A DNA stretch of 64,000 nucleotides from Ignavibacteria bacterium RBG_16_34_14 (lineage in GTDB: Bacteria > Bacteroidota > Ignavibacteria > Ignavibacteriales > Ignavibacteriaceae), in assembly GCA_001802865.1 (NCBI GenBank), contig MHAF01000098.1, positions 35,245-99,244 of the forward strand, given 5' to 3'. Of the stretch, positions 1 to 64,000 are shown piece by piece. The stretch's first letter is position 1. Each line of letters starts with the position of its first letter. Under the pieces are notes generated by a model that was given only the letters and a program-made list of their open reading frames with translations, was not told the DNA's origin and made no database searches. The translations under genes and the position numbers were made by a program.

Positions 1-749
1 TCATCTAAAGAAAAATCATTCTCTATTCGAGCAACTTCTTCTCCTTCATAATCAAATAAAATATTTTGAAGTTTCCCTCTTCTTAAAATTTTATCTTTAT
101 TCTCAACCTTTATTTTAACCTCCACTGTTGCTGATTCTTGAGATACATATGGAGTTGTTACAAAAATTCCCCAATGTGCTATATGAAGTGGATAAGTTTT
201 GACCAGCCATACGTGTCTGTAAATTCCTGATCCGGTATACCAGCGTGTATTTGGCTGTTTTGAATTATCAACTCTTACAGCAATAATGTTTTCTCCTTCA
301 ACAAGATATGGAGTTAATTCATAAAAAAAACTGCTGTATCCATAAGGATATCTTCCAAGATGATGACTATTTATCCAGACATCGCTATTCATATATACAC
401 CGTCAAACTCAATCCAGATATGTTTGTCTAAATCTTCTTTATTAATCTGGAAATGTTTCCTATACCAACCGATTCCTGTTGGAAGATAACCACCACTCCC
501 TCCGGTTGGTTCATCTTTATTGTATTCGCCTTCGATACTCCAGTCGTGTGGAAGATTTAATAAACGCCAGTTATTATCATCATTAGAAGTTTGTTCAGCA
601 CCCTGTTGATCTCCAAGCTGAAACCGCCAGTTGAAATCCATTAACAATTTCTGCCGGTTTGACTCACTGTTTTGAGCAAATAAACTCCAGCAAAAGAATC
701 CAACGAATATAAAAATGATATGACAGAAAGTATTTTTAAGATGATTCAT
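1..749 (-). CDS. Glycoside hydrolase family 2 (beta-galactosidase-like), N-terminal part; continues beyond the left window edge
   Basis: Minus-strand reading from ATG at 749: MNHLKNTFCHIIFIFVGFFCWSLFAQ (signal peptide)...LMDFNWRFQLGD...LPHDWSIEGEYNKDEPTGGSGGYLPTGIGWYRKHF...IWIEFDGVYMNSDVWINSHHLGRYPYGYSSFFYELT, typical of the GH2 sugar-binding domain. Open to window edge. Confidence 0.88.
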   Translation of the reverse strand, partial: MNHLKNTFCHIIFIFVGFFCWSLFAQNSESNRQKLLMDFNWRFQLGDQQGAEQTSNDDNNWRLLNLPHDWSIEGEYNKDEPTGGSGGYLPTGIGWYRKHFQINKEDLDKHIWIEFDGVYMNSDVWINSHHLGRYPYGYSSFFYELTPYLVEGENIIAVRVDNSKQPNTRWYTGSGIYRHVWLVKTYPLHIAHWGIFVTTPYVSQESATVEVKIKVENKDKILRRGKLQNILFDYEGEEVARIENDFSLD

Positions 750-778
750 AATCATTACAGTTTTATAAAAGGATTATA

Positions 779-982
779 TCACTCAACTATTACATTCTTA
801 TTTTTAATTATATAGATCAATCCCACTACAACCATTAAACCTCCCCACCAAATGTTGGGATATAATTCGCCTAAAACTGCATTCGTTTCAGCTGGGGAAA
901 TAAGCAGGTACAAACCAGTTAATAATAAAATGCTGCCAATAGTAAAAAGAATTAATCCTACGAAATACCAGATTGGTTTCAT
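779..982 (-). CDS. Small two-TM membrane protein, unknown function
   Basis: 67 aa ORF, hydrophobic segments, sits tightly between the GH2 and SSS genes. Confidence 0.55.
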   Translation of the reverse strand: MKPIWYFVGLILFTIGSILLLTGLYLLISPAETNAVLGELYPNIWWGGLMVVVGLIYIIKNKNVIVE

Positions 983-994
983 ATATTCTCCGTT

Positions 995-2656
995 TTACCA
1001 GTAATAAATATTAAGAATAATTAAAACTATTAAAGAAATAATTCCCCAGAATTCTGGTTTTTGAATCAACCTAAGATCCTTATCAATTGTTTCAGGAGTT
1101 AATCCTTTAACCAGACCAACTAATTCTTCTTTCGGTTTCTTTTTAGTAAAAAGGCTGATTAAAATAGTTGCAGAAAAACAAATTAACCAAGCCCACCAAG
1201 CACGCCAGAAATTTGCAGCCATATCAGATGAAACATCCGACATTGTTATTAAGCTTAAGCTTACCCATTGAAATTTAACTGCAAGATACATTATAATAGA
1301 TGAGCCCATCCCTAATACTAATCCCCAGAATGCACCATTAGGAGTAATCCAGACAACAAACATTCCTAGAAGCATTGTTGCAAACAACGGAGCGTTAACC
1401 CAAGAAAATATAGCCTGCATATAATCCATTATGCTTGGAAAACTTTTTGCCCAGTAAGCAGTTATTAAACTTATAAGCACACCAACTATAGTGGCTGCTC
1501 TTCCCATCCACAATAGATGAGCATCGGAAGCTTTTTTATTTATAACAGATTTATAAATATCATAAGTCCAAACGGTATTGAAGGCACTGATATTTCCTGC
1601 TTGTCCAGCCATAAAACCTGCAAGCAGAGCCGTTACTCCCAATCCCACTAATCCACTGGGATAATAGCGTGCTATTAAAAGGGGCAGCGCTGAATCATAA
1701 TTAACCTGGCTTCCGTCTTTAAGTAATGCAAAGCCGCTGTTCGGATCATTTGCAAGTACAAGCGCAATTAAGCCGGCAAGAATAACTAAAAATGGCAAAG
1801 CCATTTTAAAGAATGAAGCGAGGATAGGAGTCATCCGGGCTGTTCTTAAATCTTTTGCAGAAAATGCTCTCTGCACTACAAGAAAATCTGTAGTCCAATA
1901 TCCAAATGAAAGCACAAATCCTAAACCTAAAACTATTCCTCCCCAATGAATAAGCATTCCGTTCTCAGCAGGATTACCTGAAGTTGACCATAGTGTATTG
2001 AACGATGCTGGAATCCGGCTGAATATTTCTTGTATACTTCCTATTTCCACTATACCTAAAATGGAAACAAGAAATAATCCAAACCATATTAAAAAGAATT
2101 GAATTATTTCCGTAAAAATGGCTGACATTAAACCGCTGAGAGTTACATATACGGCTACGGTTACTGCCGATATCCACATACTTGCATCCCAATTCCACCC
2201 AAAAAAAGTATGAAGCACTAATGCCATAGCATATAGATTTATTCCTGAAACCAGGACTGTCATTATACCAAATGCAATTCCATTCAGAACTCTTGTCTTC
2301 TCATCAAAACGAAGTTTAAGATAACCTGGAATGGATTTGATTTTACTGCTGTAATAAAATGGCATCATATAAATGCCTAGGAAAAGCATTGCGGGAATCG
2401 CCCCTATCCAATAGAAATGAGCAACATACATTCCATACTTAAAAGTATTTCCTGTCATTCCCAATAATTCAAGAGCGCCAAGATTAGCAGATAAAAAAGC
2501 AAGTCCGGCAACCCAAGAACTGTTTCTTCTTCCCGCAAGAAAAAAATCTTCTTCGTTTTTTGTAAATTTTTTAAGATAAACACCTATACCAAGTACAAAT
2601 GCAAAGTAGATTGCAATAATTATCCAGTCTACAAAGTTTAACCCTATTGTGTTCAT
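995..2656 (-). CDS. Sodium:solute symporter (SSS family, sugar transporter)
   Basis: 553 aa, multi-TM; DWIIIAIYFAFVLGIGVYLKKFTKNEEDFFLAGR start and LLAGFMAGQAGNISAFNTVWTYDIY are SSS/SGLT hallmarks. Confidence 0.92.
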   Translation of the reverse strand: MNTIGLNFVDWIIIAIYFAFVLGIGVYLKKFTKNEEDFFLAGRRNSSWVAGLAFLSANLGALELLGMTGNTFKYGMYVAHFYWIGAIPAMLFLGIYMMPFYYSSKIKSIPGYLKLRFDEKTRVLNGIAFGIMTVLVSGINLYAMALVLHTFFGWNWDASMWISAVTVAVYVTLSGLMSAIFTEIIQFFLIWFGLFLVSILGIVEIGSIQEIFSRIPASFNTLWSTSGNPAENGMLIHWGGIVLGLGFVLSFGYWTTDFLVVQRAFSAKDLRTARMTPILASFFKMALPFLVILAGLIALVLANDPNSGFALLKDGSQVNYDSALPLLIARYYPSGLVGLGVTALLAGFMAGQAGNISAFNTVWTYDIYKSVINKKASDAHLLWMGRAATIVGVLISLITAYWAKSFPSIMDYMQAIFSWVNAPLFATMLLGMFVVWITPNGAFWGLVLGMGSSIIMYLAVKFQWVSLSLITMSDVSSDMAANFWRAWWAWLICFSATILISLFTKKKPKEELVGLVKGLTPETIDKDLRLIQKPEFWGIISLIVLIILNIYYW

Positions 2657-2679
2657 TTATTTTTCCTAATAAGAAATTG

Positions 2680-3960
2680 TTAAATGTTAGTTAAACAAAC
2701 AGCACCATAATATCTTACTGATAAAATTTTAACTGAATCTTCATTAAAAACTCTGGATATATAATCAATATATTCATCAACTAAATATTCCGGCAGAAAT
2801 AATTGTATAGTTCCTGCAAATCCACCACCGTGAACTCGGCAAGCTCCTTTCCCTTTTTCTTTTATGAAAATGTCACTTAATGCTAATGCAATTGATATTT
2901 CCTGCTCTTCAAAATTATGAGGAGAATATATATTCTGAAGATATTTATAAGAAGAATTTCCTGACTCATTAACTAAAGATAAAAATTCCTCAAAGTTATT
3001 TTCACTTAATGCTTCTACCTGTTTTTCAACTCTTTTATTCTCTTCAAGAAAGTGAATTGAACGGAGGATTGCTCTGTCGCTAACTACCTTTCTTAGTGGT
3101 TTAATTTCCAGAAGCAATTTCTCAAGTGATATTTCAGAAAGGTATCCTTTATTAAAATATTTCGCTACCTGTTTCATCTCTTCAGGAATTGCTGCATAAT
3201 CTTCAGTTAAGTCAGCATGATTGGCTTCAGTTTGAACTATTATCATTTTATATCCTGCAGCAAGGAAATCAAAATCAATTTTTTTAATTATTGGTTTTTC
3301 AGGATTATAAAAATCTATCCCTATTATCCCGCCCGTTGCACAAGTTAGCTGATCCATTAAGCCACAAGGTTTTCCGAAGTAGTTATTTTCTGCATACTTA
3401 CCAATAATTGCAATCTCTTCAGTAGATATTTTCCCATCGTTATATAGATAATTAAAAATTGAACCAATCAAAACTTCAATAGTAGCTGATGAACTTAATC
3501 CCGAACCAATCATTACATCACTCGAGACAAATGCATTAAAACCTCCAGTAGAATAACCAAATTTTTTCAATCCTGAAGCTATGCCTCTTATCAAAGCTTT
3601 AGTTGAAGCTTTTTCTTCTTCAACATAATCAGTACTTAATAAATTCACTGTAAAAGGCTCAATATTATTTTCAGAATATAAAACCACTTCATTATTATTA
3701 TTTGGAGAGACTGCTGCTATTGAATCGAGATTAATACTTGCAGCTAAAACTTTTCCATGATTGTGGTCGGTATGATTTCCGCTTATTTCAGTTCTGCCAG
3801 GTGAACTAAAAAATTTTACAGGTTTGATTCCAAATATTTTTTCAAAATTACTACTTAACTTTTTATATCTGTTTCTTTGATAAAAAAATATTTTTTCATC
3901 ATTTACATAAAGATCTTTTAAAGCTATTTCAGGATTTGTAACAGGTAAATTTATATTCAT
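2680..3960 (-). CDS. galK: Galactokinase
   Basis: FFSSPGRTEISGNHTDHNHGKVLAASI (galactokinase signature), GSGLSSSATIEVLIG (GHMP ATP motif), CRVHGGGFAGT. Confidence 0.93.
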   Translation of the reverse strand: MNINLPVTNPEIALKDLYVNDEKIFFYQRNRYKKLSSNFEKIFGIKPVKFFSSPGRTEISGNHTDHNHGKVLAASINLDSIAAVSPNNNNEVVLYSENNIEPFTVNLLSTDYVEEEKASTKALIRGIASGLKKFGYSTGGFNAFVSSDVMIGSGLSSSATIEVLIGSIFNYLYNDGKISTEEIAIIGKYAENNYFGKPCGLMDQLTCATGGIIGIDFYNPEKPIIKKIDFDFLAAGYKMIIVQTEANHADLTEDYAAIPEEMKQVAKYFNKGYLSEISLEKLLLEIKPLRKVVSDRAILRSIHFLEENKRVEKQVEALSENNFEEFLSLVNESGNSSYKYLQNIYSPHNFEEQEISIALALSDIFIKEKGKGACRVHGGGFAGTIQLFLPEYLVDEYIDYISRVFNEDSVKILSVRYYGAVCLTNI

Positions 3961-3969
3961 ATTTTAAAA

Positions 3970-4941
3970 TTATTGTTTAAGTAATGAAAATCCCATTGAT
4001 ACAGACCAGAATTCTTCGGGTTTCAAGATGATTAATCCCTCCCTGTTATTAAATGCATCTATACTTGAAGTCATCGGTTCAACTGCAATGGAGTTTCTAT
4101 CAGGAGGAATATAAAGGACCAGGTAATTATATTTATTTATTCCTGATTCATGCCAGATTTTAAGTTTATAATCTGCGTTGTTAGGAATAATATAGATGAA
4201 GTTAATTTCATTATTTTCAGAATACCTGAACAGATTGTCCAATTTTTTATTTTTTAAATCTATATGATGATAAGATCCATTACTTAAAGAACTAACAATA
4301 CCATTTGGAATATTATTTTGATCAAGTTCTAACTTCTCCATAGCATTAAACTCAATTGAAAGATTATCAACATTTGTATCTAAAGCATAATAGGGATGCC
4401 ATCCATCTGTAAATAAAATTTCTGAGTTGTTTAAATTAAAAACCTTTGTTGTTATAATAACTTCTCCAGTTAATGTAAATTTATAAACCACAGATACTTT
4501 GAAACAAAATGGATATCCTTCCATTTTTTTTAATGATTCATATTCTAATTCAACTTCAGCATATTCTTTCAAAATATTTTTCGAAATGATATTAAACTTT
4601 GCATTATATAAAAAACCGTGACAAGCATTTCCTTCATCTTTATAATTTATAGGAAGCTCAAAATTCTGGTTATTAAAAGTATACTTTCCATTTCTAATCC
4701 TATTAGCAAAAGGGAACAGTTTTACATTATTAAAAATATCATCATTTGATATTAAGTTCTCATCTTTCAACTCTTTTAGAACCGGAATTAATGAATTACC
4801 AAAATTAAGAAACGCAGAATTTAATCTGGCTCCAAGATTTGGCAAAATACTGAGAAATCCGCCGGTAATTTTATTTTTAATATTAATATGATGAAATAAT
4901 GTATCTTGATTCTGTTCTGTTATTTGAAATTGGCTATTCAT
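3970..4941 (-). CDS. Aldose 1-epimerase (mutarotase) family
   Basis: 323 aa; FPFANRIRNGKYTFNNQNFELPIN...HGFLYN, GWHPYYAL, EPMTSSIDAFNNREGLIIL pattern; placed next to galK. Confidence 0.85.
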   Translation of the reverse strand: MNSQFQITEQNQDTLFHHINIKNKITGGFLSILPNLGARLNSAFLNFGNSLIPVLKELKDENLISNDDIFNNVKLFPFANRIRNGKYTFNNQNFELPINYKDEGNACHGFLYNAKFNIISKNILKEYAEVELEYESLKKMEGYPFCFKVSVVYKFTLTGEVIITTKVFNLNNSEILFTDGWHPYYALDTNVDNLSIEFNAMEKLELDQNNIPNGIVSSLSNGSYHHIDLKNKKLDNLFRYSENNEINFIYIIPNNADYKLKIWHESGINKYNYLVLYIPPDRNSIAVEPMTSSIDAFNNREGLIILKPEEFWSVSMGFSLLKQ

Positions 4942-7505
4942 TCTTGAGTCTTTATCAGGTAGATTTTTTTGAGTTTAATTCCATAATTATTCAATCCTTC
5001 ATCCAATTCGGGTAATGGAATCGAAATCTGGATGGATTCAAGTTTTAGACTTTTAATTTTGTTTGATTGTGGAATTGATTCAAACCAGTAAGGAAGAAAA
5101 GTTGGATAAGGTCTTGGTAATAATGCAAACTTAAATTTCTCCGGTTGAGATAAAGGTATAATTAAATTTTCATAACTGGTTTTAATCGGTATCGTTCTTT
5201 CAAATCCTGTAGTATTATCATAAAGAACTTTAACTGTAATGGAATCTAAATCTTCAGAAGTGCTTTTCATTTCAAGATTAAGTTTATCATTAACACCTGG
5301 CTTAATATTCTTTAGATACTCTCCAATATAAAACTGCATAGCTAACTCAGAAAATTTTTCTCTGACCTTGTTTATAACAACACTTAACTCCTGTTCATAA
5401 TCCTCATCGAAAGTATAATCAATTCCGTATTGAACAAATCTCCAGATATTTGATGTAATTAAATTATCAGCATCCGTTTCAGGATTATAAACGAGAATTT
5501 TATCAGATGGGGGTAGAATAGAAAGCTTAAAAGATTCGCCAGGGTTGAACGACCAAAACTCAGGGGAAATATTTAATCTTCCGGGAAATGTAAGAATCTC
5601 GTTATCATTATTTATAGCTACAAAATAGTTTATCACTCCATTTAATAATATTTCCTTGGGAAGAATAAATTCATAAATAAAATCATCAGATTTTACAAAT
5701 TGAATTTTTTGATAGTTTCGCCAGCCCGGTTTTGTTATATACACAGCAGGGTTAAGATTTTCTTCTTTGCAATAAATTTCAATTACAATTTTCTTTTCTT
5801 CATTCTCATTAAAAGCCGAAGGTGTAAGATTTTTTATTTCGGTTGATTGAAAATCATTAATAAATTCTCCATACTCCTTTATCATTTCAAAATCTGTATT
5901 ACCTGTGCTATAATTAGTTATAGAAAAATTTTTATCATTTGTAATGAAGTAAACACCGGGCTCAAGTTTAACAGTGTAATTAACAGCTGCTTGAAAATTT
6001 TCGTTATCAGAATAAATTTTAAAATCAGGGTTTAAATCAGGAAGATTAATTTTCATTTTATGGGATTTCCAGAGCAGCTTTGCAACAAGTTCATCAAGTC
6101 CATTTCTGCCAAACGGGTTTTTAATCCAAACTGCGTCAGGAAATAACTCCAATTTCCAAACATTATTATTGACTTCATCTAAAAAATATGTTCCTCTTCC
6201 ATCATAATTAATTAATTTAGAATTTCCATAGCCGGCAATATGTTTTAGTTGTTTAATATCAACAGGGGATGTTTCATTATTGTTTGAATAATAAAATCTT
6301 TCCGAAGTATTAAGCAGACTGAGATTCATATTGTAATCAACCAACACGTTGCTCATAATAACTGATGAATTATCAATTTTCTTTGGTGAAATCTCCTCTT
6401 TGTTAAAAAGATAAGCTGATATAAGAAAGCTTAACGCTTTTTGAGGTGTGTAAAGTAAATTCAAAAAATGAGTTGAATACTCTGAGTTGTATTGTGCGAT
6501 TGAAGTAGGATCGTAGCAGAACATCGTTGCCCATTGCATTCCGGCTTCTTTAAAACTGTGAGCCATAACGGGATACATATAAGATTTTCCAATATCAGCA
6601 GCATCAAATTCATAAACTATTTTAGCTTTATTTTTTATTTTCTCTGTATGATCCGGAAGCGGATAAGAAAGAACATTAGGAAGAAAATTTCCTTTTAGCT
6701 CACTGTATTTTACTAATCCAGTTGGATACCACTGAAATGAAATTCCTTCTATGTTTGATGAAGCAACCCCTTCCCACTGCTCTTTACCCGGATTCTCACT
6801 TATGTTAAAGAAGATTGGTTTTGTTATACCTACATCTCTTAAAGCTTTAACTGTAGTGTTCACGTAATTTGTAACACTATCTTTATTGAGAGAAAGATTT
6901 GGTTCGTTAAAAATTTCAAATCCAATTATGTAATCTTCATCCCTATAAGTTTTGCCTGTATAGGAATTTTTATGATTAACAAATTGTTTGAGATAATTTA
7001 CGTGTGCCTTAAGAACTTCTGGTTTAGTTGTTGACTCTATCTTGGAATAGAAAGTTGAGAAGCCGGTTGTTTCGATATCAGGTTCGGGCCAGCCCGTTCC
7101 CCACCATGCAATCGGTGTAAGAATAATGTAAATATTATTTTCAATTAATTTTGAAATCAAGTAATCCAGCAATTCAATATGTTCATTCTCAATCAGGTTT
7201 CCTTCTCTATCTGAAACTTCCCTGTCCCATACATGAATACGATAAGCATTTAACCCAAGTCTATTAAATTGCTGAATATCGAGATCAATAATTTCTTTGT
7301 GCGAAATGCTTTTATCTTTTAAAGCCCTGTATGAAAAAGCAAAAGGTGTTGAATAATTTACACCAAAGAAATAAGCTTCTTCTTTATTTATGGTCCATCT
7401 CATTCTTCCGGATGAATCTACATAAATAAGATCCGACGAGCTTTGTGCAGAAATATTCGGGAGAAAAAGAAATGAGAAGAACAATATTTTTAGTAAAAAT
7501 TTCAT
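4938..7505 (-). CDS. Secreted clan GH-A glycoside hydrolase (GH5-like) with additional C-terminal domains
   Basis: Signal peptide; TIM barrel with IIGFEIFNEPNLS acid/base and KIVYEFDAADIG nucleophile; 855 aa. Confidence 0.75.
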   Translation of the reverse strand: MKFLLKILFFSFLFLPNISAQSSSDLIYVDSSGRMRWTINKEEAYFFGVNYSTPFAFSYRALKDKSISHKEIIDLDIQQFNRLGLNAYRIHVWDREVSDREGNLIENEHIELLDYLISKLIENNIYIILTPIAWWGTGWPEPDIETTGFSTFYSKIESTTKPEVLKAHVNYLKQFVNHKNSYTGKTYRDEDYIIGFEIFNEPNLSLNKDSVTNYVNTTVKALRDVGITKPIFFNISENPGKEQWEGVASSNIEGISFQWYPTGLVKYSELKGNFLPNVLSYPLPDHTEKIKNKAKIVYEFDAADIGKSYMYPVMAHSFKEAGMQWATMFCYDPTSIAQYNSEYSTHFLNLLYTPQKALSFLISAYLFNKEEISPKKIDNSSVIMSNVLVDYNMNLSLLNTSERFYYSNNNETSPVDIKQLKHIAGYGNSKLINYDGRGTYFLDEVNNNVWKLELFPDAVWIKNPFGRNGLDELVAKLLWKSHKMKINLPDLNPDFKIYSDNENFQAAVNYTVKLEPGVYFITNDKNFSITNYSTGNTDFEMIKEYGEFINDFQSTEIKNLTPSAFNENEEKKIVIEIYCKEENLNPAVYITKPGWRNYQKIQFVKSDDFIYEFILPKEILLNGVINYFVAINNDNEILTFPGRLNISPEFWSFNPGESFKLSILPPSDKILVYNPETDADNLITSNIWRFVQYGIDYTFDEDYEQELSVVINKVREKFSELAMQFYIGEYLKNIKPGVNDKLNLEMKSTSEDLDSITVKVLYDNTTGFERTIPIKTSYENLIIPLSQPEKFKFALLPRPYPTFLPYWFESIPQSNKIKSLKLESIQISIPLPELDEGLNNYGIKLKKIYLIKTQE

Positions 7506-8890
7506 TTAAGAAGAATTGCTTTAATGGAAGCCGATTTCTTTTCAGTAATTAGTATAATTAAATAAATACCCGAAGGAAGAATATTATTATTTGCATCTCT
7601 GCCATTCCATCCTATTGAATTTTCACCAGCATTTTTTATTTCGTTAATCAAAATGTTGATCTCTTCACCAAGAGAGTTGTACACAACTAATTTTACATTC
7701 GTTTTCTGAAGCAATTCATAATTTATCCTTGTTACAGGATTAAAGGGATTGGGGTAATTCTGATGTAATTTGAAATCTAAAATTTCATTTTCCAGATCAT
7801 TAACAGATACAGGTTCATGAAATGCTGATAAAGAATTTAAAGCTTCCCCTTGAAAATTAAATAATGTTAGATTTTCCCAGGGTGACCCGATAGGTTGCAC
7901 TGAAATATATTCAGGAGCCCAATAAAATAACCCAAGACCTTTGTTGTTCGGTACATTTTTAATAATCTCTATTAGATCATATAGAAAATTGAATTGCCCT
8001 TCTACCGTAGCTGAATATCCCTGGTGAAGCTGGGAGGAATTCCAGACAAAATTGTTATGGTTATCGAAATATTCCAATGTCCATGGATATGCAGCCTCTG
8101 CAACAATTATCTCTTTATTGTATCTCGTTGCTAAGTCATTAAGATTCTGAGTTAAATCAGATAATGTTCCATGCCACCACGGATAAAATGATTGACCAAT
8201 TATATCAAATGGTACCTGGTAGGAATTTAAATTATCAAAAAACCATCTGCTGCCGTTATTGTCACCTCCCCGATCAATATGAATCAAAATTGGAATTGTT
8301 GAATCAGGAACTGCATCGAGCACTGCATTTCTCGCAGTCTTTAAAAGATTTGTAAACTGCTGCCATTGTTGTGGTGTATTATATGAACCGCCAACTCTGC
8401 CTTCAGGCCAGAGAAATCCGCTTATGATTTCATTTCCAATTTGAACCATATCAGGCAAGGCATTTATTTCATCAAATGCCTGTATCACATTAAGAGTATA
8501 GGAATAAATACTATCTACTAATTCCTGATAAGAAAGAGACTGCCATGCAACAGGTTTATTTTGCTGACCTGGATCAGCCCAGCTGTCTGAGTAATGAAAA
8601 TCCAGAAAAAATTTTAATCCATTCTGTTTTATTCTGCTTGCCATCTGAAGAGTGCTTGCAAGCCCACAATAACCATTTGCGGGTGAATGCCAGAGCCGAA
8701 GCCGTATGTAATTGATTTCATTCAGACTGAAAATTTCTAATGGATCGGTTTGTACTCCATTTATATTATATACTCCGCCTAAATCTTCTATCTGAGGAAT
8801 GAAAGATACATCTGCACCTTTAATAAACTCAGAAGACTGGGCAAATAATAAAGAATCTAAAAAAAATATTAAAAAGAAAAACTGTTTCAT
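7502..8890 (-). CDS. Arabinogalactan endo-beta-1,4-galactanase (GH53) with T9SS C-terminal sorting domain
   Basis: FIKGADVSFIPQIEDLGG...NEINYIRLRLWHSP, MVQIGNEIISGFLWPEG, IIVAEAAYPW; C-term LHQNYPNPFNPVTRINYEL...LPSGIYLIIL (T9SS type A). Confidence 0.92.
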   Translation of the reverse strand: MKQFFFLIFFLDSLLFAQSSEFIKGADVSFIPQIEDLGGVYNINGVQTDPLEIFSLNEINYIRLRLWHSPANGYCGLASTLQMASRIKQNGLKFFLDFHYSDSWADPGQQNKPVAWQSLSYQELVDSIYSYTLNVIQAFDEINALPDMVQIGNEIISGFLWPEGRVGGSYNTPQQWQQFTNLLKTARNAVLDAVPDSTIPILIHIDRGGDNNGSRWFFDNLNSYQVPFDIIGQSFYPWWHGTLSDLTQNLNDLATRYNKEIIVAEAAYPWTLEYFDNHNNFVWNSSQLHQGYSATVEGQFNFLYDLIEIIKNVPNNKGLGLFYWAPEYISVQPIGSPWENLTLFNFQGEALNSLSAFHEPVSVNDLENEILDFKLHQNYPNPFNPVTRINYELLQKTNVKLVVYNSLGEEINILINEIKNAGENSIGWNGRDANNNILPSGIYLIILITEKKSASIKAILLK

Positions 8891-9007
8891 TAACTATTCG
8901 TATCACTGTTGTTAGTTATTCAATTCAATTCTATAACTCTCAATCAAGTAAAAATTTATTTCTTTCAAAAAATTATAGAAAAATAAATCAGTAAAAATAT
9001 TTTGCAC

Positions 9008-10060
9008 TTATTTATTTTCATTAATTATCTTTAAAGAATAATGAACTGAATACATTTCTTTCAATATTTCGGCGCTTCTTTCAGGAGTTATATCTCGCTG
9101 AGGTTCACCAAGCATTTCATAACCAACCATAAATTTTTTAATTGTTGCAGACCTTAACAACGGTGGATAAAAATGCATATGTAAATGCCATTCAGGATGT
9201 TCCAGGCCATCTGTTGGTGATTGATGAATTCCTGCTGAATAAGGAAATGATGTATTAAAAATATTATCATACTTTACAGTTGTAATTTTTAATATTTCTG
9301 CAAACAACTCTATTTCTTTTTCAACTAATTGTAGGATATTATTAATTTTTCTTTTAGAGATAATCATTGACTCAAAAGGCCAAACAGCCCAGAAAGGAAC
9401 TAAAAGAATAAAACTATCGTTTTCAAAAATAATTCTCTCCTGTTTTTGTTTTTCAAGATTGATATAATCAGAAAGAAGCGAGGTATTTTTTTCTTTATAA
9501 TATTGTAATTGATTAAACTGTTCTTTAAAAGGTTCATTCGGAATATTTTCCTGTGCCCAGATCTGTCCATGAGGATGAGAATTACTGCATCCCATAATCT
9601 CGCCTTTATTTTCAAAAATTTGCACGTAATTAATAAAAGGTTTGCTGCCAAGGAATGAATATTCATCTTGCCAGGTGTTAACTACCTTTACGATTTCTCC
9701 CAGTTCAAGTTCAGCAAGAGTTAAATTATGTTTGGGGGAAAAGCAAACTACCCTGCAAATTCCACTTTCTGTTTGTGCTTTAATTAATCCGGATTCATTA
9801 ATAAAAAAATTAGATTTATCTTTTTTTAGAGCGCTGAAGTCATTATCAAAAACAAATGTAGAAGTGTAATTAGGATTGATATCTCCATTTGCACGAATAT
9901 TTCCCGGACATAAGTAGCAATTATTTATGTATTCTGGGGTAAGATGAGTAAAGTATTGTTCAACTTTTCCCTGCCAGGGTCTTTGTGTGCGATGAGGCGA
10001 AACAAGAATCCATTCCCCTGTTAAAGGATTAAATCTTCTATGACTTTCTTTTGGAATCAT
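9008..10060 (-). CDS. galT: Galactose-1-phosphate uridylyltransferase
   Basis: RRFNPLTGEWILVSPHRTQRPWQG, CYLCPGN, GCSNSHPHGQIWA, EWHLHMHFYPPLLRS. Confidence 0.95.
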   Translation of the reverse strand: MIPKESHRRFNPLTGEWILVSPHRTQRPWQGKVEQYFTHLTPEYINNCYLCPGNIRANGDINPNYTSTFVFDNDFSALKKDKSNFFINESGLIKAQTESGICRVVCFSPKHNLTLAELELGEIVKVVNTWQDEYSFLGSKPFINYVQIFENKGEIMGCSNSHPHGQIWAQENIPNEPFKEQFNQLQYYKEKNTSLLSDYINLEKQKQERIIFENDSFILLVPFWAVWPFESMIISKRKINNILQLVEKEIELFAEILKITTVKYDNIFNTSFPYSAGIHQSPTDGLEHPEWHLHMHFYPPLLRSATIKKFMVGYEMLGEPQRDITPERSAEILKEMYSVHYSLKIINENK

Positions 10061-10069
10061 AATTTAACT

Positions 10070-10083
10070 TGCCAACGTTTGCA
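10070..10083. promoter_or_regulatory. Candidate LacI/GalR-family operator upstream of galT
   Basis: TGCCAACGTTTGCA, near-perfect palindrome with central CG, ending 10 bp upstream of the galT start codon. Confidence 0.5.
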
Positions 10084-10207
10084 GGTATGTTTGTAAAAAA
10101 ATATCAGGTTGATTCTCTGACTATAAATAAAGTATCTAATTTAATATCAGTATTTGAATTTGATCCATTCTGATCTTCAATCCCAGTAGGTAAGCCAAAT
10201 AAAAACT

Positions 10208-10229
10208 TAGTGGAGGTGCGGGGAGTCGA
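10208..10229 (-). other. 3'-end fragment of a tmRNA/tRNA-Ala-like gene (candidate att half-site)
   Basis: Minus strand 5'-TCGACTCCCCGCACCTCCACTA-3': T-loop 3' half, T-stem, 7-nt acceptor strand CACCTCC with U at position 70, discriminator A, degenerate CCA. No upstream tRNA/tmRNA body. Confidence 0.5.
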
Positions 10230-10711
10230 TAATTTACTTCCAACTTATTTAATAATAATAGCTTAATGAAGTTAATAATTTTTTCACACACATTTCACAC
10301 ATTATTAACTTTTTTAAAAACTTATTAAACTTATGAAATGTCAATTTAACTGGGATGTTATGTGTTTCTAAAACTATTCCTTTCAATAATTTTTTCAAAT
10401 TTTGTCAATAGGTTTGAAAACTCTCTTGACTCTAAAATAAAAAATTGCAGAGAGTCTAGGATTCTGTCATATTTAAATTTATGATAAAATTTCCAATGTT
10501 ATAATATCAATTGATATTAAAATTATTCTAATATATGGTAGAAAATATATTTTTTTAAAAAGTTTTTGTTATAATGAATAATTCGAACTAATTTTCAAAT
10601 TATTTAAAAATCAAAAATTTTTTTGTACACTCCTTGTTATCAGAAATTAAATCGTCTTTTTAAAATAAGATCATCTTAATTAATCATTATCAACCATACA
10701 TAAGGAGTCTC

Positions 10712-13700
10712 ATGAAATCAAAACATTTACTGATCCTTCTTACAGTTATATTCCTCAATATTATTCTTCAGCAACAAGCCTTTCCTCAAGGTGTAGCAAC
10801 GGCGGCACTTAGCGGTATCGTTTTAGATAAGGAAAATAATCCATTACCTGGTGCAAACGTAATTGCAGTACATGTTCCTAGCAGAACACAATACGGTGCT
10901 TCCAGCAGAAATAACGAACAATTTAATATCCCCAATATGAAAATTGGAGGGCCCTATACTGTAACGGGTTTCTTTTGTCGGCTATACCACAGGAGTTAAG
11001 GAAGATATTTTCCTTAATCTCGGACAGCAGCTAAGACTGGACTTCGAACTTTCTGAAGAAGCCGTGATAGGTGAAGAAGTTCTAGTTACAGCCGAAAGAA
11101 ATGAGATTTTTAACAGTAACCGAACAGGCGCTGAAACATTTATAAAACCGAGAGAGGTTACTCTGCTGCCTTCAATCAAACGAAGCACAAGAGATCTAAT
11201 AAGATTAGACCAACGTAACGATGGCAATTACAGTTTCGGTGGAAAAAACTGGCTATTCAATAACATTTCACTTGACGGTTCATACTTTAATAACTCATTC
11301 GGTCTGGATGATCCTGCACCGGGCGGGCAAACAAATGCTGAACCTATCCCTTATGATGCAGTTGAACAGGTTCAGGTTTCTGTTGCACCTTTTGATGTTA
11401 GAGAAGGAGGTTTTACTGGTGCCGGTATTAACACCGTAACTAAAAGCGGTTCAAATCAATTAAAAGGTTCAATATATAGCTTCATTAGGAATGAAGCTTT
11501 TGTCGGCAACAAAGTCAACGGGCAGGATGTAATAGCTAATCCCGATTTAGTATTTAATCAATTAGGTTTCAGTGTTGGCGGTCCTGTTCTTCAGAACAAA
11601 CTTTTTTTCTTTCTTAACGCTGAATTAGAAAGACGAGAAGACCCGGGTACAAATTTTGCCGCCAGTCGCGGGTCTTCAGGTTTGGGTATATCCCGTGTTG
11701 AAGCCAGCGTAATGGATGCTATAAGAACACGTATGAAGGAAGTATACGGGTATGAAACCGGTGAGTACGAAAATTATCTCCATCGGACAGAGAATGAAAA
11801 ACTACTCCTTAAACTCGATTGGAATATTTACGATAACAATAATCTTATTTTTAGATACAATAGATTTGATGCCCGTCGTGATTTACCACCACATCCGTTT
11901 GTCCTTAGCGCAGGTGGACGTGGACCAAATGAAAACAGTCTGCCATTTCAAAATTCAGGTTACAAGATCAATAACAGATTGAATTCTTTTGCTCTTGAAT
12001 TAAACTCAAAGGGCAACACTTTTTCTAACCGCTTCTTTACAAGTTATAACAGGTTCCGTGATAACCGTGACCCATTCAGCGAACCATTTCCAACTATTGA
12101 AATACTTGAAAATGGAATTACTTATACAACAATAGGCCTGGAACCATTTTCGGCACATAATATTTTAGATCAGGATGTATGGCAGGCAACAAATAATTTT
12201 AGCTATTTTTTGAATAATCATGTTGTAACAATAGGGGCAACATTCGAGTACTTTAGTTTCTTCAACTCATTCAACATATTCCGTAACGGAGTATTTTTCC
12301 TTCCTGATTTTCTTGACTTTATCGGTGACGCAAGATTTTCTTCTTTAGCTGATTTCTTTGCCCGTACTGATCCAGCTTTGCCAGACTCTGATCGCATTGA
12401 TTTTAGAGGGATGATTGGATCCGGTCCATTCAAAGGAGAAAACATCGAAGTTGGTCAGCTTGCATTTTATGTCCAAGATGAATTTCTTATCTCATCTGTG
12501 TTTAATCTTAATATCGGTTTTCGAGTTGATCTTCCCTTCTATATTACAGAACCGGTAGATAATCCTTTTTCAAGAAGCTTAACTCTACTTGATGAAAATG
12601 ATGACCCGGAAAAAGTGGATCAAAGTAAGCTTCCAAGTATTCAACCTTTGTATTCACCACGCATTGGTTTTAACTGGGATATCAGTGGAGACAAATCTTC
12701 GCAACTAAGAGGTGGTACAGGTATTTTTACTGGACGTTTACCCTTTGTGTGGATTGGTAATGTTATCTCAAATCCTGGACAAAATAAAAATTTATATCCA
12801 GAACCCGGTGTTGGACAAATAGTTTCAAAGGATGAAGCTATTTTACAGCAATCGTTCGACCTGAATGCAATGGTTGATGATTTTAAATGGCCACAGGTTT
12901 GGACCACTAACAATGCTATTGACCACAAGCTTCCAGGGGATTTATTTGGTACAATTGAATTTATATACGGGAAAGATATTAATTCTATTTATGTAAGAAA
13001 TGCTGATCTGGTTAAACCTGTTCGCTACTTGCCTGATGGAAGACCATATTTTGGCGGTGCTGGAGCAAATGAACTAAACGTTGATCCAAATAATGGAGGA
13101 AATGGAGTATACGTAATTGATAATGCCGATGAAGGCTATAACTACAGCATAACTGCTCAGTTGCGTAAAACTTTTGATTTCGGTCTGAGTTCATTTTTTT
13201 CTTATACTTTTCTTCAGGCAAAAAGCTTAATGAAATCTACAGAAATAGCAAGTGTTTTATTTGCAGAAAATCCGAACAAGGGTGATCCAAATAAACCGGA
13301 ATTAAGTTATTCGGAATCCGACATAGATTTGTTGCCGGTGGTTCTTATAGACACGAATGGTCAGAGAGCTGGGCGACAAGTTTCGGTCTTTTCGTCGAAG
13401 TAGCTGAAGGTAACAGATTTGAAGGAGCCGGCGGCAATAGATATTCGTATTTATATGCCGGCGATGTTAACGGTGACGGAAGTACAACGAATGATTTAAT
13501 TTATATTCCTTCGGATCAAAATGATATTTTTCTAGCGGACTATGTAAATTCAAGCGGTGTTACTGTAACAGTCGCGCAGCAATGGGCAGCATTAAATGAG
13601 TTTATTGAACAGGATGATTATCTGAAGGAAAATCGTGGTAAAATTGCAGATCGCTTTGGTGGAGTAAATCCATGGTTCAGTAATATTGATTTACGATTAC

Positions 13701-13973
13701 TTCAGGATTTCGCACTTAACCTGGCAGGGAACAAACACACATTCCAATTGAGTATAGATATTCTAAACGTGGCAAATCTGGTTAATTCAGATTGGGGCGT
13801 TCGTCAAATTGCAAATTCAGCAGCTACCTCACCACTACAATTAGCTGGTTTCAATACCGAGGGTGCCCCTATATTTAATTTCAAGGAAAACCGTTTCGAA
13901 AACTTTTACGGATGACCCGGGATTGAAATCCCGCTGGCAAATGCAGATTGAGTTGAGATATATATTTAATTAA
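10712..13973 (+). pseudogene. TonB-dependent receptor with carboxypeptidase-regulatory-like N-terminal domain, disrupted by three frameshifts
   Basis: Frames 10712-10999, 11064-13403 and two later frames join into one Oar/SusC-like protein: MKSKHLLILL...ALSGIVLDKENNPLPGANVIAVH // SFVGYTTGVKEDIFLNLGQQLRLDFELSEEAVIGEEVLVTAER...// HRFVAGGSYRHEWSESWATSFGLFVEVAEGNRFEGAGGNRYSYLYAGDVNGDG...// TFTDDPGLKSRWQMQIELRYIFN*. Confidence 0.88.
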
Positions 13974-14000
13974 GTAAAAACCAATCTTAGTATTATAACC

Positions 14001-14028
14001 GCTATGGGAAATGCCCATAGCAGTTTTT
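14001..14028 (+). terminator. Rho-independent terminator after the TonB receptor pseudogene
   Basis: GCTATGGG-AAATG-CCCATAGC stem-loop followed by TTTTT. Confidence 0.75.
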
Positions 14029-14192
14029 ATTATAAGGAAATTTTATGTTTCAGAAATCAAACCGAGATAAAAATTTGCAGCATGCTTCACTTAATCGTTA
14101 GAGAACTGGGATTTCCAAATTCAGTCTTTGGATTTTTCACGTCTGTTAATACTATGCTTATTATTTTTAGATGTTCCATTGAAATGGCATAA

Positions 14193-14261
14193 AATATTGC
14201 TGTTATAGGCGCTACTGGTAATATTGGTAAAGTGATTACAGAACTTTTACTTGAAAAATGA
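14193..14261 (+). pseudogene. Remnant of an NmrA/SDR-type NAD(P)-binding protein N-terminus
   Basis: In-frame NIAVIGATGNIGKVITELLLEK* with Rossmann GxTGxxG motif; stop codon upstream and immediately downstream. Confidence 0.5.
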
Positions 14262-14300
14262 GTAGAGATTTGTACTATTAGAATTGATTTTTTTACTTTA

Positions 14301-14630
14301 GTGAGTGATAAAGTTTATACAATCCTAATTGTCAAAAGTAATAATAACATAATTCTGGATATCCAGCATATTCTTTTATCTCATAAAAATTATATAACCG
14401 AAGTTGCTCATTCTGCTGTTGGTTTGATAACTTCTGTAAAAAAAATCATTCCTGGCTTAGTGATTTATCCTCTACTTATGGAAGATTCTAAAATAAATTT
14501 GGATTCATTAATTTATTTTCAAAATAAATTTAAATTTAGAATTATTTTTATAGCGGGCGATATGGAGTTAAAATATTATAAAAATAAAGTGAAATCAGCT
14601 TTAATATTTTTTCTAAAAAAAACTTTATAG
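14301..14630 (+). pseudogene. Degenerate response-regulator receiver (REC)-like ORF
   Basis: YTILIVKSNNNIILDIQHILLSHKNYITEVAHSAVGLITSVKKIIPGLVIYPLLMEDSKINLDSLIYFQNKFKFRIIFIAG resembles REC spacing but lacks the acidic pocket and phospho-acceptor Asp (VIYPLL in place of VLMDxx). Confidence 0.45.
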
Positions 14631-14866
14631 CTTGTTTGAGCTTATTTGCTCGGGCCGAAAAATCCTTGAATTAAGAATTTGTATATCCCTACTCCTCTCT
14701 CTGTCTTCTCCTTATTTCGACTACTTCTTGTAATAACACCATAATTTAGCATAATAAAAATAGCACACAAATCTGGCGACAAGGGGGCTACGCTTCTTTT
14801 AAGAGCAAGGTATAAAAGACCTTACACTTAGATATGCGATGAATGTAAAATTATTTTATACAATAA

Positions 14867-15829
14867 TTAAATTGAGAAAAATCCTTGAGCAGTTGTTTTT
14901 ATTTTGTATAGACATCCCCCCGCTGTAATAAATAATATATTTGAGTATAAACCCCTTCCAAAAGTAAGGTTGCTAGGTACTTCAGGAAGCTTGAAAGAAT
15001 CTATCTCTTTGCCTTCAACATTATATACTTTTATACATGGATTTATTTCATGACGAACAGCAACATAAATATTTCCTTCTGAATCAATGGTTATTCCATC
15101 TGGACCTGACCCATCAAGGTAATTAATAAATATTTCTTTGGATATGACATTTGCTTTTTCATCCAATTGACATTTATAAATGGCCATCAATGGTTTATTC
15201 TCCTCATTGCCTTCAAAGTTGCACCCAACATAAAGTTTTTTTTGACCAGGCGAAATTGTTATTCCATTTGGCATAGGAATATCAGAAATAATTAGTTGAA
15301 CTGACCTATCTTTATCTATTTTATATACTCCCATGACAGGTTGCTCAATATTTTCATAACCTATATAACGGGGATCCGTAAAATAAATACTCCCCATTGT
15401 ATCAATAACAAGATCATTAGGTGAATTAAACGGATATTTCATAAATAATCCAGCAAGGATTTTACTTTTTCCGGTATTCAAATCTGTAATTGAAATTTTT
15501 CTTCCTCCAAAATCAGCTCCTTCACAAATTATCATTTCTCCATGCGAATTAAATTCAATTCCATTAGCCATACTGCTGGGTGAGCGATAAACAAATGCCT
15601 GATCAGTTTTTAAATCATATTTCCAAATAACTCCAGCTTGCATTTCTGTTTCTTCCGTAAATGTAAGATCACTAAAATAAATACAATCATCCGGACCTTG
15701 GGCAGGTCCTTCAGTAAAATATCCTTCACCAAAAAGTTTAATCAGAATAGCATCTTTAGGGAAGATATTCTTTTCCTGAGAATAGCAGATAAATTGAAGA
15801 ATAAATATTAATATAAATTTCATAATCAT
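14867..15829 (-). CDS. SMP-30/gluconolactonase/LRE family protein, secreted
   Basis: Signal peptide; FTEGPAQGPDDCIYFSDLT, NSPNDLVIDTMGSIYFTDPRY, GPDGITIDSEGNIYVA. Confidence 0.85.
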   Translation of the reverse strand: MIMKFILIFILQFICYSQEKNIFPKDAILIKLFGEGYFTEGPAQGPDDCIYFSDLTFTEETEMQAGVIWKYDLKTDQAFVYRSPSSMANGIEFNSHGEMIICEGADFGGRKISITDLNTGKSKILAGLFMKYPFNSPNDLVIDTMGSIYFTDPRYIGYENIEQPVMGVYKIDKDRSVQLIISDIPMPNGITISPGQKKLYVGCNFEGNEENKPLMAIYKCQLDEKANVISKEIFINYLDGSGPDGITIDSEGNIYVAVRHEINPCIKVYNVEGKEIDSFKLPEVPSNLTFGRGLYSNILFITAGGCLYKIKTTAQGFFSI

Positions 15830-15837
15830 CTATAAAT

Positions 15838-15860
15838 AAAAAACCCCGCTAAGAGCGGGG
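15838..15860 (-). terminator. Rho-independent terminator for the minus-strand operon ending at the PhyH gene
   Basis: CCCCGCT-CTT-AGCGGGG followed by T6 on the minus strand. Confidence 0.85.
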
Positions 15861-15876
15861 CGTAATTTAAAATAAA

Positions 15877-16635
15877 TTATTTAAGTCTTTCACCATTTTT
15901 CAAGAATGGTTCAGCTAATCCTTTTAACGAACCATCTGCTTCATAAATTAGTTCAGGAGAAAATTGTATTGCATAAGCTCTTCTCATCTTCTTAGTATTA
16001 TTAGAACCTGATCTATGAAATGTTGTACTTGAAAAAACAACAACAGAACCAGCAGGGCAATTTGCCGGAATTCCTTTTTCTGGTCCGAAGTAACATTCTC
16101 TGTCGCTCGTTCCTGGAACAGGTTTATGCTCAATCTTCTCTCTTGTTCCTGCCAATGAATATGGGAGTAAATAAACTGTCCCATTTTCTTCATTCACATC
16201 ATCTAAAGGAATCCAGGCATTTACATAATATTTATGTTCATAATCAACATAACCCGAATCCTGATGCCATGTAAATTCCGCACCTTTTGGATCTGTTCCT
16301 TTCACAACAAACTGTTCCCAAAAAAGATAAGCATCATCTCCAATAGTTGCCTTACAAATTTCAGCCATTAAATCACTAAAAATTATTTCACCCAGCTGAG
16401 GACGATTTTGGGAAGCAAGAAAAACAAAATACCGGCTGTTTTTTCTGCTGAGATTTAATACATTAGTTCCCAGCTTATCCATTTCTTTATCCTGTTCTTT
16501 AATTAATTCCATACATTCCTTCCGGACTAAAGCCAGTTCTTCATCGGGAATTATACTTTCAAGAATAAAAAAGCCATCTTGCCGATATTTTCTTTTGTGC
16601 TCTTCTGTTATTCCGAAATACGTTTTTACAGGCAT
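15877..16635 (-). CDS. Phytanoyl-CoA dioxygenase (PhyH) family Fe(II)/2-oxoglutarate oxygenase
   Basis: YRQDGFFILESIIPDEEL, FTWHQDSGYVDY (HxD), VVFSSTTFHRSGSN, RRAYAIQFSPE. Confidence 0.85.
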   Translation of the reverse strand: MPVKTYFGITEEHKRKYRQDGFFILESIIPDEELALVRKECMELIKEQDKEMDKLGTNVLNLSRKNSRYFVFLASQNRPQLGEIIFSDLMAEICKATIGDDAYLFWEQFVVKGTDPKGAEFTWHQDSGYVDYEHKYYVNAWIPLDDVNEENGTVYLLPYSLAGTREKIEHKPVPGTSDRECYFGPEKGIPANCPAGSVVVFSSTTFHRSGSNNTKKMRRAYAIQFSPELIYEADGSLKGLAEPFLKNGERLK

Positions 16636-16652
16636 ATTTTTTTCCTTTCTAT

Positions 16653-17588
16653 TTATTTCAATCTTCTAAGTTTGGTTATTCTACCACCAATAATCCATTC
16701 AACTATATATAGATTATCTTCTTCATCAACAGCCATATCATGCGGGCTATTGAATTTCCCCTTCTGAATTAATTTTTTTGTATGATTAGGCCATCCTGGT
16801 AAATCACAAACCGACTCATTTCTTCCAAGGTAAGTAATCAGTTTATCATTTTCATCAAATATTGCTACCCTTGCACGAAGCTCTGGTATATAAAGTAAAT
16901 TGTCTTTTATTACGCCTCCACAAGGAGAGATTAATATATTTTTACCAAAACTTCTTTTATAATTTCCTTCAGTATCATACACCTGAAATCTTTTATTTCC
17001 TCTGTCTGCAATATATAATTCCGGTTCGGGCTCCCTTGTATTGATAAAAATTGAATGCGGGCATTTGAAGACACCAGCCTTTCCCTCTTCACCATTAATA
17101 CTTTTAAGATAGATGCCTTCTTTACTATACCTATGAATAAGATTTGAACCATAACCATCTGTTACCCAAATATCACCATTCCCGCCAAATCTCTCTTCAA
17201 AAACTGCAACCCAGGTAGGTGAGTATTCTTTTTCTTCATAAAGCTTTATCCGTGGTTTTTCAATCCTCAATAAAGTTTTTCCATTAATTGTTGTTTTAAC
17301 AACTTCACAGGAATATTGATCTGTCAGCCAAAAATATTCCTTTCCGTTTTCTTCTGTCAAGGTCAAACCATGAGCGCCATTAAACCTATTCCCCCAGGAA
17401 TTAATTAATTCTCCATTGGAATTAAAAATAAGAACAGCAGGATCAGCTTGATTAAAAACAGCAATATTTCCATTCTTTAAAACAACAATTCCATGGGTTC
17501 TTCCATTTTCTCTCCCACTTACCGTATCAGGAATTTTTGCCCAATTTTCTATCCATTCATATTTAAAATTTCCTTCGCCTATTATCAT
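16653..17588 (-). CDS. NHL-repeat/6-bladed beta-propeller protein
   Basis: Repeated FNSPHDMAVDEEDNLYIVEW, CPHSIFI..ELYIADRGNKRFQVYDTEGNYKRSFG blades. Confidence 0.8.
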   Translation of the reverse strand: MIIGEGNFKYEWIENWAKIPDTVSGRENGRTHGIVVLKNGNIAVFNQADPAVLIFNSNGELINSWGNRFNGAHGLTLTEENGKEYFWLTDQYSCEVVKTTINGKTLLRIEKPRIKLYEEKEYSPTWVAVFEERFGGNGDIWVTDGYGSNLIHRYSKEGIYLKSINGEEGKAGVFKCPHSIFINTREPEPELYIADRGNKRFQVYDTEGNYKRSFGKNILISPCGGVIKDNLLYIPELRARVAIFDENDKLITYLGRNESVCDLPGWPNHTKKLIQKGKFNSPHDMAVDEEDNLYIVEWIIGGRITKLRRLK

Positions 17589-18904
17589 TTTTTATTTCCT
17601 TTTTTAACAGATTGAAGAAGTTTATTTGATTTTTCAGCCGCTTGCCCAAGAATAGTTTTTATATCCTGGTTTCCTATTATTGCTTTCTCAACAGCCTCAG
17701 CAATATTTTGATTTATTTCAACTCTGAAAAAATCTATAGATGCTCGAGCCATACTAATCTCAATCTGATCAACAAAAGATTTCATTGCTGGATCGTTTTC
17801 CAGAAATTTTTTATAGCCAGGTAACTCAAGAACTGATTTTCTTATGGGAAGATAACCGGACTCCTCAGAAAATTTTGCCTGAACATCTGGCCGAAGTATC
17901 CATTTGATAAATTTCCATGCTTCATCAGGATGCTTGCTTTGTTTAAAAACTGCAAGATGTTCACCTGCCATGTAAGTAGCTCTTTTAACCGGGCCAGCCG
18001 GGAGATAAGTTACCCCCCATTCAAAATTTTTAATTTCTCTGAATTCGGGTAAATCCCAGGGACCATCCATTATCATCGCAATTGTTCCCGAAATAAAACC
18101 TAAATCGTGTGTAAGCGTAAAATTATAAAATTTCTCCGCTTCGAAAATTTTCTTCCATAATGCTAAAGCTTGTACACCCGCATCACTATTAAATAAAACT
18201 TTAGTCTGATCTTCATTTATTTCTATACCGCCTGCCTGCCAGAGAAAAGGCGTCCATTGCAAAACCATCCATACACTTAAAGGTCCCGAAGCCGGGAATG
18301 CAGGAATATAAAATCCGTATTGATCTATTTTGCCATCACCATCTTTATCTTTTGTAAGTTTCACAGCATAATCAAAAAGTTCATCCCAGTCTTTAGGAGG
18401 TTTCTCGGGATCAAGCCCAGACTCTTTAAATTTATTTTTATTATAGATTAAAGCAAGAGTTGTAGCTTCCATCGGCATAGAATAAAGTGTATCTCTCCAT
18501 TTTGCAGATTGAAGTGATTGGGGAAAAATGTCCTTCATTTCTTCTTCATTTAAACCATCAGGTCCATTTATAAAGTGATCCATCTTATAAATTGCATCAG
18601 CCCCAACAAGCTTGTGCAAAAAATCTGAATGAAGCCATGAAATATCCGGTGCTGTATTACTTTGAATTGCTGTTATTAATTTCTGAATTAATGGATCGCC
18701 GCTGGGAACATATTGAGCAACTATTTTTATATCCGGGTTTTCTTTTTCATACCATTCAATAAGATCATTAAATGCAGGTATCGTTCGTGAAACAAAGCTG
18801 TGCCAGAAAGTAATTGTAATTTTCCCATTCTCACTTTTCTTTTTATCCGAACAACCTGAAAACGATATTACAACTGTTATAAAAAGAAGAAAGAATATTT
18901 TCAT
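17585..18904 (-). CDS. ABC-type sugar extracellular solute-binding lipoprotein (family 1)
   Basis: Lipobox ISFSGCSDKK; ITFWHSFVSRTIPAFNDLIEWYEKENPDIKIVAQYVP; PDEAWKFIKWILRPDVQAKFSEESGYLPIRKSV. Confidence 0.88.
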   Translation of the reverse strand: MKIFFLLFITVVISFSGCSDKKKSENGKITITFWHSFVSRTIPAFNDLIEWYEKENPDIKIVAQYVPSGDPLIQKLITAIQSNTAPDISWLHSDFLHKLVGADAIYKMDHFINGPDGLNEEEMKDIFPQSLQSAKWRDTLYSMPMEATTLALIYNKNKFKESGLDPEKPPKDWDELFDYAVKLTKDKDGDGKIDQYGFYIPAFPASGPLSVWMVLQWTPFLWQAGGIEINEDQTKVLFNSDAGVQALALWKKIFEAEKFYNFTLTHDLGFISGTIAMIMDGPWDLPEFREIKNFEWGVTYLPAGPVKRATYMAGEHLAVFKQSKHPDEAWKFIKWILRPDVQAKFSEESGYLPIRKSVLELPGYKKFLENDPAMKSFVDQIEISMARASIDFFRVEINQNIAEAVEKAIIGNQDIKTILGQAAEKSNKLLQSVKKGNKK

Positions 18905-19782
18905 TTAAATACTGAAAAATAATTTTCAAAAAATTTACCTGCATTAACTGTAACCGCTATTTCGTGTTTGCCATTAGATACATGTTTCCATTTTGTTAAT
19001 CCCCTCTCTTTTTTCTTTTCAAGTTCAATCTCAACTAAACCTTTTTCATATCCGCAAACATTCTTGTTAAATATTGCAACAGCTGCTAAAGGATCATGAA
19101 AAGTAATCCCATTCCATTCCTCAAACCATGCTTTGGAAAAATCAAGAACAGGTTTAAATAAATTATGATGAGAAAATTTTTCTTTAAACTCATTTTTTTT
19201 CATAATCACTTTTGAAGTTACATCCAATCCGAATGAACGATGAACTTTTATTTTGGAATTATAAACTATTGCTGATGCATGATAATCTCCCATTGCATTC
19301 CATTCTAACTTAGGGAGTTTTTTATCTTTCCTTAAAAAATTACCGCTCATGGAATAAAGTCCTTTTAACAAATAAGGAATTTCAGGATCTATTGAAAATA
19401 GCAGACCAATATTTGTTAATGGACCAATTGTTAATAAAATAATTTCGCCTGGATTTTTTCTTATAGTTGATCTTAGAAACTCAACTGCTTCTCCTTCAGG
19501 AAAATTATTTTTGTGTTCCCACCTTTTTAAAGCGCCAGCCTGTTTTGCACTTGTTTGAAGCTGTGGAATAATCAAAGGATTTTCTACCCCTGGATAAATT
19601 GGAATATCCTTCCCTGCAATTTTACAAAGCACACTTGCAAGCTTTGCCCGTTTAACAGGTTCTGAAGTAACCGTTGTTATTCCAAACAATTCACATTCAG
19701 GATTTGCCAGCAGATAAGCAAGACAAACTGCATCATCAATATCGCTTCCGATATCTGTATCAAGTAAAATTTTTACTGCCAT
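18901..19782 (-). CDS. Inosine-uridine preferring nucleoside hydrolase family
   Basis: VKILLDTDIGSDIDDAVCLAYLLA (DTDxGxDxDD motif), EIILLTIGPLTNIGLLF. Confidence 0.88.
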   Translation of the reverse strand: MAVKILLDTDIGSDIDDAVCLAYLLANPECELFGITTVTSEPVKRAKLASVLCKIAGKDIPIYPGVENPLIIPQLQTSAKQAGALKRWEHKNNFPEGEAVEFLRSTIRKNPGEIILLTIGPLTNIGLLFSIDPEIPYLLKGLYSMSGNFLRKDKKLPKLEWNAMGDYHASAIVYNSKIKVHRSFGLDVTSKVIMKKNEFKEKFSHHNLFKPVLDFSKAWFEEWNGITFHDPLAAVAIFNKNVCGYEKGLVEIELEKKKERGLTKWKHVSNGKHEIAVTVNAGKFFENYFSVFK

Positions 19783-19783
19783 T

Positions 19784-19894
19784 TTATTTTTTTGAATTAA
19801 TCTTTGAAGATATAGCTTTAATGAATTCCGGATATTCCATAATTATAGATATGAAATCTTTCGACTCCATTCTGTGTATAAAAGGATCGGCAAC
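19784..19894 (-). pseudogene. Remnant of a cNMP-binding-domain-like C-terminus
   Basis: VADPFIHRMESKDFISIIMEYPEFIKAISSKINSKK* in frame, preceded directly by an in-frame stop; pattern like the end of Crp/cNMP domains. Confidence 0.3.
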
Positions 19895-19928
19895 TTAAAT
19901 ATTCTTACCAATCTCATTAAACATATAT

Positions 19929-21473
19929 TTATTGCCTAAACTGCTTTTCAACTGCAGAACTAATTTTGTTAAAGGATCCTTTTAAGGATTGATAAAGATT
20001 TTTATATATATCATAATATTCCTCATACAATTTTACATTATCTGCTGCTGGTTTAGTACTTTCAGAAATCTTAATAGTTTTTTCACAAACTTCTTCTACA
20101 CTTGAATACTCGCCTGTTCCAACCGCTGCAAGTAGTGCTGCACCATAAGGAGCCCCTTCAGTTGTTATTAATGTTACTATTTCAGTGTTAAAAACATTAG
20201 TAAGAATTTGCCTCCATAATTTACTCTTCGCTCCTCCACCTGAAATCCTGATTTCAGATATTCCGAGACCTAATCTTTTATTTAATTCTAAACAATCTTT
20301 AAGACTGTAAGCAACTCCTTCAAGTATTGACCTGATAAAATGTTTTTTATTATGCCTGATTGTAATTCCGGTAAAAGTTCCCTTAGCATCGGGATCAGGG
20401 TAAGGAGTTCTTTCGCCCGTTAAATAAGGAAGAAAGATTAAACCTTCACTCCCTGCAGGTATTTCTCCTGCCAGTTTAGTCAGCAGATCATAAACATTTA
20501 TGTTTTTTTCAGCAGCTATTTGTTTTTCAGTTTCTCCAAAAATTTCTTTATACCATTTTAAAGAACCAGCGGCAGAAAGTGTAACCCCCATTACATGCCA
20601 TGCACCAGGAACTGCATGGCAAAAAGCATGAAGTTTACCTTCGGGTTCAATTGTTAAATTATTGGTATGAGAAAAAACAACTCCGGATGTTCCAAGTACA
20701 ACAGATGTAATTCCATCTTTAACTGTACCGGTTCCAATACCGCCAGCTGCCTGGTCACCTCCTCCTGCAACAATTGGAGTTTCGTAGTTGAGTCCGGTTT
20801 TTTCAGCAGCACTTTTTTTTATTTTTCCTGTTATTTCAATTGATTCATAAACTTCCGGCATCCAGGCTTTTTGAATATCCAACACTGAAAGGATTTCATC
20901 TGCCCAATTTCTTTTACCAACATTGAGAAGAGAAGTACCGGATGCATCAGAAACATCGGTTGCAAACTCTCCAGTCAAGCAAAACCGGATATAATCTTTA
21001 GGAAGAAGTATGTGTTCAATTTTTTTGTAAACCTGCGTTTCATTTTTTTTAACCCAGAGTATTTTGGGTGCCGTAAATCCAGGTAAAACAGGATTACCCG
21101 TTATCCTTAGTAAATTATCAAATCCAAATAATGAAGTAATCTCTTCGCATTCTTTAATAGTTCTCTGGTCATTCCACATTATGCAAGGACGAAGTACTTC
21201 TCCATCTTTATCAAGAAGAACCAGACCATGCATTTGCCCGGTTAATCCCATTCCTTTAACTTCCGAATTTTTAATCCCTGATTTTTTAAATATATCTTTA
21301 ATAGAATTTTGTGTCGCTTTCCACCAATCTTCAGGATTTTGTTCCGACCAAAGAGGTTTCGGATTATACATTAAGTACTCTGAGGTTGCACTTGATATAA
21401 CTTCACCGCTTGAATTAATAAGAATAGCTTTAGCTCCCGTAGTTCCAATGTCAAGCCCAAGATAATAGTTCAT
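19929..21473 (-). CDS. xylB: Xylulokinase (FGGY family)
   Basis: YYLGLDIGTTGAKAILINSSGEV, GMGLTGQMHGLVLLD, GGGDQAAGGIGTG, ISGGGAKSKLWRQILTNVF. Confidence 0.92.
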   Translation of the reverse strand: MNYYLGLDIGTTGAKAILINSSGEVISSATSEYLMYNPKPLWSEQNPEDWWKATQNSIKDIFKKSGIKNSEVKGMGLTGQMHGLVLLDKDGEVLRPCIMWNDQRTIKECEEITSLFGFDNLLRITGNPVLPGFTAPKILWVKKNETQVYKKIEHILLPKDYIRFCLTGEFATDVSDASGTSLLNVGKRNWADEILSVLDIQKAWMPEVYESIEITGKIKKSAAEKTGLNYETPIVAGGGDQAAGGIGTGTVKDGITSVVLGTSGVVFSHTNNLTIEPEGKLHAFCHAVPGAWHVMGVTLSAAGSLKWYKEIFGETEKQIAAEKNINVYDLLTKLAGEIPAGSEGLIFLPYLTGERTPYPDPDAKGTFTGITIRHNKKHFIRSILEGVAYSLKDCLELNKRLGLGISEIRISGGGAKSKLWRQILTNVFNTEIVTLITTEGAPYGAALLAAVGTGEYSSVEEVCEKTIKISESTKPAADNVKLYEEYYDIYKNLYQSLKGSFNKISSAVEKQFRQ

Positions 21474-21490
21474 TTACTGTACTTTAATTT

Positions 21491-22492
21491 CTATCTGTAT
21501 TTATAATAATTAAAATCAACTTCATAATAAGATAGGATTGTTCTTCCCGGCATTGATACTTTATCAAATCTCCTGTTGTCTTCGTCAGTAAGCTTAACTT
21601 TAAGCGCACCAAGATTATCAATAAGCTGATCCAAATTTTTCGGACCTATTATTGAACTTGTTATTTCCGGTTTTTGAATTGTCCAGGATAATGCCAATTG
21701 AGCAGATGAACATTTTTTCTCTTTTGCAATCTCTTCAACAACATCGAGTACTTTGAAAGCTTCTTCAGTAAAATGATGATCAGCCCATTCATTACTATCT
21801 TTAAAACGGCTGTCAGCTGGTCTTTCTTTACCTCTTTTATATTTACCAGTTAGAAATCCACCAGCAAGCGGAGCCCAGGGAAGAATTGCCAATCCAAAAT
21901 TTTGTGCAACAGGAAATAATTCACGTTCAATCCTTCTATCCAGTAAATGATAAGGAGGCTGTTCTGAAATAAATCTATTTAAACCTAATTCCTTTGAAAC
22001 CCAAATGGCATTCACTACCTGCCATGGAGCAAAAGTGCTTGTTCCAATATATCTTACTTTACCTGATTTTATAAGATCATCAAATACTCTTAATGATTCA
22101 TCTATGGCAATATCACTTTGCGGTCTGTGGAGCTGGTAAATATCTATATATTCTGTCTGCAATCTTTTTAATGAAGCATCGCATTGCGCTATAATATGTC
22201 TTCTGCTGATTCCACCGGCATTAGGGTCATTGTCTTTCATCATTCCATGAACTTTGGTTGCAATTATTACGCTGTCTCTTTTCCCATTTCGCTTTAATGC
22301 TTTCCCCAAATATTCCTCACTAATACCTCGCTGGTAAGCATTGGCTGTATCAAAAAAATTAATTCCTTCATCAATAGCTTTATCAACAATTTCCATAGAA
22401 AGTTTTTCATCAGCTTTTCTTCCAAACATCATGCAGCCAAGACAAAGCGGGCTAACTTTTACCCCTGTTCTTCCAAGATTTCTATATTCCAT
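21491..22492 (-). CDS. Aldo/keto reductase
   Basis: MEYRNLGRTGVKVSPLCLGCMMFG, FFDTANAYQRGISEEYLGKALK, IDIYQLHRPQ. Confidence 0.92.
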   Translation of the reverse strand: MEYRNLGRTGVKVSPLCLGCMMFGRKADEKLSMEIVDKAIDEGINFFDTANAYQRGISEEYLGKALKRNGKRDSVIIATKVHGMMKDNDPNAGGISRRHIIAQCDASLKRLQTEYIDIYQLHRPQSDIAIDESLRVFDDLIKSGKVRYIGTSTFAPWQVVNAIWVSKELGLNRFISEQPPYHLLDRRIERELFPVAQNFGLAILPWAPLAGGFLTGKYKRGKERPADSRFKDSNEWADHHFTEEAFKVLDVVEEIAKEKKCSSAQLALSWTIQKPEITSSIIGPKNLDQLIDNLGALKVKLTDEDNRRFDKVSMPGRTILSYYEVDFNYYKYR

Positions 22493-23538
22493 TAATTCCC
22501 CTTCTTATAAAGATTTCTAAAATAATTTTCCATTTTTTCTTTTTTGAAAATATCAAAGTACCAGTAAGGATAAATTCTTGCCGGTGAACTAACTTCATCA
22601 AGTTGCTTAATTTCTTCTTCATTTAGTTCCCAATCACTTACTGCTATATTATCTAAAAGTTGTTTTTCATTTCTTGCACCGATTATGACAGAAGTAATTC
22701 CCGGTTTTCTTAAAGTATAATTTAGTGCAACCTGACTCATTGAAACTTTTCTTTCTTTAGAAATTTTTTCCATAACAGTTAAAATTTCTTCTCCTCTATT
22801 AACATTATAAGGAAGATGATGACCGGGTTTTACCAATCTTGTTCCTTTTGGCCATTTTTTTCCTTTACGGTATTTACCTGAAAGAATACCGCCATGCAGA
22901 GGGCTCCACACGATTATTCCAATCCCCTGATCAATACAAGGGGGGATTTGTTCATATTCAAGATCCCGTCCAACTAAGGAATAATAAGCCTGTAGACTTG
23001 TAATTCTTTCCCAATTATTTTTCTCAGCAATTGCCTGAAGTTTCATTATCTGCCAGGCAAAAAAATTTGATATGCCTATATATCTGACTTTTCCTGATTT
23101 AACAAGTGTATCAAGAACACTCATAGTCTCTTCAAGCGGTGTCATAAAATCAAAAGAGTGAACCTGGTAAAGATCTATATAATCTGTTTTTAATCTCTTG
23201 AGACTTTCATCGCAAGCACGGATTAAATGTTGTCTTGAATGACCTTCACCATTTGGACCATCCCACATTTTTCCTTCGCCTTTAGTTGCAATTACAACAT
23301 TTTTTCTCTTACTGCCCAAAGCTTTTCCAAGCATTATTTCAGAAATTCCAAGTGAGTAAACATCGGCAGTATCAAAAAAATTTATTCCATTCTCAATTGC
23401 TATAGATGTTAATCTGTTTGCATCTTTCTGTTCCTGGTTGCCAAGATGAGTCCAACCTTTTTTGCTCGTGAAAGTCATTACGCCGAAACAGATTTCAGAG
23501 ACTTGTAAGCCTGATTTTCCTAGAAAACTGTATTTCAT
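22492..23538 (-). CDS. Aldo/keto reductase
   Basis: MKYSFLGKSGLQVSEICFGVMTF, FFDTADVYSLGISEIMLGKAL, IDLYQVHSFD. Confidence 0.92.
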   Translation of the reverse strand: MKYSFLGKSGLQVSEICFGVMTFTSKKGWTHLGNQEQKDANRLTSIAIENGINFFDTADVYSLGISEIMLGKALGSKRKNVVIATKGEGKMWDGPNGEGHSRQHLIRACDESLKRLKTDYIDLYQVHSFDFMTPLEETMSVLDTLVKSGKVRYIGISNFFAWQIMKLQAIAEKNNWERITSLQAYYSLVGRDLEYEQIPPCIDQGIGIIVWSPLHGGILSGKYRKGKKWPKGTRLVKPGHHLPYNVNRGEEILTVMEKISKERKVSMSQVALNYTLRKPGITSVIIGARNEKQLLDNIAVSDWELNEEEIKQLDEVSSPARIYPYWYFDIFKKEKMENYFRNLYKKGN

Positions 23539-23551
23539 TTTTTTATTTTAT

Positions 23552-24157
23552 TTATTTTGAATGAGGGTGATTCCAAAGATGTCCTAATCTTTTTTTACCT
23601 TTCAGGCTCGTCTCAAACCATACTCCATGAATTTCTTCATTAACATTTATAAGATCATGATGATCTCCCATTCTTGTTGCAAGTAAATAACCAGGCTTTA
23701 AATCATATTTTTCCCCTTCGGAAACTGCGAGTCCTGAACCTTTAAAGATAATCCAGTATTCATCACAATCATGAAAATGATTATCAAATTCTGTTTTTCT
23801 GTCATAGTTAACAGGATCACCTGCATTATACGGACTTTCACTATTATTAATTTTGAATACACCGCAAGAACCAGTTTCATCTGACCAGCGACCACCAATA
23901 TGAATTACGATGCAATCTTCTTCAGCCCTTATTCTTATTTCTGAACCGGGATTATTCAATTCCAGATAATCCTCTCTTTTTGCTTTCAAATTTTTCATAT
24001 CCATAAATATTTCACAGGATCCTTCACCAATAAAAATTTTTTCTTTAATAGATTTCTGTATAAGAGATTTCACTTCACCTTTTTTAATTTCAAATGTTTC
24101 AATGAAATCGAGTTCACTCCATTCTGGTAAAGGATCAGAGCATTTTAAAAGAGGCAT
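23552..24157 (-). CDS. Cupin-domain protein
   Basis: FDNHFHDCDEYWIIFKGSGLAVSEGEKYDLKPGYLLATRMGDHHDL (cupin motifs). Confidence 0.75.
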   Translation of the reverse strand: MPLLKCSDPLPEWSELDFIETFEIKKGEVKSLIQKSIKEKIFIGEGSCEIFMDMKNLKAKREDYLELNNPGSEIRIRAEEDCIVIHIGGRWSDETGSCGVFKINNSESPYNAGDPVNYDRKTEFDNHFHDCDEYWIIFKGSGLAVSEGEKYDLKPGYLLATRMGDHHDLINVNEEIHGVWFETSLKGKKRLGHLWNHPHSK

Positions 24158-24159
24158 TG

Positions 24160-24834
24160 TTATGCGGCTAATCCAATTAATCTTTTAACAAGTTGAACAG
24201 ATTGTGCTGCATCTCTTGTAAAACCATCTGCATGAATTTCATCTGCAAATTTCTGGCTTGCTGCTGCACCACCAATTATAACTTTATTATTTAAACCATT
24301 AGCTCTTAATGCTTCAATAGAAATTCTCATATTCTCCATTGTAGTTGTTAGCAGAGCAGACATACCTATAATTGCATCAGGATATTTTTTTGCAGCTTCT
24401 ATAAATTTTTCAGGTGGAGTATTTATTCCAAGATCAATAACTTCAAATCCACCTCCTTCAAGCATCATTCTTACAAGGTTTTTCCCGATATCATGCATAT
24501 CTCCTTTAACAGTTCCAATAACAACTGTACCAATTTTTTTTGAATCTTCACTTTTTAATAATGGCTCTATTATTTGCATTCCCGATTTCATAGCCTGTGC
24601 TGAAAGAAGCATGTCTGGTACAAAATATTCTCCGGCTGAAAATTTACTCCCGACTATTTCCATTCCTGCAATTAAAGATTCATTTAATATTTGTGAAGCA
24701 GGTATCATTTCATCAATTGCATTCTGAACAAGATCTTTTACTCCAGGTTTTCCAGCAAGATCAGGAGGATACTTTGCATTCGAATCTGTATGACCTCTAA
24801 TAACATTTTCCTTTATTACTTCAATCAGGTTCAT
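24160..24834 (-). CDS. MtaC-like corrinoid (B12-binding) protein of a methyltransferase system
   Basis: GTVKGDMHDIGKNLVRMMLEGGGFEVIDLG (DxHxxG cobalamin motif), GMSALLTTTM, VIIGGAAASQKFADEIHADGFTRDA; immediately downstream of the mtaB-like gene. Confidence 0.92.
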   Translation of the reverse strand: MNLIEVIKENVIRGHTDSNAKYPPDLAGKPGVKDLVQNAIDEMIPASQILNESLIAGMEIVGSKFSAGEYFVPDMLLSAQAMKSGMQIIEPLLKSEDSKKIGTVVIGTVKGDMHDIGKNLVRMMLEGGGFEVIDLGINTPPEKFIEAAKKYPDAIIGMSALLTTTMENMRISIEALRANGLNNKVIIGGAAASQKFADEIHADGFTRDAAQSVQLVKRLIGLAA

Positions 24835-24867
24835 TTATTTCCTCTTTAGGTTTTTTCAATCTTTAAT

Positions 24868-26283
24868 TTAGATATCATATTCTGCCGGCAAAAATTTATC
24901 TGCATAAATACCATTTTTCATCTTTTTAATTAAATTAATTTCATCTCCTGGAATTTCATCAAACTGCATTGAAAGTATATCCAGCCAGCGAAGTTCCATT
25001 TCATTTAATTTAATTTCTTTTTTATCTGAAGCATCTCTTAGCAGTTTTAGGGTTTCATCAACTGCGCATAAAGTCATTTTATAAGGAGAATCTTCCTGAA
25101 TAATTTTTTGAGACAAACTAATTATGATTTCGGGCTTTAGAATATATGCCTGCGGATCTAACCCTGCATCACTCTCAACCATTAGATTTCTATATTTTAG
25201 TGTAAACTCATTCCCATTTTTCAATGCAAGATTCATTAACCTGCAATCATAAATAAGCTGTTCGAGTGAGACAACAGGGGCATAAGCACTAAGCAGCTTT
25301 ACATTCTGTACCGATTCATTACTCCAAAGATCGGCTGCTGCAGAAGCAATATTGCCCAAATAACTAAGATGAGCACAAGCACTGGTTTTTCCTTCCATTG
25401 AAATTGGAATACCTGTTATTGCTTTTATGTACGGACCTTCGTATGCACAATCTTTGCTAGGTCCAATTGCACCAGCTAAATAAGCCTGAAGGCTGCGAAC
25501 AACTGTTGCAACACGTATTACTGCAGCAAGAGTTTTAGGAATCATTCCCTTATCTGCAAGAATCATTGCAGTGTTTGCAAATGCACATCCAGTGTCACCT
25601 GCAGGAATAACATTATGATTCTTTGAAATATCAACAACTCTTTCCCATAAATACTGCATATCTTTTACAGCAAGAATTCCAAGAGAAAAAATGATTCCCG
25701 ATAAATCTGCATTTACTAATGCATCATCATGAACTTCTTTTCCACCTGTTGATTCTATTGACAACATATCAGCGCCAGCTTGTGCACATAGTTCAAAAGA
25801 CCGGAACATATTAACTGTTAATTCACCACTTCTCATCAATGGAGGACGGTTGGTATCTCTTATATCTACAGGAGTTACCCGTAATGCAGATTTTAATCCC
25901 GATTTTTTATAAAACACATCCAAATTTTCAGAAAGTATTTTTGTTATCTCTGCTCCCCATTCTGGATTCATTGTCATTGGCGGAAGTAATTCGAATTCAA
26001 CAACTAATGCCGGAGTTTTTAATTCAATTGCTCTTTTGCAAACTTCACCAATAATTTCCGTGTAAATAGATTTAACTTCTTTCCAGGTTGACTCATTTAT
26101 TATTATTTGGGGGAGTGTGAAATTTATTTCCGGATAAACTACCCCATTTCCTATTTCAAATCCTCTTTGACATTTTACTGGTTTTGGAGCCAGTCCGAAA
26201 AATAATTCATCAGGATTTGATATTATTAATTTTTTTTCTACTGTAGAAATCATTTTAAATATATTTTGCCAGCAATGGAGCAT
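24868..26283 (-). CDS. MtaB-like zinc methyltransferase (methanol:corrinoid methyltransferase family)
   Basis: PVKCQRGFEIGNGVVYPEINF, MNPEWGAEI, DMLSIESTGGKEV, VIPAGDTGCAFANTAM, SMEGKTSACAH, DLWSNESVQN: long runs shared with Methanosarcina MtaB including predicted Zn ligands E/C/C. Likely true start is ATG at 26253 (MISTVEKK). Confidence 0.88.
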   Translation of the reverse strand: MLHCWQNIFKMISTVEKKLIISNPDELFFGLAPKPVKCQRGFEIGNGVVYPEINFTLPQIIINESTWKEVKSIYTEIIGEVCKRAIELKTPALVVEFELLPPMTMNPEWGAEITKILSENLDVFYKKSGLKSALRVTPVDIRDTNRPPLMRSGELTVNMFRSFELCAQAGADMLSIESTGGKEVHDDALVNADLSGIIFSLGILAVKDMQYLWERVVDISKNHNVIPAGDTGCAFANTAMILADKGMIPKTLAAVIRVATVVRSLQAYLAGAIGPSKDCAYEGPYIKAITGIPISMEGKTSACAHLSYLGNIASAAADLWSNESVQNVKLLSAYAPVVSLEQLIYDCRLMNLALKNGNEFTLKYRNLMVESDAGLDPQAYILKPEIIISLSQKIIQEDSPYKMTLCAVDETLKLLRDASDKKEIKLNEMELRWLDILSMQFDEIPGDEINLIKKMKNGIYADKFLPAEYDI

Positions 26284-27457
26284 CAGGATTTATATCGGGA
26301 CCAAAAAACTTAATTATGTGAAGATCTTCCTTACCTGTATTTTCTATAATTAAAGGATTTACAGCAGCATCATAACAAATTAATAATTCATCTTTATCAA
26401 AATTTCCACCTGCTTCAATATCGATTCCTGCAAATTTTCCTTTTCCTTTCCAAACAAGAATATTATAAACCCCTTTATCTGTCGAAATAAATTTTCCATT
26501 TGGGTGAACAATTAATTTTTTGCCGCTGAATTTGTTTGTATTATAAAAAATCCAATATTCCTCACCGCTATTTGTTTTTGTTTCTTCAATTAGGATTGGT
26601 GGAGTATGCCGGTTCTCATAAAAATAAGGATCCCCGCTTGTTTCCCAATCAATCATTTCAAGAATTATTCTTTCACCATGTTTTTCTCTGTCTTCTTTTC
26701 TAACATCTTTAAATAACAGATCTTTATTAATAATCTTCCCTCCAACCTTTGCCTGCATCATTGTAAATACATCTGAATCTTCCTGAAGTTCGATCGTTAA
26801 TGCAGAACCGGGTGCATGAAGAACTCCTGATGGTATATGGAAGCCATCATCGGGCATAAGTTTAAATGCTCTTGCATATTGAAGAATCGAATCGTCCTTC
26901 CACTCAAGCATAGGTTTTAGCAGCAGTTCATATTTTTTTTCATTTGTTATAAAAGGGTGAACACCAAAAAAAGTATCGGCTTCTTTCCCCATTTCTAATC
27001 CTTCGGGAAAATAGTAAGCTTCGTCCTTGGAATTCCTTCCTACTAATTGAGCATGATGCTGCATTTGGTGAATGTGATATGGAAGTCTGAATTCGTAATC
27101 AAAAATTTTTGCGAGCCTGTTCAATCCTCTATGAGTTTTGGAATAATTTTCCCCTAAAATTAATTCAGGCACTACATCTACTGCATTTTTCAAGGTGATT
27201 TCAAATTCAGAGTTAATATTAAGAAAGCTTAAACCTTCATTTGGTACTCCAAATTTATTATCTGCTTTGGTAGTTGAACCAATCCATCTTTCACAAATTC
27301 CTCCTCGTTCACCGAGGTTATATTGTTCTTCCGGCAATCCTAATCTTTTTCCGGGAGGTAGAAAATCTCTCGCAACCCATGCTGGTTTAAGCCGCAGTAT
27401 ACCGTTTGATTTTTCTATTTCTCTAATAACAAATGATTTTAATTTTTCATTTTCCAT
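26255..27457 (-). CDS. ManA-like class I mannose-6-phosphate isomerase/cupin protein
   Basis: YHIHQMQHHAQLVGRNSKDEAYYF, DGFHIPSGVLHAPGSALTIELQEDSDVFTM. Confidence 0.65.
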   Translation of the reverse strand: MENEKLKSFVIREIEKSNGILRLKPAWVARDFLPPGKRLGLPEEQYNLGERGGICERWIGSTTKADNKFGVPNEGLSFLNINSEFEITLKNAVDVVPELILGENYSKTHRGLNRLAKIFDYEFRLPYHIHQMQHHAQLVGRNSKDEAYYFPEGLEMGKEADTFFGVHPFITNEKKYELLLKPMLEWKDDSILQYARAFKLMPDDGFHIPSGVLHAPGSALTIELQEDSDVFTMMQAKVGGKIINKDLLFKDVRKEDREKHGERIILEMIDWETSGDPYFYENRHTPPILIEETKTNSGEEYWIFYNTNKFSGKKLIVHPNGKFISTDKGVYNILVWKGKGKFAGIDIEAGGNFDKDELLICYDAAVNPLIIENTGKEDLHIIKFFGPDINPDAPLLAKYI

Positions 27458-27464
27458 TTTTGTT

Positions 27465-30224
27465 TCAGTTTACTTGCCAATTTAAAGTGGATTTATAACT
27501 TTTAGTGCTGATATAATTGATCAGGTTATTAAACAAAATTTTTGCGAAAGGATCATTGGAATAATTTTTTGCAATTGGAAAAGTGCAAAAAATTATTCTA
27601 CCTTTATTATACTGCATTTGAACAATGTAACCAGAATTTAAATGAAGCCATCCAACAAACATTCCGGCTAAAACATCAGAAAAATTTGCTTTTGGAATTC
27701 CTGTTATTACCCACTCCGGGGATGTTTGCGTAGTTTCAAATCCAAAACTTTTTGAAAACGAAATATTTTGAAAAACTTCACTTTCACTTCTCATCCAATT
27801 TAAATTTGAAGCCCAATTTCCATCATACCATTCTGTGGTTCTGCTTAATAACTTTATAGGAAAAGAGTCAGGCAGAACCGTATTACTATCTGCTAAACAT
27901 ATTAAATTGGAACCGTTTGATATTAATGACAAAATTTCGTCATCAACCAGATTTGATACAATTAAAGTACTGGAATCATTTATTACATAATTTTCTTTTA
28001 ATTGATCCGCAAAATCATTTAACGAGTATTTAGGATGAAACTTAATTTCTTTTGACAAGATTTTGTTATCAGGATAAATAAAAAGTTCGATAAAATTTTT
28101 AGACAATATTTTCCCATCTTCTACTAGTTCAAATTCAATCTTTTCCTTAGCCGAAATACTTTTGTATGGTAATTTGAACTTTAAAGATTGAATTTGAATC
28201 ACATCTCCTCTCTTTATTTCCGGCACATTAATTATCCCTGATTTCCCATTACTGATTTTCCATTTAAGCTTTGTGTTTTTAAAATTTTTATTGCTGAAAT
28301 GAGAAATGAATAATTCTATTTCAGCTTCTTCTGAAACCAAATAATTATATTTTACAGGTCTTGGAATAATAACATCCTGCTGTTGAATCAGAGGAAGATC
28401 ATCAGAATAAATTTTGAAATTTCTCCACATATCAAGAAGACCGTTACATTCCCAGTTTAAATCAGTAAATTCTGTAATAACATAACCCTGTATCTCTGTA
28501 TTCATCCTTATTGTCTCAATTTCATATTTAAGCGCAGTAAACTGCGCAAGCTGTGATTCTTCGGCAAGATCATTATATGAATTAAATATTTCATCATATT
28601 TATAATCAGAGAATCTTTTAATAAAATCTTTGGGAAGCGAAACGTCAATATCAATGAACTGTCTTTCAATCCACCATGGTAATTGCTCAGAAAGTTTTGG
28701 AAGTCCCCAGTTACCGAATTCAGAAATCAATAAAGGTTCATTCCCGGTTTCCCTGGAATCTCCAAATTCACTAAAAAGCCATTTGGGTCGTTGAGAAAAT
28801 TCTTTAATTGTTTTGTCAAAATTTTTTTTATTATCCGGAATAGACCAGTAAGTATGATAATCGTTAATATCACTTTTTAAATGGAAGTTTCCATAACAAG
28901 GACTATTATCAACCACAAGCCTACCGGTTGCTTTCTCTTTAACTCTGCCAAATTCATTTAATAGCCAGCTTCGTTCTTCTTTTTTTTGAAGATTAATTCC
29001 CCAGCTTTCATTAATTATGCTTATTATAACTAATGATGGATGATTCCAATCTCTTTCAAGCATTTCATCAATTGTTTTTGATCCACGAGCTGCAACTTCT
29101 AAAGAAAAAACATCCCAGTTAGGGATTTCATACCAGACTAATAAACCAACTTCATCAGCAACTTTTAAATAAACCGGATCAGGGACTTTAATGTGGCAAC
29201 GAAGCATATTCAACCCAAGCTGCTTTGCCTTTAACATTTCATTACGTATGTACTCTTCAGAAGGAGTTGTATAAATAGTTTCAGGATAAAAATCCTGATC
29301 GAGCGCAGCAATTAAGTAAAATGGTTCTCCATTTAAATAAAGTTTTTTATTCTTTGCTTCAATTAATCTAAAACCAAATCTTTCAATTATTTTATCTCCA
29401 TTAATTTCTGCTTCAACTTCATACAGGTAGGGTGAGTCAAAACTCCATAGTTGAGGATTATTAATTTTTTCTGTTATTTGTATTTCTGTTTCATTCTTTG
29501 AAATATTTACTTTTTTGTTTAGAACAATCTTTTTATTCCCGTCAGTTATTATTAATTTAATTTTATTATTAGATGGGTCTGGTTTATTTAATTTAATTTT
29601 AACCTCAACAATTCCATCATTTGAAAGTATTATTTTCAAAGATTTAATGAATAAGCCTGGTTTTATAAAAATATTTACATCCTGCCAAATTCCGCTTGTC
29701 TCTACATACCATGATTGTTTACCATGAGGAATATTAAGGTAACTTATTCCTTCTGTCATCGTTTCATTATTAACAGGGTCCATAACCCGTACAACTATTT
29801 CATTTAATCCTTCGTTTATGTAATCCGTAATATCAAACTCAAAAGGAGTATAACCACCTTCATGCTTTCCGACAGAACTATTATTTATGTAAACTTCAGA
29901 TAAATAATCAACGGCATTAAATTTTATTAAGACAATTTTACCCCGATCAATCTTTGAAAGTGTAAAAGATTTTTTATACCAGGCAACTCCCTGGTAATTT
30001 CTTAAATCATCGAATTGTGCTTGCCAGGAAAGAGGAACCACTGAATTTCTAAATTCGCAATTTTTAATTGATTCAATTGTCAAAGCTTTGTTTGAATCGA
30101 TTGTAAATTGCCAATTACCATTTAAAGAAATTGTTTGGGCCGATAACAAGTGATTTATGGTTACTTGAAAAAAAATAATTGTGAGTAAGGAGAACAATAT
30201 TTTTCTGAAAAAGAAACCTGTCAA
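27465..30224 (-). CDS. Secreted glycoside hydrolase family 2 (beta-galactosidase/beta-glucuronidase-like)
   Basis: Signal peptide; WYKKSFTL..VLIKFNAVDYLSEVYINNSSVGKHEGGYTPFEFDIT, SLVIISIINESWG acid/base, GYVITEFTDLNWECNG nucleophile. Confidence 0.9.
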   Translation of the reverse strand: MTGFFFRKILFSLLTIIFFQVTINHLLSAQTISLNGNWQFTIDSNKALTIESIKNCEFRNSVVPLSWQAQFDDLRNYQGVAWYKKSFTLSKIDRGKIVLIKFNAVDYLSEVYINNSSVGKHEGGYTPFEFDITDYINEGLNEIVVRVMDPVNNETMTEGISYLNIPHGKQSWYVETSGIWQDVNIFIKPGLFIKSLKIILSNDGIVEVKIKLNKPDPSNNKIKLIITDGNKKIVLNKKVNISKNETEIQITEKINNPQLWSFDSPYLYEVEAEINGDKIIERFGFRLIEAKNKKLYLNGEPFYLIAALDQDFYPETIYTTPSEEYIRNEMLKAKQLGLNMLRCHIKVPDPVYLKVADEVGLLVWYEIPNWDVFSLEVAARGSKTIDEMLERDWNHPSLVIISIINESWGINLQKKEERSWLLNEFGRVKEKATGRLVVDNSPCYGNFHLKSDINDYHTYWSIPDNKKNFDKTIKEFSQRPKWLFSEFGDSRETGNEPLLISEFGNWGLPKLSEQLPWWIERQFIDIDVSLPKDFIKRFSDYKYDEIFNSYNDLAEESQLAQFTALKYEIETIRMNTEIQGYVITEFTDLNWECNGLLDMWRNFKIYSDDLPLIQQQDVIIPRPVKYNYLVSEEAEIELFISHFSNKNFKNTKLKWKISNGKSGIINVPEIKRGDVIQIQSLKFKLPYKSISAKEKIEFELVEDGKILSKNFIELFIYPDNKILSKEIKFHPKYSLNDFADQLKENYVINDSSTLIVSNLVDDEILSLISNGSNLICLADSNTVLPDSFPIKLLSRTTEWYDGNWASNLNWMRSESEVFQNISFSKSFGFETTQTSPEWVITGIPKANFSDVLAGMFVGWLHLNSGYIVQMQYNKGRIIFCTFPIAKNYSNDPFAKILFNNLINYISTKSYKSTLNWQVN

Positions 30225-31234
30225 TTTACGAGCGATTCCATAATTTTTATTTCTTCTTTACGTTTACTATATGCTGCTGAGTGTCCTTTAAATTCATTTA
30301 AATACCAATTGATTGTCTCTTGCATCCATTCTTTAAACGGAGTAGTCCTATAATTAATATCATTCTTAATTTTTTCCAGACTAAAAAATGCATCCCTTCT
30401 TGTATTAAATGGGAAAACATCCGATCCGGGATAATAGCTTATATCAAGCTTATCAAAGACAGTTTGTTCCAGGTGTACAAGCTCTGGTGAAGTATTCAAT
30501 AATTCACCAAGTGCCTTTAGATATTCATTTAAAGAAAATATTTCCTCTGCAGCAACGTTGTATGACTCACCAATTGTAATATTATATTCAAGAAGATCGC
30601 AGAAAGCTTTTGCTGCATCTTTTACAAAAACCTGTTGAAATCTGAATTCACCGGTACCGGGAACAAGTAAAGGTTTTCCATCTTTGATTCTTTCAATCCA
30701 GAAATAATCGCGGTTTGTAGGATCTTCAGGTCCTGATACAAAAGTCGGACGAAGACATGTGACAGGAAAATATTTTTCATCATGGAAATTCCACAAAACT
30801 GTTTCACATTTTCTTTTATTTATTCCGTAATCCATTCCAAAAGGATTGTTCGGGAAATATTCCATTAACTTATTCTTATCCTGATCTTCCGTAATCGGAC
30901 AAGTTACATCGGCAGAAATCATATAAACTGAAACAGTACTGCAATGGATAAATCTTCCTATTTTTCCTTTGAAAATTTTTGCTGAACTTTCTGATTCTTC
31001 TGGTTTATAAGAGACCATATCGTAAACTACATCAAAGGTTGAATTACTTATAACTTTTTTAAGATCCGATTCATTCTTTCTATCTCCATGTATGATCCGG
31101 AGATTTTTATTTTGTCTCAAAAAGCCCGGCGATTTTCCCCTATTGAAGATCGTAACTTCGTGGTTATGGTTTAATAAATGTTTAACAATATTTCTACTAA
31201 TAAAACCTGTTCCCCCTATTATTAATATTTTCAT
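30221..31234 (-). CDS. NAD-dependent epimerase/dehydratase
   Basis: MKILIIGGTGFISRNIVKHLLNHNHEVTIFNRG Rossmann motif; FGMDYGINKRKCE (YxxxK). Confidence 0.88.
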   Translation of the reverse strand: MKILIIGGTGFISRNIVKHLLNHNHEVTIFNRGKSPGFLRQNKNLRIIHGDRKNESDLKKVISNSTFDVVYDMVSYKPEESESSAKIFKGKIGRFIHCSTVSVYMISADVTCPITEDQDKNKLMEYFPNNPFGMDYGINKRKCETVLWNFHDEKYFPVTCLRPTFVSGPEDPTNRDYFWIERIKDGKPLLVPGTGEFRFQQVFVKDAAKAFCDLLEYNITIGESYNVAAEEIFSLNEYLKALGELLNTSPELVHLEQTVFDKLDISYYPGSDVFPFNTRRDAFFSLEKIKNDINYRTTPFKEWMQETINWYLNEFKGHSAAYSKRKEEIKIMESLVN

Positions 31235-31329
31235 TATTTCATTTTAGCAATATCTTCTTTGTGTTAATTGATCAAAGTATTCTAATCTATAAATATAAAT
31301 AGTGCTTGTAAATTTGCTTCAATTTAAAA

Positions 31330-32523
31330 TCAGTACTTGCCATAAGTTTTTGCAACTTCAACCATCTTAAAAATATTTGCATCCGGTGTATCTCTTCCAC
31401 ATTGATCCCCGGTTGAAAGAATAAATCCTCCATCATAACCCACAGTATCAATTAATCTTTTACACTTATCTTCAACTTCTTTTGGAGTAGCAGTAAGCAT
31501 AAATTCTGTTGTATTAATATTTCCTTTTATACAAAGTTTATCACCAACAATCTTTTTCACTTGAGCAAGATCAACATTTCCCGTTGGAGGTTCTTCCATT
31601 GGCTCCATTGAAGTCAGATCACTTTCTTTAGCAGCAATTTCTATCAAAGGCCATGATTTTCCGCAGATATGTAGATGAGAAATTATTCCCGCTTCTTTGC
31701 AAATTGTTGAAGCTTTCTGGATAAAAGGGAGTTCATATTTTCTAAAAATAGCAGGAGAGCTTACACTCAAGCTTGCACTTGAACCACCAAGCATTATAAC
31801 ATCCGGTTTTGCTTCAAGCATAGCTTTAACATTTGCAATCGCCCATTCCATCCAGTACTCATGAACTTTATCCATGAAATCAGCATCCATCAAAAAATCC
31901 ATAAAGCACTGCTCAAATCCTCCCTGCCTGTAATGAAACCACCAATCCTGGAAAACAGGAATCATTCCCATATAAATTCCATAATCGCCTATTACATGTT
32001 TATCCTTATATTCTTTTTCCCATTTCCAATCGCTTAATCCCATATAAAGCTGCATCTTTTCAAAATCAGGATAAAGATCTTTAATAGGTTTATCTTCCCG
32101 CCATGGCGGCTCATTGCTAAAGTACATTTCTTTTTCGGTTAGATCACCTTTAGAAGTATGACAGATTCTTTCAACCAATTTTCCTTCAGGCATGTCAATA
32201 ATTTTGCTTTCAAATTCAGGTCTATCCGGACCAATTTGTTTTAAACCGCCATACATATAAAATCCATCCATTCCAAAATATTTGACAGCTTCAACATATA
32301 CTTCACCGTGTGTTGCAGATGTCCAGCCGTTATGTTCTTTTCCGTCAAGATGAATTTCATAAAACGGTCTGCCGTCTAACCTGTCGGGAACCATTACAGA
32401 AATATCCGGACTTACAGGGACATAGTCTGCTTTTTCTCTTCGCATTGCAGTAAGTATTCTTTCTCTGGATGTCATCTCTTTATTCCATTTTTCTTCCCCT
32501 AAGATTTTGGTAGTCTGTTCCAT
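31330..32523 (-). CDS. Uroporphyrinogen decarboxylase (URO-D) family, MtaA-like methyltransferase
   Basis: MTSRERILTAMRREKADYVPV start (start at 32475 is likely); ISHLHICGKSWPLIEIAA (HxC) and ILSTGDQCGRDTPDANIFKM (third Cys) match the HxC...C zinc site of methyltransferase-type UroD proteins. Confidence 0.88.
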   Translation of the reverse strand: MEQTTKILGEEKWNKEMTSRERILTAMRREKADYVPVSPDISVMVPDRLDGRPFYEIHLDGKEHNGWTSATHGEVYVEAVKYFGMDGFYMYGGLKQIGPDRPEFESKIIDMPEGKLVERICHTSKGDLTEKEMYFSNEPPWREDKPIKDLYPDFEKMQLYMGLSDWKWEKEYKDKHVIGDYGIYMGMIPVFQDWWFHYRQGGFEQCFMDFLMDADFMDKVHEYWMEWAIANVKAMLEAKPDVIMLGGSSASLSVSSPAIFRKYELPFIQKASTICKEAGIISHLHICGKSWPLIEIAAKESDLTSMEPMEEPPTGNVDLAQVKKIVGDKLCIKGNINTTEFMLTATPKEVEDKCKRLIDTVGYDGGFILSTGDQCGRDTPDANIFKMVEVAKTYGKY

Positions 32524-34136
32524 GATTCTAATAATTCCTTCAATTTAAAAAATGATCTTTTAGCAGTACTGTCTTCTCTTATTAAACCCCCGTTGCGGAT
32601 GTGTGGTCTGAAGTCAGAGAAATCATACCAGTTAATTGCTTTTATTGTTGGTCGGCTGTAATAAAGAGTATAAACCTGTTCAAGCCATTCCGCCTGCAAT
32701 TCTTCATCCCAGGGGCGATGCCATTCATATGGTTCATCCGGAAGTTTCATTTCACCGGTTGCAATTAATTCTTTAGTTGGACCTGACGATGTTCCGAATT
32801 CAGTTATATAAATTGGTTTACCAAATTTTTCCAGTCTTTCAATTAATCTTACAATATCTGAAAGATCTCTGCGGGGAAAATAAATCTGTATTCCCAGCAC
32901 ATCATATTCAACTCCTGCATCATTTAAATCCTGTAAAAATTTTCTAGGTGAACGAAGGAGACGGGTTGCATCCATTCTTGCCATTCTTCCATTAGCAACG
33001 TATTCAGCCCAGGGAGAACAATTATTAATTATTCTAACAACTTTGGAATTTGCTTCTTTTGTTTTTTCACAAGCAAGCTTTGTTATTTCCGTAATTTGTT
33101 CCGGAGTATGATTATGAATATTGGCCCAGTCATGATATTCATTCACTACTTCCCACTGCAAAACTTTATCTCCATAATGAGTTACAAGATCATATGTATG
33201 CTTTTCAACATATTTTTTCAATTCACCAAAATTTTTATTCTTAAGCCAATCCGGAGTTACAATAGGATGAAACCAGAAGAGTGGTCTTCCCTGCATTGTA
33301 ATATTTTTTGATGAAAGCCAGTTTACAATATTATCCTTCACACCCCAGTTATAAACTCCTTCACTCGGTTCAAATAATTCATACCAGGTATCCCATATAT
33401 AATGAGTGATCGTAGCAAAATTAAAAACCTCTTCAAATCGTTTTGTCATATATTCAGATTTAGCCCATATATACTGCCGGGTTTCGCATCCAAAATAAAC
33501 ATGGTCTTTTCTATTTAATCTTTCAATTTCACTTCGGGCTCTTTCAAGCTCAATCTTTTCTCCTGCCCATAAGGCATATTTTAATGAATCATCAGCATAC
33601 TTAACTGATTTTTCCGGATTGTTTAAAGATTTGGTTGCATCCTCAAATAATTCTTCAGAAAGATTTGTAAGATAATTTACTTCATCAGAAAATATCGTTT
33701 CTTCTTTCTCGTATCTTGCCTTTACATTTCTATTTCGGATTACTCTGCTTTTTGCGAATTCATAATTTAAAATTCCATGTTCAGGAAAATTATTTATGGA
33801 ATAAAATTCTCCACCATTATCAGCTCCGAGCATTACATATCCGAATCCTTCGACATACCATCTTCCATTAATTGAAAATTTTTTATTCTCAAAATCAGAT
33901 GGTACAGTTACTCCATCCTGGGTTACTTTTAAAGATGAAAAAAAAGGGTCTTCATTTTCATCTGCCGCATAAACCCAATCAAATTTTTGCTGCCATGGGT
34001 GTGGATAAGGGCGAAGTATTAAATCTTTATTTGTCTTAGCAAATATCGAGCTCCAATTAATAAATGGTGAAGCGGTGATAGCTGCTGTACTTAATGCAGT
34101 TTTTTTAATAAATAATCTACGATTGATGTTATTCAT
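32499..34136 (-). CDS. GH10-like glycoside hydrolase with twin-arginine leader (array copy 1)
   Basis: MNNINRRLFIKKTALSTAAITA leader; LQWEVVNEYHDWANIHN acid/base; PIYITEFGTSSGP nucleophile. Confidence 0.85.
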   Translation of the reverse strand: MNNINRRLFIKKTALSTAAITASPFINWSSIFAKTNKDLILRPYPHPWQQKFDWVYAADENEDPFFSSLKVTQDGVTVPSDFENKKFSINGRWYVEGFGYVMLGADNGGEFYSINNFPEHGILNYEFAKSRVIRNRNVKARYEKEETIFSDEVNYLTNLSEELFEDATKSLNNPEKSVKYADDSLKYALWAGEKIELERARSEIERLNRKDHVYFGCETRQYIWAKSEYMTKRFEEVFNFATITHYIWDTWYELFEPSEGVYNWGVKDNIVNWLSSKNITMQGRPLFWFHPIVTPDWLKNKNFGELKKYVEKHTYDLVTHYGDKVLQWEVVNEYHDWANIHNHTPEQITEITKLACEKTKEANSKVVRIINNCSPWAEYVANGRMARMDATRLLRSPRKFLQDLNDAGVEYDVLGIQIYFPRRDLSDIVRLIERLEKFGKPIYITEFGTSSGPTKELIATGEMKLPDEPYEWHRPWDEELQAEWLEQVYTLYYSRPTIKAINWYDFSDFRPHIRNGGLIREDSTAKRSFFKLKELLESWNRLPKS

Positions 34137-34171
34137 TTTATCTTCTTAAAGTTTTAATTACAAAGATTAAC

Positions 34172-34189
34172 ACCTCGTTTTAACGAGGT
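34172..34189. repeat. Palindromic hairpin repeat (REP-like)
   Basis: ACCTCGTT-TT-AACGAGGT in the gap between GH10 copies 1 and 2. Confidence 0.65.
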
Positions 34190-34217
34190 TAACTTGGTAG
34201 ATAAGAAAAATTTTAAG

Positions 34218-34233
34218 AACCGTTTCGACGGTT
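34218..34233. repeat. Palindromic hairpin repeat (REP-like)
   Basis: AACCGT-TTCG-ACGGTT. Confidence 0.65.
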
Positions 34234-34313
34234 TAAAAAGAATGAGAAACTGTAGAAATAGTTTTATAATTTAACTTTTTTTATTGCATCCGATTAAAGT
34301 CAAGTGTTAGCTT

Positions 34314-35855
34314 TTAAGGCAGCTTATTCCATTTTTCTTTCAAAGAAAGCAATCGTTTTACAGCTGCTTTTTCTTCTCCTTCAGGTGAACGAAGTAAGCC
34401 CCCCTTATTTAAAAATACTTTTGGGTCAACAAAATCATACCAGTTGGCTGCAGTGATTTGAGATTTGCTGTAAGCATAAGTAAAATTATATTCCAGCCAG
34501 TCAGCCTGTAATTCTTCATCCCAATGCCGATGCCATTCGTAAGGATACATTGAATAATCACCGGGATCAGAGTCAATAAATTCAAGTTTTAATCCAAAAG
34601 AAGGTGCACCAACTTCTGACAGGTGAACTTCTTTTCCAAAGCTCAAAAACCTTTCCGTATTATTAATTGCATCCGCTGCTGAGCGAGATACAAAATAAAG
34701 TTGTGCCCCGATAATATCAAAATCCACATCATTATCCACTAAAGCCTGAATAAACTGATGCGGTGTTCTTTGAACTGATATTGCATTCCGATTTCCCATC
34801 TTCTTTAACTGAATATATTCACCAAAGGGACAGCAGTTATTAATCAATAATTTAATTTTTGGATTAATGCTTCTAGCAACATCGCAGGCAAGTTTAGTTA
34901 CTTCTATTGTTTGTTCTCTTGTTAAAAGAAGTTCATTTGCCCAATCGTGAAGTTCATTAACAACTTCCCATACTTCAATCTCATCCTTATAATGACCTAC
35001 TACTTCGGTAACATGTTTTTCAATCCATTTGAGCAGTTCAGGATATTTTTTTTTCTTCAGCCAGTCAGGCGTAACCCATTCATGAATCCATAATAAAGGA
35101 CGTCCTTCAACAGAAATATTATTTTCTCTTAATTTTTTAAGAACTTCTTCACGAACTGCATATTGTTTCTTTCCCTCTTCAGCTTCAAAATCAACAACAT
35201 CGCCTTTAAGGTAATGAGTGATTGTTGCATAGTTAAAAAGGTTTGTAAATTTTTCCATAAAAAGATTACTGTCCATCTGGAAATAACCACGGGCATCGCA
35301 CCCAAAGAAAAAATCTGCTCTACTTCCAGTTTTATCAATATCAAACCTTGCTTTCTCAAGTTCTATATAATCAGATACGAGTATAGAATATTTTAAGGAT
35401 AGCTGAGAAAGAAGAGAACATTTTTCTTCATTATTTTTAACATGTTCTGCATCATTTAATAATTCCTCGGAAAGATCTTTTAATGCCCTTACTTCCTTTG
35501 AAGGTGACCAATCGTCCCATAAAAATTTATTTAATCTTCTCTGATTGAATTTTACACGGCTGTTTGCGAGTTCATAATTAAGATTTAATATCTTATCTCC
35601 GTCAGAAGGAAGCTTATAAAATTCCCCGCCATTATCAGCAAAACAATAGATATAACCAAAACCTTCAACATTCCACCGGACATGTAAAGCGAATTTTTCC
35701 TTTCCTTCTGTTCCAGAAACTACAATACCTTCTTTGCTTAAAAGAATCTGTGAATGAAATGTATTTTCACTTTCATCAGTCAGATAAATAAGCGGATCAA
35801 TATGAGGTCCGCTTCCTTTTTGAACAAAGTGTGGTTTGAAAATTAAACTACCCAC
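34314..35855 (-). CDS. GH10-like glycoside hydrolase without leader (array copy 2), GTG start directly abutting copy 3 stop
   Basis: EVWEVVNELHDWANE, EVHLSEVGAPSFG; homology to paralogs begins at GSLIFKPHFVQKGSGPHID; start GTG 35855-35853 follows TAA 35858-35856 in the same frame. Confidence 0.85.
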   Translation of the reverse strand: MGSLIFKPHFVQKGSGPHIDPLIYLTDESENTFHSQILLSKEGIVVSGTEGKEKFALHVRWNVEGFGYIYCFADNGGEFYKLPSDGDKILNLNYELANSRVKFNQRRLNKFLWDDWSPSKEVRALKDLSEELLNDAEHVKNNEEKCSLLSQLSLKYSILVSDYIELEKARFDIDKTGSRADFFFGCDARGYFQMDSNLFMEKFTNLFNYATITHYLKGDVVDFEAEEGKKQYAVREEVLKKLRENNISVEGRPLLWIHEWVTPDWLKKKKYPELLKWIEKHVTEVVGHYKDEIEVWEVVNELHDWANELLLTREQTIEVTKLACDVARSINPKIKLLINNCCPFGEYIQLKKMGNRNAISVQRTPHQFIQALVDNDVDFDIIGAQLYFVSRSAADAINNTERFLSFGKEVHLSEVGAPSFGLKLEFIDSDPGDYSMYPYEWHRHWDEELQADWLEYNFTYAYSKSQITAANWYDFVDPKVFLNKGGLLRSPEGEEKAAVKRLLSLKEKWNKLP

Positions 35856-37559
35856 TTAAATATTTTTCCATTTCTCTTTTAAATTTTTCAACCTTGTATA
35901 AGCCGGCTTTATTTCACCTTCAGGGTTTGCAACCAACCCGCCATTTTTTATAAAAGAATAAGGATCAACAAAATCATACCAGTTAATAGCTTCAATCCAT
36001 GGCTTGCTGTACATTATAGTATAAATCTGTTCCATCCATTCCGCCTGAAGTTCAGGATCCCATTCACGATGCCAGCTGTAAGGATGATTTGGTAAAACAT
36101 AATCACCAGATGCAACTGTTTCTTTTGTAGGACCTGAAGTTGTTCCTATCTCGGTTATCTGAATTGGTTTCCCATATTTTTTTAATCTCTCTGTCATCCT
36201 GATTGTATCGGCTAAATCTCTGTTTGTATATTGATAATACAACTGCTGACCCGTAATTGTAAAATCAACTCCAGCCTCATAACAAAGTTTTATAAATTGG
36301 TGTGGTGTAACAAGCTGATTACTTTTATAAACTTCTTTAGTTGTCCAGATCTGTATATAATCAGCATTGATACAGCAGTTGTTTATTAAGCGATGAACTT
36401 TTGGATTAGTATCTTTTGAAACATCAGCAATGAGCTTAGCAATTCCAACGAGTTGATCAGGAAGTAATTTTTGAATATTACCAAAATCATGTGCTTCATT
36501 TATAATTTCCCATGCATACATCTCATTGCCATAATGAGAGACAACTTCCTTAGTATGTTTTTCAACATATTTTAGAACTTCAGGATAACTTTTTTTGATA
36601 AGCCAGTCCGGAGTGCAGCATTCATCAGCCCAAAAAACCGGACGACCTTCAACACTAATATCTTTTTCTTTTAATCTTTTAAATTGTTCATCACGATCTC
36701 CATAATCATAAATCCCTTCCTCCTTCTGGAAACGGGGAAGATAATGAGTTATAGTAGCATAATTAAAAAGATTGGAAAAAAGTTCCATAAAAAGATCTTT
36801 ATCCATCCTTGAAAAACCTTTTGTATCACAGCCGATAAAAAAATTTTCTCTGTTTCCATTCCTCTTAATATCATACCAGGCTTTTTCTATCTCAATTTTT
36901 TCTCCTCCCCACATTGAGTAGTAAAGGGAACTTTGGGAAAGTTTTCCACATTTCTCCCCATTATTTTGAACTTTAACAGCATCTGCAAGATATTCTTCAG
37001 AAAGATCAATGTATGGTTTCAGATCTTTAGATGGCTGCCATCCTTCTTTTATAAATTGGTTTATTCTCTCCCTGTTTTTAGCTGCACGTGATTTTGCAAG
37101 TTCAAAATTAAGGTTGAGATAATTGCTTTTTCCGGTTTCAGGAAGTTCATAAAACTTTCCTTCATTATCTGCAGTCATATAAATGTAACCGAATCCTTCA
37201 ACATTCCATCTTACATTTACACCAAATTTTTCTTTGCCCCCTGCATCTGAAATTTTAATTCCATCTTTCGTTGAAAAAATATTTGAATAAAAAGCATCCC
37301 ATTTAGTATCACTGGCAAAAGCCCAGCTTGGAAAATCCCATTCGGCAGGTCCGATATTCTCAAAAGATTTTATCATTCCCAAATTAGGTCCGGCTCCATC
37401 CTGAACAAAATAAGGCTTGAAAATTAATTCACCTTTTTCTGTAACAGGAATTGTCCTTCTTTTGGTAAGAATTAAAGGAGATGATAAAATTTGGTTGGTA
37501 GCTGCAACAACTCCAGCACTTGCAAGTGCAGATTTTCTGATGAAGTCTCTTCTGTTCAT
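35856..37559 (-). CDS. GH10-like glycoside hydrolase with twin-arginine leader (array copy 3)
   Basis: MNRRDFIRKSALASAGVVAA; YAWEIINEAHDFGN; PIQITEIGTTSGP. Confidence 0.85.
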   Translation of the reverse strand: MNRRDFIRKSALASAGVVAATNQILSSPLILTKRRTIPVTEKGELIFKPYFVQDGAGPNLGMIKSFENIGPAEWDFPSWAFASDTKWDAFYSNIFSTKDGIKISDAGGKEKFGVNVRWNVEGFGYIYMTADNEGKFYELPETGKSNYLNLNFELAKSRAAKNRERINQFIKEGWQPSKDLKPYIDLSEEYLADAVKVQNNGEKCGKLSQSSLYYSMWGGEKIEIEKAWYDIKRNGNRENFFIGCDTKGFSRMDKDLFMELFSNLFNYATITHYLPRFQKEEGIYDYGDRDEQFKRLKEKDISVEGRPVFWADECCTPDWLIKKSYPEVLKYVEKHTKEVVSHYGNEMYAWEIINEAHDFGNIQKLLPDQLVGIAKLIADVSKDTNPKVHRLINNCCINADYIQIWTTKEVYKSNQLVTPHQFIKLCYEAGVDFTITGQQLYYQYTNRDLADTIRMTERLKKYGKPIQITEIGTTSGPTKETVASGDYVLPNHPYSWHREWDPELQAEWMEQIYTIMYSKPWIEAINWYDFVDPYSFIKNGGLVANPEGEIKPAYTRLKNLKEKWKNI

Positions 37560-37567
37560 TGTTTAGC

Positions 37568-39232
37568 TTATAAATTCTTCCATTCTTTTTGCAATGTCAT
37601 TAATCTTTCATACACAAGTTTAATTTCTCCTTTCGGTGATTCTAGTAGTCCCCCCTGCTTAATCCAGGAAAAAGGATCAACAAAATCATACCAGTTAACC
37701 GCTTCAATCCATGATTTACTGTAAGCAAGGGTATAAAGTCCTTCCATCCAATCAGCCTGAATTTCCTGAGTCCAATGCCCATGCCAGATGTAAGGCTCTT
37801 CAGGCAATCCAAGTCTTCCGGTCATAATGGAATCTTTATTCGGACCTGAACTTGCACCAACTTCCGTTAGTTGAACAGGCCTGCCGAATTTTTCCAGACG
37901 TTCGATCAGGATAATTGTATCCTGTAAATCACGGTATGGAAAATACATCTGTTGCCCTGTAACAGTAAAATCAACTTCTGCTTCCACCAGGTCTTCCATA
38001 AATTGAAACGGTGTCCGTTGAGGATAGGTTGCACCAAGCTCTCCCCATTTTTTCAGCTGAACATATTCAGCGTAGGGACAGCAATTATTAATTAAACGAT
38101 GAACTTTCGGGTTTGTATCATTGGCAACTTCACAAGCAAGCTTAGTTACGTTTGTTATTTGTTCGGGAGTGAGCTTTGTTTCATTTGCCCAGTCGTGAGA
38201 TTCATTAACAATTTCCCATGCATACATCTGATCTCCATAATGACCAACAACTTCTTTAACATGTTTTTCAACATATTTCAATATTTCATCATAAGATTTA
38301 TTCCGGAGCCAATCAGGAGTTACGGTTTTATATGGCCAGTAAAGAGGTCTTCCTTCAACAGTAATATTTTTATCTTTTAATCTTTTGAAAACCAGATCTC
38401 TAGTTTCAAATTGTTTTTTATCTTCCTGAGGTTCAAAGTCTTCATAAGTTCCGCTTTCAAGATAATAAGTGATGGTGGCATAATTAAAAATCTCTGTGAA
38501 CAATCTCATAAAAGTTTCGGGATCCATCTGGTAATAACCACGAGCATCGCAGCCAATAAAAAATTCGGGACGGAAGCCAGCCTTTTTTATTTTAAATTTT
38601 GCATAATCAAGCTCTAATTTTTCTCCTCCCCACATTGCATAATAAAGAGATTGCTGAGAAAGCATTCCCATCTTTTCTATATTCAATTCAGCTTTTTCAG
38701 CGTCTTCTAAAAATTCCTCTGAAAGATTAAGAAATGATTTTACTTCTCTTGACGGGGAATAATTATCTTTAGAAAATTTACTCAAGCGATTTCTGTTTCT
38801 TGCAACACGGCTTTTTGCTAATTCAAAATTAAGATTAAGCTCAAGCTGTTTTCCTGAAGGGGGAAGCTGATAAAATTCTCCGCTGTTATCTGCTGTAATG
38901 AAAATATAACCAAAACCTTCAACGTTCCATCTTACATCAACTCCGAATTTTTCTTTTCCATTAGTGTCCGAAATTTTAACCCCTTCTTTTGAAGCAGTTA
39001 TATTTGAAAAAAATGCATCCCATCTTGAATCGCTTGCATAAGCCCAATCAAGCAGATGAGGTCCTTTTCCTTTCTGAACAAAAACAGGTTTAAAAATTAA
39101 TTCTCCCATCGCAGTGTTTTTTGCAATCCTGCTTTTAGTAAGAATTGTCTGGTTGGAGTAAATAAGATTTGGTACAACTGCCAATCCCAATCCTGCAACA
39201 GAGGATTTTTTAATGAAGTCTCTTCGTTTCAT
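37568..39232 (-). CDS. GH10-like glycoside hydrolase with twin-arginine leader (array copy 4)
   Basis: MKRRDFIKKSSVAGLGLAVVP; YAWEIVNESHDWANE; PVQLTEVGASSGP. Confidence 0.85.
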   Translation of the reverse strand: MKRRDFIKKSSVAGLGLAVVPNLIYSNQTILTKSRIAKNTAMGELIFKPVFVQKGKGPHLLDWAYASDSRWDAFFSNITASKEGVKISDTNGKEKFGVDVRWNVEGFGYIFITADNSGEFYQLPPSGKQLELNLNFELAKSRVARNRNRLSKFSKDNYSPSREVKSFLNLSEEFLEDAEKAELNIEKMGMLSQQSLYYAMWGGEKLELDYAKFKIKKAGFRPEFFIGCDARGYYQMDPETFMRLFTEIFNYATITYYLESGTYEDFEPQEDKKQFETRDLVFKRLKDKNITVEGRPLYWPYKTVTPDWLRNKSYDEILKYVEKHVKEVVGHYGDQMYAWEIVNESHDWANETKLTPEQITNVTKLACEVANDTNPKVHRLINNCCPYAEYVQLKKWGELGATYPQRTPFQFMEDLVEAEVDFTVTGQQMYFPYRDLQDTIILIERLEKFGRPVQLTEVGASSGPNKDSIMTGRLGLPEEPYIWHGHWTQEIQADWMEGLYTLAYSKSWIEAVNWYDFVDPFSWIKQGGLLESPKGEIKLVYERLMTLQKEWKNL

Positions 39233-39236
39233 TTAG

Positions 39237-39270
39237 CCTCATCCTAACCCTCTCTCAAAGGGAGAAGGAA
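39237..39270. repeat. REP-like imperfect palindrome
   Basis: CCTCATCCTAACCCTCTCTCAAAGGGAGAAGGAA in the gap between GH10 copies 4 and 5. Confidence 0.55.
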
Positions 39271-39280
39271 TAAAAATTTA

Positions 39281-40948
39281 TTAAATGTTTTTCCACTTCT
39301 CTTTTAAATTTTTCAACCGATGATAAGCAGCTTTCGGTTCTCCTTTTTCAGATTTGAATAATCCGCCATTCTGCATATAAGAATATGGATCAATCAGATC
39401 AAACCAGTTGCAGGCTTTTATATATGGTTTGCTATAAGCAAGAGTGTAAATCTGCTCAAGCCAATCTGCCTGTGTTTCTTCATCCCACTGGTGATGCCAT
39501 AATGGAGGTTCATTTGGCATTTCAACTCTTCCAAGTTTTATGGATCTTTCTGTTATTCCTCCGCTTACTCCAACTTCCGAGTAATGTATTGGTTTGTTAA
39601 ATACGTCGAATCTTTCAGTCATTAAAATTGAATCCTGGAGATCCCTGTAAGGATAGTACATCTGAAGTTCAACAATATCTATGTCAATTCCGGCATCAAG
39701 CAAATCTTTTGTCCATTGCCAGGGAGTTCTTTGTTTAAATTTAGCTTCATTACCCGATGAGTATTGATTCATATGAACATACTCAGCAAATAAACAGCAG
39801 CTGTTAATAGTTGTTTTTACATTTGGAGCAATAGATTTTGAAACATCATTAATTAATCTTGTCAGCTCGGTTATCTGTTCATGATTCAGATTCAATTCAT
39901 TGGCCCAATCATGAAGCTCATTTACAACTTCCATTGCATAAAGCGAATCGCCAAATTTTTTCATTGTATCCGTTGTAAGTTTTTCAGCATACTTTAGGAG
40001 TTCATCATACTTCATATTTCTCAACCAGTCAGGTATACAGCAATCATGAAACCAGAAGAGTAATCTTTCCTGGCACTTAATATTTCTCCGATTAAGTTTA
40101 TTAATTAAAACTTCCCTTGTTTCAGGATTTATAATACCTTTTTCGGATTGATAATCTGACATCATCCCATCGCCTTCTACTACAAAAGTGATGTTTGCAT
40201 AATTAAACAGCTCGCTGAAAAGTTCAAGAAATTTATCCTGGTACATCTGGTAAAAAGCACGTGCATCGCAGCCGATAAAAAAATCTTCCCTGAATTTATT
40301 TTTTGCAATTTCAAATTCTGCTTTTTCCAGCTCCATTTTTTCACTTGCCCAGAGTGCATAATTTAAACTCTTCTGTGAAAGTTCAGCACATAGTTCATCA
40401 TCGCCGGTTTTCGTAGCATCTTTATACAGTTCTTCTGAAAGATCAACAAGCATATTAACTTCTTTTGTTGGAATCCATCCATTTTTTTTCAGATGATCTA
40501 ACCTTATTTTATTTCTTACTACCCTGCTTTTTGCGAACTCATAGTTGAGGTTAAATTCCATTCCTTTCCCATCACGTGGAAGAGAATAAAATTCCCCGCC
40601 ATTGTCTGCAATAATATTTGTGTAACCAAATCCTTCAACGTTCCATCTTCCATTTATGCCAAATTTCTCAACTCCTTTGGAATCAGAAATAGTTATAACA
40701 TCATTTATAAATTGTATATTTGAATGAAATGTATCACAGTTTTGATCCGTTGCCCATACGAGATTGTAAAGATGAGGTCCTCTTCCTTTTTGTACATAGT
40801 AAGGTTTAAAAAGCAATTCACCCTTCAAAGTTCTTTTTGCTGTTCTTGATTTGGTTAATATGGTCGGCGCAGAAAATATTTGTTCGGCCGGCAGTAAAGA
40901 TGTAGAACCAACAATTGTAGATTTTCTTATAAAGTCTCTTCTTTTCAT
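39281..40948 (-). CDS. GH10-like glycoside hydrolase with twin-arginine leader (array copy 5)
   Basis: MKRRDFIRKSTIVGSTSLLP; YAMEVVNELHDWANE; PIHYSEVGVSGGI. Confidence 0.85.
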   Translation of the reverse strand: MKRRDFIRKSTIVGSTSLLPAEQIFSAPTILTKSRTAKRTLKGELLFKPYYVQKGRGPHLYNLVWATDQNCDTFHSNIQFINDVITISDSKGVEKFGINGRWNVEGFGYTNIIADNGGEFYSLPRDGKGMEFNLNYEFAKSRVVRNKIRLDHLKKNGWIPTKEVNMLVDLSEELYKDATKTGDDELCAELSQKSLNYALWASEKMELEKAEFEIAKNKFREDFFIGCDARAFYQMYQDKFLELFSELFNYANITFVVEGDGMMSDYQSEKGIINPETREVLINKLNRRNIKCQERLLFWFHDCCIPDWLRNMKYDELLKYAEKLTTDTMKKFGDSLYAMEVVNELHDWANELNLNHEQITELTRLINDVSKSIAPNVKTTINSCCLFAEYVHMNQYSSGNEAKFKQRTPWQWTKDLLDAGIDIDIVELQMYYPYRDLQDSILMTERFDVFNKPIHYSEVGVSGGITERSIKLGRVEMPNEPPLWHHQWDEETQADWLEQIYTLAYSKPYIKACNWFDLIDPYSYMQNGGLFKSEKGEPKAAYHRLKNLKEKWKNI

Positions 40949-40953
40949 TAATA

Positions 40954-42240
40954 TCAGTTTATTGAGGGTTTAATTAATTCTAAATTCTTTTTTCTTGGTT
41001 CTTCAACCATAATTAAAAACCAGATTGCAGATGCAAGAGCAAATATTCCGGCAATTATAAAAACAATATCGTAGCCAAATTGATTTGCGATCCATCCACC
41101 CAACAGTCCTGATAAAATAAACGGAGCTGTAATTAAATTTGTTAAAGATATATACGTAGGTCGATCTTCTTCCAGACAAATTTCTGAAATTATTGTTAAT
41201 CGGGAAACCAGGGTTAATGAAATTGTTAGAGAAGATCCTGCGAAACATAAATAATATATTTCAACTGAAGGTGAGATTAATGCAAACAAACATGCAATGA
41301 ACGTGAAAATAATTCCCCACAATAAATTAATTTTATGGCCGAGCTTATCAGCAAGATATCCGAAATATAAACTTCCGATTACCATACTAAGCATCATAAC
41401 AATTGTAAAATATCCGGCATAGGAATCTGTTAATGAAAATTTATCAAAAGCATTAACAGCAAAGAAAGCATGAGACATTAAAGCCATCATCATCAAAGAA
41501 TCAGCTATTAAGAAATTGCGATAATTTTTTTCTTTTTTAACTATTGAGCCAAGCCTTTTTAAGAATTCTTTTGAAGAAAATGTTTGTTCCGGATGATTTG
41601 GTTTCTCTTCTTTTAAAAAAACCAAAAAGGAATAAGATGCCATTGTAATCAGGAATGCGATTAAAAAAAGTAGTGCAAAGTTTTGAGGAAAAATTATTTC
41701 TGCAAGAATTTTTGAAACCAGCCATCCACCGAAAATTCCTAAAGCTCCTCCAAGAACAGAACGGTAAGCAAATAATCTTCCTCTCAATTGAACAGGAGTT
41801 AATTTTGAGATCAGATCAAACCAGCCAGGAAGATTTATACTACCGCCTAAAGCGGCAAATGCAAGTCCCAAAAAGAAAATTATCAGTGCGGTATTATTGC
41901 TGACTGTTTCAATCAAAAAATAACTAAGTAAAGCCAGGACAAGCCAGGGAATTCTTTGAACTAATGCCGTTTTAAGCACCCATAGTTTTTTAAATCCTAT
42001 TTGCCTGACATAATTGGAAACAAATATCTGCGGGAAGTTAAAACCGATTGACCAGATAACAGGAATAAGTCCAACAGCAATATCACTGCCGCTTATTTTT
42101 TTCACAAAAACAGGAAGAACCGTTTGCATTGATACAAAACTCATCGCAAAAGAATATATTGAACCATCAAAAACATTCAGGAAAAAATTCTTTTTAACAC
42201 TGGAATCCTGAAAGTGTTTAGAAGAGAACCGTTTAAGCAC
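40954..42240 (-). CDS. MFS transporter
   Basis: 428 aa, 10-12 predicted TM segments; FGYLADKLGHKINLLWGIIFT; adjacent to GH42 and the GH10 array. Confidence 0.85.
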   Translation of the reverse strand: MLKRFSSKHFQDSSVKKNFFLNVFDGSIYSFAMSFVSMQTVLPVFVKKISGSDIAVGLIPVIWSIGFNFPQIFVSNYVRQIGFKKLWVLKTALVQRIPWLVLALLSYFLIETVSNNTALIIFFLGLAFAALGGSINLPGWFDLISKLTPVQLRGRLFAYRSVLGGALGIFGGWLVSKILAEIIFPQNFALLFLIAFLITMASYSFLVFLKEEKPNHPEQTFSSKEFLKRLGSIVKKEKNYRNFLIADSLMMMALMSHAFFAVNAFDKFSLTDSYAGYFTIVMMLSMVIGSLYFGYLADKLGHKINLLWGIIFTFIACLFALISPSVEIYYLCFAGSSLTISLTLVSRLTIISEICLEEDRPTYISLTNLITAPFILSGLLGGWIANQFGYDIVFIIAGIFALASAIWFLIMVEEPRKKNLELIKPSIN

Positions 42241-44353
42241 AAAAAACTTTAACCTCTCTTGCTGAAAGTTCCAGAGAAATTGATGAACCGTCTTTTTGTT
42301 TAGCTGATTTTATTTTTTTACCTGTAAACTGCTCAGTAAAAATTTTTATTTCTTTGATTGGAAGTTTTATTGCCGCCAGATTTTTTTTATTCTCAAGATT
42401 TTGAACAATGAGCATTAGCTTATCTTCTTTTGTAAGAAGATCAACTCTGACTTTTTTATTTGTTTCTGGTTTTTTTATATTGGCAACGTATTTAACTAAT
42501 CCAGCAATTAAATCTCCATTTGATTTTATTTTTTCACGATGAAAAACTAAACCAATATATGATCCTATCTGGACTGCTTTCCCTTTTCCATATTCTGAAT
42601 AAGTAATTGCTGGTTCACCCGATTTAAATTTGGCAAGAATTTTAGCTCCTTTAAGAAAGAATGTTTCTTTTACAACTGAGCCAGAAATTTTTGTTCCTTT
42701 TTTTAAAGGAGGAATATCTTTTGTTAAAATAATTTCTTCGGAACCCTTTACAGGTTCAACAACTCCCTGCTTAATCTGGAAAACTTTATCTAAACCATAA
42801 CCGGGAATAACTTTTTCATGATGCCCACTTTCTATATTCCATCCCGCGGTATAACTTTCACAAATTAACACTCCTCCATCCTTTACCCATTTTTCAATCA
42901 CATCAGCAATTTGTTTACTTAGTACATAAGGAAAAGGAATAATTAATACTTTATAGTTTTGAAGAATAGAGGGAAATTCTCTCGGATGAATAAAATCTAT
43001 ACTATAATTTTTTTCATACAGAGCACGATGAAATCCCAAAAGAGAATCAGTTGCATTTTTCTCACTTCCAGTTGAAGCCCATGTAAAGATTTGGTTTTCC
43101 GGATTGTAAAAAATTGCAATTTCGGCTTTAGGAGGTTTTGCATCAAGCAGAAATTCAGAATTCTTCTGTAAAACTTTCCCGACTTCAGAGTAAGATTTTA
43201 ACCAGGGAGTTACAGTTCCATCGAGATAAGTCAATCCCCAGGCTGGAGCTTCTCTTCCTAAGATCTCAGGGCGATACTGCCAGAAAATAAATCCTTTTAA
43301 ATTCCCTGCAATTCCGCTGAAGATTAATCTTTTAATGTCATTTTCATTAATAGCTTTTTGAAGATCTAGAGTATAACCATAAAGCATTAACATTTCTGCT
43401 GATATAACAGGTTTATCTTTTGAACAAGATCGGAGGATATCGATCATAGCAGCATCATCCATTTGAGTGAAGCCGTGAAGATCACCATATTGTCCTACAT
43501 TCCATGGATCATTCGCTGTTGATGTGATGGGAAACCCCTGTATAAAAACATGATGGCACATCAAAGGATGTTTTCCTTTATCTTCATCTTTTGCAATTTC
43601 AAATCTTTGTTTAACATTTTCTCCGATTGTATAAACAAAGAACATCCGCCAATCTATTATATCATTAAAAGTATTTCGTGTAACAGGAATCTCAGCATTA
43701 TCAAATGAATTATAATTCCGGTTCCACGCTTTATTAAGCTCGTTAAGATTTTTGTATTTGTTCTTAAGCCACAGCCTGAATTTTTTTTTACAGTTATCAC
43801 AGTAGCAAAGCATATCACCAATTTTTTCAGCATCATCAGCATATAATCTCATCTCTGCCATACTACTGGTTAATTCCGGTTCGCTTCCTACATTCCATAT
43901 TTCCAGAGCAGGATGATCTTTATATCTCTTTATGGTTTCCCTTAAAAACTTAAATTGATATTCAGTTACTTTTTCATTATTGATACAATACCCCAACCCA
44001 CCAATTTGTCTGTGTGGCTGAGTCTGCGGTCCAATTTTTCTTCCATCCAAAGTTATCATTGAAGCATCTTCATACTTAGTATAAATCCATGCAGGAGCTG
44101 TGTCAAAAATTGTATTCAGCATTACACGAAGTTTAAACTTTTGAGCAAGATCCATCAGCTCATCAATATCATCAAAATAAAATTTATCTTCCGAAGGATT
44201 ATTCCATCTCCACTGCACCCAGAATTTAACTGTATTAAATCCATAAGCAGCCATATTTTTCAAATCTGTTTCCCAATCCTCTTTATGCGGTGAAGGAGCC
44301 CGGTAATATTGAGAACCAAAAGGGAAATATGTTTTGGAGAGTAGTTTTTTCAT
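42233..44353 (-). CDS. GH42 beta-galactosidase-like, cytoplasmic
   Basis: NTVKFWVQWRWNNPSEDKFYFDDIDELMDLAQKFKLRVMLNTIFDTAPAW, CYCDNCKKKFRLWL, PVISAEMLMLYGYT; C-terminal glutamine-amidotransferase-like domain. No signal peptide. Confidence 0.85.
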   Translation of the reverse strand: MKKLLSKTYFPFGSQYYRAPSPHKEDWETDLKNMAAYGFNTVKFWVQWRWNNPSEDKFYFDDIDELMDLAQKFKLRVMLNTIFDTAPAWIYTKYEDASMITLDGRKIGPQTQPHRQIGGLGYCINNEKVTEYQFKFLRETIKRYKDHPALEIWNVGSEPELTSSMAEMRLYADDAEKIGDMLCYCDNCKKKFRLWLKNKYKNLNELNKAWNRNYNSFDNAEIPVTRNTFNDIIDWRMFFVYTIGENVKQRFEIAKDEDKGKHPLMCHHVFIQGFPITSTANDPWNVGQYGDLHGFTQMDDAAMIDILRSCSKDKPVISAEMLMLYGYTLDLQKAINENDIKRLIFSGIAGNLKGFIFWQYRPEILGREAPAWGLTYLDGTVTPWLKSYSEVGKVLQKNSEFLLDAKPPKAEIAIFYNPENQIFTWASTGSEKNATDSLLGFHRALYEKNYSIDFIHPREFPSILQNYKVLIIPFPYVLSKQIADVIEKWVKDGGVLICESYTAGWNIESGHHEKVIPGYGLDKVFQIKQGVVEPVKGSEEIILTKDIPPLKKGTKISGSVVKETFFLKGAKILAKFKSGEPAITYSEYGKGKAVQIGSYIGLVFHREKIKSNGDLIAGLVKYVANIKKPETNKKVRVDLLTKEDKLMLIVQNLENKKNLAAIKLPIKEIKIFTEQFTGKKIKSAKQKDGSSISLELSAREVKVFCA

Positions 44354-44372
44354 TAATTTCTATAATAATGTC

Positions 44373-44392
44373 ATTCCCGCAAAAGCGGGAAT
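44373..44392. repeat. REP-like palindrome
   Basis: ATTCCCGC-AAAA-GCGGGAAT, perfect 8-bp stem. Confidence 0.7.
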
Positions 44393-44440
44393 TTCAAGAA
44401 AAAAAATGATTCTGAATTAAATGTAGAAGGAGAGCAGAAG

Positions 44441-45367
44441 CTAAACGATAAATTGCGAAAGGTGTTTGTAACCTAATTGTAAACCTTTTTTTACTTTTTC
44501 TTCAGAGCCTTCCCAAACAGGATCCTCATGCTCAATTGATAAAACATAATCATAACTATTCTCTTGTAAAGTAGAAATAAATTCCAGCCAATCAATTTCT
44601 CCTAAACCTGGCATGCGGTAACGCCACCAACCGGATTTCCAAGGAATTGGATCCACCTGTTTACCAAATAACCCATATTTATAAACACCATCCTGAAGAA
44701 TTTCCGTATCCTTGGCATGAGTATGAAAAATTTTTGGTGCAAAATCTTTAACGGCCTTTATATAATCTATTCCAAGCCAATAAAGATGGGAAGGATCAAG
44801 ATTTAATCCAAAATTATTATTTGGAAGTTCATTAAATAATGCTTCCCAAAGTTCAGGTGAATAAGCATAGTTACCGGGAAGACCAAACCTAACCCAGTTT
44901 TCCATTGGACAATTTTCAATCATTATTTTTACATCTTTATCTTCCGCATATTTTAATATTGGTTTAAATACCTGACCAATCTCTTTAATTATTTGTGCAA
45001 CATTTTTATCAGATCTTCCGCCAACAAATGTTCCAACAAGTTTTACATCAAGGAGTGAAGCAGTATCTATTACCTTATAAAGATGCTTTAAATAACTGTC
45101 TCTTTTTTTCTTATCTGGATGAAGATTGTTATCGTAATAAGCCATTGCAGAAATAAACATATTATATTTTGTAAAAAGATCTTTCACTCGTTTCGCATCA
45201 TCTTTTGTAAAATTAGCTGCATCAATTTGTTTTGCCTGATAATCACGTGAAGATTTAGCCGGCCATGCACCTAATTCAAGAGATTTAAATCCTTTCTCTG
45301 AAGCCCATTTAACGAGATCTTCTAATTTTAATTTTGGAAGGCAAGCTGTGAGAAAACCAATTTTCAT
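44441..45367 (-). CDS. Sugar phosphate isomerase/epimerase (xylose isomerase-like TIM barrel)
   Basis: MKIGFLTACLPKLKLEDLVKWASEKGFKSLELGAWP; NNNFGLNLDPSHLYWLGID; IFHTHAKDTE. Confidence 0.9.
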   Translation of the reverse strand: MKIGFLTACLPKLKLEDLVKWASEKGFKSLELGAWPAKSSRDYQAKQIDAANFTKDDAKRVKDLFTKYNMFISAMAYYDNNLHPDKKKRDSYLKHLYKVIDTASLLDVKLVGTFVGGRSDKNVAQIIKEIGQVFKPILKYAEDKDVKIMIENCPMENWVRFGLPGNYAYSPELWEALFNELPNNNFGLNLDPSHLYWLGIDYIKAVKDFAPKIFHTHAKDTEILQDGVYKYGLFGKQVDPIPWKSGWWRYRMPGLGEIDWLEFISTLQENSYDYVLSIEHEDPVWEGSEEKVKKGLQLGYKHLSQFIV

Positions 45368-46539
45368 TTTTGAACCTCAGCCCATCTTTGTTCTTTACTG
45401 CTTTTTAAAACTGCTTCAACAATTTTGTTTTCCCAATGACCATCCTCAAAAGTGGGAAAGTCTTTTTTATCTTTAAGCGGATCTTTCCCTTTACGGATAA
45501 AACTATAAACATTTATAAATAAGTTTTTTGGTCCATCAGGGTAACCTTCCGGATGTCCGCCCGGATAATGAGCATATTTTTTTGCTTCTTCATCTATTAG
45601 TGAAGGATCTTTAATGATTATTTCATTTCCTTTTTCCCTATATCCAAGCCAAAGCTGGTTTGGATCTTCCTGGTTCCAGGAAACAGATTTTTTACTTGCA
45701 TCAATTTCAAACCAGAAATGATTTTTTCTTCCGGCACTTACCTGGGAAACTGTAAAAACTCCGGTTGCACCATTTTCAAACTGAAGCATAACTGAACCTG
45801 CATCTTCAGTATCAATATTTATTTCTTCGTAATCATTGAATAATTTTTCTTTTGATTTAAATGTTTCAACAGATTGTTTAGGTCTTTTTCTTTTTGAATG
45901 AATTGTTGAAAGATTTGCAAAAACTTTTTTTATTTTCAGTCCTGTTATAAACTGAACAAGGTCACACCAATGCGAACCTATATCTGCGACTGCACGGGAT
46001 TTACCCGAGATGTTTGATTCCAGTCTCCAGTTATAATCAGTATTATAATAAAGCCAGTCCTGAAGATAATGACCATAAATTAAATATACATCACCCATTT
46101 CCCCTTTTTCAAATAATCGTTTTGCATGCTGAATAAGTGGATAAAACCTGTAATTAAAATTAATTGCATTAACAATTTTTTTTTCCTTAGCAAGAGAAAT
46201 TAATTCTCCAGATTCTTTTGAAGTAATTGTTAAAGGTTTTTCTGAAATAACATGTTTACCTGCAAGTATAGCTGCTTTATTAATTTTGAAGTGAAGATTA
46301 TTTGGAGTGCAATTGTGAACTACTTCAACTTCTTTATCCTCAATTAATTCTTCCCAGTTCTTATATGATTTAGAAATAAAAAAATCGTCAGCAATTTTAT
46401 CAGCTTTCTCTTTTTCATTCGATGCAACAGCAACAACCTGAACTCCTGGAACTCTTCGTAGTGCTTCTATATGAGCAGATCCAATAAATCCTGTTCCAAT
46501 TACACCTACTTTTATTTTTTTCATGTATTTTTTTATCAA
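45364..46539 (-). CDS. Gfo/Idh/MocA family oxidoreductase
   Basis: KIKVGVIGTGFIGSAHIEALRRVPGVQVVAVAS; GKHVISEKPLTIT; GSHWCDLVQFITG. Confidence 0.93.
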   Translation of the reverse strand: MIKKYMKKIKVGVIGTGFIGSAHIEALRRVPGVQVVAVASNEKEKADKIADDFFISKSYKNWEELIEDKEVEVVHNCTPNNLHFKINKAAILAGKHVISEKPLTITSKESGELISLAKEKKIVNAINFNYRFYPLIQHAKRLFEKGEMGDVYLIYGHYLQDWLYYNTDYNWRLESNISGKSRAVADIGSHWCDLVQFITGLKIKKVFANLSTIHSKRKRPKQSVETFKSKEKLFNDYEEINIDTEDAGSVMLQFENGATGVFTVSQVSAGRKNHFWFEIDASKKSVSWNQEDPNQLWLGYREKGNEIIIKDPSLIDEEAKKYAHYPGGHPEGYPDGPKNLFINVYSFIRKGKDPLKDKKDFPTFEDGHWENKIVEAVLKSSKEQRWAEVQK

Positions 46540-46545
46540 GCTGAT

Positions 46546-48234
46546 TTATTTCAAAACTTTAATGGATCTAATCTTTTTATTTAGCTTTTTTGCTCTCTCT
46601 ATCATCTTTTTTACTTCGGGTATATTGATCTTTTGAGAATCTTTATACAAACATAATGCAGGAATAATGTTCAGCTTTTTATAAGAATTTTCCTGCGATT
46701 TAAATTTTGGATGAGTAGGATGTTTAGTTAAAAGATGTGCGCACAACCTTGTATATTTTCCAAAAAGATAAGAAGAAACAGGATGAAGTTTTCTCCATTC
46801 TTTTTTTCCTTCCATTCCATGAATTTCCGAAAGACTATCCAATCCGTGAATCTGTGCAAAAGGAAGAACAGATAAAACCTCCTCATGTATTCCTTCACCG
46901 GAAAAGAGAATTTCCGGAAAAGTTTTTTGCAAACGATAAATATGATCTTTCATTCCTGCTAAAAAATTCGGCCCTTTACTTACATTAAAGGCAAGGAGGG
47001 TTTGATCAAGAAAAACGGCATCAATTTTAAATTTATTAATTAAATTACCAATAACTTTTTCCATATAATCTCCCCATTCTTTAAAGCCGGGATTAACATA
47101 AGTAAAAAATTCTTCAGGCAGCCAATCACCATCAATATCATTTCCCCAGCCAATCTGTTTTCCAAACCAGTCCGTTACCTGGAAATCTTTGAACTTCTGG
47201 TAAAGAGAATGTTGAAAAGTTAGGGCAAGAACATTTGTATGAATCATTACTTTATAACTAAGCTTATGAGCAGAATCCACAAGCTCTTTAAATTTTTCTT
47301 CTCCACCGCATTTCACACTCGGATTATAATCAGGAGCGTGCGAATCAATTCCATTCTCCGCAAAACCCGGTAAATATAAAAGTGTTTGATCAGGATTATG
47401 CAGTTTTACAAATTCTTTTATCCGCTTTTTAATCTGCTCAAAAGTGTGATGGGGTTCCGGCTGATCTTTTCTCATTCCCCAAGGTTCTAAAATAAAATTA
47501 ATATTTTTTGCCCATCCGGGAAAATGAGGATGCTCATTAAAAGGGAAAAGAATGAATTTTTTCTCAAGCCATTTGCGATGTTTATCAACAGGGTTTTTCC
47601 AGCTTTCTTTATAGGAATCGAGAAACCATTCTGCTTCCAGAGTTGTTTTTGTTATTGGTGCATTCGCTTCAAATCCAAGAGACAATTCAAACTCAGCTTC
47701 ACCTCTTTTAACCCGGAACAATTTAAAATCAGGATCCTTATCTTTTGTATGAAGAAACATTCCACCATTTTTATTTTCACCAAGAACAAACTGAGCATTC
47801 CACCAAAAAGGATATTTATAACTTAGTGTTGTTTCAGGTGTCATATCTTTAGTTAAAGTTTGTCCACCTAAAGCAGGAATAATAACCTGTTCAAACTGAA
47901 ATCCTGAAACTCTCCATTCAACAAGCCAAATTTGTTCATTTGATTCGACTTTAATTTGAAATTTTAAATCATCCTCATAACTCAGAATTTTTATTTGTGC
48001 TTTATTTCCGGAATCATCTCCAAAAATTAACTGAAAATCTTTTTCGTTGAAACTAAAGGATTTTATTTCAAATAGAAAAACAGGATCAGAGACATGCAAA
48101 GGACTCCGTATAATTATTGTCTGTCTTCCGTTAATGCAGAATTTTTCTCCTGTTAATTTGTTTTTTATGTGTTTAATAAAAACGGGATTTTCAGCATAAA
48201 GTATTTCTAATTTATTATTTGATATTTTGTTCAT
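46546..48234 (-). CDS. TIM-barrel glycoside hydrolase-like protein (GH31/GH36-clan or DUF6259-like)
   Basis: Long N-terminal beta domain followed by YKVMIHTNVLAL, FKIDAVFLDQTLLAFN, FSGEGIHEEVL; family not certain. Confidence 0.5.
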   Translation of the reverse strand: MNKISNNKLEILYAENPVFIKHIKNKLTGEKFCINGRQTIIIRSPLHVSDPVFLFEIKSFSFNEKDFQLIFGDDSGNKAQIKILSYEDDLKFQIKVESNEQIWLVEWRVSGFQFEQVIIPALGGQTLTKDMTPETTLSYKYPFWWNAQFVLGENKNGGMFLHTKDKDPDFKLFRVKRGEAEFELSLGFEANAPITKTTLEAEWFLDSYKESWKNPVDKHRKWLEKKFILFPFNEHPHFPGWAKNINFILEPWGMRKDQPEPHHTFEQIKKRIKEFVKLHNPDQTLLYLPGFAENGIDSHAPDYNPSVKCGGEEKFKELVDSAHKLSYKVMIHTNVLALTFQHSLYQKFKDFQVTDWFGKQIGWGNDIDGDWLPEEFFTYVNPGFKEWGDYMEKVIGNLINKFKIDAVFLDQTLLAFNVSKGPNFLAGMKDHIYRLQKTFPEILFSGEGIHEEVLSVLPFAQIHGLDSLSEIHGMEGKKEWRKLHPVSSYLFGKYTRLCAHLLTKHPTHPKFKSQENSYKKLNIIPALCLYKDSQKINIPEVKKMIERAKKLNKKIRSIKVLK

Positions 48235-48695
48235 TCGATTTCAATTGTTTTGATATTTTTCTTTTCCACATCTTCATGCGGAGTTCCTTTTCGGAAGATT
48301 ACAAAGTATGAAGATTCATCCTTTCCCACGGGAAGACATGCTCCATGCCAAACAGCTTTATTAATAACTACAGCTTCTCCCAGATTGCACTGAAATGCTT
48401 TTACCTGATCTTCATCTTTCCTATCAATTACAAGGGGAAGAATAAACGGGGCATCAATAGGGATTAAAATTTCAGGAGTTCTTACATGTCTTTCCATTCC
48501 GTTAATATAATTTTTACGCTGTTTGTAAACTGTACAGATTCCGATTTCAGTTTCACCTTCAATAAGATAGTTTGCTATATCTGACCAAAATTTATAATCC
48601 TGAGCCTGTGAAGTAGGATTTACTGTTGGGGCAGCTACAACTTTTCCAAAGATTTTAAAATTTTCAGTTGAGATATGCTCTGATTTAATTTTCAT
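48231..48695 (-). CDS. Ureidoglycolate lyase-like (AllA) cupin
   Basis: MERHVRTPEILIPIDAPFILPLV, AVVINKAVWHGACLPVG. Confidence 0.65.
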   Translation of the reverse strand: MKIKSEHISTENFKIFGKVVAAPTVNPTSQAQDYKFWSDIANYLIEGETEIGICTVYKQRKNYINGMERHVRTPEILIPIDAPFILPLVIDRKDEDQVKAFQCNLGEAVVINKAVWHGACLPVGKDESSYFVIFRKGTPHEDVEKKNIKTIEIE

Positions 48696-48709
48696 TCTTT
48701 CGGTCTGTA

Positions 48710-50167
48710 TTATTTCATAATTTTTATAATTGATAATCCTCCACCGGAAAGAGTTAAATCTTTTATAACAGTTTTACCATCAGATTTTTCAACTGAAGTA
48801 AAATTCTTTTGATTTCCAAGTTCATCGTATTCAGTAATTTTTCCTTTAAGCTCAAAAGGAATATTTATAGTTACAGTTTCTTTCCTGTTATCTTTTGCTA
48901 ACCCATCTTTTTGTCCACTTGTTCTTCCCGGAACCCTAGTTTTCAACCAGCTTACTACTATTACATCACCACTTTCAGTTTGAAAAGATTGAACTTCTGT
49001 TTCTGATTTCACTGGTCGATCAACTTCAACTTTATCGTTTATACTTTTATACTTCCCGGAAAAGAGACTATTAAAAAACTGAAGAGATTTTGCAGCAGGC
49101 TTTGGCTTGTGATCAGGATAAGCAACGCCTAAATACCTGTTGTTATCATTATCTCCAATTACATTTTCAGAGGGAGGAAGATCTTTTATTTCATACCACG
49201 CAACTGCATCAACATTGCCGGTAGAAGCAACAAGAGTTAAAGTTTTAAAAAGATGTTTAGCCTGGTACTCCGGTGTATGTTCATATTCATAAAAGGCCGA
49301 ATAAGAATCAGAAACTCTTGCACCTTTTCTGAAAGTACTATAACCAACTTCCGCCATCCACACAGCCTGGTTATTTCCATATCTCCAGATAACATCCTGA
49401 ACTTCGTTTACATATTGAACTATATCCTCGATCGGATGCCGATGCCAGGTTTCATAATAATTATGCATGTTCACAATATCAAAATATTCGCTCAACTTAA
49501 AATCACGAAACATCTCCATTACGAAATATGGATCATAAGCAATTCCCGGAAAAACAATTTTTGCTTCGGGGTCGGCTTCTCTTACTGCTTCGGCTCCTAT
49601 CTTTAAAAATTTAGCAAAGTCTTTTTTACTTCCCTGCCAGTATATCCAAATATCCGGTTCATTCCAGAGTTCCCAGGTTTTTATTTTATCTTTATATCTT
49701 GTTACAAGTGCTTTCACAAAATCGCCATAAGCCTTAAAATCTTTTGGAGGATAATTCCAGTAAAACACCGTATCGTTTGCCCCCGTTGAATTCCACATTG
49801 GTATATAACAGATATAGGGAACGAGGGTTAATCCATATTCATCAACAGCCTTATTTACATAATCGTCCCAGAAAAGCCAATCATAAGTTCCTTGTTTTGA
49901 TTCAATAGCATCCCAGCCAAAGGAAATTCTTAAAAACGTTACGTCATGCTTTTTAAGAAATTCAAAATCATTTTTTATGATTTCCATTGTTGTGGTTTCT
50001 TCAGGATAATCTTCACAAAGACCAACCGGTATATGATAATGTTCAGAAGTTATTGGGATGGTTAATTGATCATAAATTAATTTCTCTGTTTGAGCCTGAA
50101 CTGATGGGGTGAATAATAATATTATTATTATATGACTAAATTTTCTCAACATTTTTTCTCCTTCCAT
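48710..50167 (-). CDS. Secreted clan GH-A glycoside hydrolase (GH39-like)
   Basis: Signal peptide (likely start at 50152); FLRISFGWDAIESKQGTYDW, IKTWELWNEPDIWIYW, AVWMAEVGYSTF. Confidence 0.75.
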   Translation of the reverse strand: MEGEKMLRKFSHIIIILLFTPSVQAQTEKLIYDQLTIPITSEHYHIPVGLCEDYPEETTTMEIIKNDFEFLKKHDVTFLRISFGWDAIESKQGTYDWLFWDDYVNKAVDEYGLTLVPYICYIPMWNSTGANDTVFYWNYPPKDFKAYGDFVKALVTRYKDKIKTWELWNEPDIWIYWQGSKKDFAKFLKIGAEAVREADPEAKIVFPGIAYDPYFVMEMFRDFKLSEYFDIVNMHNYYETWHRHPIEDIVQYVNEVQDVIWRYGNNQAVWMAEVGYSTFRKGARVSDSYSAFYEYEHTPEYQAKHLFKTLTLVASTGNVDAVAWYEIKDLPPSENVIGDNDNNRYLGVAYPDHKPKPAAKSLQFFNSLFSGKYKSINDKVEVDRPVKSETEVQSFQTESGDVIVVSWLKTRVPGRTSGQKDGLAKDNRKETVTINIPFELKGKITEYDELGNQKNFTSVEKSDGKTVIKDLTLSGGGLSIIKIMK

Positions 50168-50247
50168 TGATTAAAACTTTTTTGAAGCAACTAATTAAGT
50201 AATGTGCGAGCTAAAGCAGGGGATTCGGAATGACATTCATTTGATAT

Positions 50248-51234
50248 TTAAACTTCTTCTCTCCAAAGATCTTTTCGCCAATAAAAATTTTTTAAGCCTT
50301 CGGCTTCTTCATTTGAAAATATATTGCCATCACTTGCAGCAGTATTTAATTCAGCCTGAATAACATTTCTTATCCCGGGAATTACTGTGGAGACTGAATC
50401 ATTGTTAAGACAGAAACGCAATGCATATTCAGACATATTCATATCAGGATAATTTTTATTTTTAAACTTTCTTATCTCTTCAACACGCTCAATAACAGCT
50501 TTAAGATTATTGCCTCTGAAATAATGTTGACGAACATCGCCTTCAGGAAATTTAGTATTTATTGTAAATTTTCCGGTTAATGATCCTTCATCAAATGGAA
50601 CACGAACAATAACTGCTTTATTCAACCTTTTACAAACAGGTAAAAGACTAAATGAAGGATACTGTTCAAAAATATTATAAATAACCTGGACCACATCAAC
50701 TTTATCAAAAGCTAATGCGCCAATTACACTGTCGGGAGTTGTATCATGAACTGAAACACCGATTGCCCGAATTTTTCCTTGCTCTTTTAATTTAAGCATT
50801 GCTTCAAACCATTCATCTCTTAAATTAAAAGCAGGGGCCCAGCTATGAAACTGATAAACATCAATATAATCTCTACCCAGTCTTTTTAAAGAGCCTTCGC
50901 ACCGTTCAATGATATAATCTGGTGGAAAGGATTTCTGTACATCAAAATTTTCAGGCGGAGGCCATGGAGTCCCTTCCATTGGCGGAATTTTTGTTGCAAT
51001 GAAAATCTCCTCTTTTCTTTCCTTTAAAACCCTTCCGATAATTTCTTCACTATGCCCCTTGCCGTAACCTTGAGCTGTATCTATAAAATTTATTCCAAGA
51101 TCCAAAGCTTTACGCAGTGCATTAGCTGATTCGCAATCATCCTGAGGCCCCCACATATCTCCGCCAATTGCCCAGGCTCCAAAACCTATTTCCGAAACTT
51201 CCCAATTAAAATTTCCAAATTTTCTGTATTTCAT
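50248..51234 (-). CDS. Aldo/keto reductase
   Basis: MKYRKFGNFNWEVSEIGFGAWAIGGDMWG, FIDTAQGYGKGHSEEIIGRVLK, IDVYQFHSW. Confidence 0.92.
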   Translation of the reverse strand: MKYRKFGNFNWEVSEIGFGAWAIGGDMWGPQDDCESANALRKALDLGINFIDTAQGYGKGHSEEIIGRVLKERKEEIFIATKIPPMEGTPWPPPENFDVQKSFPPDYIIERCEGSLKRLGRDYIDVYQFHSWAPAFNLRDEWFEAMLKLKEQGKIRAIGVSVHDTTPDSVIGALAFDKVDVVQVIYNIFEQYPSFSLLPVCKRLNKAVIVRVPFDEGSLTGKFTINTKFPEGDVRQHYFRGNNLKAVIERVEEIRKFKNKNYPDMNMSEYALRFCLNNDSVSTVIPGIRNVIQAELNTAASDGNIFSNEEAEGLKNFYWRKDLWREEV

Positions 51235-51254
51235 TTTCCTTTCCCCTGAGATTT

Positions 51255-51659
51255 TTAATTAAAAGTTACTCCCGCAACCAGAATAATATTTGCATATGGC
51301 GTAGCTTCGCCGGTTCTTACAAAAACAGTTGTTCCATTTTGCCGGGTAAGTTCTTTAAATTTTTCATGAGGTATTTTTTTTATTTTAATTCCGTTTATTA
51401 AAGAATTTATTTCATTTAAAACCATTTTATTCTTTTTTTCTATTTCAACCGCGATAATCGCTTCTTCAACAGCAAGCTCTTCCAGAATAATTTTAAGTGT
51501 ATCAACAAAGCGGGGAATATTTTTTGTAAGAGAGATATCTATCACTTCGGAATTTCTTGGAATCGGCAGTCCGCTGTCGCAGATAACAAGCCGGTCAGTA
51601 TGTCCGAGCGAAGCAACAACTTTGGAAAGTGGTCCATTAAGAATACCTTTTTTTTTCAT
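51255..51659 (-). CDS. rbsD: D-ribose pyranase
   Basis: MKKKGILNGPLSKVVASLGHTDRLVICDSGLPIP; TGEATPYANIILVAGVTF. Confidence 0.93.
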   Translation of the reverse strand: MKKKGILNGPLSKVVASLGHTDRLVICDSGLPIPRNSEVIDISLTKNIPRFVDTLKIILEELAVEEAIIAVEIEKKNKMVLNEINSLINGIKIKKIPHEKFKELTRQNGTTVFVRTGEATPYANIILVAGVTFN

Positions 51660-51686
51660 TTAGGATTCCTCACAAATTAATTCGAT

Positions 51687-52598
51687 TTATTTGGCAGTGA
51701 GTTCATCTGGCACAGGGATAGAACTTTGTGCCCCCATCTTTGTAACTGAGTATGATGCAACTGAATTTGCAAATTTAATTGCTTTACCGGGTTCTTCACC
51801 TTTAGATAAAGCAAAAGCAAGAGCACCATTAAAAGCATCTCCGGCACCGGTTGAATCAATAACATTTACTTTATTCGCCGGAAAGATTTCTTTTCTTTTT
51901 TTATTAATCAGGTAAGCCCCTTTTTCACCAAGAGTAACAATTACATTTTTGACGCCCTTTTTAAGCAGAACTTCAGACGCCAGTTCAATAGATTTTAAAT
52001 CTTTTACACACAAACCGGAAAGTAATTCAAGCTCAGTTTCATTTGGAGTTAAGTAATCAACCATAGATAATAATTTCTCTGGTAATTCCTGAGCAGGCGC
52101 AGGATTAAGAATAAAAATATTTCCGTTTTCATTTGCTGCTTTTGCAGTTTCTAAAACAGCTTCAGTAGGAATTTCGAGTTGAGTAATAACTACTTTTACA
52201 TTTTTAAATATTTCTTTTTTACTCTTAATATCTTCCTGAGATAATTTCATATTGCTGCCGGATATTACAACAATTTCATTCTCTCCTTTTCCATCAACAG
52301 TAATAAGTGCAGTTCCGGTACTTTCATTTTCATCTATAAAAAGATGATCAATAATTACTCCTTCGTTTTCCATATTTGAAGTGAGCCTTTTCCTGAAATC
52401 ATCATTACCCATTTTACCAACAAAAAAAGTCTTTGCGCCAAGTTTTGCACAGCATACTGCCTGGTTAGCACCTTTCCCTCCGGGGAACATTTCAATTTTT
52501 TTTCCGAATATAGTTTCACCCGGTTGGGGGAACTTCTCTACAAAAACTACCAAATCCATATTAGCACTGCCGATAACAAGAACCCCATCACGTACCAT
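51687..52598 (-). CDS. rbsK: Ribokinase
   Basis: VLVIGSANMDLVVFVEKFPQPGETIFG, GGKGANQAVCCAKLGA, DSTGAGDAFNGALAFAL. Confidence 0.94.
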   Translation of the reverse strand: MVRDGVLVIGSANMDLVVFVEKFPQPGETIFGKKIEMFPGGKGANQAVCCAKLGAKTFFVGKMGNDDFRKRLTSNMENEGVIIDHLFIDENESTGTALITVDGKGENEIVVISGSNMKLSQEDIKSKKEIFKNVKVVITQLEIPTEAVLETAKAANENGNIFILNPAPAQELPEKLLSMVDYLTPNETELELLSGLCVKDLKSIELASEVLLKKGVKNVIVTLGEKGAYLINKKRKEIFPANKVNVIDSTGAGDAFNGALAFALSKGEEPGKAIKFANSVASYSVTKMGAQSSIPVPDELTAK

Positions 52599-52613
52599 TT
52601 CTCAACTCCGTAA

Positions 52614-55600
52614 CTATTTTAAAATTAAATAATATTTATTTGCGTGATCAATTTTAGGTTGTGTAAATATTCCTGATTTTTTTTGAACTGCTTCGAGAAT
52701 ATTTATAAGTGTGTTGGTTACTTTTAGTTTAATGTTATTTTTTCCTGGGTTAATCAAATTAGTAACATCAATCCTATACGGATTCCACGGAACAACAACT
52801 TCATCACTGTTATTTATGATTACCTCAAGAACATCTTCACCGCAATCAACATTTAAGTAAAGTTTTCCATCAAGATATTGTTCCTTTATATCAACTTCTG
52901 TTTCATAAACTCCGGTCCCGGAATAAAAAGGGTAGCCTTGTTTTGTCCAGTCACCTATTTGAATCGAAGTTTTTTTCTCAACTATTTTATATTCGTTCCC
53001 ATTTTTTTCTAAAGCAAAATTGCCTATAATTTTTAGAAGATCCAGAATTCCATCTGTTCTCCTGTTTGCAACCAGTTTAATTGCAACAACATTTCTTCCT
53101 TTTTTACTATAATCTCTGATGTTGATATCCTTGATCTCCGCATCAAGCTTGCTTCTATTCCCTTTATCTTTTATTTCATTTTCATTAATATATAAAAGAT
53201 ATTCACTTCCGCTAAAACCATCCACAAGAAGATTCAGTTTTGAAGGTAAAGTTTCAATTTCAAAAAAAGTGCGGTACCATAAAGTTACAGGATAAACTTC
53301 TTCATCCCTTTCCTGTGGAAGCTGCATTTCCCAAGCACCATTAGTAACACTTAGCCAATTCTTATCATCAAAATCAGTTTTGTAAAATTCTGAATCATTT
53401 TCTGTGTCTGCTAATTTCATTTTCCAATTAGATAAACAAAGAACATTATCATCCTCAATGTTAAATGAAAATGATTTATTCAGGATTATTGGCTTTAATG
53501 ATTTTTTATTTTTTTCTTTAAGTGTTTTTATTCCATTCTTTGTTTTTATTTTAGCAAAAATATTCTCATCAGTGTTTATAGAATATCCAGTCAAGGTTTT
53601 ATCATCAAAACTTTCCACCTGAAGGTTAGTTTCCGTTATAAAAACTTCATCTATTTTATTTCCGATTATTACTATGTGAGATTCCGTTGGAGGAAAATTA
53701 AGTTCTATTGAAAGTCTGTTGTTTTTTATATTATAAACTTTGATGGGTTCTATCATCCCAGTATTTACATTCCATAGTTCAGGTTTCCCAATTTTCTCAA
53801 AAGTAATTTCAACTTTACCTTTATCTTCCTGCATTATATTTGCAAAAAAGTAAAGATCAAAATTATCTTTTACCCTGTGCAGATAAAAAACATCTTCATT
53901 GTTAATTGTAACATCGGGAGTAATGCACTTTTCGAGAATTTTTTTCAGCTCGTTCTTTTTATTTTCACGGTGCAAACCTTTGCCTTTAATTACATAAACA
54001 TCACCTCGTGAATTTTTATGTTCAATTCCGAATTTAGCTCCGTTAGAAAAATTATGAAGTAGTTTTTCAGGACTGATCCCGAAAAGTTTTTCAATCTTTT
54101 TAACTGAATCTTTTTCCGATTTAAGTCGGGATCCCTCGGGTTTTTCAAAATCTAAAAACTCAACCGGCAGCAAAGTATCGGCAATCAGTTTTCCACCGCT
54201 ATTAATAAATTTCTTAATTACATCAAAAGCATTTTTCTGTAAATGAGTTATTGGCGGAAGAATTAAAACTGAATATTCTTCATCCCTTATTTTTATTTTA
54301 CCTTTTTCAACAACAGCTTCACTTAATATATCTTCATCAACATAATCATGATCAAAATGAAGTTTAAGAAGAATATGTGTCAAATAATTAAAATCAGACT
54401 CAGTTACATTTCCTATCTCGTTCCTGGATTGAGGGGTGAAGTTTGTCCAGATACTATTAATAGGATACAACATAAGAACTTTAGCAACATGCTTTCCACA
54501 GGAAAGAATATGACTTAGTCTCGCCATATATTCGGTAAAGAAATTATAATATTTCCACCACGTATGATGATAAAATTGAGATGGAGGCCAATCGCGTTTG
54601 CGTTCGCCTTCAATTGAATAATGATACCCATGGTTATTAAATATTGTAACACCTAAAGCATATTCCCAGTTAGCAATCCATTTCATTCTTTCAAGAGTGC
54701 AATCCCAGTATGTTCCTCCCATTGATTCACAAAGCAACCTTTTGCTTCCAAAATGATGAGCAGCAGAGCTTGCAAGCTTTAAAGCAACATCCTGATCAGG
54801 AGATTCATCTGTTCCTATTTTCGGATAAAGATGATCAACTCCTGTTATATGCAGGTGCTTTAAATGTTTGAATATATTTCCTTCACAACGAGAATGGAAT
54901 CTCAGCCATTCTTCACCTAACAAATGGCCAGTAAATAAGACACCGTTTTTTTCACACCATTCCCTAATCTGTTTGTAATAAGAATCTGAATATTGTTCGG
55001 TTAGAGTCCTCCAGAAATCAAAACGGATCTTCGCAGTTATTTTTCCCATTGAGGCATAAAGTGCCGGAAGGTATGTTTTAAGATCATATCCTCTTCGTTT
55101 CCTAAAAATTTTGAACATTTGCGAAGACCAGGGGATAACAAGATTATCAAGTCCTACATGATAATAATGCATTGCAGGTTCATCTGTAAAAAATCCGGGA
55201 ACAATTTTACCAAAATCTTTACCAACAGCATTCTTGTATTTATCATGTGTAAATTCAAGAAATTTTTTTGTTGATTCAGGATTGAGAGCATCAATGTAGT
55301 AATCAATTTCTTTTTCAAGGAAGTAGAGCAAACGCCAGTTTCCTTCCGGAGCTTCCCAGGGAATTACTGCATTAAAAGAAAGGTTGGGTGTAAGGTTAAT
55401 TAAATTTTTAATTCCTGTTTTATATTCTTCATCTGTGCAGGCAAAAGCAGCAATAGGTTTAGAATTTCCCGTGTTAACATAACGATCATCAGTAGCTTCA
55501 AGAAAAGTGAAAAGAGGACCTTCAACCATTAAAGGAACGAGTTCAAGATATTTTTGTTTTAGATGAGGAAATTTTTTCGGCACTTGCCTTTCAGCAGTTC

Positions 55601-55907
55601 CGCTTGGCCAATTCATTTCATCATAAACCCAGACATCAATTCCTATTTCTTTTGCCTTTTCAACCGCAAACTTTGTTCTTTCAAACCACGTATCTGAGAG
55701 ATAACCGATTTTTTCCCCAAACCTTCCATGAATAAAAAATCCCGGAATGTTTTTGCTTTTATATTCTCTCATTTGCCATTCCATTTCTTTTTCATCCATC
55801 TCACCATTCCAGAACCAGAAAGGAAGAATGCCCATTTCTTTTGGAGGATTTTTAAAATTTTCTTTCGTTAAAGTTTCGCCATTAATAAATTTTTCAGAAA
55901 AAGCCAT
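52614..55907 (-). CDS. Large glycoside hydrolase, GH106-like (alpha-L-rhamnosidase type), no signal peptide
   Basis: 1097 aa; ILPFWFWNGEMDEKEMEWQMREYKSKNIPGFFIHGR, VWVYDEMNWPSGTAERQV; C-terminal galactose-binding-like beta domains. Confidence 0.6.
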   Translation of the reverse strand: MAFSEKFINGETLTKENFKNPPKEMGILPFWFWNGEMDEKEMEWQMREYKSKNIPGFFIHGRFGEKIGYLSDTWFERTKFAVEKAKEIGIDVWVYDEMNWPSGTAERQVPKKFPHLKQKYLELVPLMVEGPLFTFLEATDDRYVNTGNSKPIAAFACTDEEYKTGIKNLINLTPNLSFNAVIPWEAPEGNWRLLYFLEKEIDYYIDALNPESTKKFLEFTHDKYKNAVGKDFGKIVPGFFTDEPAMHYYHVGLDNLVIPWSSQMFKIFRKRRGYDLKTYLPALYASMGKITAKIRFDFWRTLTEQYSDSYYKQIREWCEKNGVLFTGHLLGEEWLRFHSRCEGNIFKHLKHLHITGVDHLYPKIGTDESPDQDVALKLASSAAHHFGSKRLLCESMGGTYWDCTLERMKWIANWEYALGVTIFNNHGYHYSIEGERKRDWPPSQFYHHTWWKYYNFFTEYMARLSHILSCGKHVAKVLMLYPINSIWTNFTPQSRNEIGNVTESDFNYLTHILLKLHFDHDYVDEDILSEAVVEKGKIKIRDEEYSVLILPPITHLQKNAFDVIKKFINSGGKLIADTLLPVEFLDFEKPEGSRLKSEKDSVKKIEKLFGISPEKLLHNFSNGAKFGIEHKNSRGDVYVIKGKGLHRENKKNELKKILEKCITPDVTINNEDVFYLHRVKDNFDLYFFANIMQEDKGKVEITFEKIGKPELWNVNTGMIEPIKVYNIKNNRLSIELNFPPTESHIVIIGNKIDEVFITETNLQVESFDDKTLTGYSINTDENIFAKIKTKNGIKTLKEKNKKSLKPIILNKSFSFNIEDDNVLCLSNWKMKLADTENDSEFYKTDFDDKNWLSVTNGAWEMQLPQERDEEVYPVTLWYRTFFEIETLPSKLNLLVDGFSGSEYLLYINENEIKDKGNRSKLDAEIKDINIRDYSKKGRNVVAIKLVANRRTDGILDLLKIIGNFALEKNGNEYKIVEKKTSIQIGDWTKQGYPFYSGTGVYETEVDIKEQYLDGKLYLNVDCGEDVLEVIINNSDEVVVPWNPYRIDVTNLINPGKNNIKLKVTNTLINILEAVQKKSGIFTQPKIDHANKYYLILK

Positions 55908-56015
55908 TCAAATTCCTTTAGATAAAAATTAGTTTTGTTAATCGTAAATCATTTTAAATTAAATAAGGTTCAAAAGAAGGAATTAAAATCAATAGAAAAT
56001 CTTAAAATACCCCCG

Positions 56016-56996
56016 TTAAAAACTTAACAAAACCGTAAAACGATGAGGTGACTGAAGAAAATTATAACTAACATAGGCATAGTCAAATTGTATTTTGAAA
56101 TTGCTAATTTCATAATTTACTCCGGCACCAAAACTTAAGTTACCTTCTTCATAATTAAATTTGTATCCGCCGCGTAAAAAAAACATTTTATAAAATTGGT
56201 ATTCCATACCCAAATGAAGTCTCTCTTTATAATCATTAGTATGAATAGCATCTGCATTAAGAGTAACAACATGTTGATCAGGATTACCGCCCAAAAATAA
56301 TTCTTCACTACCTAATAAATCAATTGAAACACCAATTCTGTAAACAAGCGGAATTTCATATGTTTGCTGCTCTTCCTCTTTAGTTTCAAGAAATCTTGCC
56401 TGTGTTGAAAAATTCTGAGCACTCATTCCAAGACGGATACCTCTCCAGCCTGTATTATAAAAACTTCCTACATCGAAACCCCATAAAGAAGAAGAGTAGA
56501 TATAAAGCTCCTCTCTCATATATTTTACATTAATACCAATAGAAAGCTTATCAGTGAATTTTCTTGCTATACCCAAACCAAAAGCCAGATCGCTACCTGA
56601 AAAAAAGTTCCCTGTTCTCGTATCTGTACTACCTGAAACACTCGTAACTCCTGCTTCAGGTATATTACCATAATCCAAAGAAACTGCATTGACTGTAAAT
56701 GTGGCGATTCCTTCCAAATTAAAAGCTGCTACCCCCGATAGTACTTTAAGATCAGCAATCCAGCTATTATAGTTGAAAGATGCTTCAGCACCATTTATTC
56801 CTGTTACCGCAGCCGGATTCCAGAAGATAGAATTAACATCCTGAACACTTGCAATAGACGCTTCACCTAAGGCAACCTGTCTTGCACCATTTCCAATTTT
56901 AAGAAATTGAAAAGCAGTTCGCCCGGCTTTATTAAATTGAGCAAATGAAGTTTGTGTGATTATTAAAACAAGAATAACTATTAATATTTTTTTCAT
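56016..56996 (-). CDS. PorV/PorQ-family outer-membrane beta-barrel protein
   Basis: FNKAGRTAFQFLKIGNGARQVALGEASIASVQDVNSIFWNPAAVTG; C-terminal beta-strand LQSPHRFTVLLSF. Confidence 0.85.
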   Translation of the reverse strand: MKKILIVILVLIITQTSFAQFNKAGRTAFQFLKIGNGARQVALGEASIASVQDVNSIFWNPAAVTGINGAEASFNYNSWIADLKVLSGVAAFNLEGIATFTVNAVSLDYGNIPEAGVTSVSGSTDTRTGNFFSGSDLAFGLGIARKFTDKLSIGINVKYMREELYIYSSSLWGFDVGSFYNTGWRGIRLGMSAQNFSTQARFLETKEEEQQTYEIPLVYRIGVSIDLLGSEELFLGGNPDQHVVTLNADAIHTNDYKERLHLGMEYQFYKMFFLRGGYKFNYEEGNLSFGAGVNYEISNFKIQFDYAYVSYNFLQSPHRFTVLLSF

Positions 56997-57017
56997 TTTA
57001 TCCTCCGTTTTTTCTTA

Positions 57018-59237
57018 TTAACGGATAATCATTAATTTACCTTGAGTTCTGGAACCAATAGTACCTTCAGTTTCAGATTCAATCACATATACATATAAAC
57101 CTGGAGCCACAAGAAGACCGGAATCTGATCTTTGATCCCAATCAATACTCCCTGCAAGATTTCCCAACTCATCAGGTCCATGTCTTAAAGATCTAACCAG
57201 GTCACCTGATACACTATAGATATTAATTTTAGCTCTCTCAGGAAGATTTCTGAATTCTATTTTATTTGAGTTGGGAAAACTATGTGAAGGATCACCATCG
57301 ATAAAAGGATTAGGTGCGACAAATACATCCCAACCGTTATCAATTTCCACAGGACCAGGTCTTGCAGTTATTAATGCAGTCCTGTTATGATCTCCACTAG
57401 CTAATTCTCCAAGACCGGGAACCTGAGTGCCATTTGCTGAAACCCATTCATTCAAAGGGGTAAAATATGATTGAACATAATAAGAATATTCGAACCCGAA
57501 TTGTATAGTTTTATCAAAATATTCATATCGTTCTGTTTCAGTATTCCAGTAGGAACCGAAGTCAGCTCTTGGAATATCTGCAATTAAATCCCAGATACCT
57601 CGCTTATCATTGCCTCTGTAAATTCTATAACCGCTTAAATCAGTTAATCCGTTATAAAATATGCTTCCGGAACCATCAACAAATTGAATTCCTTCAGCAT
57701 TATTTTCCCATCTTACTGCAATAATCGCTGTATCAGAACCAAAAGATTCATTAGTGGCTTTACAAAATGGTGCAGGTGGGGAATCAGGTACATCAGGCAT
57801 TCCGGTTCCATCTACTCTCATTCCCCATTTTATAGCATTTCGGACTGCTTCAACATTTCTTCTTATATCCACTGCTACACTATCATTCTGATAATCTTCA
57901 GTAAAATTCTTAAGATAATGATTAGGATCTCCGCGAAGAACTTCATGAAGATCAAGTGTTCCGGCGACTTCGGCTACAACTAATCTTACTGAATCTCCGG
58001 GAGCTAAAGAATAAGGACCGAATGAACCTGTATACCAGCAATACAATCTACCATTGGTTGAAGGTAATTTATTATGTCTGGCAAAATCATACAACTGGGA
58101 CTCTTTATATGTTGCCAATCCAAACCCCTGGAAGTCAACAGTTTTCCCCTGGAATTTATCCAGCTCATCGGAATATATATTGAAAAAAGTTGGATCTGCA
58201 TCAAAAGGATCTGCAGTACTTCCTTGAGCTGGCGTTCTATATAAATACACAAAACCAAAAGCAGCAGGGTCCTGCAGTTCAGGGGGAGAACCGGGAACTT
58301 TTCTTAAAAGATTTTCCCAATTATTTCTTATACCATATTGATCCCATGGAACAGGTTCTCTTCCTCCATTATAATCTCTGCTGTAATAAAGCAATCCTCT
58401 TCCGTCACCAGGAATTATCTCTTCAATATTATAATAATCTGTATAACCACTCCCGGGATGCCATCCAAAGGCTCCTGCAGGTACAGCTGAATCTAAAAAT
58501 TTTTCATTATAATGAAAATTGATTACTCCCTTTGTTGAAATCTGTATACCACTGTGGAAAACCAACCATACTTCATTAAGCGTTTGCTGATAATTCTTGA
58601 TTTGCCCGATTGACTCTATAGCAATATCGCCGGTATTAACAAAAAGATAATCGTAAATAATAAAATCATCATAGCCCGGGTAACTCCATGCCATTGAACG
58701 CTGTTTGACTGTAATTCCTGTAGAGGTTGCAAATTCAACGTAATTCATTTCTTCTGGAAGTAGCGGATTAAATCCGGGGTTTTCTGAGAAGTTTTCAGTT
58801 TTTACAAATGGCATTATCTCTGAAGTTACAACGCCGTAATCCTCAGTAGCTGGTGTTGCTAAAGAAGAATGATACAACAAAAAATTTTTCATTGCTGGAG
58901 TATAAGCAGGCGGAACAAACGTTACAGCATCCTTGGCAATTATCCAGGGTCCGCTTCGGAAATTATGAAAATTTGCATCAGTGGGTGGATCAAAACCATT
59001 TGCTATTAATTCATCATTTGGAAAACTGTACCCTGAAAACCCAGGATAAAAACCAATGCCGGTAACTTGGGTATAGTCCCAGGCACCGGGATCACCTATA
59101 AAACCAAAATTATAAAGTGTTTCCCAAAGTTTACCCCGAGTATGGGTTGTAGAATTTTGCTGAGAGAATATAAAAGTGGAAGCTGTTAACAGTAAAATTA
59201 TTAAATACCAAAAACTTTGTTGTTTAAGTTTAATCAT
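57018..59237 (-). CDS. Secreted protein of unknown function with T9SS-type C-terminal sorting domain
   Basis: Signal peptide; C-term VFVAPNPFIDGDP...KINIYSVSGDLVRSLRH...IDWDQRSDSGLLVAPGLYVYVIESETEG...GKLMIIR. Confidence 0.8.
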   Translation of the reverse strand: MIKLKQQSFWYLIILLLTASTFIFSQQNSTTHTRGKLWETLYNFGFIGDPGAWDYTQVTGIGFYPGFSGYSFPNDELIANGFDPPTDANFHNFRSGPWIIAKDAVTFVPPAYTPAMKNFLLYHSSLATPATEDYGVVTSEIMPFVKTENFSENPGFNPLLPEEMNYVEFATSTGITVKQRSMAWSYPGYDDFIIYDYLFVNTGDIAIESIGQIKNYQQTLNEVWLVFHSGIQISTKGVINFHYNEKFLDSAVPAGAFGWHPGSGYTDYYNIEEIIPGDGRGLLYYSRDYNGGREPVPWDQYGIRNNWENLLRKVPGSPPELQDPAAFGFVYLYRTPAQGSTADPFDADPTFFNIYSDELDKFQGKTVDFQGFGLATYKESQLYDFARHNKLPSTNGRLYCWYTGSFGPYSLAPGDSVRLVVAEVAGTLDLHEVLRGDPNHYLKNFTEDYQNDSVAVDIRRNVEAVRNAIKWGMRVDGTGMPDVPDSPPAPFCKATNESFGSDTAIIAVRWENNAEGIQFVDGSGSIFYNGLTDLSGYRIYRGNDKRGIWDLIADIPRADFGSYWNTETERYEYFDKTIQFGFEYSYYVQSYFTPLNEWVSANGTQVPGLGELASGDHNRTALITARPGPVEIDNGWDVFVAPNPFIDGDPSHSFPNSNKIEFRNLPERAKINIYSVSGDLVRSLRHGPDELGNLAGSIDWDQRSDSGLLVAPGLYVYVIESETEGTIGSRTQGKLMIIR

Positions 59238-59255
59238 TTTAAACTCACTATATAT

Positions 59256-62102
59256 TTAGTAGCTGAATGAAATACCAAAAATTATTTGACGAGGAAGATT
59301 ATTATAGTTCAACTGGTCGGGAAACGGTGCTCCATCATTTTGTTTTTCCGGAAAATCTTCAAAATGTGAGTTAATAAATTTAACTCTGTCTTCAGGCGAA
59401 GCCGTTTCAACAATATCGAGATTTGTCCATTTGTAATTAAATACATTCCGAATTTCCACAAATAAAGAAGGACGTATAAAACCCAGATTAATTTCTTTCC
59501 TTATCCTAATATCTGCATTTTTATCTGAAGTTCTTATAAATGATCTCCCTGCTTCAGAAAAATTATCACTGCTTATATTTTCATTAGGATAATAAATCTG
59601 ATAATCTATGGCAAACTCCACATTTGATAAAATCCCATAAAGAAAATTAAGATCGGAAGGAGTAGAAAGTGTCAATCCGAATTTTAATCGTGGCCTGTCA
59701 TAAACAATGGCATCACCTGTTACTAACACATCCTGATTGCTACCGGAACCTAAACGTGGATCATTTATAACAGGAGAATCACCGGACCGGCCATCAATTC
59801 CTGTTGTATATGTGTAATTAAGATAACCACCCCAGTAATTTGATAATGGTTTTCTTATTGAAATTTCTATTCCTTTGGAATCACTATAATCTCCATTTCC
59901 AGAAGTTCGATAATTACCACCTAATGCTCTCACTCTGATTGTTCTAACAGTTCGGGTTATATCTTTATAAAATGCAGTAACATCTGCAACTAATCCTCCA
60001 ATATTGTGTTCAATACCTAATTCATAAGCTACGGTTTTTCTGGGTTTAAGATCTCTGTTACCAAGCCCGTAAGGAATAGAAAAACCAACCAGGGGATTAG
60101 TTACATAAGTATTTAAGATACCAGTAACTTCCAAACCTTCACCGTAATCACCAAAATTTGCTCTTTGGAAAAAATGACCATAAGAGAAATGGAGAACGGT
60201 ATTTTCAGAAATAGGATGGGAGACTCCTAATCTTGGAGAAAGCAGTCCGAATGTAGATGTAGGTTCAGTTTTTGGATTCGGCTGTTCACCTGGTTCTAAG
60301 TCTAAAATTCCTAAAGGATCAAAAATATCCAGATATTTTTTATCATTAGGATTATAGAAATCATAACGAAAACCTGCATTAATTATTAATCCCTCAAATT
60401 CTAATTTAGTTTGGAGGTAAACATTACCCTCATAAGGATGATATGTTTCTCTCTCTATAGCTTCAAAAGATTTTGTTTCCTGGAAGCGATCAAGAATATA
60501 ATAAGAGAAATCGCCGCCGCCTTTAATTTGGAAACTATTATTCAACTGACTGGTAATATCACCGGAAAGAGTAAATTCAGAATTTTCATCTTTACCTCTA
60601 TAGTAATAACCATCGGCGTGCAGCCCGATTATATTTGAATAACCACCGGGTATAGGATTCTCAAATTCATCAACTGCACGAAGATTGTCGTTAATGGGTC
60701 CACCAGTTTCCCAACCATCCTCATCACCAGGGAATGTTGATTGACTTTGATATCTGAAATTTCTGCTTAACTGTAATACATAAAATGTATTTTGTTCAAG
60801 AACATGGGTAAACTGCAAAATCTGCCCATCATTTTTGGCTTTTGGATAACCGTAAAAATCATGAAAAGAATATTTGCTTGAAAGCCCGTATGCAGAAACA
60901 AATTCAGAGTTAAAATATTCCATTCCTATATTTGTATTTGCTTCACTATAAAAACCAGACAGCATAAACTTCATTTGAGGATTCAACTTGTAAGTAATTT
61001 TTGCAGTTCCATCGGCCCAGGTTCCTCTGTCCCTAAAACTGTTTCCAGTAACAGGTGGTACATTCCGATATTTACCTGTTACAAAGAAATTCAAATCTTC
61101 AAAACCCAACGGGCCCCCTAAAGCAATTTCTGTCTGATATCCGCTTTCATCAGTATAATTTGTAAGTGGCTGATGTGTATTTAAATAGTGTTGATATGCC
61201 TGTTCAGGAGTATGAATACTGTAAGGACTATTTCCCGGAGTTCCATTCGGATCCACCCATTGGTCAGGATTATCAATCCACCATTGGAGATGACGTGCAT
61301 GTGTATTTTCCCAATACCGTGTTGCTGAATAGTCATATAATGCAGTTCCCCAATGTGGTTTATAAGCAGGTATATATCTCATTTCTGCATAACCAGAAAA
61401 ATTACCTGAACCCTCTTTGGTTATAATATTAAAAACTCCTGATTGTGCCTGACCATATTCAGCATTAAAAGCTCCTGTGATAATTTCAAGCTCCTGGATA
61501 GATGAAAGATTAATATTTGTGTATGGCTGATAATTCAAAGGATTGCTTGCACGAATGCCATCTATTAAAAAAGCAACCTGATCAAGAGATCCCCTTCTTA
61601 CAGTAAGCTGACCTTGTGCGTCAGCATCTATACCTGGTAATGTTTTCAAGACATCGTTTAGCTGAGTAGTTGGTCTTACAGAAATTTCTTCAGATGAAAC
61701 ATAATGCCGTGTAGAAGTCTGATCTTTTTCTATAAGAGGTCGTTCTGAGGTAACAACTATTGATTCATCAAGTTCATAAACTGTTTCTTCCATTTCAAAA
61801 TCAATTTCGGTAGTATGGTTTATGCTTACATTAACATTAGTTTTGGTTATAGTTTTATAACCGATAGTTGAAGCTCTGAGTTCATAAGTTCTGGGAGGTA
61901 TGTTCAAAATAAAATATTTTCCATTAAAATCTGTTGCAGCACCCATATCGGTTCCCATTAAAATGATATTCACTCCCGGCATAAGTTCACCTGTTGATTC
62001 CTCTACTACTCTTCCGGAAATTTTTCCTCCCTGGGCAAACATAAATTGTGAGCACAAAACTGTAAAAATGAAAAGGGTAAATAATTTTATAAAAATTCTC
62101 AT
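59256..62102 (-). CDS. TonB-dependent receptor with carboxypeptidase-regulatory-like domain
   Basis: MRIFIKLFTLFIFTVLCSQFMFAQGGKISGRVVEESTGELMPGVNIILMGTDMGAATDFNGKYFILNIPPRTYELR; plug VLKTLPGIDADAQGQLTVRRGSLDQVAFLIDG; barrel to C-term NLPRQIIFGISFSY. Start taken at the signal-peptide Met (62102) rather than 62159. Confidence 0.92.
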   Translation of the reverse strand: MRIFIKLFTLFIFTVLCSQFMFAQGGKISGRVVEESTGELMPGVNIILMGTDMGAATDFNGKYFILNIPPRTYELRASTIGYKTITKTNVNVSINHTTEIDFEMEETVYELDESIVVTSERPLIEKDQTSTRHYVSSEEISVRPTTQLNDVLKTLPGIDADAQGQLTVRRGSLDQVAFLIDGIRASNPLNYQPYTNINLSSIQELEIITGAFNAEYGQAQSGVFNIITKEGSGNFSGYAEMRYIPAYKPHWGTALYDYSATRYWENTHARHLQWWIDNPDQWVDPNGTPGNSPYSIHTPEQAYQHYLNTHQPLTNYTDESGYQTEIALGGPLGFEDLNFFVTGKYRNVPPVTGNSFRDRGTWADGTAKITYKLNPQMKFMLSGFYSEANTNIGMEYFNSEFVSAYGLSSKYSFHDFYGYPKAKNDGQILQFTHVLEQNTFYVLQLSRNFRYQSQSTFPGDEDGWETGGPINDNLRAVDEFENPIPGGYSNIIGLHADGYYYRGKDENSEFTLSGDITSQLNNSFQIKGGGDFSYYILDRFQETKSFEAIERETYHPYEGNVYLQTKLEFEGLIINAGFRYDFYNPNDKKYLDIFDPLGILDLEPGEQPNPKTEPTSTFGLLSPRLGVSHPISENTVLHFSYGHFFQRANFGDYGEGLEVTGILNTYVTNPLVGFSIPYGLGNRDLKPRKTVAYELGIEHNIGGLVADVTAFYKDITRTVRTIRVRALGGNYRTSGNGDYSDSKGIEISIRKPLSNYWGGYLNYTYTTGIDGRSGDSPVINDPRLGSGSNQDVLVTGDAIVYDRPRLKFGLTLSTPSDLNFLYGILSNVEFAIDYQIYYPNENISSDNFSEAGRSFIRTSDKNADIRIRKEINLGFIRPSLFVEIRNVFNYKWTNLDIVETASPEDRVKFINSHFEDFPEKQNDGAPFPDQLNYNNLPRQIIFGISFSY

Positions 62103-62149
62103 AATTTTACCTTTAAGTTCAAATGCAAGTTCACGTTCAAGAATATGCA

Positions 62150-62165
62150 ATCCATGCATCCATGC
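62150..62165. repeat. Tandem 8-bp repeat in the TonB receptor 5' leader
   Basis: ATCCATGC x2, next to AAGTTCA-type repeats at 62114-62140. Confidence 0.5.
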
Positions 62166-62227
62166 AGTTTGCTTTTTCAGTATAATAAATTCTCAATTAT
62201 CGCATCGCCAGTTATAATCAAAATTTA

Positions 62228-63187
62228 TTAATTCATAACAATAACTGATTTTATAAAACCTTTTGGTTTTTCTTTAGCAGCCTTAAAAGCATTTTCAATT
62301 TCTTCTAAATTAAATTTGTGTGTAATAAGAGGCTGCAAATTTATTTTTCCAGAATTCAACATTTCCATTCCTATTCTTGTTCCGTTAAGGATTGTATGTA
62401 AATCCCTGAAATGTGAATTGATAATATCAAATGCCATCCAGTTCCAATATCCAAAATCGTTTATTTTCCTGGAACCGGGATGAAAACCAAATATCACTAA
62501 CTTCCCTTCCATCCTGCATAAATCAGCTGCAAGGTTTAAAGTTGCCTCATTGCCGCCTACTTCAAAACTTACATCAACACCTTTCCCATTTGTTAAATCT
62601 TTAATTACTTCTTTGGAATTTTCTGTTGAAGGATTAATTGTAAAATCAGCACCAAGTTTTTTTGCAAGCTCAAGAATTTCTTCCCTGGTATCTATTGCTG
62701 CGATAAATTTTGGTCCTCTTAATTTTAATTGCTGCAAAAGAATAAGACCCATAAATCCTGTCCCGACTAAAGCAATAGTATCATTTAATTGAATATCTGA
62801 TTTTATAATTCCATTAGTTGTACAGGCTATAGGTTCAGCCATTGCTTCGGTAAAAGAAATTTTATCCGAAATTTTGAAGAGCCTGTCTGATTTGACGACA
62901 ACTTTTTCTGCATAACCTTTTCCATCTGTCCAGACTGCTACACGGTCACCGGGTTTAAAATCTTTTACATCCCTTCCAGTTTCAACAACTTCGCCGGCAA
63001 CCTCATGCCCAATATACCGTGGATATTCAAGACCCTCCTGTTTTTTATCCCATTGGTGAATTTCAGAATGGCAAACACCACAGGTTTTTACTTTTAGTAA
63101 AACTTCATTATTACCTAATGATGGAATATTTATATTTTCAATTCTCCAATCGTGAGGTCCATACAAAACTGCACACCTCATCAACAT
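62228..63187 (-). CDS. Zinc-binding alcohol/polyol dehydrogenase (MDR family)
   Basis: VKTCGVCHSEIHQWDKKQEGLEYPRYIGHEVAGEVVETGRDVKDFKPGDRVAVW; VGTGFMGLILLQQLKLRG. Confidence 0.9.
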   Translation of the reverse strand: MLMRCAVLYGPHDWRIENINIPSLGNNEVLLKVKTCGVCHSEIHQWDKKQEGLEYPRYIGHEVAGEVVETGRDVKDFKPGDRVAVWTDGKGYAEKVVVKSDRLFKISDKISFTEAMAEPIACTTNGIIKSDIQLNDTIALVGTGFMGLILLQQLKLRGPKFIAAIDTREEILELAKKLGADFTINPSTENSKEVIKDLTNGKGVDVSFEVGGNEATLNLAADLCRMEGKLVIFGFHPGSRKINDFGYWNWMAFDIINSHFRDLHTILNGTRIGMEMLNSGKINLQPLITHKFNLEEIENAFKAAKEKPKGFIKSVIVMN

Positions 63188-63242
63188 CTCCCTTTAAAAT
63201 TGTGCAGCAGAATATTTCATCCGCTGCACATATTAAATAAAA

Positions 63243-64000
63243 TTATTTCAAAAGAACCATTTTGCGTGATTGAACAATATTATCAGCTCTTAATTCATAA
63301 AAATAAATTCCACTTGATAGATTGCCTGCATCAAATGTTACAGAATAAGTTCCATTACCTAAAACTTCACCGTTTACTAATGTAGCTACTTCTTCACCAA
63401 CTAAATTATATACCTTCAGGTAAACAGCACTTTGCTTTGGTACTTCAAATTTAATTGTTGTAGCAGGGTTGAATGGATTAGGATAATTCTGCAATAAATT
63501 ATATGCTGTTGGGGGACCGAGTGGAGATTCTTCCGGTTTAACACTAAGAGGACCCGGTACAAAATTGAGAACAGCAAAATATTGAGAATTATTTAAGTTA
63601 TAAAATCCCGGATCACCATTTCCAAATGGATCTCCAAATGGATCATCCGGTATATTCGGCTGCCAGGTGTAATATGCGTATGCATCACCTGCATTAATAT
63701 CATAAGACCAGTGTCCCTGACTTCCACCAATATTAAAACCAACACGTCCCTGGGAATTTACATTGGGATGGTAGATTGCAAGCTCAAGATTCCAAATTCC
63801 ACTCGAGGAATCTATAGATATCGCCCATCTTGCAAAATCTGATGCAAGAAAAACTTTCTGTGAATCAGACATATCAAAGCAAGTACGGTATTCTTCGGGT
63901 ATATAAGTTAGAGCTTCATTATTTAATGTAACCTGATCGCCAAGTATTAAATAATGATATGGACCATCGGGTGCTGCATATACATTCCCATCATAGGTTA
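63243..64000 (-). CDS. Secreted T9SS-sorted protein with CBM9-like domain; N-terminus beyond the right window edge
   Basis: C-term NLLQNYPNPFNPATTIKFEVPKQSAVYLKVYNLVGEEVATLVNGE...LSSGIYFYELRADNIVQSRKMVLLK. Frame stays open past the ORF-track Met at 63872 (YDGNVYAAPDGPYHYLILGDQVTLNNEALTYIPEEYRTCFDM) to the edge. Confidence 0.8.
   Translation of the reverse strand, partial: TYDGNVYAAPDGPYHYLILGDQVTLNNEALTYIPEEYRTCFDMSDSQKVFLASDFARWAISIDSSSGIWNLELAIYHPNVNSQGRVGFNIGGSQGHWSYDINAGDAYAYYTWQPNIPDDPFGDPFGNGDPGFYNLNNSQYFAVLNFVPGPLSVKPEESPLGPPTAYNLLQNYPNPFNPATTIKFEVPKQSAVYLKVYNLVGEEVATLVNGEVLGNGTYSVTFDAGNLSSGIYFYELRADNIVQSRKMVLLK

Follow-up and report, generated by a model that had tools for sequence, protein, structure and literature searches.

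Five GH10-like genes kept in order across distant bacteria: a candidate glycosidase cassette within a conserved catabolic cluster

The 64-kb window (the entire stretch of DNA analysed) carries at 32499-40948 five intact open reading frames, identified by ORF calling, which follow one another head to tail, all on the minus strand, and encode GH10-like proteins, in the number, arrangement and place given in the original prediction. An Rfam search of the window returns no match, and promoter and terminator scans of the window give a signal no higher than that of shuffled sequence. The genes are designated A to E:

39281-40948, minus strand: paralogue E, 555 aa, Tat-type RR signal (RRDFIRK), first transcribed, Pfam GH10 8e-9, orthologous group E
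37568-39232, minus strand: paralogue D, 554 aa, Tat-type signal, Pfam GH10, the most widely retained group, AlphaFold2-modelled
35856-37559, minus strand: paralogue C, 567 aa, Tat-type signal, Pfam GH10, an orthologous group of its own
34314-35855, minus strand: paralogue B, 513 aa, without a signal peptide, predicted cytosolic
32499-34136, minus strand: paralogue A, 545 aa, Tat-type signal, Pfam GH10, deepest-branching among the five

All five match Pfam GH10 (PF00331) with 35-77 bits (8e-9 to 2e-21), above the curated cut-off of 22.1 bits, and are the sole GH10 matches above that cut-off in the 2.74-Mb MAG (78.6% complete). Their pairwise identity is 42-57%, and a same-genus MAG has the same five genes at 82-92% identity. 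Together, the divergence and the sister array rule out both a recent duplication and an assembly artefact, in line with the claim that the copies are old and clearly diverged. Compared with the sister genome, dN/dS is 0.06-0.09 for each gene, which shows purifying selection on all five.

A-E constitute five orthologous groups, each with at most one copy per array, and arrays are found in MAGs of Ignavibacteriota, KSB1, Fidelibacterota and Kryptoniota. The gene order E-D-C-B-A is retained, although genes have swapped places locally in three loci and some have been lost: several genomes keep just two or three members, and subsets such as D+A occur. The catalytic-domain tree supports groups A (100/100), B (100/99), C (100/100) and E (100/99) well and D less so (88/79; 96 in a quick full-length tree), and resolves the family as monophyletic and distinct from the true GH10 xylanases (190-350 bits) that occur separately in related genomes; the separate GH10 subfamily considered in the original prediction is thus recovered. 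By Mantel test, the evolutionary distances within one group track those within the others (r 0.62-0.87, 0/2000 permutations each), which together with the common gene order rules out independent acquisition of the five copies. The original prediction pictured an old expansion, and took copies in distinct subfamilies common to distant taxa as a sign of independent acquisition. The age holds, but the expansion did not take place within this organism, as the five groups are common to distant taxa; that distribution is real, yet it reflects no independent acquisition. Among the papers searched, none describes an array of this kind.

The array sits inside a conserved catabolic cluster of GH42, GH2, a secreted GH13 (present in most relatives), a Gfo/Idh dehydrogenase, an AP-endonuclease-2-fold protein, an MFS transporter and a URO-D methyltransferase. 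The neighbouring genes are:

48710-50167, minus strand: distant clan-GH-A hydrolase, weak GH53/GH42/GH10 matches, 8 related loci
48231-48695, minus strand: PF04115 protein (ureidoglycolate-lyase-fold), 10 related loci
46546-48234, minus strand: DUF6259 protein (GH101-like barrel), 12 related loci
45364-46539, minus strand: Gfo/Idh/MocA dehydrogenase, nearest to the levoglucosan (glycoside-3-) dehydrogenases among named families but scoring under the cut-off for them, 10 related loci
44441-45367, minus strand: AP_endonuc_2-fold protein (sugar isomerase/lyase-like), 15 related loci
42233-44353, minus strand: GH42-like beta-galactosidase without a signal, Pfam 4e-36, matches PDB beta-galactosidases, 17 related loci
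40954-42240, minus strand: MFS transporter, Pfam MFS_1 1e-29, 19 related loci
31330-32523, minus strand: URO-D / MtaA-CmuA-like methyltransferase, Pfam URO-D 3e-23, 10 related loci
30221-31234, minus strand: NAD-dependent epimerase/dehydratase, 16 related loci
27465-30224, minus strand: GH2 protein, Sec-type signal, 10 related loci
24868-26283, minus strand: MtaB-like methyl-donor:corrinoid methyltransferase (accessory), Pfam MtaB 526 bits, full length
24160-24834, minus strand: corrinoid (B12-binding) methyl-carrier protein, adjoins the MtaB-like gene
23552-24157, minus strand: cupin protein, follows MtaB/corrinoid in three clusters

The dehydrogenase has levoglucosan dehydrogenase (LgdA) as its best named match, at 212 bits against an NCBIfam equivalog cut-off of 650. 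The URO-D gene and the end of gene A share 25 bp; the URO-D protein has an HxC motif at 285, plus Cys375, and scores 84.5 bits against MtaA/CmuA, below the subfamily cut-off. Similarly, the MtaB-like protein falls short of the NCBIfam methanol equivalog (396 bits, cut-off 720), and its gene has both a corrinoid partner (24160-24834) and an MtaA-type partner (31330-32523). Most genomes with an array have no MtaB; the MtaB-like/corrinoid pair lies downstream in four clusters from two phyla, in three relatives at the same place as here, which makes an O-methylated or methyl-esterified glycan a reasonable guess for the substrate.

As predicted, the acid/base and nucleophile glutamates are retained in all five proteins. 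The acid/base motif is WEVVNE in A and B, WEIINE in C, WEIVNE in D and MEVVNE in E, and the nucleophile motif is TEFG (A), SEVG (B and E), TEIG (C) or TEVG (D); the pair, E344 and E457 in D numbering (strands 4 and 7), is invariant in 90/90 members of the five groups. The AlphaFold2 model of D is a (beta/alpha)8 barrel (pLDDT 89.6, pTM 0.88), and a fold search against the PDB identifies 8b73 as its best match (E 1.8e-19), with GH10 xylanases as the top matches listed; the structural check, run for D, thus finds GH10 to be the nearest solved fold.

The GH10 label is correct as a fold and a Pfam family, but a xylanase function is doubtful. The xylanase -1/-2 subsite residues (TPENxxK, WH, QxH) are replaced in all five, with WH becoming W[not H] and QxH becoming QxY in all family members checked, which counts against the function and less against the fold family. 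Loss of TPENxxK alone does not rule out xylan: the nearest solved structure, AcXyn10A (8b73), likewise lacks it and is a xylanase (PMC12485897). The fold, the Pfam match and this best solved relative would all suit conventional GH10 xylanases that had been multiplied to raise the dose of enzyme acting on xylan; the replaced xylan-contact signatures, the separate true xylanases in related genomes, conserved GH42, GH2 and GH13 neighbours that are not a typical xylan set, and copies that are old orthologues rather than recent amplifications make this explanation very improbable. The target polysaccharide is probably not xylan.

The AlphaFold2 model of D also reveals an extra N-terminal domain, shared by the family, which combines a beta-sandwich with a helical (three-helix) part. 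Sequence searches give this domain neither a Pfam match nor a relative in the PDB (best E 0.26), and modelled alone from one sequence it reaches a pLDDT of 44. It could mediate contacts among the five proteins, and a hetero-oligomer or multi-enzyme complex would account for the fixed set and order, the tight spacing and the correlated evolution. However, predicted signals distribute the proteins between compartments: groups A and C have a Tat signal wherever the protein start is present, D has lost it in some lineages, and group B has an RR signal in 0/17 members and is without a signal peptide throughout. With B predicted cytosolic and A, C and E mostly exported, all five cannot meet; since subsets such as D+A also occur, a complex is an improbable explanation.

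Whether A-E differ in what they cut is a separate matter. Invariant residues are enriched on the catalytic face (P = 0.002) and group-specific residues show no significant concentration there (P = 0.12), so A-E may all accommodate one and the same -1 sugar. All five might accordingly be equivalent in the cut they make and the sugar they act on, and differ in place and regulation, with B in the cytosol and the others, partly redundant, in the periplasm; the largely shared catalytic face, the constant lack of a signal in B and its loss from D in some lineages, and the many genomes with just two or three members would fit. Yet redundant copies are expected to be lost or converted, whereas these groups have remained distinct over distances as large as those between phyla, each of them under purifying selection, and there are consistent differences between groups in the loops that follow strands beta2 and beta3 (positions 257, 300-302); we regard this alternative as unlikely. 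The division of labour proposed originally fits the evolutionary pattern and the exported/cytosolic split, and it finds no backing in the position of group-specific residues, so that different specificities of A-E are something that we infer.

Our preferred reading, to which we assign a probability of about 0.6, is that A-E make up an old cassette, inherited together, of five retaining glycosidases from distinct orthologous groups, which derive from a GH10-type ancestor, form their own subfamily and belong to a cluster for one complex glycan; their hydrolytic activity, too, we infer. In such a pathway, fragments would reach the periplasm by way of an extracellular GH13, which most relatives have, and a route through the outer membrane. 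There, Tat-exported A, C, D and E would use a retaining mechanism with two glutamates to cut related glycosidic bonds, every enzyme being adapted to its own type of neighbour or decoration. The MFS carrier would take up the products, and cytosolic B, GH42 and the dehydrogenase/AP-endonuclease-2 pair would complete the breakdown. The polysaccharide is possibly methylated, and URO-D, plus MtaB and the corrinoid protein in some clusters, may dispose of methyl groups.

A fixed set of five orthologues in fixed order in distant uncultured bacteria implies that selection maintains the set as a unit, and makes it a clear test case for why one glycan needs several near-identical folds; it also adds a GH10 subfamily without an assigned substrate to a widely shared carbon-degradation cluster. 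A bolder and rather doubtful extension is a new catabolic system, passed between or kept in several phyla: five specialised GH10-derived enzymes would take apart a glycan with O-methyl or methyl-ester groups, and corrinoid methyltransferases would pass the released methyl groups on to one-carbon metabolism under anoxia. If the methyl link holds, anaerobic glycan breakdown would be joined to corrinoid methyl transfer.

Parts of this arrangement resemble known systems. A-E share with AcXyn10A of Acetivibrio clariflavus (PDB 8b73) the barrel fold, the acid/base Glu of the NE motif ending strand 4, the nucleophile Glu ending strand 7 and significant profile matches; they differ in sequence (~23% identity to 8b73 over the structural alignment), the replaced TPENxxK, WH and QxH, the extra N-terminal beta-sandwich and three-helix domain, and the tandem array of five orthologous groups. 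As in methanol:corrinoid MtaABC, MtaB-like, MtaC-like and MtaA/CmuA-like genes occur in one cluster; here, all fall below the NCBIfam equivalog cut-offs, and the genes are bacterial and accessory, in a minority of array-bearing genomes. As in levoglucosan Lgd and 3-keto-glycoside pathways, a Gfo/Idh/MocA dehydrogenase adjoins an AP_endonuc_2-fold protein (PMC7676230), but this dehydrogenase is below its family cut-off and sits among the many glycoside hydrolases of a polysaccharide cluster. Finally, a conserved cluster that unites glycoside hydrolases, a transporter and genes for sugar processing, together with a TonB receptor gene in the window (59256-62159), recalls Bacteroidota polysaccharide utilisation loci; no SusD-like protein is matched among the window proteins scanned, and the core here consists instead of an MFS importer, Tat-exported hydrolases and 3-keto-type dehydrogenase genes.

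The five GH10-like genes A-E have been inherited together as a conserved set. Their GH10-derived products keep both catalytic residues, and the genes sit in a conserved glycan-breakdown cluster. As originally predicted, they lie head to tail: five intact, open genes occupy 32499-40948 on the minus strand without mutual overlap, and each exceeds the Pfam GH10 curated cut-off.

Genes of the array, each supported by an open reading frame and Pfam GH10
32499-34136, minus strand: paralogue A, GH10-like
34314-35855, minus strand: paralogue B, GH10-like
35856-37559, minus strand: paralogue C, GH10-like
37568-39232, minus strand: paralogue D, GH10-like
39281-40948, minus strand: paralogue E, GH10-like

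The reading order is E-D-C-B-A: B and C abut, 8 bp separate C from D and 48 bp D from E, and the sole longer gap (177 bp) lies between B and A. Two short inverted repeats in this gap, upstream of A (ACCGT-CGAA-ACGGT and ACCTCGT-TAAA-ACGAGGT; 34172-34237, minus strand), are a possible processing or attenuation signal. Pairwise identity among A-E is 42-57%, which fits the clearly diverged copies first described, and the acid/base and nucleophile glutamates are present in all five, as had been stated. The window's own MAG (2.74 Mb, 78.6% complete) holds no further GH10 above the cut-off; a GH-A-like protein (48710-50167) matches weakly. The same-genus sister MAG (G001, locus L007) carries the same five genes at 82-92% identity, with per-gene dN/dS of 0.06-0.09, a rough value given near-saturated synonymous changes (0.7-1.4), yet clearly below 1.

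In a 91-protein tree, every window copy clusters with its counterparts in other taxa rather than with its array neighbors (SH-aLRT: A 99, B 100, C 100, D 96, and E 100, including early-branching members). A second tree was built from catalytic domains and also included canonical GH10s from related genomes and two solved xylanases. It recovers these five groups (A 100/100, B 100/99, C 100/100, E 100/99, with a weaker 88/79 for D) and places the entire family on a single supported branch apart from canonical GH10s, which supports a separate subfamily. A Spirochaetaceae copy is sister to the family (100/98); next comes 8b73, the PDB entry of Acetivibrio clariflavus AcXyn10A and nearest solved relative (98/78), a placement that long branches make uncertain. 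Median identity is 62% within groups versus 45% between neighbors of one array.

The order E-D-C-B-A is shared by the window and related loci L007, L012, L013, L023 and L024; L018, L025 and L019 show local swaps, and the remaining loci, several of them cut by contig ends, are subsets in the same order. Between-group distance matrices correlate (Mantel r 0.62-0.87), the observed value being reached by 0 of 2000 permutations for every pair. The shared order and correlated distances therefore argue that A-E were inherited or moved together: the groups are common to distant taxa, which the original prediction had counted against itself as a sign of independent acquisition, but independent acquisition itself is contradicted.

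Nor is the expansion private to this organism: when one genome per species was scanned, array-family loci turned up at 27 places in several phyla, labeled, by record titles rather than verified taxonomy, Ignavibacteria/Melioribacter, KSB1, Neomarinimicrobiota (Fidelibacterota), Kryptoniota, Rhodothermia and some "Bacteroidetes," plus one Spirochaetaceae locus with a single distant copy. Family members occur in 11 of 59 close relatives (eight with five genes) and in only 7 of 396 genomes drawn phylum-wide; this sparse, patchy distribution suits whole-unit transfer or repeated loss.

Matching window proteins to ORFs at related loci, several of which are truncated, reveals a recurrent order: GH-A-like hydrolase, PF04115 protein, DUF6259, Gfo/Idh dehydrogenase, AP_endonuc_2 protein (15 loci), GH42 (17), MFS (19), [E-D-C-B-A], URO-D (10), secreted GH13 with a type IX sorting tail (16), NAD epimerase (16) and GH2. 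The GH13 gene, found in the sister (L007:10931-13312) and 15 other loci, was assigned by Pfam at L007 and L012 and by phmmer matches to L007 elsewhere; it is absent from the window, where tblastn shows no trace (equivalent spot between 31234 and 31330). Some loci carry an insertion of PIG-L deacetylase or GH92 genes. The dehydrogenase/AP_endonuc_2 pair is reminiscent of the levoglucosan pathway (PMC7676230), but the window's dehydrogenase scores below that family's cut-off.

Several further genes were noted. A protein of ~840 aa without a Pfam match adjoins a PIG-L deacetylase between MFS and the array (L017:5827-8343 and four other loci); a 400-aa protein without any Pfam match (26255-27457) is kept at six related loci beside GH2/NAD epimerase; and a PFL-like glycyl radical enzyme with an adjoining gene lies downstream of the array at L008:18422-20707 and L030 (near 20710). 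A separate galactose/galactan operon (995-10060) encodes an SSF symporter, galactokinase, epimerase, GH5-like protein, GH53 galactanase with a sorting tail, and GalT.

Methyl-transfer genes of the window
23552-26283: MtaB-like, corrinoid and cupin genes
31330-32523: MtaA/CmuA-like URO-D protein, overlapping gene A

The MtaB/corrinoid/cupin genes are a recurrent yet optional part of the cluster. In a comparison of 57 relatives, the window's genome alone has MtaB; the gene is present in 7 of 24 other array-bearing genomes, in three of them inside the array's cluster (L081, L084, L085). The Fidelibacterota loci L084 and L085 have a window-like order (GH13, one unmatched ORF, NAD epimerase, GH2, MtaB, corrinoid, cupin), from which the window differs in lacking GH13 and the unmatched ORF and in having one extra ORF between GH2 and MtaB. 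The methyl donor could be either methanol derived from methyl esters or a sugar methyl ether; the window methyltransferase scores below the methanol-specific cut-off.

A model of D built from 42 sequences (pLDDT 89.6, pTM 0.88) predicts a beta-sandwich (~44-133), followed by three long helices (134-218) and then a barrel (225-552). Its best solved matches are GH10 xylanases (8b73, E 1.8e-19, 23% identity). The N-terminal region (44-222; 38567-39103) has no Pfam match and no PDB sequence relative; this sandwich and three-helix domain also falls within the match to the lone Spirochaetaceae homolog, L032. Tat-type RR signals are found in A and C wherever the start is present (SRRD and SRRS in group A at L026 and L016, respectively), in most E and many D proteins, and in none of 17 group B proteins.

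All 90 proteins of groups A-E keep both catalytic glutamates. Invariant columns are enriched on the barrel's catalytic face (P = 0.002); group-specific columns show no significant concentration there (P = 0.12). This pattern suggests that the five share one sugar in the -1 site and differ in its neighbors. Each copy may play a distinct part in the breakdown of a single complex glycan, probably not xylan.

In canonical GH10s, the TPENxxK, WH and QxH residues contact xylan. The A-E family departs from all three: T-[HYF]-[YV] types take the place of TPENxxK after strand 2, the His directly after the strand-3 Trp is never present (one residue further on stands H, Y, D or A, depending on the group), and strand-6 QxH is QxY in all members. 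AcXyn10A, a characterized xylanase (PMC12485897, PMC11966585), likewise lacks TPENxxK but, unlike the A-E family, retains WH and QxH; only the changes in these two motifs, therefore, speak against xylan.
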